The notes below the pieces were generated by a model. That model worked only from the letters and a program-made list of their open reading frames with translations. It was not told where the DNA came from and searched no databases. Made by a program: the position numbers and the translations under genes. From Brachycybe producta (lineage: Eukaryota; Arthropoda; Diplopoda; Playtdesmida; Andrognathidae): a DNA stretch of 64,000 bases. The stretch is taken from assembly GCA_036925085.1 (NCBI GenBank), contig JAUPFP010000002.1, positions 7,160,890-7,224,889 on the forward strand, read 5' to 3'. Shown in pieces: positions 1-64,000 of this stretch. Each line of letters begins with the position of its first letter. The stretch's first letter is position 1.

Positions 1-1112
1 TAGCAACACTTTTACATTATATTTTTGATTAATTAAACTTTGAGGTGTTTCATAGAGAGCCAACTCTTTGAGTAGCTTGAAAAGTGCTTAGAGAGTGACT
101 ATTTTATTATTTTTTTAAATTTTGGGATGTGGGTGACACAGTGGGTCATAATTACAATTTGTGCCAATTGACTTTAGGCATGTTTCCCCCCTTGCTACTT
201 CTTAATACACGACTTTTAATTAATAAAAATATTTAAAAAAAAATTTAAAATGACACGCAGAATTTTTCTGCTGCTAATATTACTAAGCACAATGGGGCTG
301 TTGTGACTTGTAATTTGTGCAATTGTTAAGACCAGGGTTAACACTAAGTTACTAGTCACTGCAAAATGGTCATATGCTTGATTAGTTATGTTGAAGTGAT
401 CATGTCTAATTTGTGACCCCTCTTTAACCAGTCTGTGACTGGTTGGGTGACCTAAATTCTTCAAGTAGACTTCCATCCTATTTTGAGATACCAGTCTGCA
501 GTGTCTAGCAAATGAGCTGCAAGCTAACAGAGTAGGGGCCTGTTTCTCAAAAGTACAAGTATTGTAAAACAAGTGAATTCTACGGAGCCCTGTAAAGGGC
601 ATGCATTGCAAATTCACAATTTGTGAATTTCTGCCATGTTAGTGCAACCCTTATACCTCGTTCCCACTACAAGCATTAACTGCAGATATACTAGAAGTGA
701 TACTTGTGATTGTTTCCATTTTTTAAACACCTGTGATTAAATGATTTTGTGACTTTCTGTTAAACAGTTGTGCATTTCGTGAAATTTTCACGTCTCATTC
801 GGTCAAAAATTGAGTGCTCTCGCCATCCGCCATGTTGTTTGTTGGCTAAATTTGTTTGAACACAGGAAGTGACGTATTTAACCATTCAATAATCTGGTTA
901 ATCATGTTATGTCAATGCAGTTCCGTTAACTTTTCAACTGCAGTTAAAATGATTATCACAGTTACGTTTTTAGTGGAAACAAATGTAGTTAAATTATTGG
1001 CACAGTTAAGTATGCCAACAACGAAGTTAACTGACCTTCATTTATACTGATCTTCATTACCTACTTATTTCAACCGTTTACATATGAAGATATCCCACTT
1101 ATTTATTATCTT
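1..1112. other. intergenic, no gene seen
   Basis: AT-rich sequence with only short open frames that show no recognisable motif. A block near 970-990 (GTGGAAACAAATGTAGTTA) recurs near 19757, so part of this stretch is probably old interspersed repeat. No promoter or RNA gene could be supported. Confidence 0.5.
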
Positions 1113-1750
1113 GAGTGGCGTAGCTAGGCTTGGTTGCGCCACCCCACCGCGTAAAACTTTGCGCCCCCCCCAGGCTGCTTAAAACGTTGCGCTTGCTTTA
1201 AGTCCCCCTCCACTTAGCCTTATACTGGGGGGGGTGCTATTTTGATGAACGGCAGTGAGCCTGGGAGGCACAGCAACCATTTTTTTTTTTCGTTTTAGAG
1301 TTATTACATCAAATTTGTCCATTTTTCCGACCGTTCCTCCCATTGAACAAATTAGGGAACAGTCGGAACAATGGACTAATTTGATTTAATAATTCTGAAA
1401 AGAAAAAAGTCGGGGTCTGCGCCCACCAGACCCCCTACAACAACTTAATTTTACTAAACCAAACCAACCTTCGGACTGTCCCTACTATTTTTCCGACTGT
1501 TCGGACCATTCCACCGTTCATCAAAATAGCACCCCCTAAAAAAAATTTTTATGCACAATAAGCGAAATGAAAGTCGATTTATTTTCGAAAATAACTGAAT
1601 AAATTAAGCGAGTGATTTGGAATCACTTGCTTAATTTATTCAATAATTTTTGAAAATACATCGACTTTCATTTCGTTTTTTTGCGCCCCCAAACCTCCTG
1701 CCCCCCGCCCCCGCAGTTGCGGGTCTGGCGGTTCCCTAGCTACGCCCCTG
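1113..1750. mobile_element. hAT-type non-autonomous element
   Basis: Terminal inverted repeats are GAGTGGCGTAGCTAGG on the left and the complement of CAGGGGCGTAGCTAGG on the right. An exact 8-bp target duplication ATTATCTT lies at 1105-1112 and 1751-1758. The 8-bp duplication and the CAGGGGCGTA-type end are hAT hallmarks. The inside has no coding capacity and contains stacked inverted repeats: 1231-1250 pairs with 1510-1534, and a hairpin with long arms spans 1562-1677. A shorter relative lies at 22563-22694. Confidence 0.85.
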
Positions 1751-2137
1751 ATTATCTTCTAGCTACTAATTTTTCTCGTGTAAACGTTGGAATAGGGTTG
1801 ATTTAGGTTAAGGTCTTCTTTTTTCAAAAGGAAGCACAAATAGTTGCTTGCACTGAGTGTACTTAGTGAGCCGTAAGGCACTTAGACTTGCCCATAGCAT
1901 GAACTGTTTATAAATTATGTAAAACTCTGGTCAAATATACAACAACGCCATCCCTCTCCCATGTCACTTTTTTAAGACGTCTATCAAACGTATTCATTGT
2001 GTAGTTGTATTGCGCCAAATACAGCAAACGCCATACTGAATAACCGTCCTTTTGTGCTTTTGATCATTTTGGAGCTTAAATCAGTCGCCTTGTTATTTCA
2101 GTTTACGAATGACATCATTTCTGGCGTTGCTATTCGT
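1751..2137. other. intergenic, 3' side of gene A
   Basis: This is the stretch downstream of the gene A stop codon. Nothing was recognised except an AATAAA on the minus strand at 2142-2137 that overlaps the stop codon itself. Confidence 0.4.
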
Positions 2138-2455
2138 TTATTTTTTACTAAACCAATTTAACGGGTTAAAAATAGACCGTTTGCTCGCAGTGCCGTGGAA
2201 ATGTTGTATAATTCTTGGAATGTTGTGACATAGGTAACTTAAAGTATCAAATGTCTTCGTGCACGTTAATTCGTTTTCGTCGTCTTCGTTTGATCGTAAA
2301 GTTGCTGGTAGATCTTTGAGTTTAGACATGGTTGATGTCAAAACATTGCGTTTATACTTCAAGTTCAAGTTTGTCACTTGATCTTTGTAGGTTTTCCTCT
2401 GAGTACATGCCTTCATGTAGCGATCGACATTTCCGAAAGAGTAGTCTCCATTCAG
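2138..2455 (-). CDS. gene A exon 3 (cysteines 4-6, tail)
   Basis: Acceptor TTCTTTTCAG|CTGAAT, phase 0, 105 residues and a TAA stop. Cysteines are at exon positions 17, 65 and 76. The C5-x10-C6 spacing is shared with B and C. Confidence 0.75.
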   Translation of the reverse strand: MNGDYSFGNVDRYMKACTQRKTYKDQVTNLNLKYKRNVLTSTMSKLKDLPATLRSNEDDENELTCTKTFDTLSYLCHNIPRIIQHFHGTASKRSIFNPLNWFSKK

Positions 2456-5441
2456 CTGAAAAGAAAAAAACTTTTGCTTAGTCTAAAATTAGCCGAATTT
2501 GTGGTTGGTTTTCATGCACTTTTTGAGTTTCCAAATTCAAGCTCTGAACTGTGTGTTGTGTGTGCGAAATACAGAGCTCGACTCGATGCATAACCATTTT
2601 TCATGCAGTTCAACGATGCAAAAACACAGTGCACGTGAAACCACACCTTCACAGTCGCCACACTTTAGCTTTAGGATTGTAGCGGCAGAATTGTTGACTA
2701 AAAAGTTTGGCTTGTATCATTTTGTCATTCGTTATTTTTTTTTTGGGGGGGGGGATTGGTTTTGTCGGCTCGTTAAAACAAAATATTTCTTAAAGAAATG
2801 TCAAAATCATGTCAAGACTTAATCAACGATTTTTAAAATTTAAAATAAGTCATTAATATAATTTAAAAAATTAAAAATCAGTTAATATTATAAGTGGACT
2901 TTATCAGATAGATGCGCCACCAAACAACAGACATTGGCAATAAAAAAAACCAAAACTATACCTCCCTCTACTCGAATGCTGATACCATCAAGTTGAGGGG
3001 AATAAATTTTCGTTTTTTCGAAATTTAGAATGGCATTGTTTGGTGACTCATAAAAGTCACTTCATTTTTAAGTTTTTTTTTATGATTTTAATGGCATATT
3101 TTTAATTTTAAAAATTATTTTGGCAATCATTGGGTAAAGGTGGCCGTTCACGATGGGATCTGGACTGTTAGTCCAAATCGGTCGTTGATCCCACTGTCAA
3201 CGTGCTCATGGGATCAGATCCATCAGTACAAATACTCTAAAAAAATTTCATTTGCAAAGTTAATTGATCTTTACTGACATCAGTCTATATATCCGTACGT
3301 GAATGAGGGGAAAGAGATCAAATCCGTGGGATCTGAGAAAAAGAGCATGCGCTCTTGTGATCTATTGGATCTGATCCATACGTTAATGGGCTAAAAAGAG
3401 GCGGATCTGGACTGACAAAGGTCAGATCCGCGATCTATGTCAGTCCAGATCTCACTGGGGAAGGCCACCTTAATTAAGTCTTGACAATATTTCAATAAAA
3501 AATTTCCGGGGGTAATGAACTCGTTAAGTACTTTTGTTATATGGCTCCCATTTTATCAGTCAAAACGACGTCACAAGCCGAACTTTTTTTTTTAACTTTG
3601 TTTAATTTTATCATACCTGATTTTCTTGATTGTTAGCGCATAAGAAACCAAATTTATTATTACTGAACAATCTCCTTCTATCTTCGTCAGTTAGTGTGGC
3701 AATATTTATAGTGAATTTATCGTTAATAAATTTCACTTTATAACCATTGGTATTTCCATTTCGCAGTTTTCCTCTGATTTGGCAATTTGCAAGCAGGCTG
3801 TCACTCTCAATCCATTCAGAAATAACACAAGCTTTTAAAAGAGATACACACAAAGTACAATGTAGAATCATTCAAAGGCAGAGATGTACTTATTACAATG
3901 CTTTGTTTTAAGTAAATGCGGTTACAGTTGGCGCTTATTGTAAGCAATACAGAATAGTGACGTCACAGTCAATGCTGTTTACCACAAAAAATGTCAGTGG
4001 GTGCCGTATGATATGGTACATCCACACTGACACATTTTATATCACTCCAGTGTAACTGGTGTCACCAGGTTATAATTTTAGTAACTATTTTATCAATAAA
4101 AATCAAGAGATATGCTTGATATTTGAGGTGAAAATACCGAGCGCTCAAAATGTCATTTTACTTCAAAGATACCAACGACCAGTGCACCTGCTGCTGTCTT
4201 TATATTTTATCATATACTTTGTCACAAACAAAAGCATTTGATATTACAGTAAGTCCTCGAGTTACACGGTTTGAGTTACGTGAACTCAAAGATACGCGGT
4301 TGCTTTACTTCCGCTTATATCAGCAACGATCAATGATCATCAATTGGCTTTGTAAACGCAATCAAAGTAAGGAAGTACTTAATGGCATTCAACTTATGCG
4401 CAGGTTCGATTTGCGTAGAAATATCCGGAACGAATTTATTTTGCAAGGAGAGGACTTAATGTATTGTTGCATGCGCTTGGAACGCTGACTAAAGAATATA
4501 GCTGTCCACATTTTTAGCAACACAGACACCGAGTTTTCTATTCTGTATTGCAGTAAACATCAACCGTAAACGCTTGTACTTAGCCAGAAATGTAAGGTTG
4601 CAAATTATCGGGATTTACTGAGCGTTACTGAAGTAACTAGCCTATATGGGCAACCTTTTTTATTGTGTGGCCACTAGGGATGCCCTGAATGAAGCTATAA
4701 TAATGCATATAAGTGCAGATATAACATAATAGGGCAGTTGGTTGGTTAGCACATGTGCACAATATCCTTTCATTTTGTGTATTCACGGTCTGACGTCATT
4801 GAATTAAGTGCAGACGTGTAACAGGAAAGTTGGATTCAAATTCTTTTTTTTTTTCATTAAAATTTAAAAATTGATTAAAAGTTATTAAAAAATTTCAATT
4901 TTTGGATCAAAATAAAGATAATAATTAGAAGGACAACTCATCACTTTTCAGAGTATTTTCATGTGTTGATATCTTTCAAAATAAACTTTTACGAGAGTTT
5001 GAAAATTATCCAACTTGAAGCAGACTTATCTTTTTTTCAATTTTGTCTTTAAAAAGTTTATTTTGAAAGATATCATCATGAAAAAATACCCGTAAGTGGT
5101 TGAGCTACCTTCTAGTTTCTAAAACACGTTCAAGTTTATCTTCATTTTACACCTGAAAGACACAATAATCAAGAGTTCAAAATAAAGATTAAATATTCAA
5201 CATGGATATACATCAAAGCAATTATGACTAATTGATAAATGATAAAAAAATTGTGTCATTAATGTTAGGCCTACTTACGGTCGACATCAGGCGGTTCGTA
5301 GTTTATTGTTTCATCTGTATGTACTGTTGAAGGGCGTGATATTGGGCTTGACCCTTCTATTGACTCTCCATCCCTGCCATTGTCCATCCCCTTATTTATT
5401 GGAATATTAATTAGAAAAAATATTGCTACACTTAGTTTCAT
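2138..5441 (-). CDS. secreted six-cysteine protein, gene A of a tandem trio
   Basis: Hand-assembled gene of three exons: 5441-5279, 3831-3617 and 2455-2138. It encodes 231 residues. The function is unknown and I do not recognise the family. Residues 1-18 (MKLSVAIFFLINIPINKG) look like a signal peptide. A Ser/Asp/Glu-rich linker follows to about residue 54. Cysteines are at 56, 71, 119, 143, 191 and 202, with a tail ending WFSKK. Introns have GT/AG ends, phase 1 then phase 0. An upstream in-frame ATG at 5459 would add six residues (MLIFTR). I chose the inner Met because genes B and C start MKF and MKL. C1-C2-C3 spacing (14 and 47 residues) is identical to B and C. The tail is less basic than in B. 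Expression cannot be judged from sequence. Six even-spaced cysteines behind a signal peptide imply extracellular, disulfide-bonded action (inference). Confidence 0.75.
3138..3470. mobile_element. MITE, PIF/Harbinger-like (in gene A intron 2)
   Basis: Ends AGGTGGCC and GGCCACCT, followed inwards by matching GGATCTGGACTG blocks on both arms. The flanking trinucleotide TAA (3135-3137, 3471-3473) fits the TWA target duplication of PIF/Harbinger. The superfamily call rests on that short duplication only. Confidence 0.6.
3617..3831 (-). CDS. gene A exon 2 (cysteines 1-3)
   Basis: Acceptor TTTTAAAAG|CTTGT and donor ATCAG|GTATGA. It encodes 72 residues beginning P-C with W at the seventh position, as in the paralogs (75 residues there). 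Cysteines sit at exon positions 2, 17 and 65. Confidence 0.75.
4920..5185. repeat. family 1 palindromic MITE copy (gene A intron 1)
   Basis: Both arms carry the block GATATCTTTCAAAATAAACT or its complement, pairing around a centre near 5030. The right arm continues with CTTCTAGTTTCTAAAACAC and AATAATCAAGAGTTC, the signature of about 16 copies in this window. Confidence 0.75.
5279..5441 (-). CDS. gene A exon 1 (signal peptide and linker)
   Basis: Runs from ATG to donor GACC|GTAAGT, leaving phase 1. It encodes the leader plus a 36-residue linker ending PPDVD, the longest linker of the three paralogs. Confidence 0.72.
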
Positions 5442-6065
5442 GCGCGTAAATATTAGCATTGTGTTATTTTCTTTTCAGAATGGTGCTTTCTACTACTTGT
5501 AGCAAGTCTTGTCGAGACTGTACTTTTTACAGATGTTAGTTTCACCAGCGACCGTGTTCACTGTTCGTGGATATGGTGAACATAGTTTATGCAATTTTTA
5601 CTTTTTTTTTTTTTGCGAAATAAGCAGCCGCTCGACATGGTTATATTTTTTTTTTGTTGAGCACGATATCGTAGTCGATGTGTGGCCCGAATAGGCAATG
5701 ACGTAAACCATTGTCAATAGGCCAGATACAGAAGTCGGGGAAAAACATAATATTTTTTGATGGCAGTGATGAGTAAAACAGAAAAGAACATTCGCTCATC
5801 ATATGACCAACGTACCAATCGCACAGATAAGGAACGCGATTGTTTAAGAGACTATTGACGTGACTTAAGACACGTTTGATGCAATACAGCCGCATGCATT
5901 CAGTGTAATTTACACTAGGAAAACTTTATTTATGAAACAAATTAAATGACAACTTTTAATACACTTAATGTTTAAAAATCTTCATTTTCACACACAGACA
6001 CAGTTCATATTATGCAAATAAGTAAATCATTAAGCTGCTTTCTACATATACTGTATGCATGTAAG
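5442..6065. other. upstream of gene A, nothing firm
   Basis: Should contain the gene A promoter, but no TATA box or shared upstream block with B or C was found. Short open frames here show no motif. Confidence 0.35.
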
Positions 6066-6387
6066 GAGGGTTGCCATGATTTAATCAAAATGATTAAATT
6101 AAGTGGTTAAATCTTGATGAAATCATTGATTAAATCATGTTTTCACGTTTCATTTTTAATGGTTTATTTTATAAAATATAATGCCTTTTAACAGTTTCAT
6201 TTTACAACTTTTTTTTTTATCTTTTGTATTATTAGTAGCCTACAATTTTGTTAAATTAAAAAAAATAATAACTGAAATTTGTAATTAATAAAAAGTATAA
6301 TTAGTAAAGCAAATAAATAAAATAATAAAAAATAAAACATGATTTAATATAATTTTGATATAATAATAATAATTTTTTTTCGAACCC
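6066..6387. repeat. possible AT-rich element with 10-bp flanking repeat
   Basis: Flanked by TGCATGTAAG (6056-6065) and TGCATGGAAG (6388-6397), one mismatch. The ends GGGTTGCC and GAACCC are weakly inverted. The interior is very AT-rich with many GATTTAAT-type words. Low confidence because the inverted repeats are short. Confidence 0.35.
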
Positions 6388-6440
6388 TGCATGGAAGTTT
6401 TATATATTTGCTGAATATTATCTATTACGTGGTCAACCAC

Positions 6441-6866
6441 CAGGGGTGCCCACAGGGGGGTAGTCTGGTGAGCAACTCGCCATTTGCCTTTTTTGGGGGG
6501 TGATTGAAATTTTGTATTAAAATATTTTTATAATAATCAGAATGAGCGAAAATCCAAATTATTTTATTATTTAATTTATATTTTAAAAGAAAGTAGTGTT
6601 TCAGCCACTGTTATACGTCATATTACAAGTGCAGTTTTCTTACTGCTCGCTATGCTCGCCGGAATTGATACCAAGAGTATACTATAAAATAATTGCTCGC
6701 TCGCTACACTCACAAAATAGAGAAAATATTCATGTTTTCCAAAGTTTAAAGACTTTGTTTCAAACACACACATCTTATGGCCAATTGAAATTATATTTGC
6801 AAAGTTATAAAAAAAACGGGGGGGTGGTGAATTCTCCACTGGCTTTGGGGGGGTTGGGCACCCCTG
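6441..6866. mobile_element. hAT-type non-autonomous element
   Basis: Ends CAGGGGTGCCCA and the complement GGGCACCCCTG, with an exact 8-bp target duplication TCAACCAC at 6433-6440 and 6867-6874. Length 426 bp, no coding capacity. Open frames inside it are not genes. Confidence 0.9.
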
Positions 6867-7117
6867 TCAACCACCACATGTAGCGGAGAATTAACAATGA
6901 ATGTGTGACGAAATTTTGTATTGCCACGTGTTTGCTTCAACAGTAAAATCTAAATGAAACTCGGTGACATGCTAGCTGCAAATCGATCCTGTCTGACGAA
7001 GCTAGTACAGTAGTATGCAAATACAACTTTTTGTAAGACAAAAGAATTGTTCTACTGCTGAAAACAGAAACGAAAACGGAAATGTTTTACATTTTACATA
7101 TAGCTATTATACTTTCT

Positions 7118-7315
7118 GTGAACTTAGACCTGGGAATAAAACGGGGTAGAGGAAGACCCAAGCAAACCTGGGACGTGGTAGTAAAACGGGATATGGTGGC
7201 ATGTGGGGTCACTGGGGGCTTGGTGCAAAATCGGAACGAGTGGAGAGTTAGAACCAGCCAGGCCGACCCTGCTGCTTGCGTGATAAGGGACATGAAATGA
7301 TGATGATGATGATGG
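7118..7315 (+). mobile_element. 5'-truncated RTE LINE, 3' end fragment
   Basis: Encodes the last ~60 residues of the same RTE reverse transcriptase found complete at 23854-27097 (NLDLGIKRGRGRPKQTWDV... to a stop). It ends in a (TGA)n tail. A 7-bp target duplication ACTTTCT flanks it (7111-7117, 7316-7322). 5' truncation is the usual outcome of target-primed reverse transcription. Confidence 0.9.
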
Positions 7316-7421
7316 ACTTTCTAACACGTTATAAGAGATCCCACTTACACAACAAAAAACCTCAACAAAAGACGTACACATGCCAAAAATTTAAGAGGGT
7401 ATAGCGGGTTTGGCATACCAG

Positions 7422-7608
7422 TAGGCTTGCCACCATTGGAGGACAGTTCTCCATTCGGAAGATATGTCCTCCGCAAAGGTATTTTAAGTTTTTATAAAAA
7501 TGTTTATGTGGAGGACATGTTTGCCTTCGTGGAGAACGGTCCTGGCCGCAGGACAATCCTGCCGAATGCAGGACTGTCCTCCACAAAGAAGGAAAGGTGG
7601 CAAGTCTA
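7422..7608. mobile_element. hAT-type MITE, 187 bp
   Basis: Ends TAGGCTTGCCACC and the complement of TAGACTTGCCACC, with subterminal GGAGGACAG blocks. An exact 8-bp target duplication CATACCAG lies at 7414-7421 and 7609-7616. Confidence 0.9.
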
Positions 7609-7616
7609 CATACCAG

Positions 7617-8196
7617 TGACTCTTGCCCTTCCTTTTGGTTGCTTTTTCGACAGAAACTGTAAACTCAGTAAAAGTTGAGACAATCTCAACTTTGTTTTCA
7701 GCTCGTTTATATTTGTTTTACGTTGTTTTTTCGTTTTACGTCTTCTGTTTACATTTTACGTACGTGGGACCTTGACTTAATTCCGTGTTTCCCCAAATGT
7801 TGTTGTACGGAACCTTAGGGGTTCGTGAAGTGAAAGTAAAGCCAAGTTTAATATTCCTCAGTTAAACGTTATGTCTAGACTAGGGCCAGCCTCACATTAA
7901 TGTTTCAGTAACAACTAATAAGGTTGGAAATGTTTTCGAGATTTAAACACATAATGAATAGGGGGACATCCCTATGAGTCACAGGATTCGGTTGTGGTTT
8001 GGGGAAATTGTAGCATTTTAAAATTGGTTGGATTGTGAATTTGTGAGTGGCATGCATGGATTGATAGTTGTGTTGTTGCCATTGAGTGATTGATGGTATT
8101 GGCGTGAAATGGAGTTAGATTCAATTCAACTCATTTTAACTCTACATCTGCAATGAGTTTGAGAGCCATGTGGCAGAGGGATAATTTTCAGCCATT
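7617..8196. other. intergenic, nothing seen
   Basis: No open frame with recognisable motifs, no clear inverted repeats and no microsatellite. Confidence 0.4.
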
Positions 8197-9920
8197 TAAG
8201 GTGCTCGCCCAGTAGGTCGGTGACGCCGCACGTAGTTACCAAATAGAGATCCGCCCACTATGAACATGGCGCGGCACGCTTTGCCCCTCCATCCCTACTA
8301 CCTTAACCAGTATGTCACAGTATTCTTGGAGACAATGATGAGTAGTGGTGAGGACGTATTTTTTTTTGTGGCTGGTGTGGTCGCAGGGTTATAGCTAGAG
8401 TTAGTGCCGCCCTGGGCTGTTCTTGAGTTTACCGCCCCCTCCCTTACAAAAACACAACACAATACAAATCAGTGGCGCAGCCAGGGTTCTGGTCTGCGAG
8501 GGCCTAATCGATATTATCGATATCCAGTGATTGAAATGGTTTATAGAATTTTATAGTAATTATGAAATTATTACATAAGCCAGTTCCCGACAGTAAAGAT
8601 CAATTATCAATTTTCCAGAGTTAAAAAATAGCGCTGAATTGCAGAATACATTCCACGAGTATAGCAAGCGACAAAAACGTTTATTTTTGTTTTCTGCATT
8701 TTAGACCGACCCTTCTACAATCCCGACAGTGTAACGACCCGACTTGGGTCCGTTGCAACACCCCGGCAAAACTTCCCCGTCTTACCGGATCCTTGACTCC
8801 CTTGGGGCCGAGGTCGAAGCGCAGACTGCCCGCTCTTGTCCGTCCGGTCCCTGGGTGACGCCGGTCGAGAGTCGATCTCTCCGTAGGTCGACGGACGAAT
8901 GGCCGACGAACACAACGAAAAACCCACGGTAGACCCCCGATGGATCCTACCGTGGAACCGACGCGAAGTACCAGCCGATAACGACGGAAACAGGACGGTG
9001 ATGGTGCTGGCGTATCCCTACCGGAAACCCCCACCCTCCCCACGGTAACTTCCCCAGAAAATAAGTGACACGGACTCAGTGTGTTGAGTGAAAATAATGT
9101 AGATAATTTATTCAAAGAATAAATTGAAAACACTCACTGTTTAGGCAATATCTGCTGGATAAATGATCCAGCAGAGAACCAATCAAAGATGATAATTTAT
9201 TCAGTAAAGAATAAATGAATAAACACTTACTAATTATACAAGTAATCTGCTGGACAGTGGTCCAGCAGAGAAAACACAAAAGATGACTCTACTCCAGAGA
9301 ACAAAGAGATGAATGGTGGCCATCTTGGCCACCTGATGAAATTGAAGAAGCAATTACACATGCACACAGCATCAGGGTCTCACACACTGCCTAGAATATA
9401 ATGGCCGCCGCCATTATATACCCCCAGGCTGCTCCACCTGGGGGAGGACAGTGACCCTTGCTGGCCATTTTGTCGTCTGCCTGGCAGCTAATTAGCCAGC
9501 CTAGCAGACGACACAGGAGATTTAGTTCTGCTCCACATAAAGAGCAAAACTGGGTTGTCACAACAGGAAAGAAAAACTTTTGTTTTCGTTGATGCCGCCC
9601 TCAAAAATCCGCTCCAGTCCCGGTTCCCAGGTCAGACCACCGCCCCCCCCCCCGGCCCCACTCTCGCTACGCCACTGTGTGGTGGAGGAGAAAGTACACA
9701 AACTATGAAAAAAACCTGATAAATTCTTCTCTGCTCTCCCGACCATTAGGGCGGAAGTGAGAAGCGCGGCGAAGTTTCAAACTTTCCAGAGCGGTGCCGC
9801 GCCGCGCTTCTGTCCTAATGGACGGTGCTCCATTCATTTACACTTATACGCATTTTGTTTGGAAGCTGTTTTTCTCTCGGCACTGCGCTGTGTCACCGAC
9901 CTAGTGGGCGAGCAGCTTTA
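8197..9920. mobile_element. outer MITE of a nested insertion
   Basis: The left end TAAGGTGCTCGCCCAGTAGG matches the complement of the right end CCTAGTGGGCGAGCAGCTTTA, and both continue with GTCGGTGAC. Between them lie a CAGTGGCGCAGC-type left end (8472), a matching GCTACGCCACTG right end (to 9678), and the solo LTR at 8730-9562. A GC-rich hairpin at 9741-9820 (CCATTAGG to CCTAATGG, with GAAGCGCGGCG arms) lies in the right part. The flanks of the middle layer do not show a clean duplication, so that layer is less certain. Confidence 0.6.
8730..9562 (+). mobile_element. solo LTR 1, Ty3/Gypsy-like
   Basis: An 833-bp block, GC-rich in its left half, that starts TGTAACGACCC and ends GGTTGTCACA. 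The ends are imperfect inverted repeats of each other. A 4-bp duplication ACAG flanks it (8726-8729, 9563-9566). Inside, a segment with AATTTATTCA and CTGCTGGA...TCCAGCAGAG is duplicated at about 9100-9180 and 9190-9275. No gag or pol sequence lies nearby, so it is a solo LTR. Orientation is inferred from AATAAA words on the plus strand. Confidence 0.7.
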
Positions 9921-10430
9921 GTCATCGTCAAATTGAATTGGTTCTAAGACGGAACTATGTATAATAATGGGATGCTATAATCCAAATACATTTGGAAAAA
10001 AGTCCACAAATTTGCATCAGTTCTAGCTCTTTAATTTTTTTTTAATAAGCTTTGGATGTCCGTGTCTACTTAGACGGGGGTTTCTAGTAAGAATTCCACC
10101 TAACAAATGCTTTGTTCTCTGTAGCTGGCAAACGTTTAAGAACGGCAAAGCTTTTGCTCAGCTCTGCGGTTTACAAAATTAATGATTTCCACTGAAGTTG
10201 ATCCATTGCGGGGACCTATGCTGTACCTTTTCTATCAGTTGTCATTCTATACAAACAAAATAAGTCAATTTTTGTTTGCACAAGATTTTATTATTTTTTT
10301 TTTTCAAATACACTTTAAAAAAAATGTTTCAATCACAGATAAGTTCTCAGCTTTTAAAAAAAACTGGTTTCAGTTTTTCAGTAGTTTCAGTAATTTATAA
10401 ATACTGCATGCCTAAATTATAAAAATGTGG
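9921..10430. other. intergenic, 3' side of gene B
   Basis: AT-rich stretch with poly-T runs, nothing recognised. It separates the gene B stop codon from the nested transposon block. Confidence 0.4.
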
Positions 10431-10766
10431 TTAATGTCGTCGTCTTCTTTGTCGAAGTCTTCTTAATAGTCGTCTAGAGTTGTGAAATAATCTTATTGGT
10501 TTACGTAATGTTTTCAAAAATCTGTTTCCGGGATTTGCTAGCAATGAAAATTTCAAACATGAAAGCTGTATCTTGTATTCCATTTGCTCACATTGATTCA
10601 AAGTTAAATCGATTTCTGCTGGAATTGTCATATCCTGAAATTCTATTTTCAAAATGTTTTCTGAATATTCCATATTTATATTGGGCAGTTTATGTTTGTA
10701 AATTCCACTTTGTACACATATTCTTAGAAATTCAGAAGCCTCATTCAAGTTGAATTTGTCAGATAA
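10431..10766 (-). CDS. gene B exon 3 (cysteines 4-6, Arg-rich tail)
   Basis: Acceptor TTTTTTTCAG|TTATCT, phase 0, 111 residues and stop. It carries the MEYSEN motif shared with C and the polyarginine C terminus. Confidence 0.78.
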   Translation of the reverse strand, partial: LSDKFNLNEASEFLRICVQSGIYKHKLPNINMEYSENILKIEFQDMTIPAEIDLTLNQCEQMEYKIQLSCLKFSLLANPGNRFLKTLRKPIRLFHNSRRLLRRLRQRRRRH

Positions 10767-12895
10767 CTGAAAAAAAAAAGTGAAGGTCGGTCATTCATTA
10801 ATTAGGATTTTTTTAATTTATTAATTAGATGAATTAATTAATTTGTAGTAAGATAGAAATTAAAATGGTTTATGGACAGCTGATTATCGAACTCAATTAT
10901 TCTGTATTTTTCTTTTTTCAGGAGCAAAGTTCAGAGAAACTAGAAAGTGTTTTTAGAAACTAGATGGGTAGCTAAATTTCTTAAGGTCATTTTCAAAAAA
11001 AAATTAGAAAAATATTGTCTGCTTAAAATTGCGTCACATAAAAAGCTTATTCTGAAAGAAATCAGCACGAAAATACCTTTTAAGTGCAGTTTCAGCTACC
11101 CTTCTAGTTATTAAAATATATTCAAGTCCCTCTTCATTTTGCTCCTGTAAGACAGAATAATCAAGAGTTTGAGAGAGGCGTTTACACTTTTAAAACCACC
11201 TTAATTAATTATTGCAGTTTGTTAGCAGACGATTTTTCTATCATCATTTTACATATATATTTATGTGTGGCCACTTATAAAAAAGAAACGTCTTAATTCT
11301 GACCTCATTCATTCGACCATCGACATTGCCGGTACACCAATAGTTGAGGTATTCATCACCGAAGATTTTGTTGCGTATTTTTTTGAATGCTTTTGGAATG
11401 TTGATTTCAAAGGTCGTCTTTTTTATGCGCGCACTGTAAGCGTCTCTGTTGTCAGCCATTCTCGTTTTCTCGATTATACAGTTCATTTTCAGATTTTTGT
11501 TTTCGATCCAGTTTTCTGTTTGACAGGCTTTTAAAAAAATGAAATCAAAACAACAATATTTAATTTAATTATTATAAGGTAGGACTCATCTGTTTTATTT
11601 CTCAAATAATTAATGTACGAGCGTAAAAGCCAAGTGTACATGTGACAAGATCTTTACGAAACAATGTTAAGAAGAAAGTGTCTATGAAGATTTTTAAGCT
11701 TAAGGTGGTTGAATAGACATTTTATTTTGTTTTTGGCCCTCCGGATGACGCCACTACTGTGGCTAATATCCTAATGGTATGCTTTATAGACGTTTTTGTT
11801 AAATTTTTAAATTATTTTTAAATTTTTTCAAGCAAACTTTGTTTTAGATAGGGATTGGACAATTCGAATCCCGCGAATCTTGAAAAATATTGGTGATTCG
11901 AAAACTCGAATCTTCGGGCTTTTAACCTAAAAAAAACTGGTAAAAATAGTTTTAACTCCATTGACGTCCAATAGAAGCGTTCACTAACAAAAAAAAATGG
12001 CGATTGTTGCAATTTCGTTGGTACCAGGATCACCAATTTAATATTTAATATTATTTCATTTATTTGTATCTTTTTAATGAATAATATAGGATTCTTATAA
12101 TATGAAGGATTCGAGAACCTTTTAGGATTCGGATTTGTTAAATTTACGATTCGTCCAACCTCAAGTTTTAGAAACAACATTAGGAAAAAATTCAAATTGT
12201 TTTCAAAACTAGAATGGTAAAAGATTATGCAAAAAGTTCTTTCTTCGCAATATATTATAAACGCAAAAAATAAACATTATATTGCAGTTTGAAAATGACC
12301 CGTTTGGAGGGTTTTCCATGGACATTCCATGAAAAACTTATTTTCTCCTTTTTCAAACTGCCATAAAAAAGTTTATTTTGAAAGATACCGTCATGAAAAA
12401 ACTTTTAACATTATCAGCAACTATTCTAATTTATAAAACACTGAATATCTTTTGTAAAGTTTTTCTTAAAAAAACAAGGTTGCTTGAAAAATATAAATCT
12501 CTCAAAACCCCTGAATATATATTTACATTATAACATTTTATGTCATTTAAGGGATCTTGCAGACCCACACGGGAGCGGTAATGGCCCTGTTGATAAGTCG
12601 CTGGACATCCAAATGAAATGAGAAATGGGGTCGCCCACACCAACACTTCGGTACTGCCGGCGGGTGAGCTCATTGCCCGCTATATGTTGGATGTCCCGCG
12701 ACCTTAATTATTTCAAACGTTTACTTATTTACTCATTTTGCTACACTGCCATTTTTTTTCAGTTGTATTACACATGTTTTAGTTTGGTAACTTACGATCG
12801 TATTCTTCTTCTTCTTCCGAACCATCTTCATTTCTGTCTACGGCGTTTATAATTATAAAAAGCGTTGAAACGAAATAAATTACATAAAACTTCAT
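10431..12895 (-). CDS. secreted six-cysteine protein with Arg-rich tail, gene B
   Basis: Hand-assembled from exons 12895-12796, 11527-11304 and 10766-10431; 219 residues. Residues 1-18 form a hydrophobic leader (MKFYVIYFVSTLFIIINA). A short acidic linker with five consecutive Glu leads to the splice at YD. Cysteines are at 35, 50, 98, 125, 167 and 178. The last 24 residues hold eleven Arg, one Lys and two His, ending RRLLRRLRQRRRRH. Intron phases 1 and 0 match A and C. The FGDEYLNY segment before C3 is close to FGDDYLGY in C, and MEYSEN in exon 3 is identical to C, so B and C are nearer to each other than to A. Family unknown. The acidic leader side and strongly cationic end resemble host-defence peptide precursors such as cathelicidins in layout only, not in recognisable sequence. 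Confidence 0.78.
10864..11204. repeat. family 1 MITE copy (gene B intron 2)
   Basis: Near full-length: left arm with ATGGTTTATGGACAGC and CGAACTC, AGAAACTAGA in the middle, right end GTTTACACTTTTAAAACCACCTTA. Confidence 0.75.
11304..11527 (-). CDS. gene B exon 2 (cysteines 1-3)
   Basis: Acceptor TTTAAAAG|CCTGT and donor AATGAG|GTCAGA. It encodes 75 residues from P-C to NE, the same length as exon 2 of C. Confidence 0.78.
11849..12164. mobile_element. hAT-type MITE (gene B intron 1)
   Basis: Left end TAGGGATTGGAC pairs with the complement of the right end GTCCAACCTCAA (9 of 12). An exact 8-bp duplication GTTTTAGA lies at 11841-11848 and 12165-12172. The interior is rich in GATTCGAA words. 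Confidence 0.75.
12290..12445. repeat. family 1 MITE fragment (gene B intron 1)
   Basis: Carries the GTTTATTTTGAAAGATA and TTCTAATTTATAAAACA blocks of the family 1 right arm; the left arm is missing or diverged. Confidence 0.55.
12541..12706. repeat. GC-rich unclassified insert (gene B intron 1)
   Basis: Clearly richer in G+C than its AT-rich flanks. GTCGCTGGACATCCAA on one arm pairs with TTGGATGTCCCGCGACC on the other, and the outer ends read TTAAGGGATC and GACCTTAA. Looks like a small transposon or SINE-like fragment; no target duplication was established. Confidence 0.4.
12796..12895 (-). CDS. gene B exon 1 (signal peptide, Glu-rich linker)
   Basis: ATG to donor CGATC|GTAAGT, phase 1, 33 complete codons. 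Too short to stand out as an open frame; recognised by alignment of leader and donor with A and C. Confidence 0.7.
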
Positions 12896-13880
12896 ATTTA
12901 GAAACCCGGTTCATCCGTCGTTTCTAACTTTATTGTAATATTCAGTCAGGTTTGGAATATTCAATTACGTATATTGTTCCAGGTGGTTTTCAAATTATTC
13001 CTTATTTAAACTATTATGTAAATGTTGTCTGTTACACTTATATATTTATATACTTATATATTTTCTGTCTGTAGTTTGTTAGGATAAATTCGTTTTCATA
13101 TATTTAAATTTAAGACAAACGGATAACTCGAAAATAACACAAAAAAAATATATTTTTCGGTTTTAAGAATACAAAATCTGCCTAAAGTCAGTTCTTAACA
13201 CGAAAAATTTAAGGCCTCTTTTTTTTTAAAAAAAAAAAGAGTGCTTGAATTTTATCTTTTTCACGAAATTGTTGTATAATACAAAACATTATAAAACATG
13301 TTTTTCCATTTTCTTTAAATGTTATATCCGTTTTCTTTGAACACAAAATTTGGTTAACACGAAAAAAATATCCATCTCTTCCTTTGTCTGTTAAACAGTT
13401 TAGACCCAACTTCGTGAGTGTTTTTGACTGAATATTTGACTTTTATATTATACTGTCATTTTAATGATCACGTAGACAACTTGTGCGTTTTGTGAGGTTT
13501 GAAACAGCTGTAACCATCTGGGACGATTCTATCATGGACGACGCCGAGGGGCGTGTACAGCTCAGGGCGCAAAAATGTGAGCGCAAAATACAAATAAAGG
13601 TAATACTAAAGGGCGCCAATTTTATTCCAAAATTATGCTCTGAGCTGTGTGTTGTGTACAAAACACAGCGCACACCTCATCGCGTGTGCATTTTCATGTT
13701 AGGAGTCGGTCGTCAGCTTTTAACTGTGAGCCCCATGTACCGTGCACACAATTCCTGTCTGTCTTTGACACGTGTTTTGCCGTGTGCTGTGCTACGTGTT
13801 TCTACTCATGTGACGTCATTTCTCATCATCTCAGCCAACAAGAGTGTCACAAAAGAGTACAGGTTACCTTTTTTTTTTAC
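12896..13880. other. intergenic between genes B and C, repeat-rich
   Basis: Should include the gene B promoter, but none was recognised. A block near 13633 (CTGAGCTGTGTGTTGTGT) resembles one near 2545, with nearby AAACACAGCGCAC words, pointing to an old dispersed repeat. The open frame at 13483-13884 covers this repeat and shows no domain. Confidence 0.4.
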
Positions 13881-14915
13881 ATGAGTTAAATGAATTCAAA
13901 TTAAATGTGTTTAGGTGAATTATACGGAATCCAGTTAAGGACATATACCAAATAAGAATGGACTTTATTGTTAATATTTTAAATTGAAATACTAAATGTG
14001 ACGTGACTGGCCCGTTGGTGCCACCGTTTTGACGCGGTGGCGCCGACTCTGGTGGACCAGCCGTTGACGATGATTTTACCGCTCGCAACATTTTTGTATT
14101 TACAGTCCTTTCGCGAGTGGGTTCATCTGCTCTCAAAGTCCACAAAAAGACTTTTTCTATCCTCGGGAATCTTCGGTATAGGGCGTGACGACGTCGATGG
14201 CACTCTCACTGTTCTTTTGAGTTAACCCGGAGGCTCCACGCAGAGAGACTCAGATAGTATCCGAGTGCTTCTGTTGGGATTTCCGTTTCTTTTCGGAATT
14301 AGAAAACTCAATCTTAATGCATAACACTGTACACACAAAATTGAGGTAGATAATATCAATTCTTTACTGTTATCTTTTACATCGTGGTATACAGATCCTT
14401 TACAGATATTTGGTACTTTTACATTATATCAAAAACTCTTTCTTAGTCAGGACTTGAACTCTTTTCTGTCCTCTGACCAACTCTCTACTGTCCTCACACA
14501 TAAATCCCATGATACTTTCGTCCAGTCTCCTGGGAGGGGCGACTGTCGCCTCAGGGCTCAATGATTGACATATTTTTGGGACTCTTTTCCCAATTCTCAC
14601 GGTTCGACTGGGTTCCACGAATTCACACAGAATTCGGGCCACCCAAGTCTGAACATCTGTGCACCAAGGGGTGCCATACTGAAAGAAAGGAATTTCTACG
14701 GGGTGCTCCACCATTCTGCAAATACAGGGTGTCACATAAATCAATATTTTGTCAATACTTTATATATTAAGTATTAACTCAATATTTTCAGATTAATTAA
14801 CTGAATAAATTGAATTCGACATATTGTTTGTTTGCCCTTCACAGAGGGCTCTGTATAACACGTTTATTATTTAAATGCATTTAAATCAGGTGTGTACTAG
14901 GTATAAGGTTATCTG
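13881..14915. repeat. family 4 repeat interrupted by an LTR
   Basis: Outside 13997-14736 this sequence is a reverse-complement relative of 54700-54975. Shared words include GGTGAATTATACGGAATCC, GTTTGTTTGC and TTTAAATGCATTTAAAT. The uninterrupted copy shows the ancestral structure. Confidence 0.8.
13997..14736. mobile_element. solo LTR 2, Ty3/Gypsy-like
   Basis: A 740-bp insert starting TGTGACGTGACTGG and ending GGGTGTCACA, flanked by the 4-bp duplication TAAA (13993-13996, 14737-14740). The paralogous repeat at 54700-54975 has a single TAAA (as TTTA at 54852-54855) at the same place, so the insertion boundaries are confirmed by an empty site. No internal retroviral genes are present. Confidence 0.85.
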
Positions 14916-14957
14916 TCACAATAAACCACCTATTCCCACATCACGTTAATCGTGTTC

Positions 14958-15060
14958 TTTAAGATGGTTTTTACGTGCAAACGCTTCTCGAACTCTTTAA
15001 TTATTTTGTCTTTCAGGTACAAAATAAAGGAAAACCTGAATGTGTTTTATTCTGCACTTG
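14958..15060. repeat. family 1 MITE, left arm only
   Basis: Matches the family start: TTTAAGATGGTTTTTACGTG, TCTCGAACTC, TTTCAGGTACAAAATAAAG, AATGTGTTTTA. The rest is absent. Confidence 0.6.
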
Positions 15061-15192
15061 TGGTCAGACCATTTGTGGTTGAGCCGTTGACCATTGTATA
15101 CCTGCAGAAAAAGCCAGTATAGTGAGGTTTATGGTTGACCTTGACATAAACAAATTATATTTTATTATGGCAGCATTCTATAGATAAGTAAC

Positions 15193-15420
15193 ATGGCAGA
15201 CATGTTGACATGGCTACCTTCAGTCTGCAAAAGCTCCTTATCATTGGGTAGCTCCGTACTGGAAAAATACGATCACAAGAGTGTTTCTCGTGGTCATAAA
15301 AATCATTATCATAGTCAAGTTGGAGCTGGACCACTGCAGTTCATGAATGGTTCGACGATAAGTGCAAAAAAAAAAACCGAGGGATTCAAGGAACCTTATG
15401 GACCTCCTCCATCGCTTTAA
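15193..15420 (+). CDS. hypothetical 75-residue open frame
   Basis: A single open frame beginning MADMLTWLPS and ending GPPPSL. It has no recognisable domain, signal peptide or cysteine pattern. It contains a run of ten A coding for Lys. It lies on the opposite strand from the flanking gene cluster. It may be chance, a single exon of an unseen gene, or a retrocopy remnant. I keep it only because its composition is less AT-rich than neighbouring chance frames. Confidence 0.2.
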   Translation: MADMLTWLPSVCKSSLSLGSSVLEKYDHKSVSRGHKNHYHSQVGAGPLQFMNGSTISAKKKTEGFKEPYGPPPSL

Positions 15421-15656
15421 TGTAATAATTAGAATGTGATGTTGATGTCACACATCTAGTTTTTAAACCATTTTTAATTTCTTTTTTAATCTTGCTTTGA
15501 TATATCAAACAGCCAGTTTTATTCCATTGTTACATGTGTACGCACATGCACACGCGTGTTGGTAGAAGTAATTATTGCCTCTTACAATGCTTCTAAAAGT
15601 ACAACAAAGGTAGGCATTCTCAATACAAAATATACATAATAGTGAATCATGTAGAT

Positions 15657-15968
15657 TTATGTCTCTAAGCGTCTTCTCCAGAACGGTTTGCGTAACAGTT
15701 GTATGAATTTGTTTGGTGTTTTTGCTAGTTTCTTTGCTATCATTGGAATTTTGACGCAAGAATAAATGGCGATATTTTCAAATTTCTCACACTCATTCGT
15801 ACTTGGCTCTATTATTGCCGGAATCTCATTAACATCTTCAAATGTAATCGTCAAAACATTTTCTGAATATTCCATTTCCATGTTGGACACTGTGACTTTA
15901 AAAATCTCACAATCTATACAGGTGTCTACAAAAACTGCAATATTATCCATGTTATAACCTTCAAGTAA
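15657..15968 (-). CDS. gene C exon 3 (cysteines 4-6, tail)
   Basis: Acceptor TTTTTCTTTTCAG|TTACTT, phase 0, 103 residues and stop. It carries MEYSENVL, nearly identical to MEYSENIL in B. Confidence 0.78.
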   Translation of the reverse strand, partial: LLEGYNMDNIAVFVDTCIDCEIFKVTVSNMEMEYSENVLTITFEDVNEIPAIIEPSTNECEKFENIAIYSCVKIPMIAKKLAKTPNKFIQLLRKPFWRRRLET

Positions 15969-18663
15969 CTGAAAAGAAAAATATAAAATATTGAATTACT
16001 AGTGGGGTAACCCGTCATAAATGACGGGAGCAAAATTCACAGGCAATTGTGCACATGCGCGTCGTTTTTTTCGTTTTTTTACTCCTTTCATTTCAATTTC
16101 AGTCACCCCCTCCACGTTTCTCTCTCTCTCTCTCTCCCCCCCCCCTTCTACACTTTCCAACCTTTTCCTCACTCCAATTTAATATCATGGGGTTCTTGGA
16201 TGGGAAGGGTGCAACATATAGTTGACCTTGAGAAAAAAAGCTGTTCATTTCTTCATTTATTTAAATTTATATAAATTCCGACGTGCTTCAATGGTTGTAT
16301 AGCGTTACTTCAGAGACAGATACACAGACCTGGCATAATATATACTGTATATAATTATGAAAAATACAGCTGTGATGATGATAGCTAATATTTAGAATAG
16401 GTTGTTTTCTTTGCAAATTCCTTGTTTATGCGTTTTCCAACCAATAATGCTAAGGCTAGTTTCACACGAGCATATCCTTCTGGTGGCGCTGATCAAGTGC
16501 CAAATTGAACAAACGCCAATCTGAACTAACGCCAAACTGAATAAAAGCCAAATGGAACAAACACCAAACTGAATAAGCGCCAAATGGAACAAACGCCAAA
16601 CTGAATAAGCGCCAAATGGAACAAACGTCAAACTGAATAAGCGCCAAATTTTTGGCTTTTATTCAGTTTGGCGTTTCTTCCATTTGTGGCTTATTCAGTT
16701 TGGCGTTTCTTCCATTTGTGGCTTATTCAGTTTGGCGTTTGTTCAATTTGGCCCCATCCTTCTGAACTTCCCCCCCCCCCCAAAAAAAAAAAAATAAACG
16801 GATCCTGCAGCAGCAAATCGTATTTTATGTGCAGCATTCGACAGCGTATAAAAGTGAATGTTAGAAGTACCGGGACCAATACGTGCCTGAATCTGGGCTC
16901 TTGTTAATCTACCACCAACGTTCTTTGGCTGCTGGCAGAGTATTTTTTTTTTCAAATTCTAAATTCTATTTATTGTGGTAAACATGCAGTCAAGGTGTTA
17001 GCATACAAGTTAGCTGTAAGACAAATTGACATAACCAGAGCATGAACTGTGCGAATCGAAACGTGCTTTTATTTCTTTATACAAAACACATTCTATTTAA
17101 CTCGTGTGAAACGAGCCTCTTAGGGCAGGCAGCCTCAAACGATGCGTGCATTTGCCTTGTATATGCAAATATTTTGTTTGTTCAGTTTAGTTGTACTTTA
17201 TGGGTTTATGTGTGTTTAATTCACCTCATTGAATTCACCTTCCACTTGGGCTGTACAAAAATATCCTAGATAATCATCGCCAAAGATTTTCTTGTTATTG
17301 TCTAGAAATGCTTTTTGTAGGTTTATTTGAAAGATTTTCTTCTTTACAGTCAGTTTGTAGCCGTCTTTGTCTTCATCCATTTTTATTTTTTTAATTTTAC
17401 AATTCTTTCTCAGTTTAAAGGCGTTGATCCATTGTTTTGTGTCACATCCTTTAATAGAAAAAAAAATGAGAATAAGCTGAATTGCAATTAGTAAATAGTA
17501 CTAAATACACATTAGTGTTGCAGAACTCCAGACTTTATAATTGGACGTCTCAGACTTTAAGAAGCACTTTATAGAAAATACATTAACAACTAAAGTGGTA
17601 ATTGAATGTGGTTAAAAAATATAATGTGATTGTAACTGTTGTGAGGTGTTTTTTTTCTAATTGAGCTTTATATGAAAATTAACTTTTGTGTAAGTACAAA
17701 AAAAACTGAAATGACAGACCCACTCTTTATTTTCACGTATTTAAAAATGAGCTTCTTGAGGTGGTTTTAAAGTGTAAACGCCTCTCAAACGCTTATTTAT
17801 TTATTTATTTATTTTTTCAGGTGAAAAATAAAGAGAATCTTCTACAGTATGTGTTTTAGAAACTAGAAAGGTAAGATATTTTCATGTTTGATATTTTTCA
17901 AAGTAAGCTTTTTTTATGTCAGTTTTAAACCTAATTTCTAAAATACTTTCTCGTTTCTCTTAATTTTGCTCCTTAAAGACAAATTAATTAAGAGTTCACA
18001 AATCAGTTGTTAATCATAAACCAATTTAACGAAATTTGAAAAATGATTAAATTTCAAGTTAGCTTATAAAAATTAATACCGAAGTGGTTTTCATTTCAAG
18101 ACTGTCAACATTTGACCGTGTTTGAAAAGTAAATAGAAAGCTAATATCTGGAAAGAAAAGAAGTCATGTTTGCATTATTATAGCCTCTTCCTATGAGTCT
18201 TTCTATGGCTTCATATTTCAGAAGAAGAAAACGGCAAAATCGAGCACATCCGGCAATTTCTTTTAAAGAATTGTCTGGCAGGTGGAGCAGCCACACTCCT
18301 AAATTCTTTACACCTTTAGTTTCCGGACACATCCATTTTTATATTTTAAAAAAAAACTTAAGTAGGCTAGCATTTTCTGGCTTCTGCTGCTGGAATTAGG
18401 CCATTTAGTTAATGTATTTTAAGGTAAGATTACTCTCTATTGCGCATGTGCATTGTTCAAAACTTCAAATGCACCAATCAAAACAGATTGTACTTCAGTA
18501 ACTGCATTCTACACATGCGCAGTAAAGTTCAGCCTTACCTTAACCTCGATTAAGAGATTCTGATGCTTAACTTACGATTGTACTCTCGCGATGCAGCTAT
18601 TATGTTGGTTATACATGTATTTACAAAAATGTTAAAAATGGTACACATTAGATAGAGCTTCAT
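15657..18663 (-). CDS. secreted six-cysteine protein, gene C of the trio
   Basis: Hand-assembled from exons 18663-18576, 17448-17225 and 15968-15657; 207 residues. The leader MKLYLMCTIFNIFVNTCI is hydrophobic. The linker is nearly absent (about six residues, ASREYN). Conserved cysteines are at 31, 46, 94, 121, 164 and 175, and an extra Cys at 124 is not found in A or B. The tail includes RKPFWRRRLET, basic but shorter than in B. Exon 2 is Lys-rich (KIKKIKMDEDKDGYK) and ends FGDDYLGYFC..., as in B. Intron phases 1 and 0 match the paralogs. Intron 2 holds a Helitron-like element whose end lies about 30 bp from the exon 3 acceptor, followed by a foldback element. Family unknown; secretion and disulfide bonding are inferred from the leader and the fixed cysteine frame. 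Confidence 0.76.
15999..16345 (-). mobile_element. non-autonomous Helitron-like element, copy 1
   Basis: Read on the minus strand, the 3' end has the hairpin CCCGTCAT/ATGACGGG, then eight bases, then CTAG followed by host T. This is the Helitron 3' signature. The body shares blocks with copies at 23.3-23.6 and 31.6-32.3 kb (for example CATATAGTTGACC, CCGACGTGCTT, ACAGACCTGGC). The 5' boundary lies in a TATA-rich stretch and is approximate. Confidence 0.65.
16483..16755. mobile_element. foldback element with tandem repeats, 9-bp target duplication
   Basis: The left arm is a tandem array of a two-part unit, CAAACTGAATAAGCGC plus CAAATGGAACAAACGC (about 36 bp together). The right arm is its reverse complement, centred near 16648. 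A 9-bp duplication ATCCTTCTG flanks it (16474-16482, 16756-16764). The end GTGGCGCTGA recurs at 59036. Open frames through it on both strands are artefacts of the repeat. Confidence 0.8.
17225..17448 (-). CDS. gene C exon 2 (cysteines 1-3)
   Basis: Acceptor CTATTAAAG|GATGTG and donor AATGAG|GTGAAT. 75 residues, with cysteines at exon positions 2, 17 and 65 exactly as in A and B. Confidence 0.78.
17755..18005. repeat. family 1 MITE copy (gene C intron 1)
   Basis: Left end GAGGTGGTTTTAAAGTGTAA, then CGCCTCTCAAACGC, GTTTTAGAAACTAGAAAGG; right arm with TTTCTAAAATACTTTC and TTAAGAGTTC. Confidence 0.75.
18576..18663 (-). CDS. gene C exon 1 (signal peptide)
   Basis: ATG to donor CAATC|GTAAGT, 29 codons plus one base, phase 1. 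Far too short to be found as an open frame; recognised from the shared MK(L/F) start and donor. Confidence 0.68.
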
Positions 18664-18855
18664 TTTCTGAACTTGTTAAAAAAGTCTATTGAACTTGGTG
18701 GATTTTCTCGCATATTGTAATGTTTTGAACGTGTTACGAACGTGTCACAGTTTACAATCTAAAGTACAATGTGATAGAGATAATAAAAAAATTAAGTCTT
18801 TATAGAAAGTAGGTATTTGGCTCAATACTAGCCTACCCCTCCAAAAGCGAGCAGT

Positions 18856-18962
18856 AAGCACTGGTAATTGTGCCCAGCCCTTTTATGAGCGCCATCAATT
18901 TCTAATTGGCTTGTTACTTGGTCTGATGACATAAAAGGGCGGGGCAAACGAAATTTTAGTGC
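18856..18962. repeat. short palindromic MITE, GCCCTTTTATG family
   Basis: Arms AGCACTGGTAATTGTGCCCAG...CCCTTTTATG and CATAAAAGGGCGGGGC...TTTTAGTGCT. Related arms are nested in the Helitron-like copy at about 31705-31915. Confidence 0.55.
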
Positions 18963-19144
18963 TAGCTATTCTCTCTTACAAGCACAATTTACACGTAGTA
19001 TAATCATTAATCACATAGTTTGCGTAATATGCACAGCTGTTTTTCTTCTATAGGGTTCGTTCCGTATTATTCAATAATTGACACCCTTTTGGTAAAATTG
19101 ATAGAAAAAAAAGGTAAATGTTTTACAATAAGGAAGTTGATAAC

Positions 19145-19350
19145 ACAGGCGATTAGAAAACGGGATGAGCAGAAGTTGGCTCCGCCCTTTTTATGACGAC
19201 CGGCAACTTCTAATTGGTTGGTTATGTAGTCTGACGTCACATGCTCCGCCCTTTTCAACATCGAACCACACAACAAACCAATTAGAAGTTGCCGTTCGTC
19301 ATAAAAAGGGCGGAGCCAACTTCTGTTCATCCCGTTTTCTAATTGCCTGT
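19145..19350. mobile_element. near-perfect palindromic MITE with 9-bp target duplication
   Basis: Ends ACAGGCGATTAGAAAACGG and its complement, with GGCTCCGCCCTTTTTATGAC and GTCATAAAAAGGGCGGAGCC inside. Flanks GTTGATAAC (19136-19144) and GTTCATAAC (19351-19359) match at 8 of 9. A sister copy lies at 39366-39521. The near-identical arms suggest a recent insertion. Confidence 0.8.
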
Positions 19351-19359
19351 GTTCATAAC

Positions 19360-20624
19360 GCATATGATTAGATGCATGTTGTGACGTACAATGGGGGTGT
19401 GAGTTTTTAGTTTATACGAAATGTTGTTGTATTTGCTCAGTGTTGTAATAAGGCTCCTAAAAATTGTGCTAAACTAATGAATAAGACTTGGTGTTAATTT
19501 GACTGATTACATACAATGTATTTTTTTATTATATAAAACTAATAGTAAGGGATTCAATGACATAAAAACTTTTAAAAATGTAATGAAAATAAACACATGA
19601 AATTAAGAACATTAAATGAATATATGTCTGTTTATATCCCGCCAAACACTTACCGTATATTAAAACACTTGATTTAAGGTGGACCAAAGTAACCCCGTCC
19701 CCCTCTTAATACCTGGTTTTCAAGGTTGGTTAAAAAGTTAACCCCAGTTCATTTTCCAGTGGAAACAAATGTGGTTATTATTAACCATGGTTAAGTTTCT
19801 GAACATTTGGAGTTAACTCAACATTAGTTAACTCCCATGGGCTCTCTCTCCCCAGATAAAGTTTCAAAAGGGAGAAACCAAAGAAAAATTTACCCAGAAA
19901 TGGCTTGAATATACAGTATGTGACAATTTTGAGAGACAATTCATGATTAGCAAGCTAGTTATTGACAAGGCGAGAATATATCGTGTGTACCCAACTCTCT
20001 TGATATATTACCTGGAGACGAATAAGAGACCTTGGCAACGAAAAAGTGCGTGGGTGGTCTTAATAAACCTTACGTGCTAATGTCACTGCCTGAGGAAATC
20101 GGTCACCGCAAAAAGTATATGGTCTGGATAACAAGCAACCTTGGTGTGTGTGTGTGTTATTCATTGTAGTGGGTGGATGTTTGCTTTTTTTTTTTTCTTT
20201 TGTACAAATAACAGTAGCATGCGCAGATAAGAAACTTGTATTCAATAGAGAGTGAGATTATGGGCATAGAAAATCTAGGTCAATCCCGGGAAATATAGTC
20301 TAGGGTTTTTTTTATTGCAATCAAGGCCAATTTATTCTATGGTAAATTCTGTTTCAAGATGTATATAAAGTTGTTTAGACAGAAAAAAAATTACATGTAT
20401 TGAATATGATGATGCATGATTAGTTATGCAAAAATGCTTTTTTTCTTCTTTTGTATTTCATCTTAGAAGGTTGAAGTTTTGTTTTCAAAATTTAAGCCGA
20501 AGTCTGTTAGAAATCGATTGAGGTGATCTTTTTTTCAAAAACAACATGCGCCGACAAAAACACCTTTTTTATTTTATGATAACAGCTGAAGCTGAAAAAT
20601 TCAAGTCAAGTAAAATGAGTGTTA
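19360..20624. other. intergenic, no gene seen
   Basis: Contains the GTGGAAACAAATGTGGTTA block (about 19757) also seen near 970, and a short GT run near 20142. No coding sequence with recognisable features. Confidence 0.4.
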
Positions 20625-20990
20625 AGCCCAGTCCACACGCAACGTTTTGTACAACGTTTTGCCTGCACAATCCAAATTGTGTAAAACACAGTTGAAGTTC
20701 AGAGGTGTCCACTAAATACAGTTTTGAGTACCGTTTTCAGTTTCGTGAAATCGATCGAAATCCTACTCCACGAACAGTACTGTTCTGGCACCAAAATCGA
20801 ACGAAAACTGTGCAGGTCGCTGATAACTGAGCATACATCCGGACTCAGTTTATCATATCCGTATACCATCTCCTCGCAGTTCACATAATTGCAGTTTTAA
20901 TGTCATGTACATGCAAACATTTTGCCTACAATGTCTTGAACTGCTCAGATAAAACGATGCACAAAATGTTGCATGTGGTGACTGGAAGGG
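20625..20990. repeat. MITE with CAGTCCACACGCAACG-type ends
   Basis: Left end GCCCAGTCCACACGCAACG and TTTTGTACA pair with the complement of the right end ACAAAATGTTGCATGTGGTGACTGG. The target duplication is unclear. Confidence 0.55.
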
Positions 20991-22562
20991 ATTACTTAGT
21001 AATGCGCTGAAATGGCACATTTTGTAGCTGGACATGAAAACGTAGTCTTATGTAGATTATGCCATATGCCGAACTGTTGAGACACCATGACAATAGTCTG
21101 TCTTTTATGAGTCAAATTAAAACAAACTTTTGTGCTTTATAAACTAGAAGGGTGACTCATTCGCCTAAGCATGTCATCTATGTCAGTTTTAAAATGATAC
21201 ACACCTTTTAAGCGATATTTGTAACGTTTGCTCATTAAAAGTTCATTATAAAATACATTTATATCAACATGAAAATGTTTAGTGATTCAACTTACGTTCA
21301 AGTTTTTAACACAATTTACAGTTGTTTTTTTAATGTCAGAGAAATATTTTGAAAGAATTTTATCATTGATTTCAAACTAGAAGTGTAAATGTCGATGCAT
21401 AGACCATTTTTTTTAAATAATAATCTTTAAAAAAATATACTTTTTAACGACAATTTTGAAAATGATCCAATTTTAAAGTGTTTTGACATAATAAAGTTTA
21501 TTTTTTAAAAAGATATTAATTAAAATGAATATATTTACAAAATATATATATAAAAAAAATTATGAAAAGTGATTAAAAATGCTTTTTTAAAAAATTGCAA
21601 TAAGAAGTTTATTCTCAAAGATATTATCATGAAAATCATCCAATGTATTTACTTTATTTCTTATAGTGTTTTGTTAAGAAGTGCTCTACTTATTTTTTTT
21701 TTTTTTGCACCTAGTATAAAAATGAAACAAAAAATACAACGCTTTTGGGGTTTTATCGATTTTGTATCAAGAAGATTTTACTTCATCTTTTTTTGTCAGC
21801 TTTGTAATTAAGTTAACTTAATGGAGGTGTACATATATATTAAAAACACGTTTCTGAAGTCATTAGGTTGTTAATTTGTCTTGATGGTTCGGTAAATTGA
21901 CTGATTATAATAAGTAAAAGAACAGAAAAACCGGTTTATTCTTAGTTGCATGGAGCTTCCCTATACCTGTTGCTCAGCTTGTCGTCGTATATACAGTGGA
22001 CACCATTTAACACGAAATGAAAGGAAACAAAATGTATTGTTTTTTTGTGTTAAAAATTTTTTCGTGTTAACCGTTTTCGTTTTAAAATGTTTTCACTGTT
22101 TCTGCTTATTATTATAACAAAAACTTTGCAACTATATATTCAAAATTTCTTAGAAATTAGAAGTGTAAGTAAAATCATATAACGTCATTTTTACGACAAT
22201 ATTTTTTTGGAAATAAACATTATATTGCAATTTGAAAAGTGTCTACTGCCGCTTTTAAAATATATTTGGTAAAAATTGTCAAATTTTAAATTAGCATAAT
22301 TTTTTTTATTATAGAAAAATGTTGTAAAGACAATTATGCTATTTGAGATTGCGTTTCTAGTTTCTAAACCACTTAAGTAGGCGTACACATTAGGGAATTT
22401 TGTTTGCAAACTTTGCTACCGACTACAAGCATATAAACACCAAATTATCTTCAAGTAATTGAACTGCCCTTCTAGTTTTAAAAAAAAACTTCCAAGTTTG
22501 TCTTAAAGTTGTTTCTGAAAACAGAATAATCAGAATTCTACAATCACATTGGAGAATCTATT
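20991..22562. repeat. stretch of decayed family 1 copies
   Basis: At least two degraded copies (about 21110-21400 and 22140-22540) are recognised by AACTAGAAG, AAAGATAT and CTTCTAGTTT words. The rest is AT-rich without genes. Confidence 0.5.
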
Positions 22563-22694
22563 CAGTGACGTAACTAGGTTTGGTTGGGCCCACGTCGACC
22601 CCTGCTGCTTAAAACATGGCGCCTCCTTTTCATCCCCAAAAGGCGCCCTTCAAGCCTCGTACGCCCCCTCCCCCTTCCCGCAGTTACGCCCGTG
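22563..22694. mobile_element. short hAT-type element related to 1113-1750
   Basis: Left end CAGTGACGTAACTAGG and right end GCAGTTACGCCCGTG. The interior GCTGCTTAAAACATGGCGC parallels GCTGCTTAAAACGTTGCGC in the 1113-1750 element. Its 8-bp duplication has decayed. Confidence 0.6.
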
Positions 22695-23323
22695 CTCATT
22701 TGATTGTACGTCACATTGGAATCTATTTCTCCACATAATCTTTCAGAGGTTTATTTTAATGATTATTATAAGAAGTTGGTTTCTAAGAAAACGTTTCATA
22801 TTTCAAAAAAAAAAAAAACGAAAATTTTAATGCGAACTTTATTTTTTTTTGTATTTTTTATTATTATTATTATTATCATTATTAAAAGTATTGATTGCGG
22901 AAATACAACTCGTATATAATAGGGAGGTATGTGATCTATACAAAATGAAATGTGAATAGTCAGCTTTTTATTAGCACTAAAATCGGAATCGTGTGTCGAC
23001 GTTTCCTTGGATGCGAACTTTGTTGCTCTACATTTTTAGTGTGTTTTTTTGACCTCTCAATTTCTAAAGGTAAAATTTGAGATGGATCCATATAAAAAAG
23101 AGATTACAAATAAATCATGTGGGCCTTTTAAGAGCACATTTAATAGTAGGTTTTTTTTATAATCATTTTTTTTCCTTCTTATTTATAAGTAAAATTTGAA
23201 TATAAATTTTCATTGGATGTCATCTGCGAAATTTCGACTATAAATGAAGTTTATTACACGGCACCACTTATCTCGATACAAGTGTCGATATAATATGTTC
23301 TCTTATGCAGGTTCCATCCCTAA
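22695..23323. other. intergenic, AT-rich, nothing seen
   Basis: Contains a short (ATT)n run near 22858 and poly-T tracts. No gene or bounded repeat recognised. Confidence 0.4.
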
Positions 23324-23597
23324 TCTTACATCACAAGACAATTTTATATAGATTAAGCTTTGTCTGTCTGTGTATAACGCTGTACAGACAAGGACAAAAA
23401 CATTTAAGCACGTCGGGATTTATTTAAATTTAAATGAACCGGGTTTTTTCTCATTGTCAACTTTATGTTGCGCTTTCCCGATCCAAGAAGCCTAACAATA
23501 TTAAGGTGCTTATAAAAAAAATGCAAGCGTGACAAGCGAACATTCACACAAAATTAAACTAGATGCCCCCGTTGTTTATGTCGGGTTACCCGACTAG
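23324..23597 (+). mobile_element. non-autonomous Helitron-like element, copy 3
   Basis: Ends in GTCGGGTTACCCGACTAG followed by T. The body aligns with the complement of copy 1 through CGACGTGCTT, GGTTCATTTAAATT and GCAACATAAAGTTGAC words. The 5' end is approximate. Confidence 0.55.
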
Positions 23598-23632
23598 TTA
23601 AAAATAAAAAGGGTCTGGAACAATTATGTCAA

Positions 23633-23634
<2 letters not shown>

Positions 23635-23698
<64 letters not shown>
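23635..23698. repeat. (AT)n microsatellite
   Basis: About 32 uninterrupted AT units, just downstream of the Helitron-like copy. Confidence 0.95.
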
Positions 23699-23703
<5 letters not shown>

Positions 23704-23868
23704 TTTATTATTAAAACTTGTTACATACTGACTGGGCCGCAAAGATATTCGTTGTGGGCCGCAAGGTTGACATGCTTGGTCTGGAACCTGAGTAGGCGGA
23801 CATAATATATCGACACTTCTACCTGGATAAGTAGTGTTGTGTAATAAGCCTCATCATCATCATCATCA

Positions 23869-25449
23869 TCATTTCCTGTACCTTATCCCGCAAGCAGCAG
23901 GGTCGGCCTTGCTGGTTCTAACTCTCCACTCGTTCCGATTTTGCACCAAGCCCCCAGTGACCCCACATGCCACCATATCCCGTTTTACTACCACATCCCA
24001 GGTTTGCTTGGGTCTTCCTCTACCCCGTTTTATTCCCAGGTCTAAGTTCATTGCCTGTCTCAGCAGCCCATCTTCTCCACTCCTGAGGACATGCCCAAAC
24101 CACCGCAGCCTATTTTCCTGCATCTTTTCTACTATATTTGTTACCCCTACACTACCCCTAATAAAATCATTTCTGATCCTATCCCTTCTGGTCACCCCAC
24201 TCATAAACCTTAGCATTCTCATCTCAGCTACCTGCATTCTATCCTCATGCACCTTCTTGATTGCCCAACATTCTGACCCATACAACATAGCTGGTCTGAC
24301 TACTGTTCTATAAAACTTTCCCTTCAATTTTATAGGTAACTTCCTGTCACATAAAACCCCACTAGCCTGCCTCCACCTATGCCAACCTGCTTTTATCCGG
24401 TTTGTGATGTCTAAGTCTAAGCTCCCATCATCTTGCAGCACAGATCCTAAATATTTGAAGTCATGCACCTGCTGCATTAAACTGTCCCCAAGTCTAATCC
24501 CCTCATTCAACTGTTCTTTCCCATCCCAATGAAATTTCATGTACTCTGTTTTTGCCCTACTTATTTTCAACCCCTTTGATTCCAAGGCATTCCTAGTCTC
24601 CTCTAACCTTATCTCGAGTTCCAATTTGGATTCCCCAACTAAGACTATGTCATCTGCAAACAGCATACACCAGGGGACCTCCTGCCTCACCCCTGCCAGT
24701 AACTCATCCAGGACCAAAATAAATAGATATGGACTAAGTGCTGAGCCCTGGTGCACACCAATCCTAACACGAAAACTGTCAGAGAACCCCCAGGCAGTCT
24801 TAACGCTTGTCCGTGCATCCCTATACATGTCCCTCACCATATCTATATAACTCTCACCCACCCCCTTCTTCTGTAAGACCTCCCACAATAATGTCCGTGG
24901 TACTCTGTCATAGGCTTTCTCTAGATCTATAAATACCATGTGTAACTCTTTCTTGGCAGCCCGAAACTTCTCAATAACTTGCCTTACGGCAAAAATGGGG
25001 TGCATTGTGGATTTTCCTGGCATAAACCCAAACTGGCTTCCTCCAATTGCAGTTTTACCCCGTAGTCGAGCTTCAATTACTCTCTCCCAAAGCTTCATCG
25101 TATGACTCATCAATTTAATACCTCTATAGTTCCCACATTCCTGAACATCACCCTTCCCTTTGAAAATAGGCACTAACCAGCTGTCCCGCCATGCACCTGG
25201 CATTCTATCCCCCATAGCCAATCTATTGAATAACTTTGTGAGCCAGGAAATGGCAACATTCCCCAAGACCTTCCACACCTCTACTGGTATCCCATCTGGC
25301 CCTAAAGCCTTCCCTAGCTTCATTTTTCGCAATGCCTGAACAATTTCCTCAGCCCTAACCTGCTCCACTTCTTCTCTATCATTATTTCTTCCAGTGAAAG
25401 GCTCCTGCTCTACCCCCTCATTCATAAGCTTACTAAAATATTCCCCCAC
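23869..25449 (-). CDS. RTE LINE, reverse transcriptase part
   Basis: 526 residues. The reverse transcriptase motifs are in order: LGPDGIPVEVWK, NYRGIKLMSHTMKLWERVI, FMPGKSTMHPIFAVRQ, FIDLEKAYDRVPR (first catalytic Asp), GVHQGSALSPYLF, and FADDIVLVGE (second and third Asp). The thumb region YLGSVLQDDGSLD...IKAGWHRWRQ and the C-terminal RLRWFGHVLR and GRGRPKQTW segments are also typical. The enzyme copies element RNA at a nicked chromosomal site. No stop or frameshift occurs within this part. The stop codon TGA is the first unit of the (TGA)n tail. Confidence 0.93.
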   Translation of the reverse strand: MGEYFSKLMNEGVEQEPFTGRNNDREEVEQVRAEEIVQALRKMKLGKALGPDGIPVEVWKVLGNVAISWLTKLFNRLAMGDRMPGAWRDSWLVPIFKGKGDVQECGNYRGIKLMSHTMKLWERVIEARLRGKTAIGGSQFGFMPGKSTMHPIFAVRQVIEKFRAAKKELHMVFIDLEKAYDRVPRTLLWEVLQKKGVGESYIDMVRDMYRDARTSVKTAWGFSDSFRVRIGVHQGSALSPYLFILVLDELLAGVRQEVPWCMLFADDIVLVGESKLELEIRLEETRNALESKGLKISRAKTEYMKFHWDGKEQLNEGIRLGDSLMQQVHDFKYLGSVLQDDGSLDLDITNRIKAGWHRWRQASGVLCDRKLPIKLKGKFYRTVVRPAMLYGSECWAIKKVHEDRMQVAEMRMLRFMSGVTRRDRIRNDFIRGSVGVTNIVEKMQENRLRWFGHVLRSGEDGLLRQAMNLDLGIKRGRGRPKQTWDVVVKRDMVACGVTGGLVQNRNEWRVRTSKADPAACGIRYRK

Positions 25450-25823
25450 CTGTTCCGTACTGGCTCCCTACCCCACAATACTTTGCCCCCATTATCCTTA
25501 ACACTCACCACCTTTTCAATATCTCTGCCTTTATTCTCCCGAGCCCTAGCTATTCTATATACTGCCATTTCTCCTGCTCTGGTACCTAACTTGGCATACA
25601 TGTCCGCATATTTCTTATGCTTTGCTATGGCTACCTGCTGTTTGGCCTCTATCTTGGCACGCTTGTATTCTATCTGGGCCTCCCTGCTTCCATCGTGCCA
25701 CCAAGTCTTGAAAGCATCTTTCTTCTTTTTAACTGCCATCTGTACCTCCTCATCCCACCACCAAGTTTCTCTGTCTAATCGAGACCCCCTATTCGTACTG
25801 TCCCTAGTACCTCGTTTCCACAA
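25422..25823 (-). CDS. RTE LINE, linker between endonuclease and RT
   Basis: A 133-residue frame overlapping the end of the endonuclease part. It contains the RETWWWDEEVQ motif typical of RTE elements between the two enzymes and a Lys-rich helical segment (KRAKIEAKQQVAIAKHKKYA). It is not an independent protein. It joins the next frame at a second run of five G (25443-25447), where one more G would restore a continuous frame. Confidence 0.85.
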   Translation of the reverse strand: MWKRGTRDSTNRGSRLDRETWWWDEEVQMAVKKKKDAFKTWWHDGSREAQIEYKRAKIEAKQQVAIAKHKKYADMYAKLGTRAGEMAVYRIARARENKGRDIEKVVSVKDNGGKVLWGREPVRNRWGNILVSL

Positions 25824-26953
25824 TCACGGATCTGTTGTGCTACCCTTGTCCACAGCTCTCCTGCAGTGCCATCTAAATCCCATGCTATCTTACCTGCCAT
25901 TTTCTTAAACTCTTCCACCTTGTCTGGTAATGCCCACCACCTAATTGCTGTCTCTCCTCTATGTCTGACCACCTGTTTTGCACCCCTAGGTTTTAGGTCT
26001 AACACTACTAGCCTATGTTGTCCCGCTAAGTTTTCACTCGGTATCACTTTACAATCCTTGCACTCGTTTCTATCCTCACTCCGAATCATGAAGAGATCAA
26101 TCTGGGATTCTCCTGCCCTGCTCTTAAAAGTAATCAAATGTTCCTCTCGCTTCTGGAATAGTGTGTTTGCTAAAATTAACTTATGTGCCACTGCTGCCTC
26201 CAGGATACTCTCCCCTGCTTTATTTCGCTCTCCATAGCCCCACCCACCATGTACCTCTTCATACCCTTCCCTACCTCTACCTACATGTCCGTTAAAGTCC
26301 CCACCAATTATGACCCGTTCCTTCCTACTCAGGCCCAACATTAGGTCATCAAACTGTTCCCAGAATTCTAGCTTCCTGGCTGTATCTAATCCAACCTGGG
26401 GGCCATATGCACTAACTACATTTATAACAATGCCACCCCAAACTACCTTTACTACTAACAGCCTACTATTTATCTGCCTAACCTCAACCACACTATGTCT
26501 GAGTTCCTGATCTAGGACAATTCCCACTCCATTTCTACCCTCCTCACTACTTGCATAAATTAATTTATACCCATCCCCAATGTCCCTGGATTTATCCCCT
26601 TTCCATCTTGTCTCCTGCAGACATGCAACATTTACCCTCCTAGCCTTTAGAACACTAGATAACTCCCTAGTCTTCCCTGTCAAACTCCCTATATTCCAGG
26701 TGCCAAACCTAAGTTTAGTACCTCCACTTCCAAGACCTTGTTGTTGATGCTGGACTCGCTTCTTTAGCCCCACCCGTCCACTGTGGGGTAGCCCTTGCCA
26801 ATTTGTCACAGCCACCGGGCGTTGCAGCTGCGCGTCGCTTATGGCGGGGGACGCCCTAGCCATATTCGGAAAACTATTTCGAACCAACATCATATGTTTT
26901 GGCAAATCTTTACAACCGGCTGCCAACCTGACGTCGACCCTCCACTTTTGCAC
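25775..26953 (-). CDS. RTE LINE, AP-endonuclease part
   Basis: 392 residues before a frameshift. It carries apurinic-endonuclease-like motifs in order: GTWNIGSLTGK (about residue 84), CLQETRW (about 112), SAYGPQ, GGDFNGHVGRG, SQIDLFMIR and the C-terminal GQHRLVVLD with the catalytic His. The enzyme nicks target DNA to prime reverse transcription. The frame ends early, near 25785-25789, where five consecutive G (minus strand) sit at the point where homology passes to the frame of 25823-25422. Before that the protein looks undamaged. The start Met is the first in frame; an upstream start cannot be excluded. Confidence 0.88.
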   Translation of the reverse strand: MQKWRVDVRLAAGCKDLPKHMMLVRNSFPNMARASPAISDAQLQRPVAVTNWQGLPHSGRVGLKKRVQHQQQGLGSGGTKLRFGTWNIGSLTGKTRELSSVLKARRVNVACLQETRWKGDKSRDIGDGYKLIYASSEEGRNGVGIVLDQELRHSVVEVRQINSRLLVVKVVWGGIVINVVSAYGPQVGLDTARKLEFWEQFDDLMLGLSRKERVIIGGDFNGHVGRGREGYEEVHGGWGYGERNKAGESILEAAVAHKLILANTLFQKREEHLITFKSRAGESQIDLFMIRSEDRNECKDCKVIPSENLAGQHRLVVLDLKPRGAKQVVRHRGETAIRWWALPDKVEEFKKMAGKIAWDLDGTAGELWTRVAQQIRDCGNEVLGTVRIGGLD

Positions 26954-27113
26954 CCGGGCTGGGGGACCGGCAATGGCGTGGTTTGGTTTTGGTCTGCCCT
27001 GAGTATTTTATGCCCTCAGTACCCTCCATATCTGGCGGGCATTCCCCTATCCGCCACCTGGGGAGGCACCCGATAGGGGACCAACTACCCCCACGGGTGT
27101 GTAATAAGCCTCA

Positions 27114-29470
27114 ATGAGACATAAATGATGAGTCTATAAATTGAGATTCAGAACAAAAATGATTATCTTTTGTTATTGTTATTATTGTTGTTGTTTCTTT
27201 TCTCTTTGTAGCATCAGCTTATTTTGAATGAATTGTCATTTTTTTTTAGATTTTTTTTAAAATAAAAAGCTTAGATAAAATTGCATGCAATAGCTTGATT
27301 GCTATAAAAAAATTACTGTCATAAGTGTTATTTTGCAAGCCTGGATCCTACATGAGTGAAAATATTAGAATATACAAACGGAAATAAAAAAAAATTAGGA
27401 AAAAAATGCGAACTCAGGATTATTCTATCTTTCAGATGCAAAACGAAGAGAAACTTGTATGTGTTTTAGAAACTAGAAGGGTAGCTCAATCACTTAAGGA
27501 TTATCTTCATCTTTCAAAATAAGCCTTTTTTTAATAAGCTTATTTATTTGCTTAGCAGAAATTGTTTTTAAATTCGTGTGTATGAATAGTTTATTTTAAA
27601 AGAATTTTTAAAACACTTTCTGATTTCTCTTAATTTTGCGTGATAAAATAACCAAGAGTTCGAAAATCTGCCGTTCATAAAAGATAGAAAAATAGGTATA
27701 AAGGAGCTGATAAAATTTAATTCCTTATTCAAATTCGTTTATTTCCATTTTTAGCCAGTTTTTTTTTTGTCTGCATAAGCCGAAATTTAAGAAGACAACG
27801 GTGGTGCTTGAACATCAACTTTTGAACCCTCTGAGTAGAGTTCCACGAAAGAAATAACCTGTTGATGAGCATATGAACACAGAGCAAGAGACAATACTGT
27901 TGAGCCCAATGGGTCACCATGTGAATAAAGTGCAGAAGATGCTCCAAATAGTGAGCACTTGCTATCAAAAAATTGAGTTTGGCTCAGGACTCAGGCGTAG
28001 ACCCCAATTGTTTTTATAAAATCAAGGTTAATTTAAAGAATAATCACACATAAAATTTAACATAAATTAGAATTAGAAATACAAAATCAGAATATCTTTA
28101 TGGTGCTTTGCACTGTAAAATAGCAATGAATGGATGCAAATTTACAACATTTGTTATACAAACATTTGTCTGATCAATAGGAATTTATTTGTTGACAGAA
28201 CTGAGCAAAATCTAGCATACATTATGAGAATGCTCAATAGGAAAGTACGAAGTTCATAGAATATAAATAACCTGCAGCAAATGATCTGAGCATTTGCTCC
28301 TCTATTGGGAGCAAAAACTCTAGATTTATTATTCATATAAAAATGAGCAAATGCTCATGCTTCAACCACGCAATAAATATAAGTAAAATAAATGCTGTGA
28401 ATCTTTGCACAGTTTTTTTTTGCAACGAAAACAAAGATGAGCATTTTCTGTAAGACGGTGTTGTGCAAGAAACCATTTTTGAAGTCATGCAAAAGTATTA
28501 TCACATTGGCAATTGCAATTAGTTCAGTTAATAATGCTTTAAATATTGCCAAATATGATCGCCGCTTTGTGCCGTGTTTATGTTGAAATCCTATAAAAAA
28601 GGGGGTTGATTTTGAAGTTCAAGTGCCAATTGTTCTTCTTGAATTTGGTCCTTAAGAAGTAGTTCAAGAAAATGCTAGAAATACTTTCTGTAGTTTGAAG
28701 CCATCATTGATTGAAATGAAAAAGATTTTTTTTTTCGCTTTCTATGTATGATATGATTGTAGCAACAGGTGGAGACTCCATCGCTTGCTCGTTCATGTGT
28801 ATTTCTTGGTAGGCCCTCCTACTATATAGACAATTTTTTTTAAAAAAAAAAAAGTGCAAACGCATGTTAGATATAGATTTCTATTATAACAGGTTGGCTA
28901 TGTTTGGTTGGTTGGTTTGTAGGCGTTTATGAACACGGTCGATCCGATGAACACACACACACAGTGCCGTTAAAAGATCACAGTCAAGTCTTGAGTCACA
29001 ACATACAAACATTTTTCATTCAGTTCTCATCAAGTGAAGACGTTCACAAAAAAAAAAGCAAAAATATAACTACAAAAGCTTTGGAGGTTGTTTCTTCATA
29101 TTTCATATTTTATATGAAAAACATACACACACACACAAAAAAAAAAAGATATGACAAATTTCTTATTTTATGGACAAAAGATTTTAATTAATTTTGTTTT
29201 TGAAGAAGAGGTTTGGTTGCTGCTACTGCTGTAATTAATTAATTATGTTTTTGAAACATTTGTTTGTTATAAAAATGAACTTTTTCTTCTCGTTTCTTTT
29301 ATGAAATTTTGTTGCTTATGACATTATTTATTATATAAGAGTTTGGTATTTTTTAAAAAAATTAAGATTTTTTTTAAAAAAAAATTGCAATATTTTTTTT
29401 TAATTTCAAAAAAGGGCCATTTTTTGGACGTATTTTTTTTTTAAATATTTTTAATTATTCACGTACAAAA
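27114..29470. other. upstream of the Ras-like gene, repeat-bearing
   Basis: Holds a family 1 copy at about 27415-27685 (GTTTTAGAAACTAGAAGGGT). A family 3 block lies at about 28435-28525 (GAGCATTTTCTGTAAG, GCAAGAAACCA, TATTATCACATTGGCAATT) and recurs at 51.8 and 52.4 kb. The promoter and any untranslated first exon of the Ras-like gene should lie here but could not be identified. Confidence 0.5.
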
Positions 29471-29612
29471 ATGAGAGAAAATAAATTAGTTATCTTGGGT
29501 GCTGGTGGAGTTGGAAAAACTTCTCTTGTGATGCAGTTTTTGGAAGGATTTTTTTCTTGTTCTTATAAACCGACCGTTGAAGATTATTATAGGCATACAT
29601 TGCAGTTACCCA
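29471..29612 (+). CDS. Ras-like gene exon 1 (P-loop, switch I)
   Basis: The ATG follows ACAAAA; the donor is TTACCCA|GTGAGT, phase 1. Encodes residues 1-47. Confidence 0.92.
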
Positions 29613-32187
29613 GTGAGTATATATTATTATTAAAATAATTATTTTTATTTTTCGATGTTGTCAGTGATTGCTGTTGTCAAGGGGTAATATTCATTTCTAT
29701 CTTTTAGATGTTCAGTAATAATTGTTTGGATTTTCTTTCGTTAGTTGCCGTCATTAACTTTGTTAAAAAGACTTACAGATGATTATTATTATTTTTGGGG
29801 GGGGGGATTCTGGTTTCTAAATTTACACATGATTTCATGATATATTTTGTTGTTTTCTTCATGAAACAATAAAAGTAGAAATAGATATAGAAAATGCAAT
29901 GAAAACCGTTTAACACGAAAACGGATAACACACACGAAATACACGAAGCTCGTATTTTCGATCACAGTATAAGGTTTTTCCAAATATTTTAATTTGTTCA
30001 AGACAAAGTAGAGAACATGAAAATATCGGTTAACACAAAGAAATGTCTAGGTTCTATGAATAAAAAAAATCTATGTACATATTTTATAACACGAAAATAA
30101 ATTTAAATACTTCGTTTTCATACACACAAAAACGATATACGAGCGTATTATGTAAATTATACAATTGTAATTTACTGATTTTCACTAAAAAAAAAAGTAA
30201 TCTGACCCAAGATATGTTTTAAATATTAAAAATAGATATATTTGCATTATTTGTTTTATATAAATTCGTATTGAAATACCATAAATATATGAAAAATATA
30301 TTTTTAAAAATATGTCTTTTAACAAGAAAAAATATATATTCGAGTCCCTTTAATTTCGTATTAAGTGGTTCCCACTTATAATACATATATATAGTATTTT
30401 TGAAGCATTTAAAACAAATTTGAAAGTGATTATAAAAAGTATTTTAAAGATATTTTTATGGCAATATCTTTCAAAATAAACTTTTTTTAATGGTAGCTTA
30501 TCAGTTTTTTTTGTCTGCAGCTCATTCTTTTGCTTTTTTAAAACGGTAAAAGTGAATAAATCAGCTTATTAATAAATATCAAAAGATAGTTTCAGTATTT
30601 TGGAAAACCGTTTAATAGAAAAATGGATAACACGAAAACTCGTATTGCACGAAATATATTTTCTTTCTGTTCTCTTAGAATATTATAAAAATTGTATCTT
30701 TTAATATGAACAAAATGAAGTGTTTTTTTTTCTTCTATTTTTTGTCTTAAATAGTTTCCATTGTATTTAAAAATAAACTTTATACTAGAGTCTGAAAATT
30801 CCAATTTGCAGCCGGATTCTATGTTGAAAGTTAGGATCATATTCTTAATGGTTTTAAAGTCAAAGCTAATGCTAAACTTATCAACTTTTTTAAATAAAAT
30901 TTTCTATCAAAAACATTCATGAGTTTAGCACTACCTTTTGCCTTTGCAATCATTAAAAATTCAATCCTTTATTATTAGGTGAACCTCAGTTGATATTGGA
31001 ATTAATGTGTCGAAATTTATAAAATAATTATTTTAATTAATATATTTTTAAAATAGTTCATGTTCATTCTTTCTGTTTTTTTCTTTTCTTATTAATTTGA
31101 AAAATTAAGAACAAGTCTCGTTATTTAATCGGAAATACAACATTTCAAATTTAAGAAGGAAACATTGTACTTAATTATCAACGAAAAATTCTAATTGAGT
31201 TTCAAGATAGAGACTCCCTGTTGAAGATGGTTTATGAACAGCTCATTTTCGTGCTCTTGAATATTCTTCAAAATTAAGAGAAATGTAGAAAGTGTTTTAG
31301 AAACTAGAACGGTAGCTCCATCACTTAAGGGTATTTTCATGTTCATATATCTTTCAAAAAGAAACTTTTTAAAATGTGAATCTTTTCAAACTTACTTAAA
31401 AAGGTTATTTTTAAAAATGTTAACATAAACTACGCTTAAGTGATTGAGCTATTCTCCAGGTTTCTAAAGCACATTCAAGTTTTTCTTCATTTTGCATTTG
31501 AAAAACAGAATAATCAAGAGTTTAAGAGACGTTTACACTGTTAAAATTACCTTAATGGTTCGTAATTACTGTAAAAAAAAGTGTTGTAATTTTTTGACAG
31601 TAATTACGAACCATTAAGGTAATATACACTGTATGTGTGTAATATACTAGTGGGGTAACTCGTCATAAATGACGGAAGCAAAATTCACAGGCAATTGTGC
31701 CTAGCATTAGAATTTCTTTTCCTCCGCCCTTTTATGACGTCAGACCAAGTAACAAACCAATTAGAAATTGATGACGTTCATAAAAGGATGAAGGAAAATA
31801 AATTCTAACGCTGAGCACAGTTGCCCATGATAAACTCTGGTTTAATTTTGCTACTATTATCTCCTCCCCCTTTTTATATTTGAAAGAGAAAATGATGAGT
31901 TTTTCATTTTCGCTGGTGTGCGCATGCGCGTCGGTTGTTCCTTTTTTTTTACTCTTTTCATTTCAATTTCAGTCACCCCCTCCCACTTTTTCCCCCTCCA
32001 CGTTTCTCTCTCCCCCTTCTACACTTTCCAACTTTTTCCCCTCTCCAATTTAATATCATGGGGTTCTTGAGTGGGGAGTGTGCAACATATAGTTGACCTT
32101 GAGAAAAAAAAAAGAGGTTCATTTATTCATTTATATAAATATTTGTACAGCGTTAATCACACACACCCAAACACACACAGACCTGGC

Positions 32188-32286
<99 letters not shown>

Positions 32287-35200
32287 AATATTAGAACCCT
32301 GTTCTGAGGGTTTAAGATACAGTTCAGGTTTTCTTTTATAACTTTAGCTAACATCTACAGTAAATATAATTTTCAGATGTTCAACGCTTTTAGTTAGAAA
32401 TTCTACACATAGTAAATTTGCTGTTATTTTTTTTTTCTATGTATGGTTATGACTTGACTGACTTTCATTTGATCAATATATTGGTTGGTAGATATTGAAT
32501 GATTTACTTTGAAAATATGTTGGCCTACATGTAGGTCACCTAACTATAAATATTCTGTATTTGCCATAGAAATGCGGCTTCACTATCTGGCCTTTTTTCT
32601 CTCTATTATTTGCTAAACTGTTGGCTAAGTTGAAAATTAAAAAGCATGAAAGGAAGAAGAAGGGTGAGAAGAAGGGTGCCTTTAGATAATGACGAGTTAA
32701 GGATGAGATGTGAAATTGAAAATCAGTTATGGTTTATAGGTCGACCATCGTAGACAAGCATTGAGTTAGTTAGTTGAGTGGATTGAAGATGGAGATTGGG
32801 AGGGGGGGGTGGGAAATTAGAGGGTTATTTTGATGTATTCTGATAGAAATTCCATTTCTTAAAGTGCTTCTGATCTGTGGTGCCTTCATTTTTCGAATAA
32901 CACACATTTGAGGATTTTTAAGAGTCTCTCACATCTTAATAGTTTTCTAAAAGTGACGATTCTTTTAAGTTGTGATGGAATTCTTATATATTTTCTTCTT
33001 TTCGCTTATTTCTTTCATCATAATATAAGTATTGTGGTAATTGCATTTTTCTTAAGATATTTTTTTAAGTAGATTTTTTTTTAAATTCTATTACAACGGC
33101 ATACGGTTATTAGATGAAGAAAAGAAAATTAAATATGTACCGGTATATAGAATTTCGATTGACTGTTTTATTAATACTATGTGGGTTCGTAATGTTGGTA
33201 TTTAATTTGGTGGTAGTGTGAAATTGGAGGTTTTTTTTATTGGAACTGGTCTTCTGGAGCTGATAACGCCTACTGCCTTTTAAAACACATTCATAATTTT
33301 TTTAAACCAAAAAAAACTATTAAGAGTAAAAGGGCGCATTTGGAAATGAAAGAAAAAAAGTTGTCTTCAGTAATAAAATCTAGAAAGTAGTGTTCAGCAA
33401 ACAACATGTGGGTGGGGGGGATTCAGTAAAGATAATACAGATCACTGGTAAACAATATCTAGAATATTTGTAGCACCGTGTGGAGTTCCCACACTGCAGA
33501 GTTACATGTAGTGTGCAAGCTGTTGAAATGAGTCAATATATGGCTCCTAGGTTTGTTTGTGGCAAATATAAGATTAATGAGAGAGTGTGAGAAAAAATGA
33601 TTTCAGAGTTTGGTTGGGGCAGTTTACTTGCAATTTAGTCTAAACATTCTTAAGTGGATGGTAGAAGGTTCTTGTCCTTTTAAAAGTTCATGAAAAATGT
33701 GATCTTAGTCTCATTTTGTAAAATGTTATTGTGATTTTAAGTTATACTTTTGAGGCTACTTAGAAATGACTTCTTAATGTGTGACTTCGCATACAGGTGA
33801 CTTTTGAAAGACATTTTGGCGACAAAATGAAGTCGAAGGTAGCTAGGCTGTGGTCGCAATGTGTTTTTTTGATGGAAAGACGCCAACCTTGACACACAGT
33901 TAAAAGTCGCCTGTGTGCCTAGGTTGGTGTCTTTCCATAGAAAATACATTGCGACGACCATAGGTATAATTTAGAGGGCGCGCGGGGTTGCAGCTGCCAC
34001 CCCCAAAAAAACCCTAAATTAATTTGCTTTTTTAAAAAAAATTAATTCTAATTTTGTTTAGAAATTTAACATGCAAGTTTTTCAATAAAAACAGGATGCA
34101 AGTTCACGCATTTGTCACCAATTTATCTGTTTCTGTTCATGCTGGCCATCATGAAGCATTTTTAGTGCAATAAAACGCAATGCAATACTAGGTCTTTTTT
34201 TTGTTCTTGGTCCCCCAACTCTTGCCATTGCCAAGTATGCGTAAATTGGGATTTAATAGTGGGGTACTTGCAATTCCAATTTACGCCTATGGTGACGACA
34301 GTCTAGCAACCCTTCGACTTCATTTTGTCGCTGAAAAAGTCTTTCAAAAGCCGCCTGCGTGTTCCAATTGGCGTTTTTATTCTAATGAACACTTTGTAGT
34401 GTTTCAATTTGGCGCTAGTCATTTTAAGTAATTTACCTGTTTATCATTTTTATTCAGCAAAATAACCCAATAAAATAAATTGTATTGCTTTTTAGTGCCA
34501 TAAATGAATTGAAGAAGAAGAAAAAAACACAAAAAAACCATTCAAATGTGTAGGTTGTTTTTGATATGAAGTTGAAAAACAAAACCAAATATCGACATAT
34601 TTTGGTGTTGAACTTGGATTAAGTGTCCTAGGCCTAGAAAGAAAAAATTGGGAATTTCATCTTTTTAGCCTTGAATAACGGCTTTTGTATTTGCTCGCGT
34701 GTGCTGCAAAATTAGGACAATGAAGCATTTCTAGTAGTTCATTACAAAAGAGAGAACAACTTCTTCTTAGGTTCTTTACACCCACCCACACCTACACACA
34801 TAAAATACCCCGTAATACACACGCGAGCGCATAAATAACCACCCCCAAAAATAAGAAAGAAACACGTGTGTATGTAGAGTTAAATTATTATTTGATAAAA
34901 AATGTTCATAAAATTGACGTCATTCACTCATGTTTGATGATCGATATCTTTAACGAGTATTATAAAAAAAATATTGTATATATTGCATTAAGCTTGGGTC
35001 TCACATGCGTGAAAAAGCAGAAAATAGAAATAGAATTTTTTTAAAAAAAAAAAAAGTCGAACAAATTTTTTTTTTCCATTTATGTTTTCCGTTACGTTTA
35101 AAGGGTTCTCGGGTTCAAGGATTAAAGAATGGAGAAAGAAAAAGCAGGAGTCATAAAGGATGATGTGTCTGAAGGGACACCTTCATATTGGCTGATAAAC

Positions 35201-38200
35201 TAATTTCGTGTGACATAACACAACAGCAGAAATATTATTTCACTTCATTAAGCGAACTTTTCAGCTTCAGCTTCTAGCTGAAAATAAAAAAGATATTTCT
35301 TAAGCACATGTTGTTTTTTGATAAAAAAAAAATCAATTCAATCGATTCCTAAGAAAATTATGCCTTGAACTCACATATAAAAAATAATAATAATGGAAAT
35401 TAAAAAAGCCAGAAAAAAGTTTCCTCTACAATTTCTGCTTTTCTTCGCGTTCAAGCGTTTTTATACATTACAATAGAAAAACACACCAAGAACATTTTAG
35501 TGTATAGACGAGCGGAGAACGAATAGAAATAGTAATGTAGTTATGGAGAATAGTGAGGCAACTGAATAAGCGTCAAACTAAATAACCAACACGTTTTCAG
35601 CGGGTTTTTTTTTTCTGAATTCGGTACTTGTTTATTTTGGCGTTTAATCTATTTGGAGCTTATTATTCAGTTTGGAATTTGTTGTAAATGGCGTTTATTC
35701 TATTTGCCACTTGTTCAGTGCCACGAGAATAGTACTTTTCAAATACGACTTTTCTAGATACAATTTCAAATAATTCCGCATGGCAGCAGGAAGTATTTTT
35801 ACCTTTTTTTTTCTCTGCCAAATAACGGAATAGAATTTAAGATCCTAAACACTACAGACACCGAAAATGTTGCAGTTCCAATTTCCAAAGTTGCTCAAAT
35901 GGCTGTAGCAACCAAACAGCAATTCGAAACGTCATGAAGAACGCCTGAAGAACATATTAAAGGAATACGCCCAATTTTTTTCTTAAAGCTGAAAGATGCT
36001 TTTAAAGAACGGAAAAGTGACTATTGCAAAATGGACCTTTTTTTTGAGGGTCAATGGTCTTTAGCATGGGTCCGACAAATTAACATAATTAAAAATTGTA
36101 TAAAATAAAAACCCCTTTTTAATATTGCAACAAAAAGCGGTGTGAATAACCTGGCCACGACATTCAAGAAGATATTGCAACTTAAATTATTTTTAAAAAT
36201 TCAATTTAAGGGCACTTTTTTTTTCTTTCAAATACATGAAATTTCAATTAACATTATTGCGTCTATGACATTTTCTGTTGAGTTTTTCTGCATGTGGGAT
36301 CTTGGGTCTTAATTTCATGAAGGTGTGTGTGTTTTTTTTTAAATACATGTACATATGTAAGCAATAAATTACATACAAAACTATTTTTAACATAATATCT
36401 ACTTACGGTACACAAATGTACTTATTTATGTTTGTTTGATTGACACATTTATACAATGTAATAATGAAAATACAGGTGGCTTTTTGTTGAGCTTCACTTT
36501 ATTTTGTCATTTAATGATAAAATAAATTCCCACTTTATATAATGTTGTAATTTTACTTTTCTCATTATGCAAGTTGGGCGTTTGCTTAAAACTTCTTAAA
36601 TGAGTAAGTCTGAAAGGTTATAGGTAAAAATTTGTCTGAAATTTTTTTTTAACTGAATTACTGAAAAAAAACATCTACTTATATTCATATTCTGCATAAC
36701 AAAAACACATTAAATTATAATTTTTAGTAGGTGTTTTTGGTGCACACTACTTGTTTATAATAAATGTTCTTTTCTTAACATTTACGAGCAAACAAGGTTT
36801 TAATTTTGAGTGGGCATAAAAGGGTTTTGTGACAAAATGTTGCCATAACACATTTTCTTTTTTTCACCTTTTTTAACCTCGTTTGTTGATGTAAGTAATG
36901 GTTGATTTAAGTCTGTATTTCAAGAAGGAAACTTAAATTTCGAGGAGGGTTAAAACTGAGAAAACCCGCGAGGTTATTGAGTAACCTTAAGCTAAGGTCG
37001 CACATGCAGCAAATATTGAGAACGAAGAAGGAAGTTCTGAAAAGTTGAGGAAAGAAAAATCCTGAAATGATTTTTTTTCTGCCACACGGAATTACATTTT
37101 ATCAGCCAATAGGAAGATGTTTTTCCGATGCTCCAACTCTTTATGACTCCTCGTCTGATTTTTTTTTTCTTCCTTCATTTATAAATTTAAATATTTGATT
37201 GAACGCCAAGGAAAGCAGAAATATGGCTGAAACTTGATTAATTTTTAATTCTACACAAAATTAATTCTTCTCAATGTAAAAAAAAGTTTTTTATATAATT
37301 TTTTTTAGAAAATCTTAATTTGTTTATGAATAAACTGATTTTCGAATTTTGATTATTCTGCTTTTCACGAGCAGAATTATGAGAAACTATAAAGTGTTTG
37401 AGAAACTAGAAGTGTGTAGCTCAATCACTTACGCAGTGCCATCTTAATGGGGGGCCAACTGGGCCCTGGCTTAGGGCCTCCGTCTAAACTAGGGCCTCAA
37501 TCAGTTAATTGTCACTATTTTCTGTGTTTTTAAATCTTTAATTTCAATTTATCCGTCATCAAAAACATTTTACTATTTAAAAAATAGGCCTATTCACTTA
37601 TGTGATTTACTTCATAAAAGTCCTGTTCCAATATATACAATGGAAATCATCATGGAATCAGGAATACTTTTTATATATAGAATATTGGTTCATTTGGGGG
37701 GGGGGTGGGAAATGAGTTTATTTGTAAGGCATGGTTGGGGGCCTCAAATAAATCTTTTGCCAGGGGCCACAAAAGACTTAAAGACGGCCCTGCACTTGAG
37801 GCCGTTTTCATGTGAATATTTTTTTTTAAATTATAGACAAAAATAAAAAATAAAACATCATCTGCTTAACTAATTCAAGTTTTTCTTCATTTTGCAACTG
37901 AAAGACTTGAATAATCAGAATTCGAGAGGCCAGCATTGAAGAAGAAAATTTTTTTTTATTAAATATAATTTAAAAAAGGGTTATTCCATGGAACCTTGCT
38001 CAGGTTTAAGTTGAAATTTGAGTTTTAAGTTTTCTTTTTGAATTTGAGCCATACATTTTTTAAAAAGAACTTCCTATTGGAAACTATAAAAGAAATATTG
38101 TGTACAATGAAATAAAAAAAACCATCTCTATGTGTGTGTTTTCTAAATGAAGAACAACTTTTCCGGTCAAATGAGTAATTGTATTTCTGTTACTTATTTT

Positions 38201-41200
38201 ACAGTTTAAAATAATGTGTGTAGGAGTCTTGAGGACTTTTCATCTTCTTCTCATGTGTGTCTTTTTACAGATGCCATTGATCTTATCTTAACGTAGACAC
38301 AGGTGAGAAATGACGTTAGTAGTGACGTCAGTCATTCCTGGTTCTTTTTTTTATTTTGTTTTGATCAATGGGATCTCAAATGTCACTTTCAATATAAACG
38401 GGTTTATATAGAGCTTCCAAGTTGGAAAACCACTTTTGAACAACATTACTTAAAAAGTTTTAGTTTATATCAGTGAAGAAGAGTATGACGCTGATGAATG
38501 AACGTCAAAACGTTCAATAAATAATACCATTTATAGTTAGTTATTTTTGACACAAATAAAAAAAACCTTTATGTTTGAAATTTTAAGTGTATGGTAGTTA
38601 GTATTAGGTCCAAATTCAAGAATCTTAAAATTTTGAAACTTTTGAAGCTTTGAAACTTGAAATTAACATTGACATTAAGTTACTTTTAAAAGTACATTAA
38701 TGAATTGCAATTAATAATTACATCAGTAAAAAAAAGAAATTAATTACATTTACAATTAAAAGTTTTAAAAAAGAAATTAATCACAATTACCATATTAGCC
38801 CAAATGTAGCGCATTCTCTCGAATTTAACGCGACCCATTAATTTTTCATGAAGGATTTCAGGAAAAAAGGGAAACATTATGATAATTATATCAAACTAAT
38901 TTAATTACTTTTCTAAAATAGATCTTTTATTATTTCACGTGCAATGAATTTTCTAAATTGCATTGTCGTAAGCAAATATATAAAAAAAATCTCATTGATG
39001 CCCAATCTAGTTAGCCTAACTTTTTGTATCTCACATTACACAATGAATATGAAGAAATTGTTGTCTGGTAGACTTCACTGGGAACGTGTTGCATCCAACA
39101 ATTTTTTTTGTAGCTTTTCAGGGATTACGTGCAATGAATTTTTGAAGTTACAAGTAGCCTAGAAAGACCTGTGTGACAGAGGGACAAAAGTCTAATTGCA
39201 GCATGTAAAATGCATTATCAATCACCCAAGTATAATAAACTCAGTAATAATTGCAATGTGTGTTCTGGTGTAGGTGAAATAATGTGCTCACTGTCAGAAA
39301 ATTAAGAGTCAGCATAATACAAGTTTAGTTTCATGAATAAGTCTCTCAAAATAACGAATAATTTTACAGGCAGTTAGAAATCGGTCAGAACTTCAGTTGG
39401 CTCCGCCCTTGTTATGACGACCAGCAACTTCTAATTGGCTGGATATGTAGTCTAACGTCACATGCTCCGCCCTTTTCAACGTCAGACTATACATAACCAG
39501 CCAACCAGGCTAACTGCCTGTATAATTTTTGCTTGTAATAGAATGACTAATTTATGAACACCGTGTATAAGGTCCGTACGGCATTGTCTTATAGGGTTTT
39601 GAGGAGACAAAACAAAACAATCAGGCTCATTATTCTCATTGTCTTTGATGCATACTTTATAGACACCCTGTATATCATCTAAGATTCATTTGTATTGATT
39701 TTGCTGTTGTGGTTCTCAATGAGTAGTAGGCGTGGTGTTATTTGTTTCACACAACGAAAGACACTTCCTAACATTTAAGTGCTAGAAGCATAATTATTTA
39801 TGAAGATAAAATGAGAATTTAATCGATATAAATTTATTTTATTTGTTATACTGTATAATATTCATTGAAGGGGAAGAGAAAAAGTGGAAAAGTAAATAAT
39901 TTTTCTTCTAAAATATTTTTTAAATTTTAACACGTTAATATAGATGCAAATTTTAATTAACTTTTTGATTTAAATTTTCATCATTATGAAATTTTAAAAT
40001 TGCCACTGGTGCTATGTACCGCATTGTCAAATACAGCAGCACATATTGGTCGTGTTTTATAAAATAAAATGCTAACAAACCAGCACGTGTTATATCTCAT
40101 TGCTCACAGCTCATGGTTAAAGCTAAAGGTTTACATAAAATGCACAAAATGCATAATGACAGTTTTAACTCCTTTGAGATACCTTATGATTACCATATGA
40201 GTGGCATATGTGTAATAATAATCAATTTAATTTAAATTAAAAATATTTAAAACGCGCAAATTTCATTTTTTTTTTTTTTTTGCAAATTTGGTATAAAGTT
40301 GCGTAATTTCACAGATTTCATCAAAAACACTTTTTAAACTAAATCATTTTGATTTAGTATTTTTTTGTTATTGCTTCTGATGGCTGCAGCTGTTATTTGT
40401 TTCAGACATTTAATTAAATGTGATTTTGCTGTATTAATTTAGTCTTTTTTATTGAAATTGTTGTTGGGTTTATATCAATAGGGTTTTATATTTTCTGGTT
40501 TTGACAATGCACTTTCTATGCTGCACTTGGACTCTTGTCCCTCTGCCATAGGCCTTTATGGCTGCTTGCAGAGTAATTTTTCAAATTCAAATTCAAATTC
40601 ATTAAAAGCGCAATTTTCTTGGATATTTTGCATTTTTGAGGAGCTATTTCTATTTCCATAAAATGCATAATTTCTAAATACCAAATGGCACATTTGTTAA
40701 TTTTTATTTGCATAAATTTTTTTTTACCTAAGCCATGACATTATGGGATGAGTTAACCTGTCGATGTAATAGGGTTTGTGTATCAGTACTTCTCAAAGTC
40801 TTTTTCAAAATGGCTAATATTCTCCATTGTCACATATGTAAAGACAACTCACTTTCTATTGTTCTCTTCTGAGCAAAACCTTATAGCGACTCACATAAGA
40901 ATCGATCCCACTGGCAATATTTCTTCTTGAAGAAATTGCAATTGCCAATCCGATTGTACTCTTGAGACACTTGGAATGAATAGCTTCTTGTACATTTTCT
41001 TGCAGAAACTGCTTATCTTTTCTTCAAGAAATTGTGCAAGATTAACACCAATATTTGCGTCATTTTTTGCTGAAATAAATAGCCAGCACCGCTTTATATT
41101 TATTCTTATGCTATTTTAGAAGAGGACATGCTGCTATGCTAGTTGGTGAATAAAGAATAATTACATATTGCATAGCTTTTTGACTTGGAGTGAGGGTGGT

Positions 41201-43161
41201 AACAGTACATTGTGGTTACTCTATACAAACACTGCACACACACATACATACTCGAAAATGATATGGAAGATATTCATAATATCTAAAGTATAACATGAGA
41301 TTTAAAACACTTGGGCTTGTTTCACACGATGCGTGCATTTGTAACACATTTGTCACTTTGAACTTAAAGAAACCCTGAATTAATAAAAGGTTGTATTGCA
41401 AAGTTGGCTTCAACTTTAGCAATAATCAGTTATTGTGTAATTATAGATAATAATAAATTAATAATGAGGATATGGCTTTTTTTTATTTACTGAGGGTAGG
41501 CACCGGCAGTATAATGCATGGTGATGCACGTGTAAGTCGACATGTCCATTTTTCCTACTGCAGGGTTGTTAGATGTATAATGTATTATTACAAACACAAG
41601 AATAAAATACATAGATTTATTTATTTGTAAGCAAAAGTAAATTATAAACAAAAAAATGTAACACACACATAATCATCATGAAACATATATTGTATACAGT
41701 ATATACAAAGGGTAAGGACAACAGAAATCACACATGCGCACATTGCACAAATACATTTAGAAAGAGGGAATTGTATAGTATTTGAGCTCGATAAAATTTG
41801 ACAGTAAAAATTCCATTGATTTCTTGAGAATCCTCAAGTGTATTTATTTCATCTATCTTTCTTTTCTACGAAAAATACGATTTCATTTTTTTGTTTCGTT
41901 TGAATTATATCCTTTTCCTCGAATATTCATTTTTTTGATTTTTCTTATTTAATCTTCAATTTTTGTTTCTCGTCTTCATGGTGATTTTATGTAATTAAAT
42001 GAACTTTTGTTTTGAGATCTGTAATTTTTCCATTTCACAATAAAATGTCATTTCTATTTACTTTCAAGAAACCATACATACGTTAAACCTGGATCCCACA
42101 TGCAGAAAAAGAAACAACCGAAAATGCGGCTTAAATTAGAATTTGTTTCATTTGAATCTATTTATTTGGCAGAAAGTAGGCAAGTGAATTTTTTCTTTCT
42201 GCCACGTAAAACTACATTTTATCAGCCAATAAGGTGTCTTTTAAAGCATCAGTCTTTATAACTCCTACTTCTATTTTTTCTACCCTCTATTGTAAATTCA
42301 AAATTGTTCTTTAAATTTTTCCTACTGTAATATGTGATATAATCTTTAAAAGTCAAGAAAAGCAGAAATGTACGAAGCTTTTTCTGCATTTTTAAATTTC
42401 TATTTCTATTTATATTTTCTGCTTTTTTAAATTTCCATTTCAATTTTCTGCCGTTTTAAATTTCCATTTCAATTTTCTGCCGTTTTAAATTTCCATTTCA
42501 ATTTTCTGCCGTTTTAAATTTCTTTTTCCAACTAAACAGGGTCTTGTTTCCCTACGGATTTTGCTAAATTCGTTCTCTTGGCTTTCAGTTTCAATTTTCT
42601 GCTTTATTAAATTTTTAATTCTGTTTTCTGTTTTTTGATGCGTTTAAATCCCAGACCTTACACTTAATACTATAACTAAGGGAATAAGGTTTACTTGAAA
42701 ATTGGAATTCAATTTTGTTCAATTCCTTTGGGAGTTTTGATGTGAAAGTAGCCATTTGGATATTTTAATGATTATTTTTTATATCTCTAATGGAGTGTTT
42801 TATTGTTGTTGTTTTCTGGCTTATTTATTTTTTCCCCCTCCATTTCTGTAGTTAAAATGAATTAAATTACAGTTATCTCTATCTGGTTGTGCATGTAAAC
42901 AGTAGACAAACAGTTTTAGAATGGGTTTTATTCAGTGTTCTTTTACGGTTTTTTTCTGCTTTACAAAAGAGGATTAACTTTGGTTGCCATGGTCCATATA
43001 AATAGTATTGTAAACTATGGATGTCGATTCCATTAATACTGATCGATATCTTACACAACTAACTGTTGGTCACTGAATCAATTTATTGACATGATGATGA
43101 GAATACTATGGGAAATATACACAACATATTATTTCTTCTTCTGAACCATTTCTTTCATAGT

Positions 43162-43254
<93 letters not shown>

Positions 43255-46200
43255 GACTTGTGTTGCACAATACATTTTATACAGTGAAAAACTGTTTAAC
43301 AGAAAAAACTGATGAAACAAGAAATCGGATAACACGAAATATATTTTTAGTTTTTTTAAGTTGTTGGTCTCTTCTAACACGAAATTCGTTTAACGCAAAA
43401 ATTATTTCAAGGTCTTTTCCATTTCGTTTTAAATGGTTTTTGGTTCCAAACAATGTGTGCACTTGAAATATTCATCTTCAACAATCCCGTGCAAAAAAAA
43501 AAGGAGTTCAAGATGTAAATATGTCACAAGTGCACACGAATCGTGTGGAACCCGCCCCAAAGTGTCACACACACATATTGATATAAATAAAGCAAATGTA
43601 ATTACGTATATTATTATACAGTAAAATATGACAAGCATTAAGCAAACACATAATACATTGTACATATCTCTTGATAACTGTATTACCACCAAAGAAGTAC
43701 AGAAATGCACAATGTACAAAACCACTAATTTGGTAGCAAATCTACACATTCATCAGTGTTTTCGGCAATGTGCAGAATGGATATGAATATAAACATACAT
43801 TCTGTATGAATATACGTTTTTTTTTAAAAAAAAGACACCCTCCTCCCACACATTTGTATTAAAATTACGAGCTCAAATATACAACAGAAGAAGAAGAAGA
43901 ACGTGACCGTGAAATGCCGACTATAAACTTGGCATTAAAATTGCCTAATGTTTTCTTTAATCAACGTATACTTTTTGTAATGCAGATAAAATAAAAGTAT
44001 GATAATGTCTGAAATTCGGAATTTTTTTAAAAAAAAAATCTGGATTTAATTATAAGCTTTTTATGTAGCTGTCAGTCAGACTTTGCAGACACAACAACGA
44101 AAATTATCTTTTTATATAATACATTTCAATATCACTTCAGGGAATATGTTTATTTTGCTTAATATCATTTAACTTACTTTCCTCCACTTGTTTTTCTTCA
44201 CCAAAAGGAAACTTTTAATATAATATAAAGAGGATAATACGTTTTTGTGTTTAAATGGTAGAAGGAAATTTTTATATACTGTAGTTTGGTAGTTTAAGGT
44301 ATTTGGCCAAGGTTTATAAACACAGAAAAAGGAAAACTAAAAGGAGGAGGACTGAAGATAGAATATATCTAATTTAAATAATTCAATTTTATTTATTTGG
44401 CAGAATGTAGGCAGAAGAAAAAAAAACTGAAATTATTTCAACTTTTTTTTTCTATTTGGGAACACACAGACACATGCAGAATTTCGGTCAGAATATTCTG
44501 ACAGAATATTAAAATGAGGAAATTTTCCGCCAAAAGTGAATGGAAATTTTTTCAAAAATGAGTCTCAACTTTTTTTCCGTTGTAGAATTTTCTGTTCAAA
44601 GGACACCAAAATCTTTAACAAAATCAACATTATGGTTACATCACAATGGAATGAATTCTTATTGGTAAACTGGTTGTGTGCCGTGTTTCTTTTTCTGCGC
44701 AATAGAGGGCACACAGTTTTTCTGTTATAAGTTTGAACACCAGCAACGCAGAAAAAGAAAGAAAAGGCATTTTCTTTTTTTTTTTTTCAGCATGTGTGTT
44801 CTAGGCTTAAAGCAGGCGTTATTCGGACGTATTTTTTATGGCTCCTCTTCCTATTATTTTTCTTTCCTCTCCTCAGCTTTATAAATTCAAAAATGTCCTT
44901 GACGTGTTTTCTAAACGCAAAAGAAAGCAGACTTTATTATTTTTATGTATTTATCTAAAATTTTGTTTTGAGCATTTCTTCCAAGCTGCTGTTTTGAATA
45001 CATGTTTACTAATAATGCCGAGCTATAGTTTGAATCTCTTATTAATTGTTAATATTGTTCATTTAAGTGTAGGCTGTGTTTTTAGTTTTATTTCCGCAAA
45101 TGCCATAAATGAAAAGACAATTTTTCTGACTAAATTTCTTCTTAAGTTTTTACCCTTTTTAGTAGTTAATAAATTAAACCTTGCTTCATTAAGCAAGAAA
45201 ATGAAAATAGTCATTTTATGAAACTACCCACACACAATTAGTTAATTTAATATTCTGCATTTTTAAAGTGGTTTACAATTAAAATGCATTCATGCATTTC
45301 AGATAAATATTTACAAAATTCATGTAAACAGTAACAAAACTTAATTCTTAGAATTTAGATAAGTATGTCTGTGTTTCTGTGAAAATGCTAAAAGTATTTT
45401 TTTATTACAAGATATTTAAAAAAATATACCTTACATCGCAGTTTGAAATTAGGTCTGGTAGCCACCATGGTTGCTTTCTATATGCTAATAAATATGTTGT
45501 CACAAATACATGATTTCATGCCTTGCATTGCTGTTGCATTACTTCATGATGTGTGCCAGACATTACTTGATACAATATTGATTGACTGTCATTAAAAGTT
45601 TATTTTTTAAGATGGTTTGTCTACAGCTGATTTTCGAACTCTTTGATTATTTTGTTTTTCAGAAGAAAAATTAAAAAAAAAACTAGGAAGTGTATCAGAA
45701 ATTAGAAGGGTAGCTTAATCACTTAAGGTTATTTCCATGTTGACATCTTTCAAAATAAACTTTTATAGATAAAAATTTAAAAAACATATTGTCTGCTTAA
45801 AGTTAGGTCATTTTCAATTTAACATGTATAAGATTATTATGAAAGATATTCACGTGAAAATGCCTTTAAATGAGTTAGCTATTCTTCTAGTTTCGAATAC
45901 ACAATGTAATAAACCTCATTGAAGTTTCTCGTCATTTTGCAAAAGATGAGCGTTTCGATGGGCGTTTACCCTTAAAGATATGAAAATATTATTGATAGGA
46001 TTACCTACTAGTCTAGTTTCTAACAAACATTGAATATTTCAAAATGTTCCCTAATGAAATATGTTTATGTGAAAGTTAGTCATCTAGAAATTGTTTTGGA
46101 GGCTAGAAATTGTGTTACAAACATTTTGACGTTAATATTTTTATATTGATTGATTTTTGTTCATGCAATTCAAAATTGTCAGATAAGACTATTTATTGCC

Positions 46201-49200
46201 TGAGAGAGCCTCATGAATATTATTTTTGTGAGAAGGAGAGGGAGGGGGTGGGGGGCTTATATTCCAATGAAATCCTCTTGGGGCCGGATATGAACTGTGA
46301 GCTATATCATTTTGTGGCTCCTGTTCTAAAGGGAATAATAACATAATCTCTGATTAACTGATGGCTTAGTAGTAGTAGAAGAAGAAGAAAAAGAAGAAAA
46401 AAAGCCCTGTTTAAAGTGAACATTCATTTTGAATGGCAATAAAATATTGCTGGTTTCAAGTCGGCCATAAATCTAATAAGAAGAATGGAAACTGAAATTC
46501 AATGTAATTAATAAAGACTATAGAAAACTAAATAAAACATAATAATAAGGACTAAAATACAGCGTTGTCTTTTTAAAAGAAATAATTCGTAATAATGTTC
46601 GTCAGTTTATTGAATGTAACTATTAGAGCTCGGATTTTTATGCAATATCAAGCAAATGTTTCTTAATTTGTGACTCTAGTGACAATTTTAATTTGTAATC
46701 ATCATGATTAGATGAACTGCAATTATGCTTTTTCTAATCAAAAAGACTGATTAGAGGCTAGATGTCTGGTTATGATCAGTTGTCAACTGTAGTCTCTAGC
46801 CTCTAACCAGTATTTTCGATTGATAAAACAATTATTTTTTGATTTAAATAACATTGTTATTTTGCAATTTAGCCTTTGGGCCATAGATTGAGAAACATTT
46901 ACTTTATAATGCATACAAATCCGAGCCCTATTAATTATCATAATGAGTAAATAAAAGAGCTTGTAGAGACAACATTGAAAATCTATGAATAATGAAATAC
47001 CAATAGAAATGGTTTGTGAAATGTGACATACTTTGGGGCTTTTTGTGTGTTAATTTCGTAATGTTACTGAAAAGGTTGAAAGACTTCTAAATCGATAACA
47101 CAAATTGTAACAACGGTTTCATAATTGCAAAAAAAAAGAGGGTCAAGGAGAGGAAGGGAAGAATCACACATGCTGAAAAACCAACAGAAATTAGAAATAG
47201 AAATAAAAAATCTGAATATTTCTGTGAGGTTTTTTTTTTGCAAATGACGCTTCTGTTAAATTCTTTACAAAGTGAAATTCCGTGAGATTTTTTTCAGTGA
47301 AAAAATGCTGAAAAATCACCAGAAAATAGAAATACAAAATTCTGTGTTCTCAAGATGTATATGGCGCTTCTGATAAATGTCTTCAGTGGGATTTTTTTAG
47401 CATTTTTTTTTACATTTTACTTGCTTAAATATGTTTATTTTTTATATTTACACTTTTGCATTGAGATATTAATTATTAAATCACTCACTGACACTTTTTT
47501 TTTGTAAATTTTGAATATAAACAAGGGCTTGAAATATTTTAAAGAAAAATTATGGTTTTTATGTAATTTTTTCGTTGCTTAGACATAGATGAGAGAATTC
47601 AAGTACTTAATTTTTTAGAAGCATCTTTTAAAAGAAAATTAAAGTGGTTTTGAAAATTGAAGAAGATTAAATGAATTGCGTGGTAGCATTTTTTTATGAT
47701 GATATCATCTAAAACAAACTTTTCATGAAAGTTTGAACAAACAATATACCTTTTCCTTTTGAAATATAAATGAAATAGTGGTTGCATTCAGTTCTTAAAC
47801 ACGTATGAAACTGCTGAAACATTTTTTTGAACGCAAAAGAAAGCAGAAATATAAAAGAAACATTTTCGTATTTTTCGAATTTTATTTCTTATTTTCTACT
47901 TTTTTCACACATCAGACAGAAAAAAAAATTCAACTGAAAAATGAATTTGTTTAATTTGAACAATTCAAATTCTATTCATTTGACTGAAATTAGGTAGAAA
48001 AAAAGGTGAACTTATTTTTTTCTGCCACACGAAATCACATTTAATCAGCCAATATCGAGGTATCTTTTAGACTCCTCCTCCTTTATGACTCCTCCTCCTC
48101 CTCCTCATATTTTTAATCTCTCTTCTATAAATTAAACCATGTCTTTGGAAGTGTTTTATTGTAATATATGAGGACCTTTTGATCGCGAATGAAAGCGGAA
48201 AAGTGGAAAAATCTTTTTCTGATTATTTTGATTTCTATTTTAACTACTTTTTTCACACATGTGAGATCCGGGCTTTAGTAATTTAGTTACTTTCGTAATT
48301 TTTAAAACACTCGAATTTTTTTAATATTGCTTCTGAATGGCAAAACAGTCAGCTTATCTAAAGATGTAATACGTAAATTTTTATTTAAATTATGTTTTAT
48401 GAATTTCACTTATTTTTTTAAAACCCCTTTTTTAATGCGTTTGAAATTTTATTTAAATTTTTTTACTTATTTTTTTTTTGTCTTTTCTTTCTTAGATGGT
48501 ATTTTTCACACTGTTGAGATTCTGGACACGTCAGGTTCTCATCATTTTCCAGCTATGCGTGAATTAAGCATCCGATCAAGTCGTGCTTTTGTTCTGGTCT
48601 TTTCTGTTGATAATGAGCAGTCTTTCTACGAAGTTATGGCCATTTGGGAACTCATTATGAAAATTAAAGGTAAAATTCCTCCTCCTCCTCCTCTTCCTTC
48701 TATTCTATCATCATCACCATCATCATGTCTCTTGAACCTCTCTACCAATTTGCCAATTTTGGTCCTTCTTAATCTAGAATTAATGAAATTATGTTCTAGT
48801 TAATTGTTTCTCGAGGGTCACTTCATTTGCTAACTTTGTTTTCTTTTGGGAATATGGTGAAAAATGGGTTTTATCCTATAACCAAGTACGATGGAATTTT
48901 TGTCATTTTTCATTTGCATTCATTTGATTTTTTTGGAGGTCGTTTGTTCGTTAGGGCAGTGGTCTCCAAACTATAGTCTGCGAGCCTGATCCTAACCTTA
49001 AAAGAATTTTATTTGGCCCGCGTATACTTTATTTGAATCATTTTGAAAGATATTGTAAAAAACAAAAATTAGTGTTTCTAATTTGACACCAAATATATGA
49101 CATGTAATTGACATAATAACAATTGTTCACACTTGTTACTAGTCATGACTCAGTTGCGCCACCCTAAGTTTCTTGCAACAAATTTAATTCTGCAACAATT

Positions 49201-52200
49201 AGGTCTTTCGAACTCTTGATTATTCTTTCTTTCAGGTGGGTAATGGGAAGAAACAAGGAGTAGGATAGCTCAATCACTTAAGGGTGTTTTCTGTTGATAT
49301 CTTTCAAAATAAACTTTTTATTTAAGTTTGAAAATTTTCTAAGCGTCACATCTGTTTAAAGTTAGGTCATTTTAAACCCCATCAAAAGCTTATTTTGAAA
49401 GATATCAACATGGAAATTATCTTGAATGATTGAGCTAACATTCTAGTTTTCTAAAACACATTTAAGTTTCTCTTCATTTTGCAACTGATGAACAGAATAA
49501 TCAAGAGTTTTGAGAGGAGATTTGCATTTTCAAACCATCTTAAGTGTTTTCTATTATAATGTGTGAGGACCTTACTTTAAAACGACCTTAATTAAAAGAA
49601 CATGTTTTTTGTAAAAAAAAGGATAGAAGCCCATTGTGTAGATTTATACCAAACTTCGAAAAAACGTTCATTTTGAGCGATATACTCGTATGTAACATAA
49701 AGAGAAAAAAAAAGTATTTTATTCAGTGAAATTAGAATTTTGAATCTAGATACTGCCCCTAAAGGTAGGCAATCACTGCTTGCTTACTATTTATCAGTGA
49801 TTGCCTGTCTCAAGGGGCAAAGCATTCTGAAAATTTTAATTTTACTAATTTTCTAAACTTCGAATATACGTAATAAAAACGGGTTGTTTTTACAAAAGTA
49901 AAACAAATAGAGAATAATGTAAGTCTTTGTCTACTCATGATGATTTCTTATGATGGTTGACAAAAAATCAATAAACTTGTTAAAGGTAGGTAGGTCACAG
50001 GAGAATAATACAGTGCATTGGCTTAGCTTTCTTACGTCACACTCTATCTTTGCTTAAAGCAAGATAAGAAAAATATCTCAAAAAATAAGAACAGCTTGTT
50101 GTGAAAAAAATGAAGAAGCATTCTAAGGTGGTCTGGTTGTATCTATGCAAATTATGTTTTCATATCTTGCTTGAGTGGCAGTGTTCAAATCAGTGACATC
50201 GAATTGTATTAGCGTTGAATTGTGCATGTAGTTGCGTTGAATTGTGCATGTAGTTGCGTTGAATTGCAGTGACAGTGATTTCTTATTTGACATTGATTTG
50301 ATGTGGCGTTGAATTGAAGTTGCAGTGAATTATAGTGGTATTGAATTGTGGTGGCGCTGAATTGTTTGTAGCTTTAAACTAGTGGCGCTGAATTGTATTG
50401 GAGTTGAATTGTTGTTGTGGCTTTGAGCTGTATTCGCTTTGAGCTGCATTCGCTTTGAGTTGTAGTGGCTTTGAGTTGTAGTGGCTTTGAGTTGTAGTGG
50501 CTTTGAGTTGTAGTGGCTTTGAGTTGTAGTGGCTTTGAGTTGCAGTGGCTTTGAGTTGCAGTGGCTTTGAGTTGCAGTGGCTTTGAGTTGTAGTGGCGCT
50601 GAATTTTAGTGGCGTTGAATTGTTGTGGCTTTAAGCTGCAGTGGCTTTGAGTTGTAGTGGCGTTGAATTATTCTGGCGTTAAATTGTTTGTGGCTTTAAA
50701 CTAGTGGCGTTTAATTGTAGTGGAGTTGAATTGTTGTTGTGGCTTTGAGCTGTATTCGCTTTGAGCTGCATTCGCTTTGAGCAGCAGTGGCTATGAGTTG
50801 CTGTGGCGCTGAATTTTAGTGGCGTTGAATTATTGTGGCGTTAAATTGTTTGTGGCTTTGAACTGTATTGCTTTTGAGTTGTAGTGCCGTTGAACTGAAG
50901 CCCCTCAGGTTCAGGAGCAATCATGGATTATCTTATTTTTGTGAGGGTCCCAGTGGCATCCCAGTTTAGAGAGGCTCCTCGGAAAATTCAACATAGACGC
51001 GTGTTTTCTAAATATTCTTCTTAAAAATATTTTTTTTTGCTAAGCAATAAACTAAAAAAAAATTTAAAACAAAATGTTAGCTTCAAGAATAGCTTTCAAA
51101 TTATGTAGTTAATAGATTCTAGTTTATTACCTATGTGACCTTAATACCATTTTTTTTATCTCTCTCTCTTTCTTTTGGCTTGTTTAGTCGTTTAGGTACA
51201 AACATGAAACGAAAATTGGATAAAAAGATTTTTTTTTCGCTTGTTGATATTTTAAGCAGACGTCGATGAACACGAAATTCACATTAGGATTCCACAGTTT
51301 TACCACTTTTCATTTTGTCTATTTATCATGTCTTTCTCTTGCTCTCTTCCTTAACACCTTCTTTTTTTTTGTCCTTTGAGAAACCAAAATAATCAATCAC
51401 GTCATTTTTTTTTAATTTAAAACACAATGACATTTCTTTTGCTTTAATTTTATTTCTTCGAAATAAGAAGAAAAAAAAAGTAAACAATTGTTTTCTTGGA
51501 ACAAAGAAGATTATTTGTGTTGTTGATTTTGTGTAAATTTTGTGCTTGTCTTTTTTTTTCTTTTTGGTATTGTATATGATTTTAGTCGCATATACTGTGT
51601 GCCTGTTTATGTCATTGTGTTGTGTGAATGTTTTATGCATCATTTATAGATTAATTTCTAATTTTCTGCTCTGTATTTTCTTAGTTTTTTAATCGGTTAT
51701 CAACTTATCACACTGGCTATTGTCCACTTAAGATTTATGGCAAAAATTATGTCAAATATTGGCTGTGAATTTTGCATAATTTAATTGCAAAAAAAAAATA
51801 CCACAGATGAGCGTTTTATGCGAGTCATTGTGCAAGAAACCACTGCAAGTCTTGCGAAAGTATTATCACATTGACAATAGCAATTTATTCAAAGACACTT
51901 AGCAGCGAATCTTTTTGTACTGGATGTCCATAAAGTCCTTCTGTAGTTTCAATTTTTAATAACTTCACTTCAATATAAAATATAAACAATCTGTAAAATG
52001 CAACTGAAAAAGGACAATGAAACCACACTCTCTAAACGGTCTTTGTGATAGAATAACAAATGTGATTAGTGCTATAACTGAAACACAACTGCAGAACGTG
52101 TTCGAAGGAACTTCACAAACGTGTTAGCCTTTGTATCCAAAAACATGGTGGATTATGACGAATGTTAACATTTCTATCATTAAAATAGGGTAAAGCTTGA

Positions 52201-55200
52201 ATAAATTGCATTGTATAGATTTGTTATCTTATATTGAAGTGAAGTTATATTAAAAACTGAAACTGTGCAAAGACTTTATGGACATCCTGTATATTGCAGC
52301 GTTTACAATGGCTATTTTTATGCAATAATTTATTGCAAGTAATGAGTCGAATATTGCATACCAATCTTGCACAATGTTTTTCAAAAATTGAAGATCAGCA
52401 TTTTCTGTAAGTCACAAGTGTGTAAGAAACCACTGCAAGTCTTGCAAGAGTATTATCACATTGGCAAATGTAATTTACTCAATAATACACAGCAGTGAAT
52501 CTTGCTGTAAACATTGATAATGGGATTGCTATTTAAGTATGTGAAAAAGTTTGTGATTTTTGGAGCCAGTTGATCAGTTGGCGTTTTTCAGTTCAGTTTG
52601 ATTTTTGGTCCTTTTTTTGGAAAACAAATTAAATCGATAAACATTCCTCTGGTAGAGGGAAGCCTTTCCAGATTTTCTAGTGTTTTTTTCTGGCATTTAA
52701 TTGATTTGAATTGATCAAAAAGGTTCAGCATTTCTCAGAAGTTCCAAAAAGCTACAAAACGTACTAAGATTCAATAATCTTTAAAATTATTAAATTAAAG
52801 AGATTTTAAAGATTATTGAATCCTAGTACGTTTTGAAGCTTTTTGGAACTTCTGAGGAGAATGCTGAACCTTTTTGAGGCCTTTCAGGGCATTTAAACAT
52901 TCATTTTTTTTGGTCCGCATTTGATTTTTTTTTAAATTAATTTGTGAACTTCTAAGGATGTATGGAGCCAGTTTAGCCCCTTTCTGAAGCCATTTCAGTG
53001 TTATTCTATGGCATGAAAACACTTTTTGATTTCTTGGCCCTTTTAATTATAATTTAAAAAAGGGAAACAACAGTTGTGAGCTTTAATGCATGAGGACAAT
53101 ATATTAAAAAGAAAAGATGTAAATGGAAGGGGTTGGGAATGTTAATCACATAATGACGTCAAATTTGTGTGACAAATAATAATCTGTTAAGATTAGAGTT
53201 TTAATTGGGAAGATTTTTGCAACAAAAAAAAAAGCTCAAACCTCTTTTTGTTCTCGGTCTTGAAATTAGCTGTCAACATTAATTTAGAAATTTAGGTCGA
53301 GTTGATGTTGGTTGTCGATATGTTAAATATCAAAGGGGGGAGAGAGAGACCTCCAGTGTTACTTTTGATTATGAATTGTGTTTTCTTTTTTTTATTATTG
53401 ATTTTTCTCTTTATAGGAGCATTATTACATGTCTTCTGTTCAATGTTCGTTTTTTTTGTCTGCGTGTGTGTTTTGTGTTTATTTGCGCGCATGTGTCTGT
53501 CTGTCTGCCTGTCTGTCATTTACCTGTCTCTGTATGTCTTTTGTGTCTCGTGACACTTTCTTTTTAATATGTGTCTGTCTGGATTTCTCTGTTATGTTAG
53601 TTACAATGTGTGTGTGTGTGTGTATGTATCTGACATTTTTTCTAATGTATAAAGTCTTACATTGAGCTCTTTTGTCTCTGATATTGAATCGAATGTATGT
53701 GTTGCAGTAGGTGGGTTTGTGTCTGATATTCCCTCAAATGGGTGGGTTTGTCTCTTGATATTTCTTCAAATGTGTATCACGATAGATGTGTGTTTGTTTC
53801 TGATATTCCCTGAAATGGGTGTGTCAAGTTGGGTGCGTTTGTCACTTACATTCCCTCAATAATTATGTGACACATTGGGGGAGGGGGGGGGTTTGTCTCT
53901 GATATTCTTTAAAATGTGTGTCTCAGATATTTTCTCTGTTGTGTCACTGTCTGAAGCTGATTCCACACGATGGATGTACTTGTCTAAATATTGTCACCTT
54001 GAACCTCCGGACCCAGACGATTCAAGGTGACAATATGTAGACAAGTGCCTGCATCGTTTGTGCGTGGAACTGGAACTGATATTTTCTAAAGGTGTGTGTG
54101 TGTCACTGTCACAAATCGGCCCATTCCATTATTCATCGATTTTTCAATAGTGTTGTGTCACGTTCATAGAAATATACGGACGGGGTCGTCTCATCGCTGT
54201 ATGAATCAGTGAATAACGGAATTTGCAGAAAGTGTCAGTGTGTTTCTGACACTTTCTTCCCATCTGTATCTTTGTATACGTGTTTTTTTTTTTGGAATTC
54301 TGTCTACAGTATGTGTGTCTGCGTGTTCTGATTAGTAAGTGGATTTTTTGAATGTAACTATATGAGGCTTATGATATGTTTAAAAAATAAAATGTTGAAT
54401 ACATGAAATGTTGACATTTTTTATAAGCCTTAGCTTGGAGGCTAAGCAGCTGCTAATCGAATACCTACTCCAATACTATACATCTATAATCATAATAAGT
54501 AAATAACACAACACTGAATGATTACTTCTGAAAAAGGAGCCGTTTACTGTTCAAATAGACGTGTTTTGTATTAAAATCAGTCAGAAGATGACATTTTTGT
54601 TTAAAAAAAATCGCACCATGGTCTCTTTTCTCTCTTTTTATCTTTTCCAAAGCAAATGAAAACGTGATTCAAATAAAAAGACATAATAGCAGTCTAATAC
54701 CAAGTACACACCTGATAATTTAAATGCATTTAAATAATAAACGTGTTCTAGAGAGCCCTCTGTGAAGAGCAAACAAACAATATGTCGAATTTAATTTATT
54801 CAGTTAATAATCTGAAAATATTGTGTATAAACTATTGACAAAAAATATTGATTTAGTATTTCAATTTAAAATATTAATATTAAAAGTCAATTTTTATTTG
54901 TGTTTATGTGTATTTGGATTCCGTATAATTCACCTAAACACATTTAATTTGAATTCATTTAACTCATGACTGTGTACAAGGTATAAGGAACTCTTTCTCT
55001 TTAAGGTGGTTCTAAAGTGTAAATGTTTAATATTTTAAGCTTTCTCTTCAACTCTGATTATTCTGTTATTCAAGTGCTAAAGAAAAGAGAAAGTTGAAAG
55101 TGTTTTAGAAACTAGAAGAGCAGTTCAATCACTTAAAGCGGCGATCACTTTGGCAATATTTAAAGCGAGATGCACTGCATTGTGTCCTGCTTGAATTAAA

Positions 55201-56255
55201 TGTAGTGAGTAAAAGAAGCATCATGTAATTAATTCAATCCTTTAAAAAGAAAATGAAGGAAAAGTCATGCAATGTAGCTCTCATTACTATTGGCTAAACA
55301 CTTTTTTGTAGGAATTTTTTTTAACTTAACACCAAATGGCGCACCTTTCATCAGGCGAGGTTGTGCAGTGCACAACCGCACGCCGCAGCCCTGCTTGGAA
55401 TGTACTGAGCTCCTTGAGAGATGTTTAATTTTTCAGAAGTTTTCAAACGCCATAAAGTGACGTGACGTCAATAACCTTGTAATTCCACGTATTCCATTAT
55501 TCATTGATTTCATATATTGCTATGTATGTGATGTGACACTGGTGGATAAATCGAATTTATAACGGAATATGCAGACCTTGACCTTGTCTTCTCAAAAAAA
55601 AAAAAACCTAATGTCACCATTTTTTTCCTGTAGATTCAGTGAGATAAACAAACTAGAATTATTCAAATTAGACAAAATCCATGTTCAGTGGTATTTGTTT
55701 AGCATGTAATCTTAGTTTAAATTGCAACAAAGTTCTAAAAAAAAAGTTGCTAAAAGTCCAAAGATCAAAATGTTCCTAAGTTGCCACCACTCACAACAAA
55801 TCAATTTATTATCTGTGCCATTTAATTTGATTTTATATCATTCATTTATTATAGGTAAGCCTGACATTCCAGTGATTCTAGTGGGCAACAAAGTGGATCT
55901 TGAAGAAAATCGTAAAGTTCCCCGTGAAGTGGCCTTTTCTTTTTCCAAAGAGAGCATGCATTGTTGTCGTTATTTAGAAACGAGCGCAAAATACAACGTT
56001 AACGTTGGTCAATTATTTTCTGAACTCTTGATGAAGACTTTTTATGGCGATGAATTGAAACGAGAGAATGCGGCTGCTGAAAACTCCAGTCGACGTCCAT
56101 CTAGACGTCTGAGTCGACGGTTAAGTAGCCTCAGTTTGAGGCGTAAATCTTGTTCTCCGTGTGCCATTAAATCAGTTGCTACTGATGGTCACATTTTGCC
56201 CAAAGAGAGTACACCGGCAACACACGACTATAGGAGTAGATGTGTCATACTCTAG
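29471..56255 (+). CDS. Ras-superfamily small GTPase, Di-Ras/Dexras-Rhes-like
   Basis: Three exons (29471-29612, 48496-48669, 55855-56255) encode 238 residues; introns are GT/AG. The N-terminal third numbers exactly like H-Ras. The P-loop GAGGVGKTS covers residues 10-18 and switch I PTVED includes T35. Switch II reads DTSGSHHFPAMR (58-69), with Ser62 where Ras has catalytic Gln61. NKVD is at 117-120 and TSAK at 148-151. Di-Ras and Dexras/Rhes share the (S/T)G(S/N)HxFPAM pattern, and Di-Ras proteins are known for low GTPase activity, so this protein is likely mostly GTP-bound (inference). The ~80-residue C-terminal region has three RRxS motifs (185-196), then C235-VIL, a CAAX box whose final Leu favours geranylgeranylation. 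It should act at the inner face of membranes. Exact orthology (DIRAS or RASD) is unresolved. Confidence 0.93.
31215..31560. repeat. family 1 MITE copy (Ras-like intron 1)
   Basis: Near full length, from GAAGATGGTTTATGAACAGC to GTTTACACTGTTAAAATTACCTTAA. Its right end merges into a separate hairpin at 31546-31623 (ATTACCTTAATGGTTCGTAA and its complement). Confidence 0.75.
31647..32285 (-). mobile_element. non-autonomous Helitron-like element, copy 2
   Basis: Same 3' end as copy 1 (hairpin TCCGTCAT/ATGACGA, CTAG, host T). About 210 bp (31705-31915) not present in copy 1 interrupts it and contains a CCGCCCTTTTATGACGTC...CATAAAAGG palindrome. Its other end runs into a long (TA)n. Confidence 0.65.
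32190..32279. repeat. (TA)n microsatellite
   Basis: About 45 TA units at the TATA-rich 5' end of Helitron-like copy 2. Copy 1 has only a short TA tract at the same place. Confidence 0.95.
33740..34345. repeat. two copies of a CTTCGACTTCATTTTGTCGC repeat
   Basis: An inverted block at 33740-33970 (GGAAAGACGCCAACCTTGA against TAGGTTGGTGTCTTTCC) and a second fragment at 34285-34345. Both carry CTTCGACTTCATTTTGTCGC and a TCTTTCAAAAG(T/C)CGCCTG-like word. A third relative lies near 61160. Confidence 0.55.
34989..35440 (-). repeat. family 2 repeat copy, reverse orientation
   Basis: Starts GCTTGGGTCTCACATGCG followed by GAAAAAGCAGAAAATAG. Contains the complement of the conserved block TTTATCAGCCAATA. 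Confidence 0.6.
35555..35723. mobile_element. foldback element, copy with exact 9-bp duplication
   Basis: Degraded CTGAATAAGCGTCAAACT / TTTGGCGTTTAATCTATTTGG arms of the 16483-16755 family, right end TTGTTCAGTGCCAC. Exact 9-bp target duplication GAGAATAGT at 35546-35554 and 35724-35732. Confidence 0.7.
36990..37215 (+). repeat. family 2 repeat copy
   Basis: Begins AAGCTAAGGTCGCACATGCAG and contains TTTCTGCCACACGGAATTAC followed by ATTTTATCAGCCAATAG. Confidence 0.6.
37325..37935. repeat. family 1 MITE copy split by a hAT element
   Basis: The left part ends GTAGCTCAATCACTTA; the right part resumes with CACTTGAGGCCGTTTTCATG. The break matches the family 1 consensus at CACTTAAG. Confidence 0.75.
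37434..37792. mobile_element. hAT-type element inside family 1 copy
   Basis: Ends CAGTGCCATCTTAA and the complement of CAGGGCCGTCTTTAA, a well-known hAT end type. 8-bp flanks CACTTACG and CACTTGAG match at 6 of 8. Contains GGGCCTC-rich text at both arms. 359 bp, non-coding. Confidence 0.85.
37936..39365. other. Ras-like intron 1, nothing bounded
   Basis: AT-rich intronic DNA with poly-A and poly-T tracts; no exon or transposon with defined ends found. Confidence 0.4.
39366..39521. mobile_element. palindromic MITE, sister of 19145-19350
   Basis: Ends ACAGGCAGTTAG and CTAACTGCCTGT, inner GTTGGCTCCGCCC. Exact 8-bp flank repeat ATAATTTT (39358-39365, 39522-39529). Confidence 0.8.
39522..42085. 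other. Ras-like intron 1, mostly featureless
   Basis: AT-rich. A diverged family 3-like stretch lies near 40905-41060 (GCAATTGCCAATC, TTCTTGCAGAAACTGC). The word GTTTCACACGATGCGTGCATTTG (split over two lines near 41320) also occurs in part near 17140. No exon recognised. Confidence 0.4.
42086..42660 (+). repeat. family 2 repeat copy with internal minisatellite
   Basis: Begins CCTGGATCCCACATGCAG, contains CTACATTTTATCAGCCAATA and ends near GATGCGTTTAAATCCCAG. Inside, at about 42420-42525, a 29-bp unit built on TTTTAAATTTCCATTTCAA and TTTTCTGCCG is repeated about 3.5 times. Confidence 0.65.
43162..43253. repeat. (TAA)n microsatellite
   Basis: About 30 uninterrupted TAA units. Confidence 0.95.
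44290..44960. repeat. diverged family 2 copy
   Basis: Shares TTTATTTGGCAGAATGTAGGCAG and AGAAAAAGAAAG words with other family 2 copies. Boundaries are loose. Confidence 0.4.
45610..45990. repeat. family 1 MITE copy (Ras-like intron 1)
   Basis: Left end TTTAAGATGGTTTGTCTACAG, AGAAGGGTAGCTTAATCACT, mirror-image right arm with TTCTTCTAGTTTCGAA. Confidence 0.75.
46624..46930. repeat. MITE with AGGGCTCGGATTT-type ends
   Basis: Left end AGAGCTCGGATTTTTATGCA and right end TGCATACAAATCCGAGCCCT. The inner palindrome GAGGCTAGATGTCTGG / AGTCTCTAGCCTC is related to 62730-62860. The flanking repeat is 3 to 5 bp (ATT or TATTA), so the superfamily is unresolved. Confidence 0.6.
47155..48285 (+). repeat. 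family 2 repeat array before Ras-like exon 2
   Basis: Contains CACATGCTGAAAAA, then TTTCTGCCACACGAAATCAC and AATCAGCCAATA, and ends CACACATGTGAGATCCGGGC about 220 bp upstream of exon 2. Confidence 0.55.
48496..48669 (+). CDS. Ras-like gene exon 2 (switch II)
   Basis: Acceptor TTTCTTAG|ATGGT after a pyrimidine-rich tract; donor ATTAAAG|GTAAAA, phase 1. Encodes residues 48-105. Confidence 0.93.
48957..49030. repeat. left end of a hAT-type element
   Basis: CAGTGGTCTCCAAACTATAG followed by GGCCCGCG is a common hAT end. No matching right end was found, so it is a fragment. Confidence 0.45.
49200..49560. repeat. family 1 MITE copy (Ras-like intron 2)
   Basis: Arms with GATATCTTTCAAAATAAACT and GCTTATTTTGAAAGATATC, right end TTCAAACCATCTTAAG. 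A separate 64-bp hairpin follows at 49755-49818 (GGTAGGCAATCACTG and CAGTGATTGCCTG). Confidence 0.75.
50200..50890. repeat. minisatellite, 16-bp GTAGTGGCTTTGAGTT unit
   Basis: Best preserved at 50461-50590, where the unit repeats about eight times in tandem. The flanks carry degenerate versions (GTGGCGTTGAATT, TATTCGCTTTGAGC). Lies in Ras-like intron 2. Confidence 0.85.
51770..52520. repeat. two family 3 copies, one split by a mariner-like MITE
   Basis: Blocks GTGCAAGAAACCACTGCAAG (51830) and GTGTAAGAAACCACTGCAAG (about 52421) lie in tandem. Both continue with GTCTTGC and TATTATCACATTG. The first is interrupted at 51920. Confidence 0.65.
51920..52289. mobile_element. mariner/Tc1-like MITE
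   Basis: Ends CTGGATGTCCATAAAGTCCTT and the complement of CAGGATGTCCATAAAGTC, followed inwards by matching TTCACTTCAATAT arms. A TA lies on each side (51918-51919, 52290-52291). 370 bp, no transposase. Confidence 0.75.
52716..52876. repeat. long hairpin, about 70-bp arms
   Basis: CAAAAAGGTTCAGCAT through GATTCAATAATCTTTA pairs with TAAAGATTATTGAATC through ATGCTGAACCTTTTTG. Some mismatches. No target duplication seen. Confidence 0.7.
53961..54069. repeat. hairpin MITE, TTCCACACGATGGATG-type
   Basis: TTCCACACGATGGATGTACT and AATATTGTCACCTTGAA pair with TTCAAGGTGACAATATG and GCATCGTTTGTGCGTGGAA. Confidence 0.6.
54700..54975. repeat. family 4 repeat, uninterrupted copy
   Basis: Reverse complement of the sequence that carries solo LTR 2. 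It preserves the empty target site (TTTA at 54852-54855). Confidence 0.8.
55003..55140. repeat. family 1 MITE, left arm
   Basis: TTTAAGGTGGTTCTAAAGTG, TTGAAAGTGTTTTAGAAACT and GAAGAGCAGTTCAATCACTT. Confidence 0.7.
55855..56255 (+). CDS. Ras-like gene exon 3 (NKxD, SAK, basic tail, CAAX)
   Basis: Acceptor TTATTATAG|GTAAGC; ends in a TAG stop after CVIL. Encodes residues 106-238. Confidence 0.93.
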
Positions 56256-57250
56256 TCATTATTAATGCTGTGGTTAACTATGTGCAGACAGAGTTTCAAG
56301 CAAAAAGTTGAGAAAGAGATAGAGAGAGGGTGGCGCACGTACTGTTGGTGAGGGCAGACAATAATAAGGGCCATTTTTAAATTCATTCACTCAAGGCTGT
56401 TTGATGTCACTGATCCGTATGCAGCATGCCGTAATCTGAGGTTATATTTGACCAGAGCATCAACAAACAAATAAAGGAGCAAATGTGGATGGAACTGCCA
56501 TTTCAGGTATCAGATTTATGGAAAGAATCTTCTCTCTTTTTTTGTGTGTTTGTGTTGCTGAGGTGATCTCGTGATAATAACGACATTGGCTGATGTTTTA
56601 CAACTTGAAAGAACACTTCTGAGAACTCTTCTTTTATGTCCTGACTAACATTTTTTTGGGGAGAATGTCTTCTGTAAGGTGTAATGTGTGTTTTTATTCA
56701 GCCGCCATCTCTCTACTAATCGGTTTTTTTTTCTTTCTTCCTTCTTTTCTTTCTCTTCTGAGTTTCTATTTTCTCTTTGTATTTCTATTTTCTTTTCTTG
56801 ATTGTGTCGTTGTGTGTTGCTTTTATATTGGAATTGGTTTAGGTCTTTTAGGTTATTAAAGGGTTCATTCAAGAACAGCATTTGTATTTTGATAAGATGG
56901 CTTTTATGTACTCATAAATGTCTACCTGAGAAAACATAAACGCAACGTGCAGACAAGTATTACAAACACAAAATTGCAACATTGCATGGAGAAATATGCA
57001 CAGAGGCACACATACTGTACACACAAAGTGAGGTACAAACGAACACAGAATACACAAACGAAACATGGACACATCTGAGTACACAATGGAAACACACACA
57101 CACATATATCTGAAAACATAACAGAAACCAGAGGCGGGCTGGCCAAAGGGCAGCACGGGCAAATGCCAGAAGGGCCGGGATCCAATTGGCTGGTTGTTCT
57201 TTTTTTTTTAAATATTGCCAATCCAGTATAAAATGCCAGGGCCAAATTAT
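56256..57250. other. 3' flank of the Ras-like gene
   Basis: Likely 3' untranslated region at its start. No second gene recognised. Pyrimidine-rich tracts and CA-rich sequence begin near 57000. Confidence 0.4.
56470..56475 (+). promoter_or_regulatory. candidate poly(A) signal of the Ras-like gene
   Basis: AATAAA about 215 bases after the stop codon, the first canonical signal downstream. The cleavage site is not known. Confidence 0.45.
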
Positions 57251-57269
57251 ATTCCCAGCACGACTTTGA

Positions 57270-57925
57270 CAGAAACACACAACATACAGTAATGCACAGC
57301 AGAAACACGCAACAGAATGCACAGCAGAAACACACAACAGAAACACACAACAGAAACACACAACAGAAACACACAACAGAAACACACAACATAATGCACA
57401 GCAGAAACACACAACAGAATGCAAAGCAGAAACGGACAGCAGAAACACACAACATAATGCACGGCAGAAACACACAGCAGAAACACAGAACAGAATGCAA
57501 AGCAGAAACACACAAGAGAATGCACACAACAGAATGCAAAGCAGAAACACAAAACAAATACGAAGAAGAAACACACAGCAGAAACACGCAACAGAATGCA
57601 CAGCAGAAACACAACAGAAACACACAACAGAAACACACAACAGAAACACACAACATAATGCACAGCAGAAACGGACAGCAGAAACACACAACAGAATGCA
57701 AAGCAGAAACGGACAGCAGAAACACACAACATAATGCACGGCAGAAACACACAGCAGAAACACAGAACAGAATGCAAAGCAGAAACACACAAGAGAATGC
57801 ACACAACAGAATGCAAAGCAGAAACACAAAACAAATACGAAGAAGAAACACACAGCAGAAACACACAACAGAATGCAAAGCAGAAACACAAAACAAACAC
57901 GAAGAAACACACACACACACGCATA
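57270..57925. repeat. minisatellite, AGAAACACACAACAG-type units
   Basis: Tandem units of 15-25 bp (GCAGAAACACACAACAGAAT and variants). A block at about 57415-57590 is repeated at about 57692-57867, an offset of 277 bp. Lack of stop codons makes several long frames on both strands, none of them genes. Confidence 0.9.
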
Positions 57926-58265
57926 CAGTATGTACGAATACACACTTAAATAGAAAGAAGAAAAAAAATTGATTACATAGGAGAAACAATAGAATTGCAC
58001 AGAAAAACCGCACCCAAACGTGAATAAACAAACAGAAGACGACGACGCAGAAGAAAACACAACAGGGTATATGCAAAGCGACACACCACGCATAGAAACG
58101 GAAAACTACATGGAAATGTCACTGGGTGTTCAGTCCTACAGTTAGTTAACACGCCTGAAGACAGATTACACATACTGTACATTTACAGAGCGTACACTGA
58201 GAAACAAATAAAATAAGAGTAGTAACAAAATATGCAGAAAACAAAATTTAAAAAAAACACATAAT

Positions 58266-58400
58266 GGCCCGTTTCCATCGAGTCAAAATAAAAGGTAAAA
58301 ATGAATTTTGATTCGGGTAAATTTCTAAAAAAAAATGCCATAGAAATCTTAATAAAGATTCATTTTCACCTCCTATTTTGTGACCCAATGGAAACAAGAC
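58266..58400. repeat. MITE with GTTTCCAT-type ends
   Basis: GGCCCGTTTCCATCGAGTCA and AAAATGAATTTT on the left pair with TTCATTTTCACC and TGACCCAATGGAAACAAGAC on the right. Confidence 0.6.
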
Positions 58401-59035
58401 ATTAAGGTGTAATAATGGCCAAAACTATATGAAAAACAGATGAAGAAAAAGTGAACAAAACAATAAAGACTATTTTTAACACTAATATGGTGTGTCAAAA
58501 AAAAACAGTATATAAATTCTGTCTTAATTTGTGTACAACTTTAATATTTAAGCCAATTATGGTTTCTACTTTTCTTTTAGAAAACCGTTTACGCGTTGTA
58601 TATTTGTATTAATTTATTCTATGTGTGAGATTATTAATATTTTTAATTGATATCGTTATTTAAATTACGGGATGTTCACTGGTCATATGTTCCTTTTTAA
58701 AAATTATGTGTGGACATTTTTACATATTTTTGAGTAGAATGAAATTATATCCTCACTTTTATGTCGTATGTTTCTATTTACTGACAATCGGTTAATTTCA
58801 AAACTGGTTAAAAACAAAAATCTGTTTATGTATTGGTTTTTTTAAAAAAAATATTTATTGTTTGTTTGTTGCCAATATTTGAGATTTTTGTTGTCTTTTT
58901 TATTTAATAATTATAATATATCTGATGTTTCGTATTATAAGTTTAGCTTTTTTGTCTATGATTATTTTATAGAAGGGTTAGTTAGAAAGGTTTGTCGCAT
59001 TCTGATCCTTAATAACTGGGTGCACGGTGAACAGG
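58401..59035. other. intergenic, nothing seen
   Basis: AT-rich, no bounded repeat or gene. Confidence 0.4.
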
Positions 59036-59239
59036 GTGGCGCTGACCTAGCGCCAAATTGAAAAAAATGCCAAAGAAAACAATCGCCAAATTCATTCAAT
59101 AAACGCAGAATTCAATAAACGACAATTGAATCAAACGCCAAATTGAACAAGCGCCAATTGAAACAAACGCCAAACTACAGTAAATAAACGCCAAACATTT
59201 GAAAGTTCTTCAGTTTGGCGTTTGTTCAATTTGGAGCAC
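59036..59239. mobile_element. foldback element, third copy of the 16483-16755 family
   Basis: Left end GTGGCGCTGACCTAGCGCC, irregular AAACGCCAAATTGAA units, short right arm TTTGGCGTTTGTTCAATTTGG. No target duplication remains. Confidence 0.6.
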
Positions 59240-59347
59240 ATGGGCTGTTTTATGTCCCTTAACCCAATTTAATACCAATTTTGAATTCTCCTTTGATTAA
59301 TTAATTAATGATTTTGTTAGTAAATTTCTTATTTTTTCTGAACTTAA

Positions 59348-59695
59348 AGGTAGTTTTAAAGTGTAAACGTCCATCGAACTCTTGATTATTCTGTTTCTCA
59401 TGTGCACTATATGAAGAGTAACTTGAATGTGTTTTAGAAACTAGAAGGGTAACTCAATCACTGGTGAGTATTTTTATGTTGATAGCTTTCAAAATAGCTT
59501 CCATCTTTAAGCATACAATATTTCTCCCCCTTTTGTGTATAAAAAATCAAAAGTTAAGATAATAACATGAAAATATCTTGAAATGATTGAGCTACCCTTC
59601 TAGTTTCTAAAACGCAATCTAGTTTTATTTTTTAAATTTTGATACTGAAAAATTGAATAATCAAGAGTTCGAAAATCAGGTGTTCCTAAACCCAT
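59348..59695. repeat. family 1 MITE copy
   Basis: Near full length: AAAGGTAGTTTTAAAGTGTA, CGAACTCTTGATTATTCTG, TTTTAGAAACTAGAAGGGTA and the mirrored right arm. Confidence 0.75.
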
Positions 59696-59739
59696 CATAA
59701 GTACAAAGTTTAGGCCAAAATTCCTCACATATAATAAAA

Positions 59740-60005
59740 ATAGGACTAAAAAGGAATTTATCTCATTTGAATAATTCCATTTTATTTATCTGGTTTGAAA
59801 TGTCTGGAGAGAGAAAAAAAAACTGTAAAATTGTTTCTTTTTGCAACATGGAATTACATTCTATCCACCAATAAGAAGGCGTCCTTCAGTAACAATATTC
59901 TTTATGGCTCCTCTTCTTATTTTTTTCCCCCCCTCCCCTTTTCTATAAACTGTCCTTCAAATGTTTTTTTTTCTATTGTAATGTGCGAGAACTTTTGAAT
60001 CTTTT
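59740..60005 (+). repeat. family 2 repeat copy
   Basis: TTCCATTTTATTTATCTGG, ATGGAATTACATTCTATCC and CACCAATAAGAAGGCG. Confidence 0.55.
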
Positions 60006-60834
60006 TTTCACGTCAATTAATTTCTGTATTAATTTTTATTGTCATTGGTCGATTTTTTTATGTCTGTTGCGCACTTATTTGTGATTGATAATAATTTCAT
60101 TTTTTTCAGTTTTGAAAAGAATTGAATAATTTCTGCTGTTTCAATAAGGTATAGTTGATTTTGAAGTTTTTTTTTTAATTTGAACAACAACAAAAAAATG
60201 AATAATTTCTTTTTATTGTTGAATTTTATTTAGAAGAGTGAGAGAAAAAAAAGGCAATGTTTTATTTGAAATGCCTTTTAAAAGAAGAGATATATATATT
60301 TTAGAGAAAAGTGAACAACGTGTAAGATATTGCTTGAAGGTATAGTAATTTTGAGTTATTTTGATGTAAAAAAAATGATAAACCGAACGAAAAAAAAAAT
60401 GTTTTAGTAGACTTTAATATTTACTTTAATTTACTTTAATATTTTAATATTTTGAATATTTAATTTTTTTTGGCCAATTTCTGTTCTTTTTTTTATCTCT
60501 TGCTTTCAATAACTGAAATAACATTCAACTGGAACTTGAAGGTGTGGGTTTTGTGTGTACAAATTACATAGGGAGTAGGCCTAGTGGTAAACGGCTAAAT
60601 TTTGATCGTGTTTCTTACACATGTGTATCTGACTTTCATATCTTTATTAAAAATGTCTACATTTTTATATAAGAGGGTAAATGATGTGTATTGTTATCGA
60701 ACAGGTGCCCAATGCCCATTTACAATTTGAAAATCAACACTTTTTTTATACAGGATGAACACAAACTGAATTGATTTTCCTTTACGCCTACACCAGTGAT
60801 GTTCACAGAATGGAGCGAGTTACAGAGGCTAAGC
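60006..60834. other. intergenic, AT-rich, nothing seen
   Basis: Poly-T and poly-A tracts only. Confidence 0.4.
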
Positions 60835-61211
60835 CCTTGGCACACAGACAGCCTTTTTGCTGTAAAAAGTTGTCACCGATATTAACCACTTTAGACTACT
60901 GCGTTCGTTATTATGTGGTCAAATTTGGTTGACTGAACTGCCAAAAAAAAAGTGGTCGTACTTAGCGACAGAATTAACCTCACAGCAATTCAGACAAAAT
61001 TGATCTTGATTAAAGAAACCCTCCAGGTGGCTGGAAAGTGGTCTGGCTGCCAAAGAAAAATGATTTTGTCAGAAGCGAGATCGCGACCACCTTCTGTGTT
61101 TGACAAGGTCCTGCGCTTTTTCCATAGTAAGTACATTGCAACCACAGTTCAGCAACCTTCGACTTCGTTTTGCAGTCAAACAGTTGTCAACTAGTGGGCT
61201 GTGTGCCAAGG
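60835..61211. repeat. MITE with CCTTGGCACACAG ends
   Basis: CCTTGGCACACAGACAGCC on the left and GGGCTGTGTGCCAAGG on the right. The inner right arm carries CAACCTTCGACTTCGTTTTG, linking it to the 33.7-34.3 kb repeats. Confidence 0.65.
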
Positions 61212-61699
61212 ACCTAATTCTGAAAATGAATACATTATATGTAGACTCGGTTAAAACGGTTAAAAATATTTTTTAAAAAATATTCCCATCACATGCTTTT
61301 GGTCATTTGTACCTGGAGTCATTCGAAAATGGAATTTATTGACTGAAAGAGAGATATCTGCAGTTATAAAAATTGCAACTGACTAACCATAAACTTGTAA
61401 GTGGTTAGACATAGTTTTATATATGTTTGTGGTTTTCTGTGCTTATTGTTGTTCAAATGGTTACGGTTATGTGATTTTTATAGTTGCAGAAGTATTTATG
61501 GCTGATGGATGGTTGTGGTTAAGCCGACAGTCAATTTTGGAAATAATTCCCGTCAACATTGATTTACGCCAGCTACCTCTATTCAATAATAGCCATAACG
61601 GATCTTCATTCATTCATAATTAATTAGTAACTATGACTTAAAAAAAAATAACCATCTGTATCTGTTCAGCAATCTTTTTGCAAATGCAACAGTTCAGTA

Positions 61700-62029
61700 T
61701 GCCTGGGACACACAATGCGTCTCATGCCTTCCAACGCTGGCAGAATGATAGTTTGACACAGTGTGGCCGGGAGACGGATGTTGAGTGGCGGATGCCGAGT
61801 GTCCAACGTTTGACATTGGAGAGCATTGGAAAGCATTCGAGCAGGTGTCGGTTTCCTTGTTCCCCATCAAAGGTTTTCAGTGTTTTTCACCAATGTTACC
61901 ACCAATGTAGGACACATAGCCTGGCCGGTTCATCAATTGCGAACGTACAAGTGTCCAACTGGCAAATGTTAGAGACAAATATGGGTATAACGTTGGATCC
62001 AACATTGGACACAGTGTGTGTCCCAGGCT
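61700..62029. repeat. MITE with GCCTGGGACACAC ends and TA flanks
   Basis: TGCCTGGGACACAC and the complement of AGCCTGGGACACAC, with TA on both sides (61698-61699, 62030-62031). The interior is richer in G+C than its surroundings and non-coding. Confidence 0.65.
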
Positions 62030-62619
62030 TAACCACAACCGTTCAGTAACCAGAATCGTTCAGTAACCATTCAGCAACCACAACCATACTTATTAAATTT
62101 ATAGTCAGTTAACCATTCCATAAAACTGCTGGTTCTGAATTATTCAAACATTTTTATGCAAAATGACATTTCCTGGACTCTTCCAACCCTGGCGATATAG
62201 GTCATTAAATGTAAATGCTTCCACTTGTTGCATCTGTGTGGACAAACCTTCAGACGAATACTCACACACTCATATTGAAAATAATATATTCTAAAAAAAA
62301 AACACTGAAAGAGAATGGCAAATATCACATTAGACAATCATAAAATTCTATTTTACTTCTCTTATTCAAATAACCCATTACCATATTAAATTATAATTTC
62401 ATTTAGACATCCTTTTGTAGGATTAACGCTACTAATACAATAATGTAAAAAGAAAGTGGTTCAAACGGTGGTTGCAATTTCATTTTTATTATTATATCTC
62501 CCACGCAAACATGGCAACTGACTAGGAACTAACGAGTTACATGGAATTATATGGAATGGACAAGCTTTCATTAAATATTCGACAGCTTTTTTTTTAAAGA
62601 ATATAAAACAAATCAGAAA

Positions 62620-62900
62620 CTGGAAGATATTATTTTTATCTATGTTTTTACATTTCAGTTTAATTAAAGAAAGTGTTTTTTTTTAATTAATAATGATCAA
62701 GGTGGTAATAAATATGCTTTTTTTTTGCAATAAAAAAGACTGTTTAGAGGCTAGAATTCTGTCAGAGGAGGTAATCATCATTTAACCAAATGATGATTTC
62801 ATTTACTATTTTAATCTATAAACAGTATTTTTGATTGAAAAAACAATCATAATTTTTTCACCTCAATAATGATTTCTAGATGTAGAATTGAAGATCGTAA
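62620..62900. repeat. relative of the 46624-46930 repeat
   Basis: AAAAAGACTGTTTAGAGGCTAG and AGTATTTTTGATTGAAAAAA parallel the inside of that element. Its ends are not defined. Confidence 0.45.
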
Positions 62901-63824
62901 TTAATTTGCATATAATTTGAATATGAAACGGAAAAAATGGATTTTTTAAAAAAGCAATTAAATATTAAGAGCCAATTTGAATGAAAAATTGGGATCTATA
63001 TAGTTAAGATAGAAATATGTAATTGATACAAAATAATTTTCCATGAACAGTTTTCTTTCTTTCTTTTTTTTACCATTTGAATGAAGTCAATATACCATAA
63101 ATAAATTTTCTGTTAGACCAATTACATTTTAATTGAAACAGATTGTAGGGAGGAGCTCAAAGATTATTTTTTTTTCTTCAGAAAATTCTCAAATTTTTAA
63201 GAATAAGATTCTACTAAACTTCTTTTCAAGCAACAACAAAAAAACATGAAATCTTCATTGAAATTACATTGGCACTGTTTCCAATCCATCATTACATTTA
63301 TTAGGCACGTCATCAGTGGGAGGGTAGGAGGGAGGGAGGAGAGCTTTTGCTTTATTTTAATTAAGAATTGATTAAATTGAATATTTTAAATTTGAAGATG
63401 AAATTTTATGGTATCTTTTTTTTTCTTCTTCTCTTTCTTTCTTAATGTTAGAATATAATTGCAATTTTGCAGCATTCAATTTGAATAAGTAATAATAATA
63501 CAAGCTCTTATAGAAAATGAGGATTTCACATAACAGTGGAGTTGCTGTGACATTTTTAATTGTTTGTCATTTGTATTTAGGTTGTATCATAAATATATTT
63601 ACTCTCATAACAACTTTTTCTTACAAGATGTAGTCTTTAAGGATGAATAATATTTATGATAACATCTAAAAATAAATAATATTTTTTTTTGCAAAATTCT
63701 AGACTATAAATTGTTAATATTAAAATAGATTTCTCTTTTTCTTTTATAATAATTGTCAATAATAGTTTCAGGTTATAGAATTAATACAGAAGAGCAAAAA
63801 CAAAACAGCCATAAGCATTTTTAT
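62901..63824. other. intergenic, AT-rich, nothing seen
   Basis: No gene or bounded element recognised. Confidence 0.4.
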
Positions 63825-64000
63825 GAACAGCTGCGTTATTCTGCGTTTCATGAGGAAATTACCAAGGAGAAACTGAAAGTGTATTAGAAACTAGAACAGT
63901 AACTGAATCAATATAATATAGTATTTTCATGTTTAATATCTTTCAAAATGAACTTTTTATACGCAGAAATTAAAAATATTATTTACTTAGAGTAGGGTCA
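63825..64000. repeat. family 1 MITE copy, cut by the window edge
   Basis: ATGAACAGCTGCGTTATTCTG, GTGTATTAGAAACTAGAACAG, ATCTTTCAAAATGAACTTTT. Confidence 0.7.

Follow-up and report, generated by a model that had tools for sequence, protein, structure and literature searches.

A diverged family of predicted secreted six-cysteine proteins encoded in two clusters on one contig of an arthropod genome

Insect odorant-binding proteins (OBPs) are all-helical secreted proteins that occur in tandem arrays. Cathelicidin-type precursors join a signal peptide and a conserved disulfide domain, the cathelin domain with its four cysteines, to a divergent cationic tail, and the arthropod anti-lipopolysaccharide factors (ALFs) are secreted, cationic proteins of ~100 aa that combine helix and sheet and have one disulfide. 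Cystatin/cathelin-like, ML, lipocalin and ALF-like proteins are examples of secreted folds. The cysteine spacing of lepidopteran OBPs is C1-X25-30-C2-X3-C3-X36-42-C4-X8-14-C5-X8-C6, as given in an excerpt of PMC10056595. Aphid symbiosis-related proteins, as an excerpt of PMC3574423 presents them, are orphan secreted proteins to which genes of other organisms show no similarity. The family described here can be likened to these by description, being orphan and apparently secreted, and the literature searches made returned nothing that could be linked to a secreted six-cysteine family of this kind.

The window, by which we mean the whole 64,000-nucleotide stretch analyzed, covers positions 7160890 to 7224889 of contig C2 (JAUPFP010000002.1) in a genome of 295 Mb and 442 contigs. 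This genome contains no fewer than 33 matches to PF00379, the cuticle-protein domain, and because abundance of PF00379 marks arthropods, we take the host to be an arthropod. Contig 442 is a 15.4-kb mitochondrial genome (invertebrate code 5) with cox1-cox2, cox3-nad3, nad6-cob, nad2 and nad4L-nad4-nad5 on the cox1 strand and nad1 opposite, an order rearranged for an arthropod; cox1 was named by Pfam and the other genes by eye, and ARAGORN, in its bacterial setting, found no tRNA there. The order differs from the mitochondrial table for Strigamia maritima as excerpted from PMC4368715. Further cox1 copies on large contigs, one at contig C1:12697416-12698753 that spans the profile with one stop and four pieces on contig C17 between 3332011 and 4029047, are probably nuclear insertions.

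A sequence-only reading of the window had proposed a tandem trio of genes, each with three short exons and intron phases 1 and 0. Enumeration of splice sites bears this out: G3, G2 and G1 lie head-to-tail on the minus strand from 18663 to 2138, in order of descending coordinate. Each is predicted to have three exons, separated by GT..AG introns of phases 1 and 0, and the predicted proteins measure 207, 219 and 231 aa, respectively (Table 1). For G1 the model chosen was the one whose exon 3 begins at the pyrimidine-rich CTTTTCAG; G2 and G3 are represented by their longest models. The start codons of G3 (18663, MKL), G2 (12895, MKF) and G1 (5441, MKL) each lead into a signal-like segment, in keeping with the MK(L/F) signal peptide that had been read there. 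The donor described as splitting an Arg codon stood in part, with C/GTAAGT ending exon 1 in all three window genes and the split codon being Arg in G3 only and Pro in G1 and G2 (donor C plus CT or CC). Exon 1 of the three genes was assigned from its start, signal-like stretch, phase and GTAAGT donor, and in a genome search with G3 the first exon of that gene matched at its own locus only. Poly-A-like signals lie 52 to 211 bases past the stop in G2 to G5 and 497 bases past it in G1, a feature given zero weight, with no control in AT-rich DNA.

Table 1. Predicted exons of the five family members; positions of G1 to G3 are those of the window, positions of G4 and G5 those of contig C2, and a slash marks the exon-intron boundary in donor sequences
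Feature	Position	Strand	Description
G3 exon 1	18576-18663	-	start codon, signal-like segment, phase 1 end, C/GTAAGT, split Arg
G3 exon 2	17225-17448	-	C1, C2, C3; phase 0 end, donor GAG/GTGAAT; leave-one-out E 7.9e-23
G3 exon 3	15657-15968	-	C4, C5, C6, basic tail, stop; leave-one-out E 2.1e-23
G2 exon 1	12796-12895	-	signal-like segment and acidic linker, split Pro
G2 exon 2	11304-11527	-	C1, C2, C3; leave-one-out E 8.4e-20
G2 exon 3	10431-10766	-	C4, C5, C6, Arg-rich amphipathic tail, stop; leave-one-out E 4.7e-14
G1 exon 1	5279-5441	-	signal-like segment and long acidic linker, split Pro
G1 exon 2	3617-3831	-	C1, C2, C3; leave-one-out E 6.2e-10
G1 exon 3	2138-2455	-	C4, C5, C6, basic tail, stop; leave-one-out E 1.2e-12
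G4 exon 1	7614546 (start)	+	MKFF..., donor ATC/GTAAGA, phase 1
G4 exon 2	7615918-7616136	+	from Cys C1; then 102-base intron
G4 exon 3	7616239-7616610	+	family match
G5 exon 2	7621064 (Cys C1) to 7620831	-	phase-0 junction to exon 3
G5 exon 3	7620033 to 7619641 (stop)	-	spotted by eye in the ORF list

Several other elements were seen in the window. Intron 2 of G3 holds, at 16490-16752, a 32-base tandem repeat whose two 102-base arms are 89% complementary and 2 bases apart, forming a long potential hairpin. Frames for reverse transcriptase (PF00078) and endonuclease (PF03372) belong to a non-LTR retrotransposon at 23869-27007 on the minus strand, and parts of a gene for a Ras-family small GTPase lie on the plus strand at 48306-56255, with PF00071 in frames 48306-48803 and 55716-56255. 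The long open frames on both strands of 56922-58118 lie mostly over a short tandem repeat array (57295-57915).

That these genes form a family, and are not a chance arrangement of open frames, is argued by leave-one-out analysis of exons 2 and 3, in which HMMs built from the remaining members (4, or 3 or 4 for exon sets with G5) were run against six-frame ORFs from 133.8 kb spanning both clusters. Nine of the ten exons of G1 to G5 were recovered, at E values of 2.1e-23 to 1.5e-8 against 0.0063 to 0.48 for the best unrelated frames; for the window genes recovery was complete (6/6, E 6.2e-10 to 2.1e-23; best unrelated, 0.018 to 0.48). The exception was exon 2 of G5 (E 1.7 against a background of 0.37), whose membership rests on place, strand, frame and cysteines. 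Identity to G3 in the alignment is 43% for G2 and 25% for G1. At the DNA level, the G2 and G3 loci share collinear similarity in exons 2 and 3; six other matches, inverted or not in the same order, are read as interspersed repeats. The length of open frames was rejected as proof of genes, being weak on this score: 14 frames of at least 104 aa were observed in the first 22 kb against 4.8 expected from 30 Markov sequences. That the genes are tandem duplicates with signal-like starts and a common cysteine frame is supported within the reach of these tools.

Whole-genome searches with G3, G1, G4 and a profile consensus returned G1 to G3 and a second cluster, with G4 and G5, ~0.44 Mb off on the same contig. 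Within 49.8 kb around the locus, the first exon assigned to G4 is the sole plus-strand candidate in which an MK start and a signal-like segment are combined with a GTAAG phase-1 donor; that of G5 is unsure, with two weak candidates. The full anatomy of three exons, an MK start and introns of phases 1 and 0 is thus found in four of the five copies, and G5 consists of exons 2 and 3 with their phase-0 junction. As a query, G5 returned itself and one chance match, and no clear sixth member emerged from the whole-genome searches. These score best candidates only, one exon at a time, and the count of five copies is therefore a minimum. The suggestion that more copies might lie left of 2138 did not hold, with none convincing within 20 kb and the two additional genes found well to the right of it on the same contig. 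Two sequences beyond the left edge of the window, one resembling exon 3 at a distance of 18 kb (L022 2011-2154, E 0.005 to 0.05) and a weaker one resembling exon 2, on the same strand 3.5 kb upstream of the first (L022 5655-5789, E 0.05 to 0.24), both lack cysteines; they are probably chance matches and could conceivably be a decayed sixth copy. A match on contig C1 (L047, E 0.31) is interrupted by stops, lacks the cysteine frame and was rejected as chance. The neighborhood also includes an arrestin C-terminal domain in the left flank of G4 (L018 921-1427) and, left of the window (L021 4906-9432), a threonyl-tRNA synthetase recognized by eye, with a TGS domain match under the cut-off.

The most constant property of the family is its cysteine frame. 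With the split codon counted as position 1, cysteines occupy positions 2, 17 and 65 of exon 2 and position 17 of exon 3 in all three window genes, exactly as had been read for C1 to C4, and the ten residues noted between C5 and C6 recur in all five members. Spacers from C1 to C6 are 14-47-23-47-10 in G1, 14-47-26-41-10 in G2, 14-47-26-42-10 in G3, 14-46-28-41-10 in G4 and 15-42-36-42-10 in G5. Additional cysteines are found in G3 (one in the core after C4 and two in the signal region) and in G4 (one before C3). Twelve alignment columns are invariant across G1 to G5, comprising the six Cys, two Asn, Tyr, Lys, Leu and Pro, and the six-cysteine core spans 144 to 151 aa. We infer that the six cysteines form three disulfides, of which C5-C6 may be one. 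An internal repeat, with exon 2 resembling exon 3, was considered and rejected (profile score 9.26; 60 column-shuffled controls averaged 9.29).

Outside the core, G1 to G4 have a hydrophobic start, beyond which no strongly hydrophobic stretch recurs (the 19-residue mean stays at or below 0.41, Eisenberg scale), and their proteins look secreted. Glycosylation motifs number none in G1 to G3 and two in G4. The linker, from residue 19 on, is acidic in G1 (net charge -7), G2 (-8) and G4 (-5), and G3 is without an acidic linker (+1). The tail after C6 has a net charge of +5 in G1, +15 in G2, +9 in G3, +9 in G4 and +1 in G5. Its helix moment exceeds that of shuffled sequences in G2 (fraction 0.019) and G3 (0.022), and the tails of G1 (0.239), G4 (0.578) and G5 (0.418) are no more amphipathic than shuffles. 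A cationic amphipathic tail was therefore rejected as a feature of the family, given the charge of G5 and the shuffle-like tails of G1, G4 and G5.

Like insect OBPs, the family is found in an arthropod, is predicted to be secreted, has six conserved cysteines and is arranged in tandem. However, the spacing in G1 and G2 is off at four gaps and also at the fifth (10 versus 8), and the family models hint, at low confidence, at strands, whereas OBPs are all-helical. The OBP domain PF01395 gave no Pfam match in any of the five members at E up to 10 and none in the whole genome, the latter search being without a positive control. Cathelicidin-type precursors are alike in signal peptide, conserved cysteine domain and divergent cationic tail, but the family has six cysteines and a tail that is cationic in four of five members and amphipathic beyond shuffles in two of five; a Pfam match to a cathelin/cystatin-like domain was found in none of the five. 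ALFs are likewise secreted and cationic with mixed helix and sheet, from which the family differs in its six conserved cysteines and 144- to 151-aa core, and no Pfam match links the two.

At E up to 10, Pfam returned nothing beyond chance for G1 to G5, the weak matches to DUF2535 (0.041), BK_channel_a (0.12) and Emr1 (0.28) involving one member each, and NCBIfam likewise gave nothing beyond chance for the family. A three-member profile found no match among PDB sequences at E up to 10; a five-member profile found one, to a glycosyl hydrolase at E 0.67, judged to be chance. In a large protein database, 194 word-sharing candidates for full-length G3 and 52 for G4 included none at E of 1 or below, and exon 3 of G3 alone drew zero candidates; run without a positive control, these negatives cannot establish absence of relatives from other arthropods. 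Virus relatives were sought with one peptide pattern, which had 31 matches in viral contigs, none related; for bacterial genomes, no part of the family proved sufficiently conserved to search with. The earlier view that the proteins match no known family accordingly holds as far as these tools reach. Structure prediction had also been suggested as a check: AlphaFold (AF2) models built from three sequences reached a pLDDT of 43 for exon 3 alone and 44 for exon 2 alone. Both give a faint indication of one helix and then two strands, and they are too poor for the fold to be named. The family may already be present as an uncharacterized protein in the animal's own annotation.

The members had been described as strongly diverged, and they are, with paralogues differing at 58 to 76% of aligned residues (58 to 74% among G1 to G4). 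Much of this is owed to age, since third positions are near saturation in 9 of 10 pairs (identity 0.33 to 0.43; chance, 0.26 to 0.29). The least saturated pair, G2-G3 (third-position identity 0.55), has a dN of 0.46, a dS of 0.76 and a dN/dS of 0.61 by a counting method over 148 core codons, with 95% of 300 codon bootstraps between 0.35 and 1.04 and 9 of the 300 at or above 1. In the 24-codon tail of this pair, dN is 0.58 and dS 1.11. Seven further pairs gave dN/dS of 0.30 to 0.52 at dS of at least 1.65 and so are not relied on, no dS value was obtained for G1-G2 and G1-G3, and a second method gave 0.36 for G3-G4. A dN/dS of 0.61 is fast for intact genes. G2 and G3 are fast-changing by this measure, at a value that falls short of proving positive selection or an arms race.

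We consider it probable (about 0.78) that these genes represent a small, secreted, single-domain family of an arthropod, without relatives found elsewhere, that arose by old duplication and now lies in two clusters on one contig. On this reading, the signal peptide would be cut off, and exons 2 and 3 would encode one domain held by three disulfides, placed after an acidic linker in G1, G2 and G4 and before a cationic tail in G1 to G4. The product could then act as an extracellular binding protein in which the disulfide core bears a changeable surface and the cationic tail holds anionic targets, for example microbial or glycan surfaces. Such a binding protein with a role of the humoral defense type is the functional reading we lean to, as a tentative proposal. 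A bolder version, in which a novel six-cysteine fold of one arthropod lineage serves in secreted defense or attack, its disulfide core fixed and its surface and cationic tail changing under selection, we regard as unlikely. As possible as the defense role is that the proteins belong to a known secreted fold, such as those named at the outset, and have diverged too strongly for profiles to recognize. The low-confidence models, with a helix and two strands per exon, are consistent with this, and paralogues that already differ at 58 to 76% of residues imply that outside relatives could be invisible; the absence of matches beyond chance in Pfam, NCBIfam and PDB sequences speaks against it.

The sequence-only reading had likened a fixed disulfide frame with fast surface change to secreted proteins that face pathogens, prey or mates, three settings between which the sequences do not discriminate. 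The same signal-like start, cysteine frame and duplicated, fast-changing copies, in an arthropod genome, would also suit venom or salivary proteins directed against prey or hosts, but five copies with third positions near saturation in 9 of 10 pairs show no recent burst, and this origin seems doubtful. Seminal-fluid or egg-coat proteins shaped by mating conflict are about equally doubtful: start, frame and duplication fit them as well, and so does the G2-G3 ratio, whose 95% range fits weak constraint equally. The size, signal-like start and six cysteines might instead denote a soluble protein that carries small hydrophobic molecules, OBP-like in its working without being an OBP. This is improbable, as G1 to G3 (14-47-23..26-41..47-10) do not follow OBP cysteine spacing and the family has no PF01395 match. 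Least probable of all is that the copies are functionless at present and decaying under relaxed constraint. That G5 possibly lacks exon 1, and that the dN/dS range extends to 1.04, would accord with decay, but G1 to G4 have kept open exons and GT-AG sites despite 58 to 74% protein divergence, and few bootstraps reach 1.

The favored interpretation, a small family of old duplicates with predicted secreted single-domain products, is at present well supported as a gene family and of an ordinary kind, and it would gain importance if expression were linked to venom, mating or immunity. New folds, toxins and immune proteins commonly arise in orphan secreted families whose cysteine frame is fixed, and short exons make such families easily missed. 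With five copies, a fixed frame and one gene structure, this family offers a clean test set.
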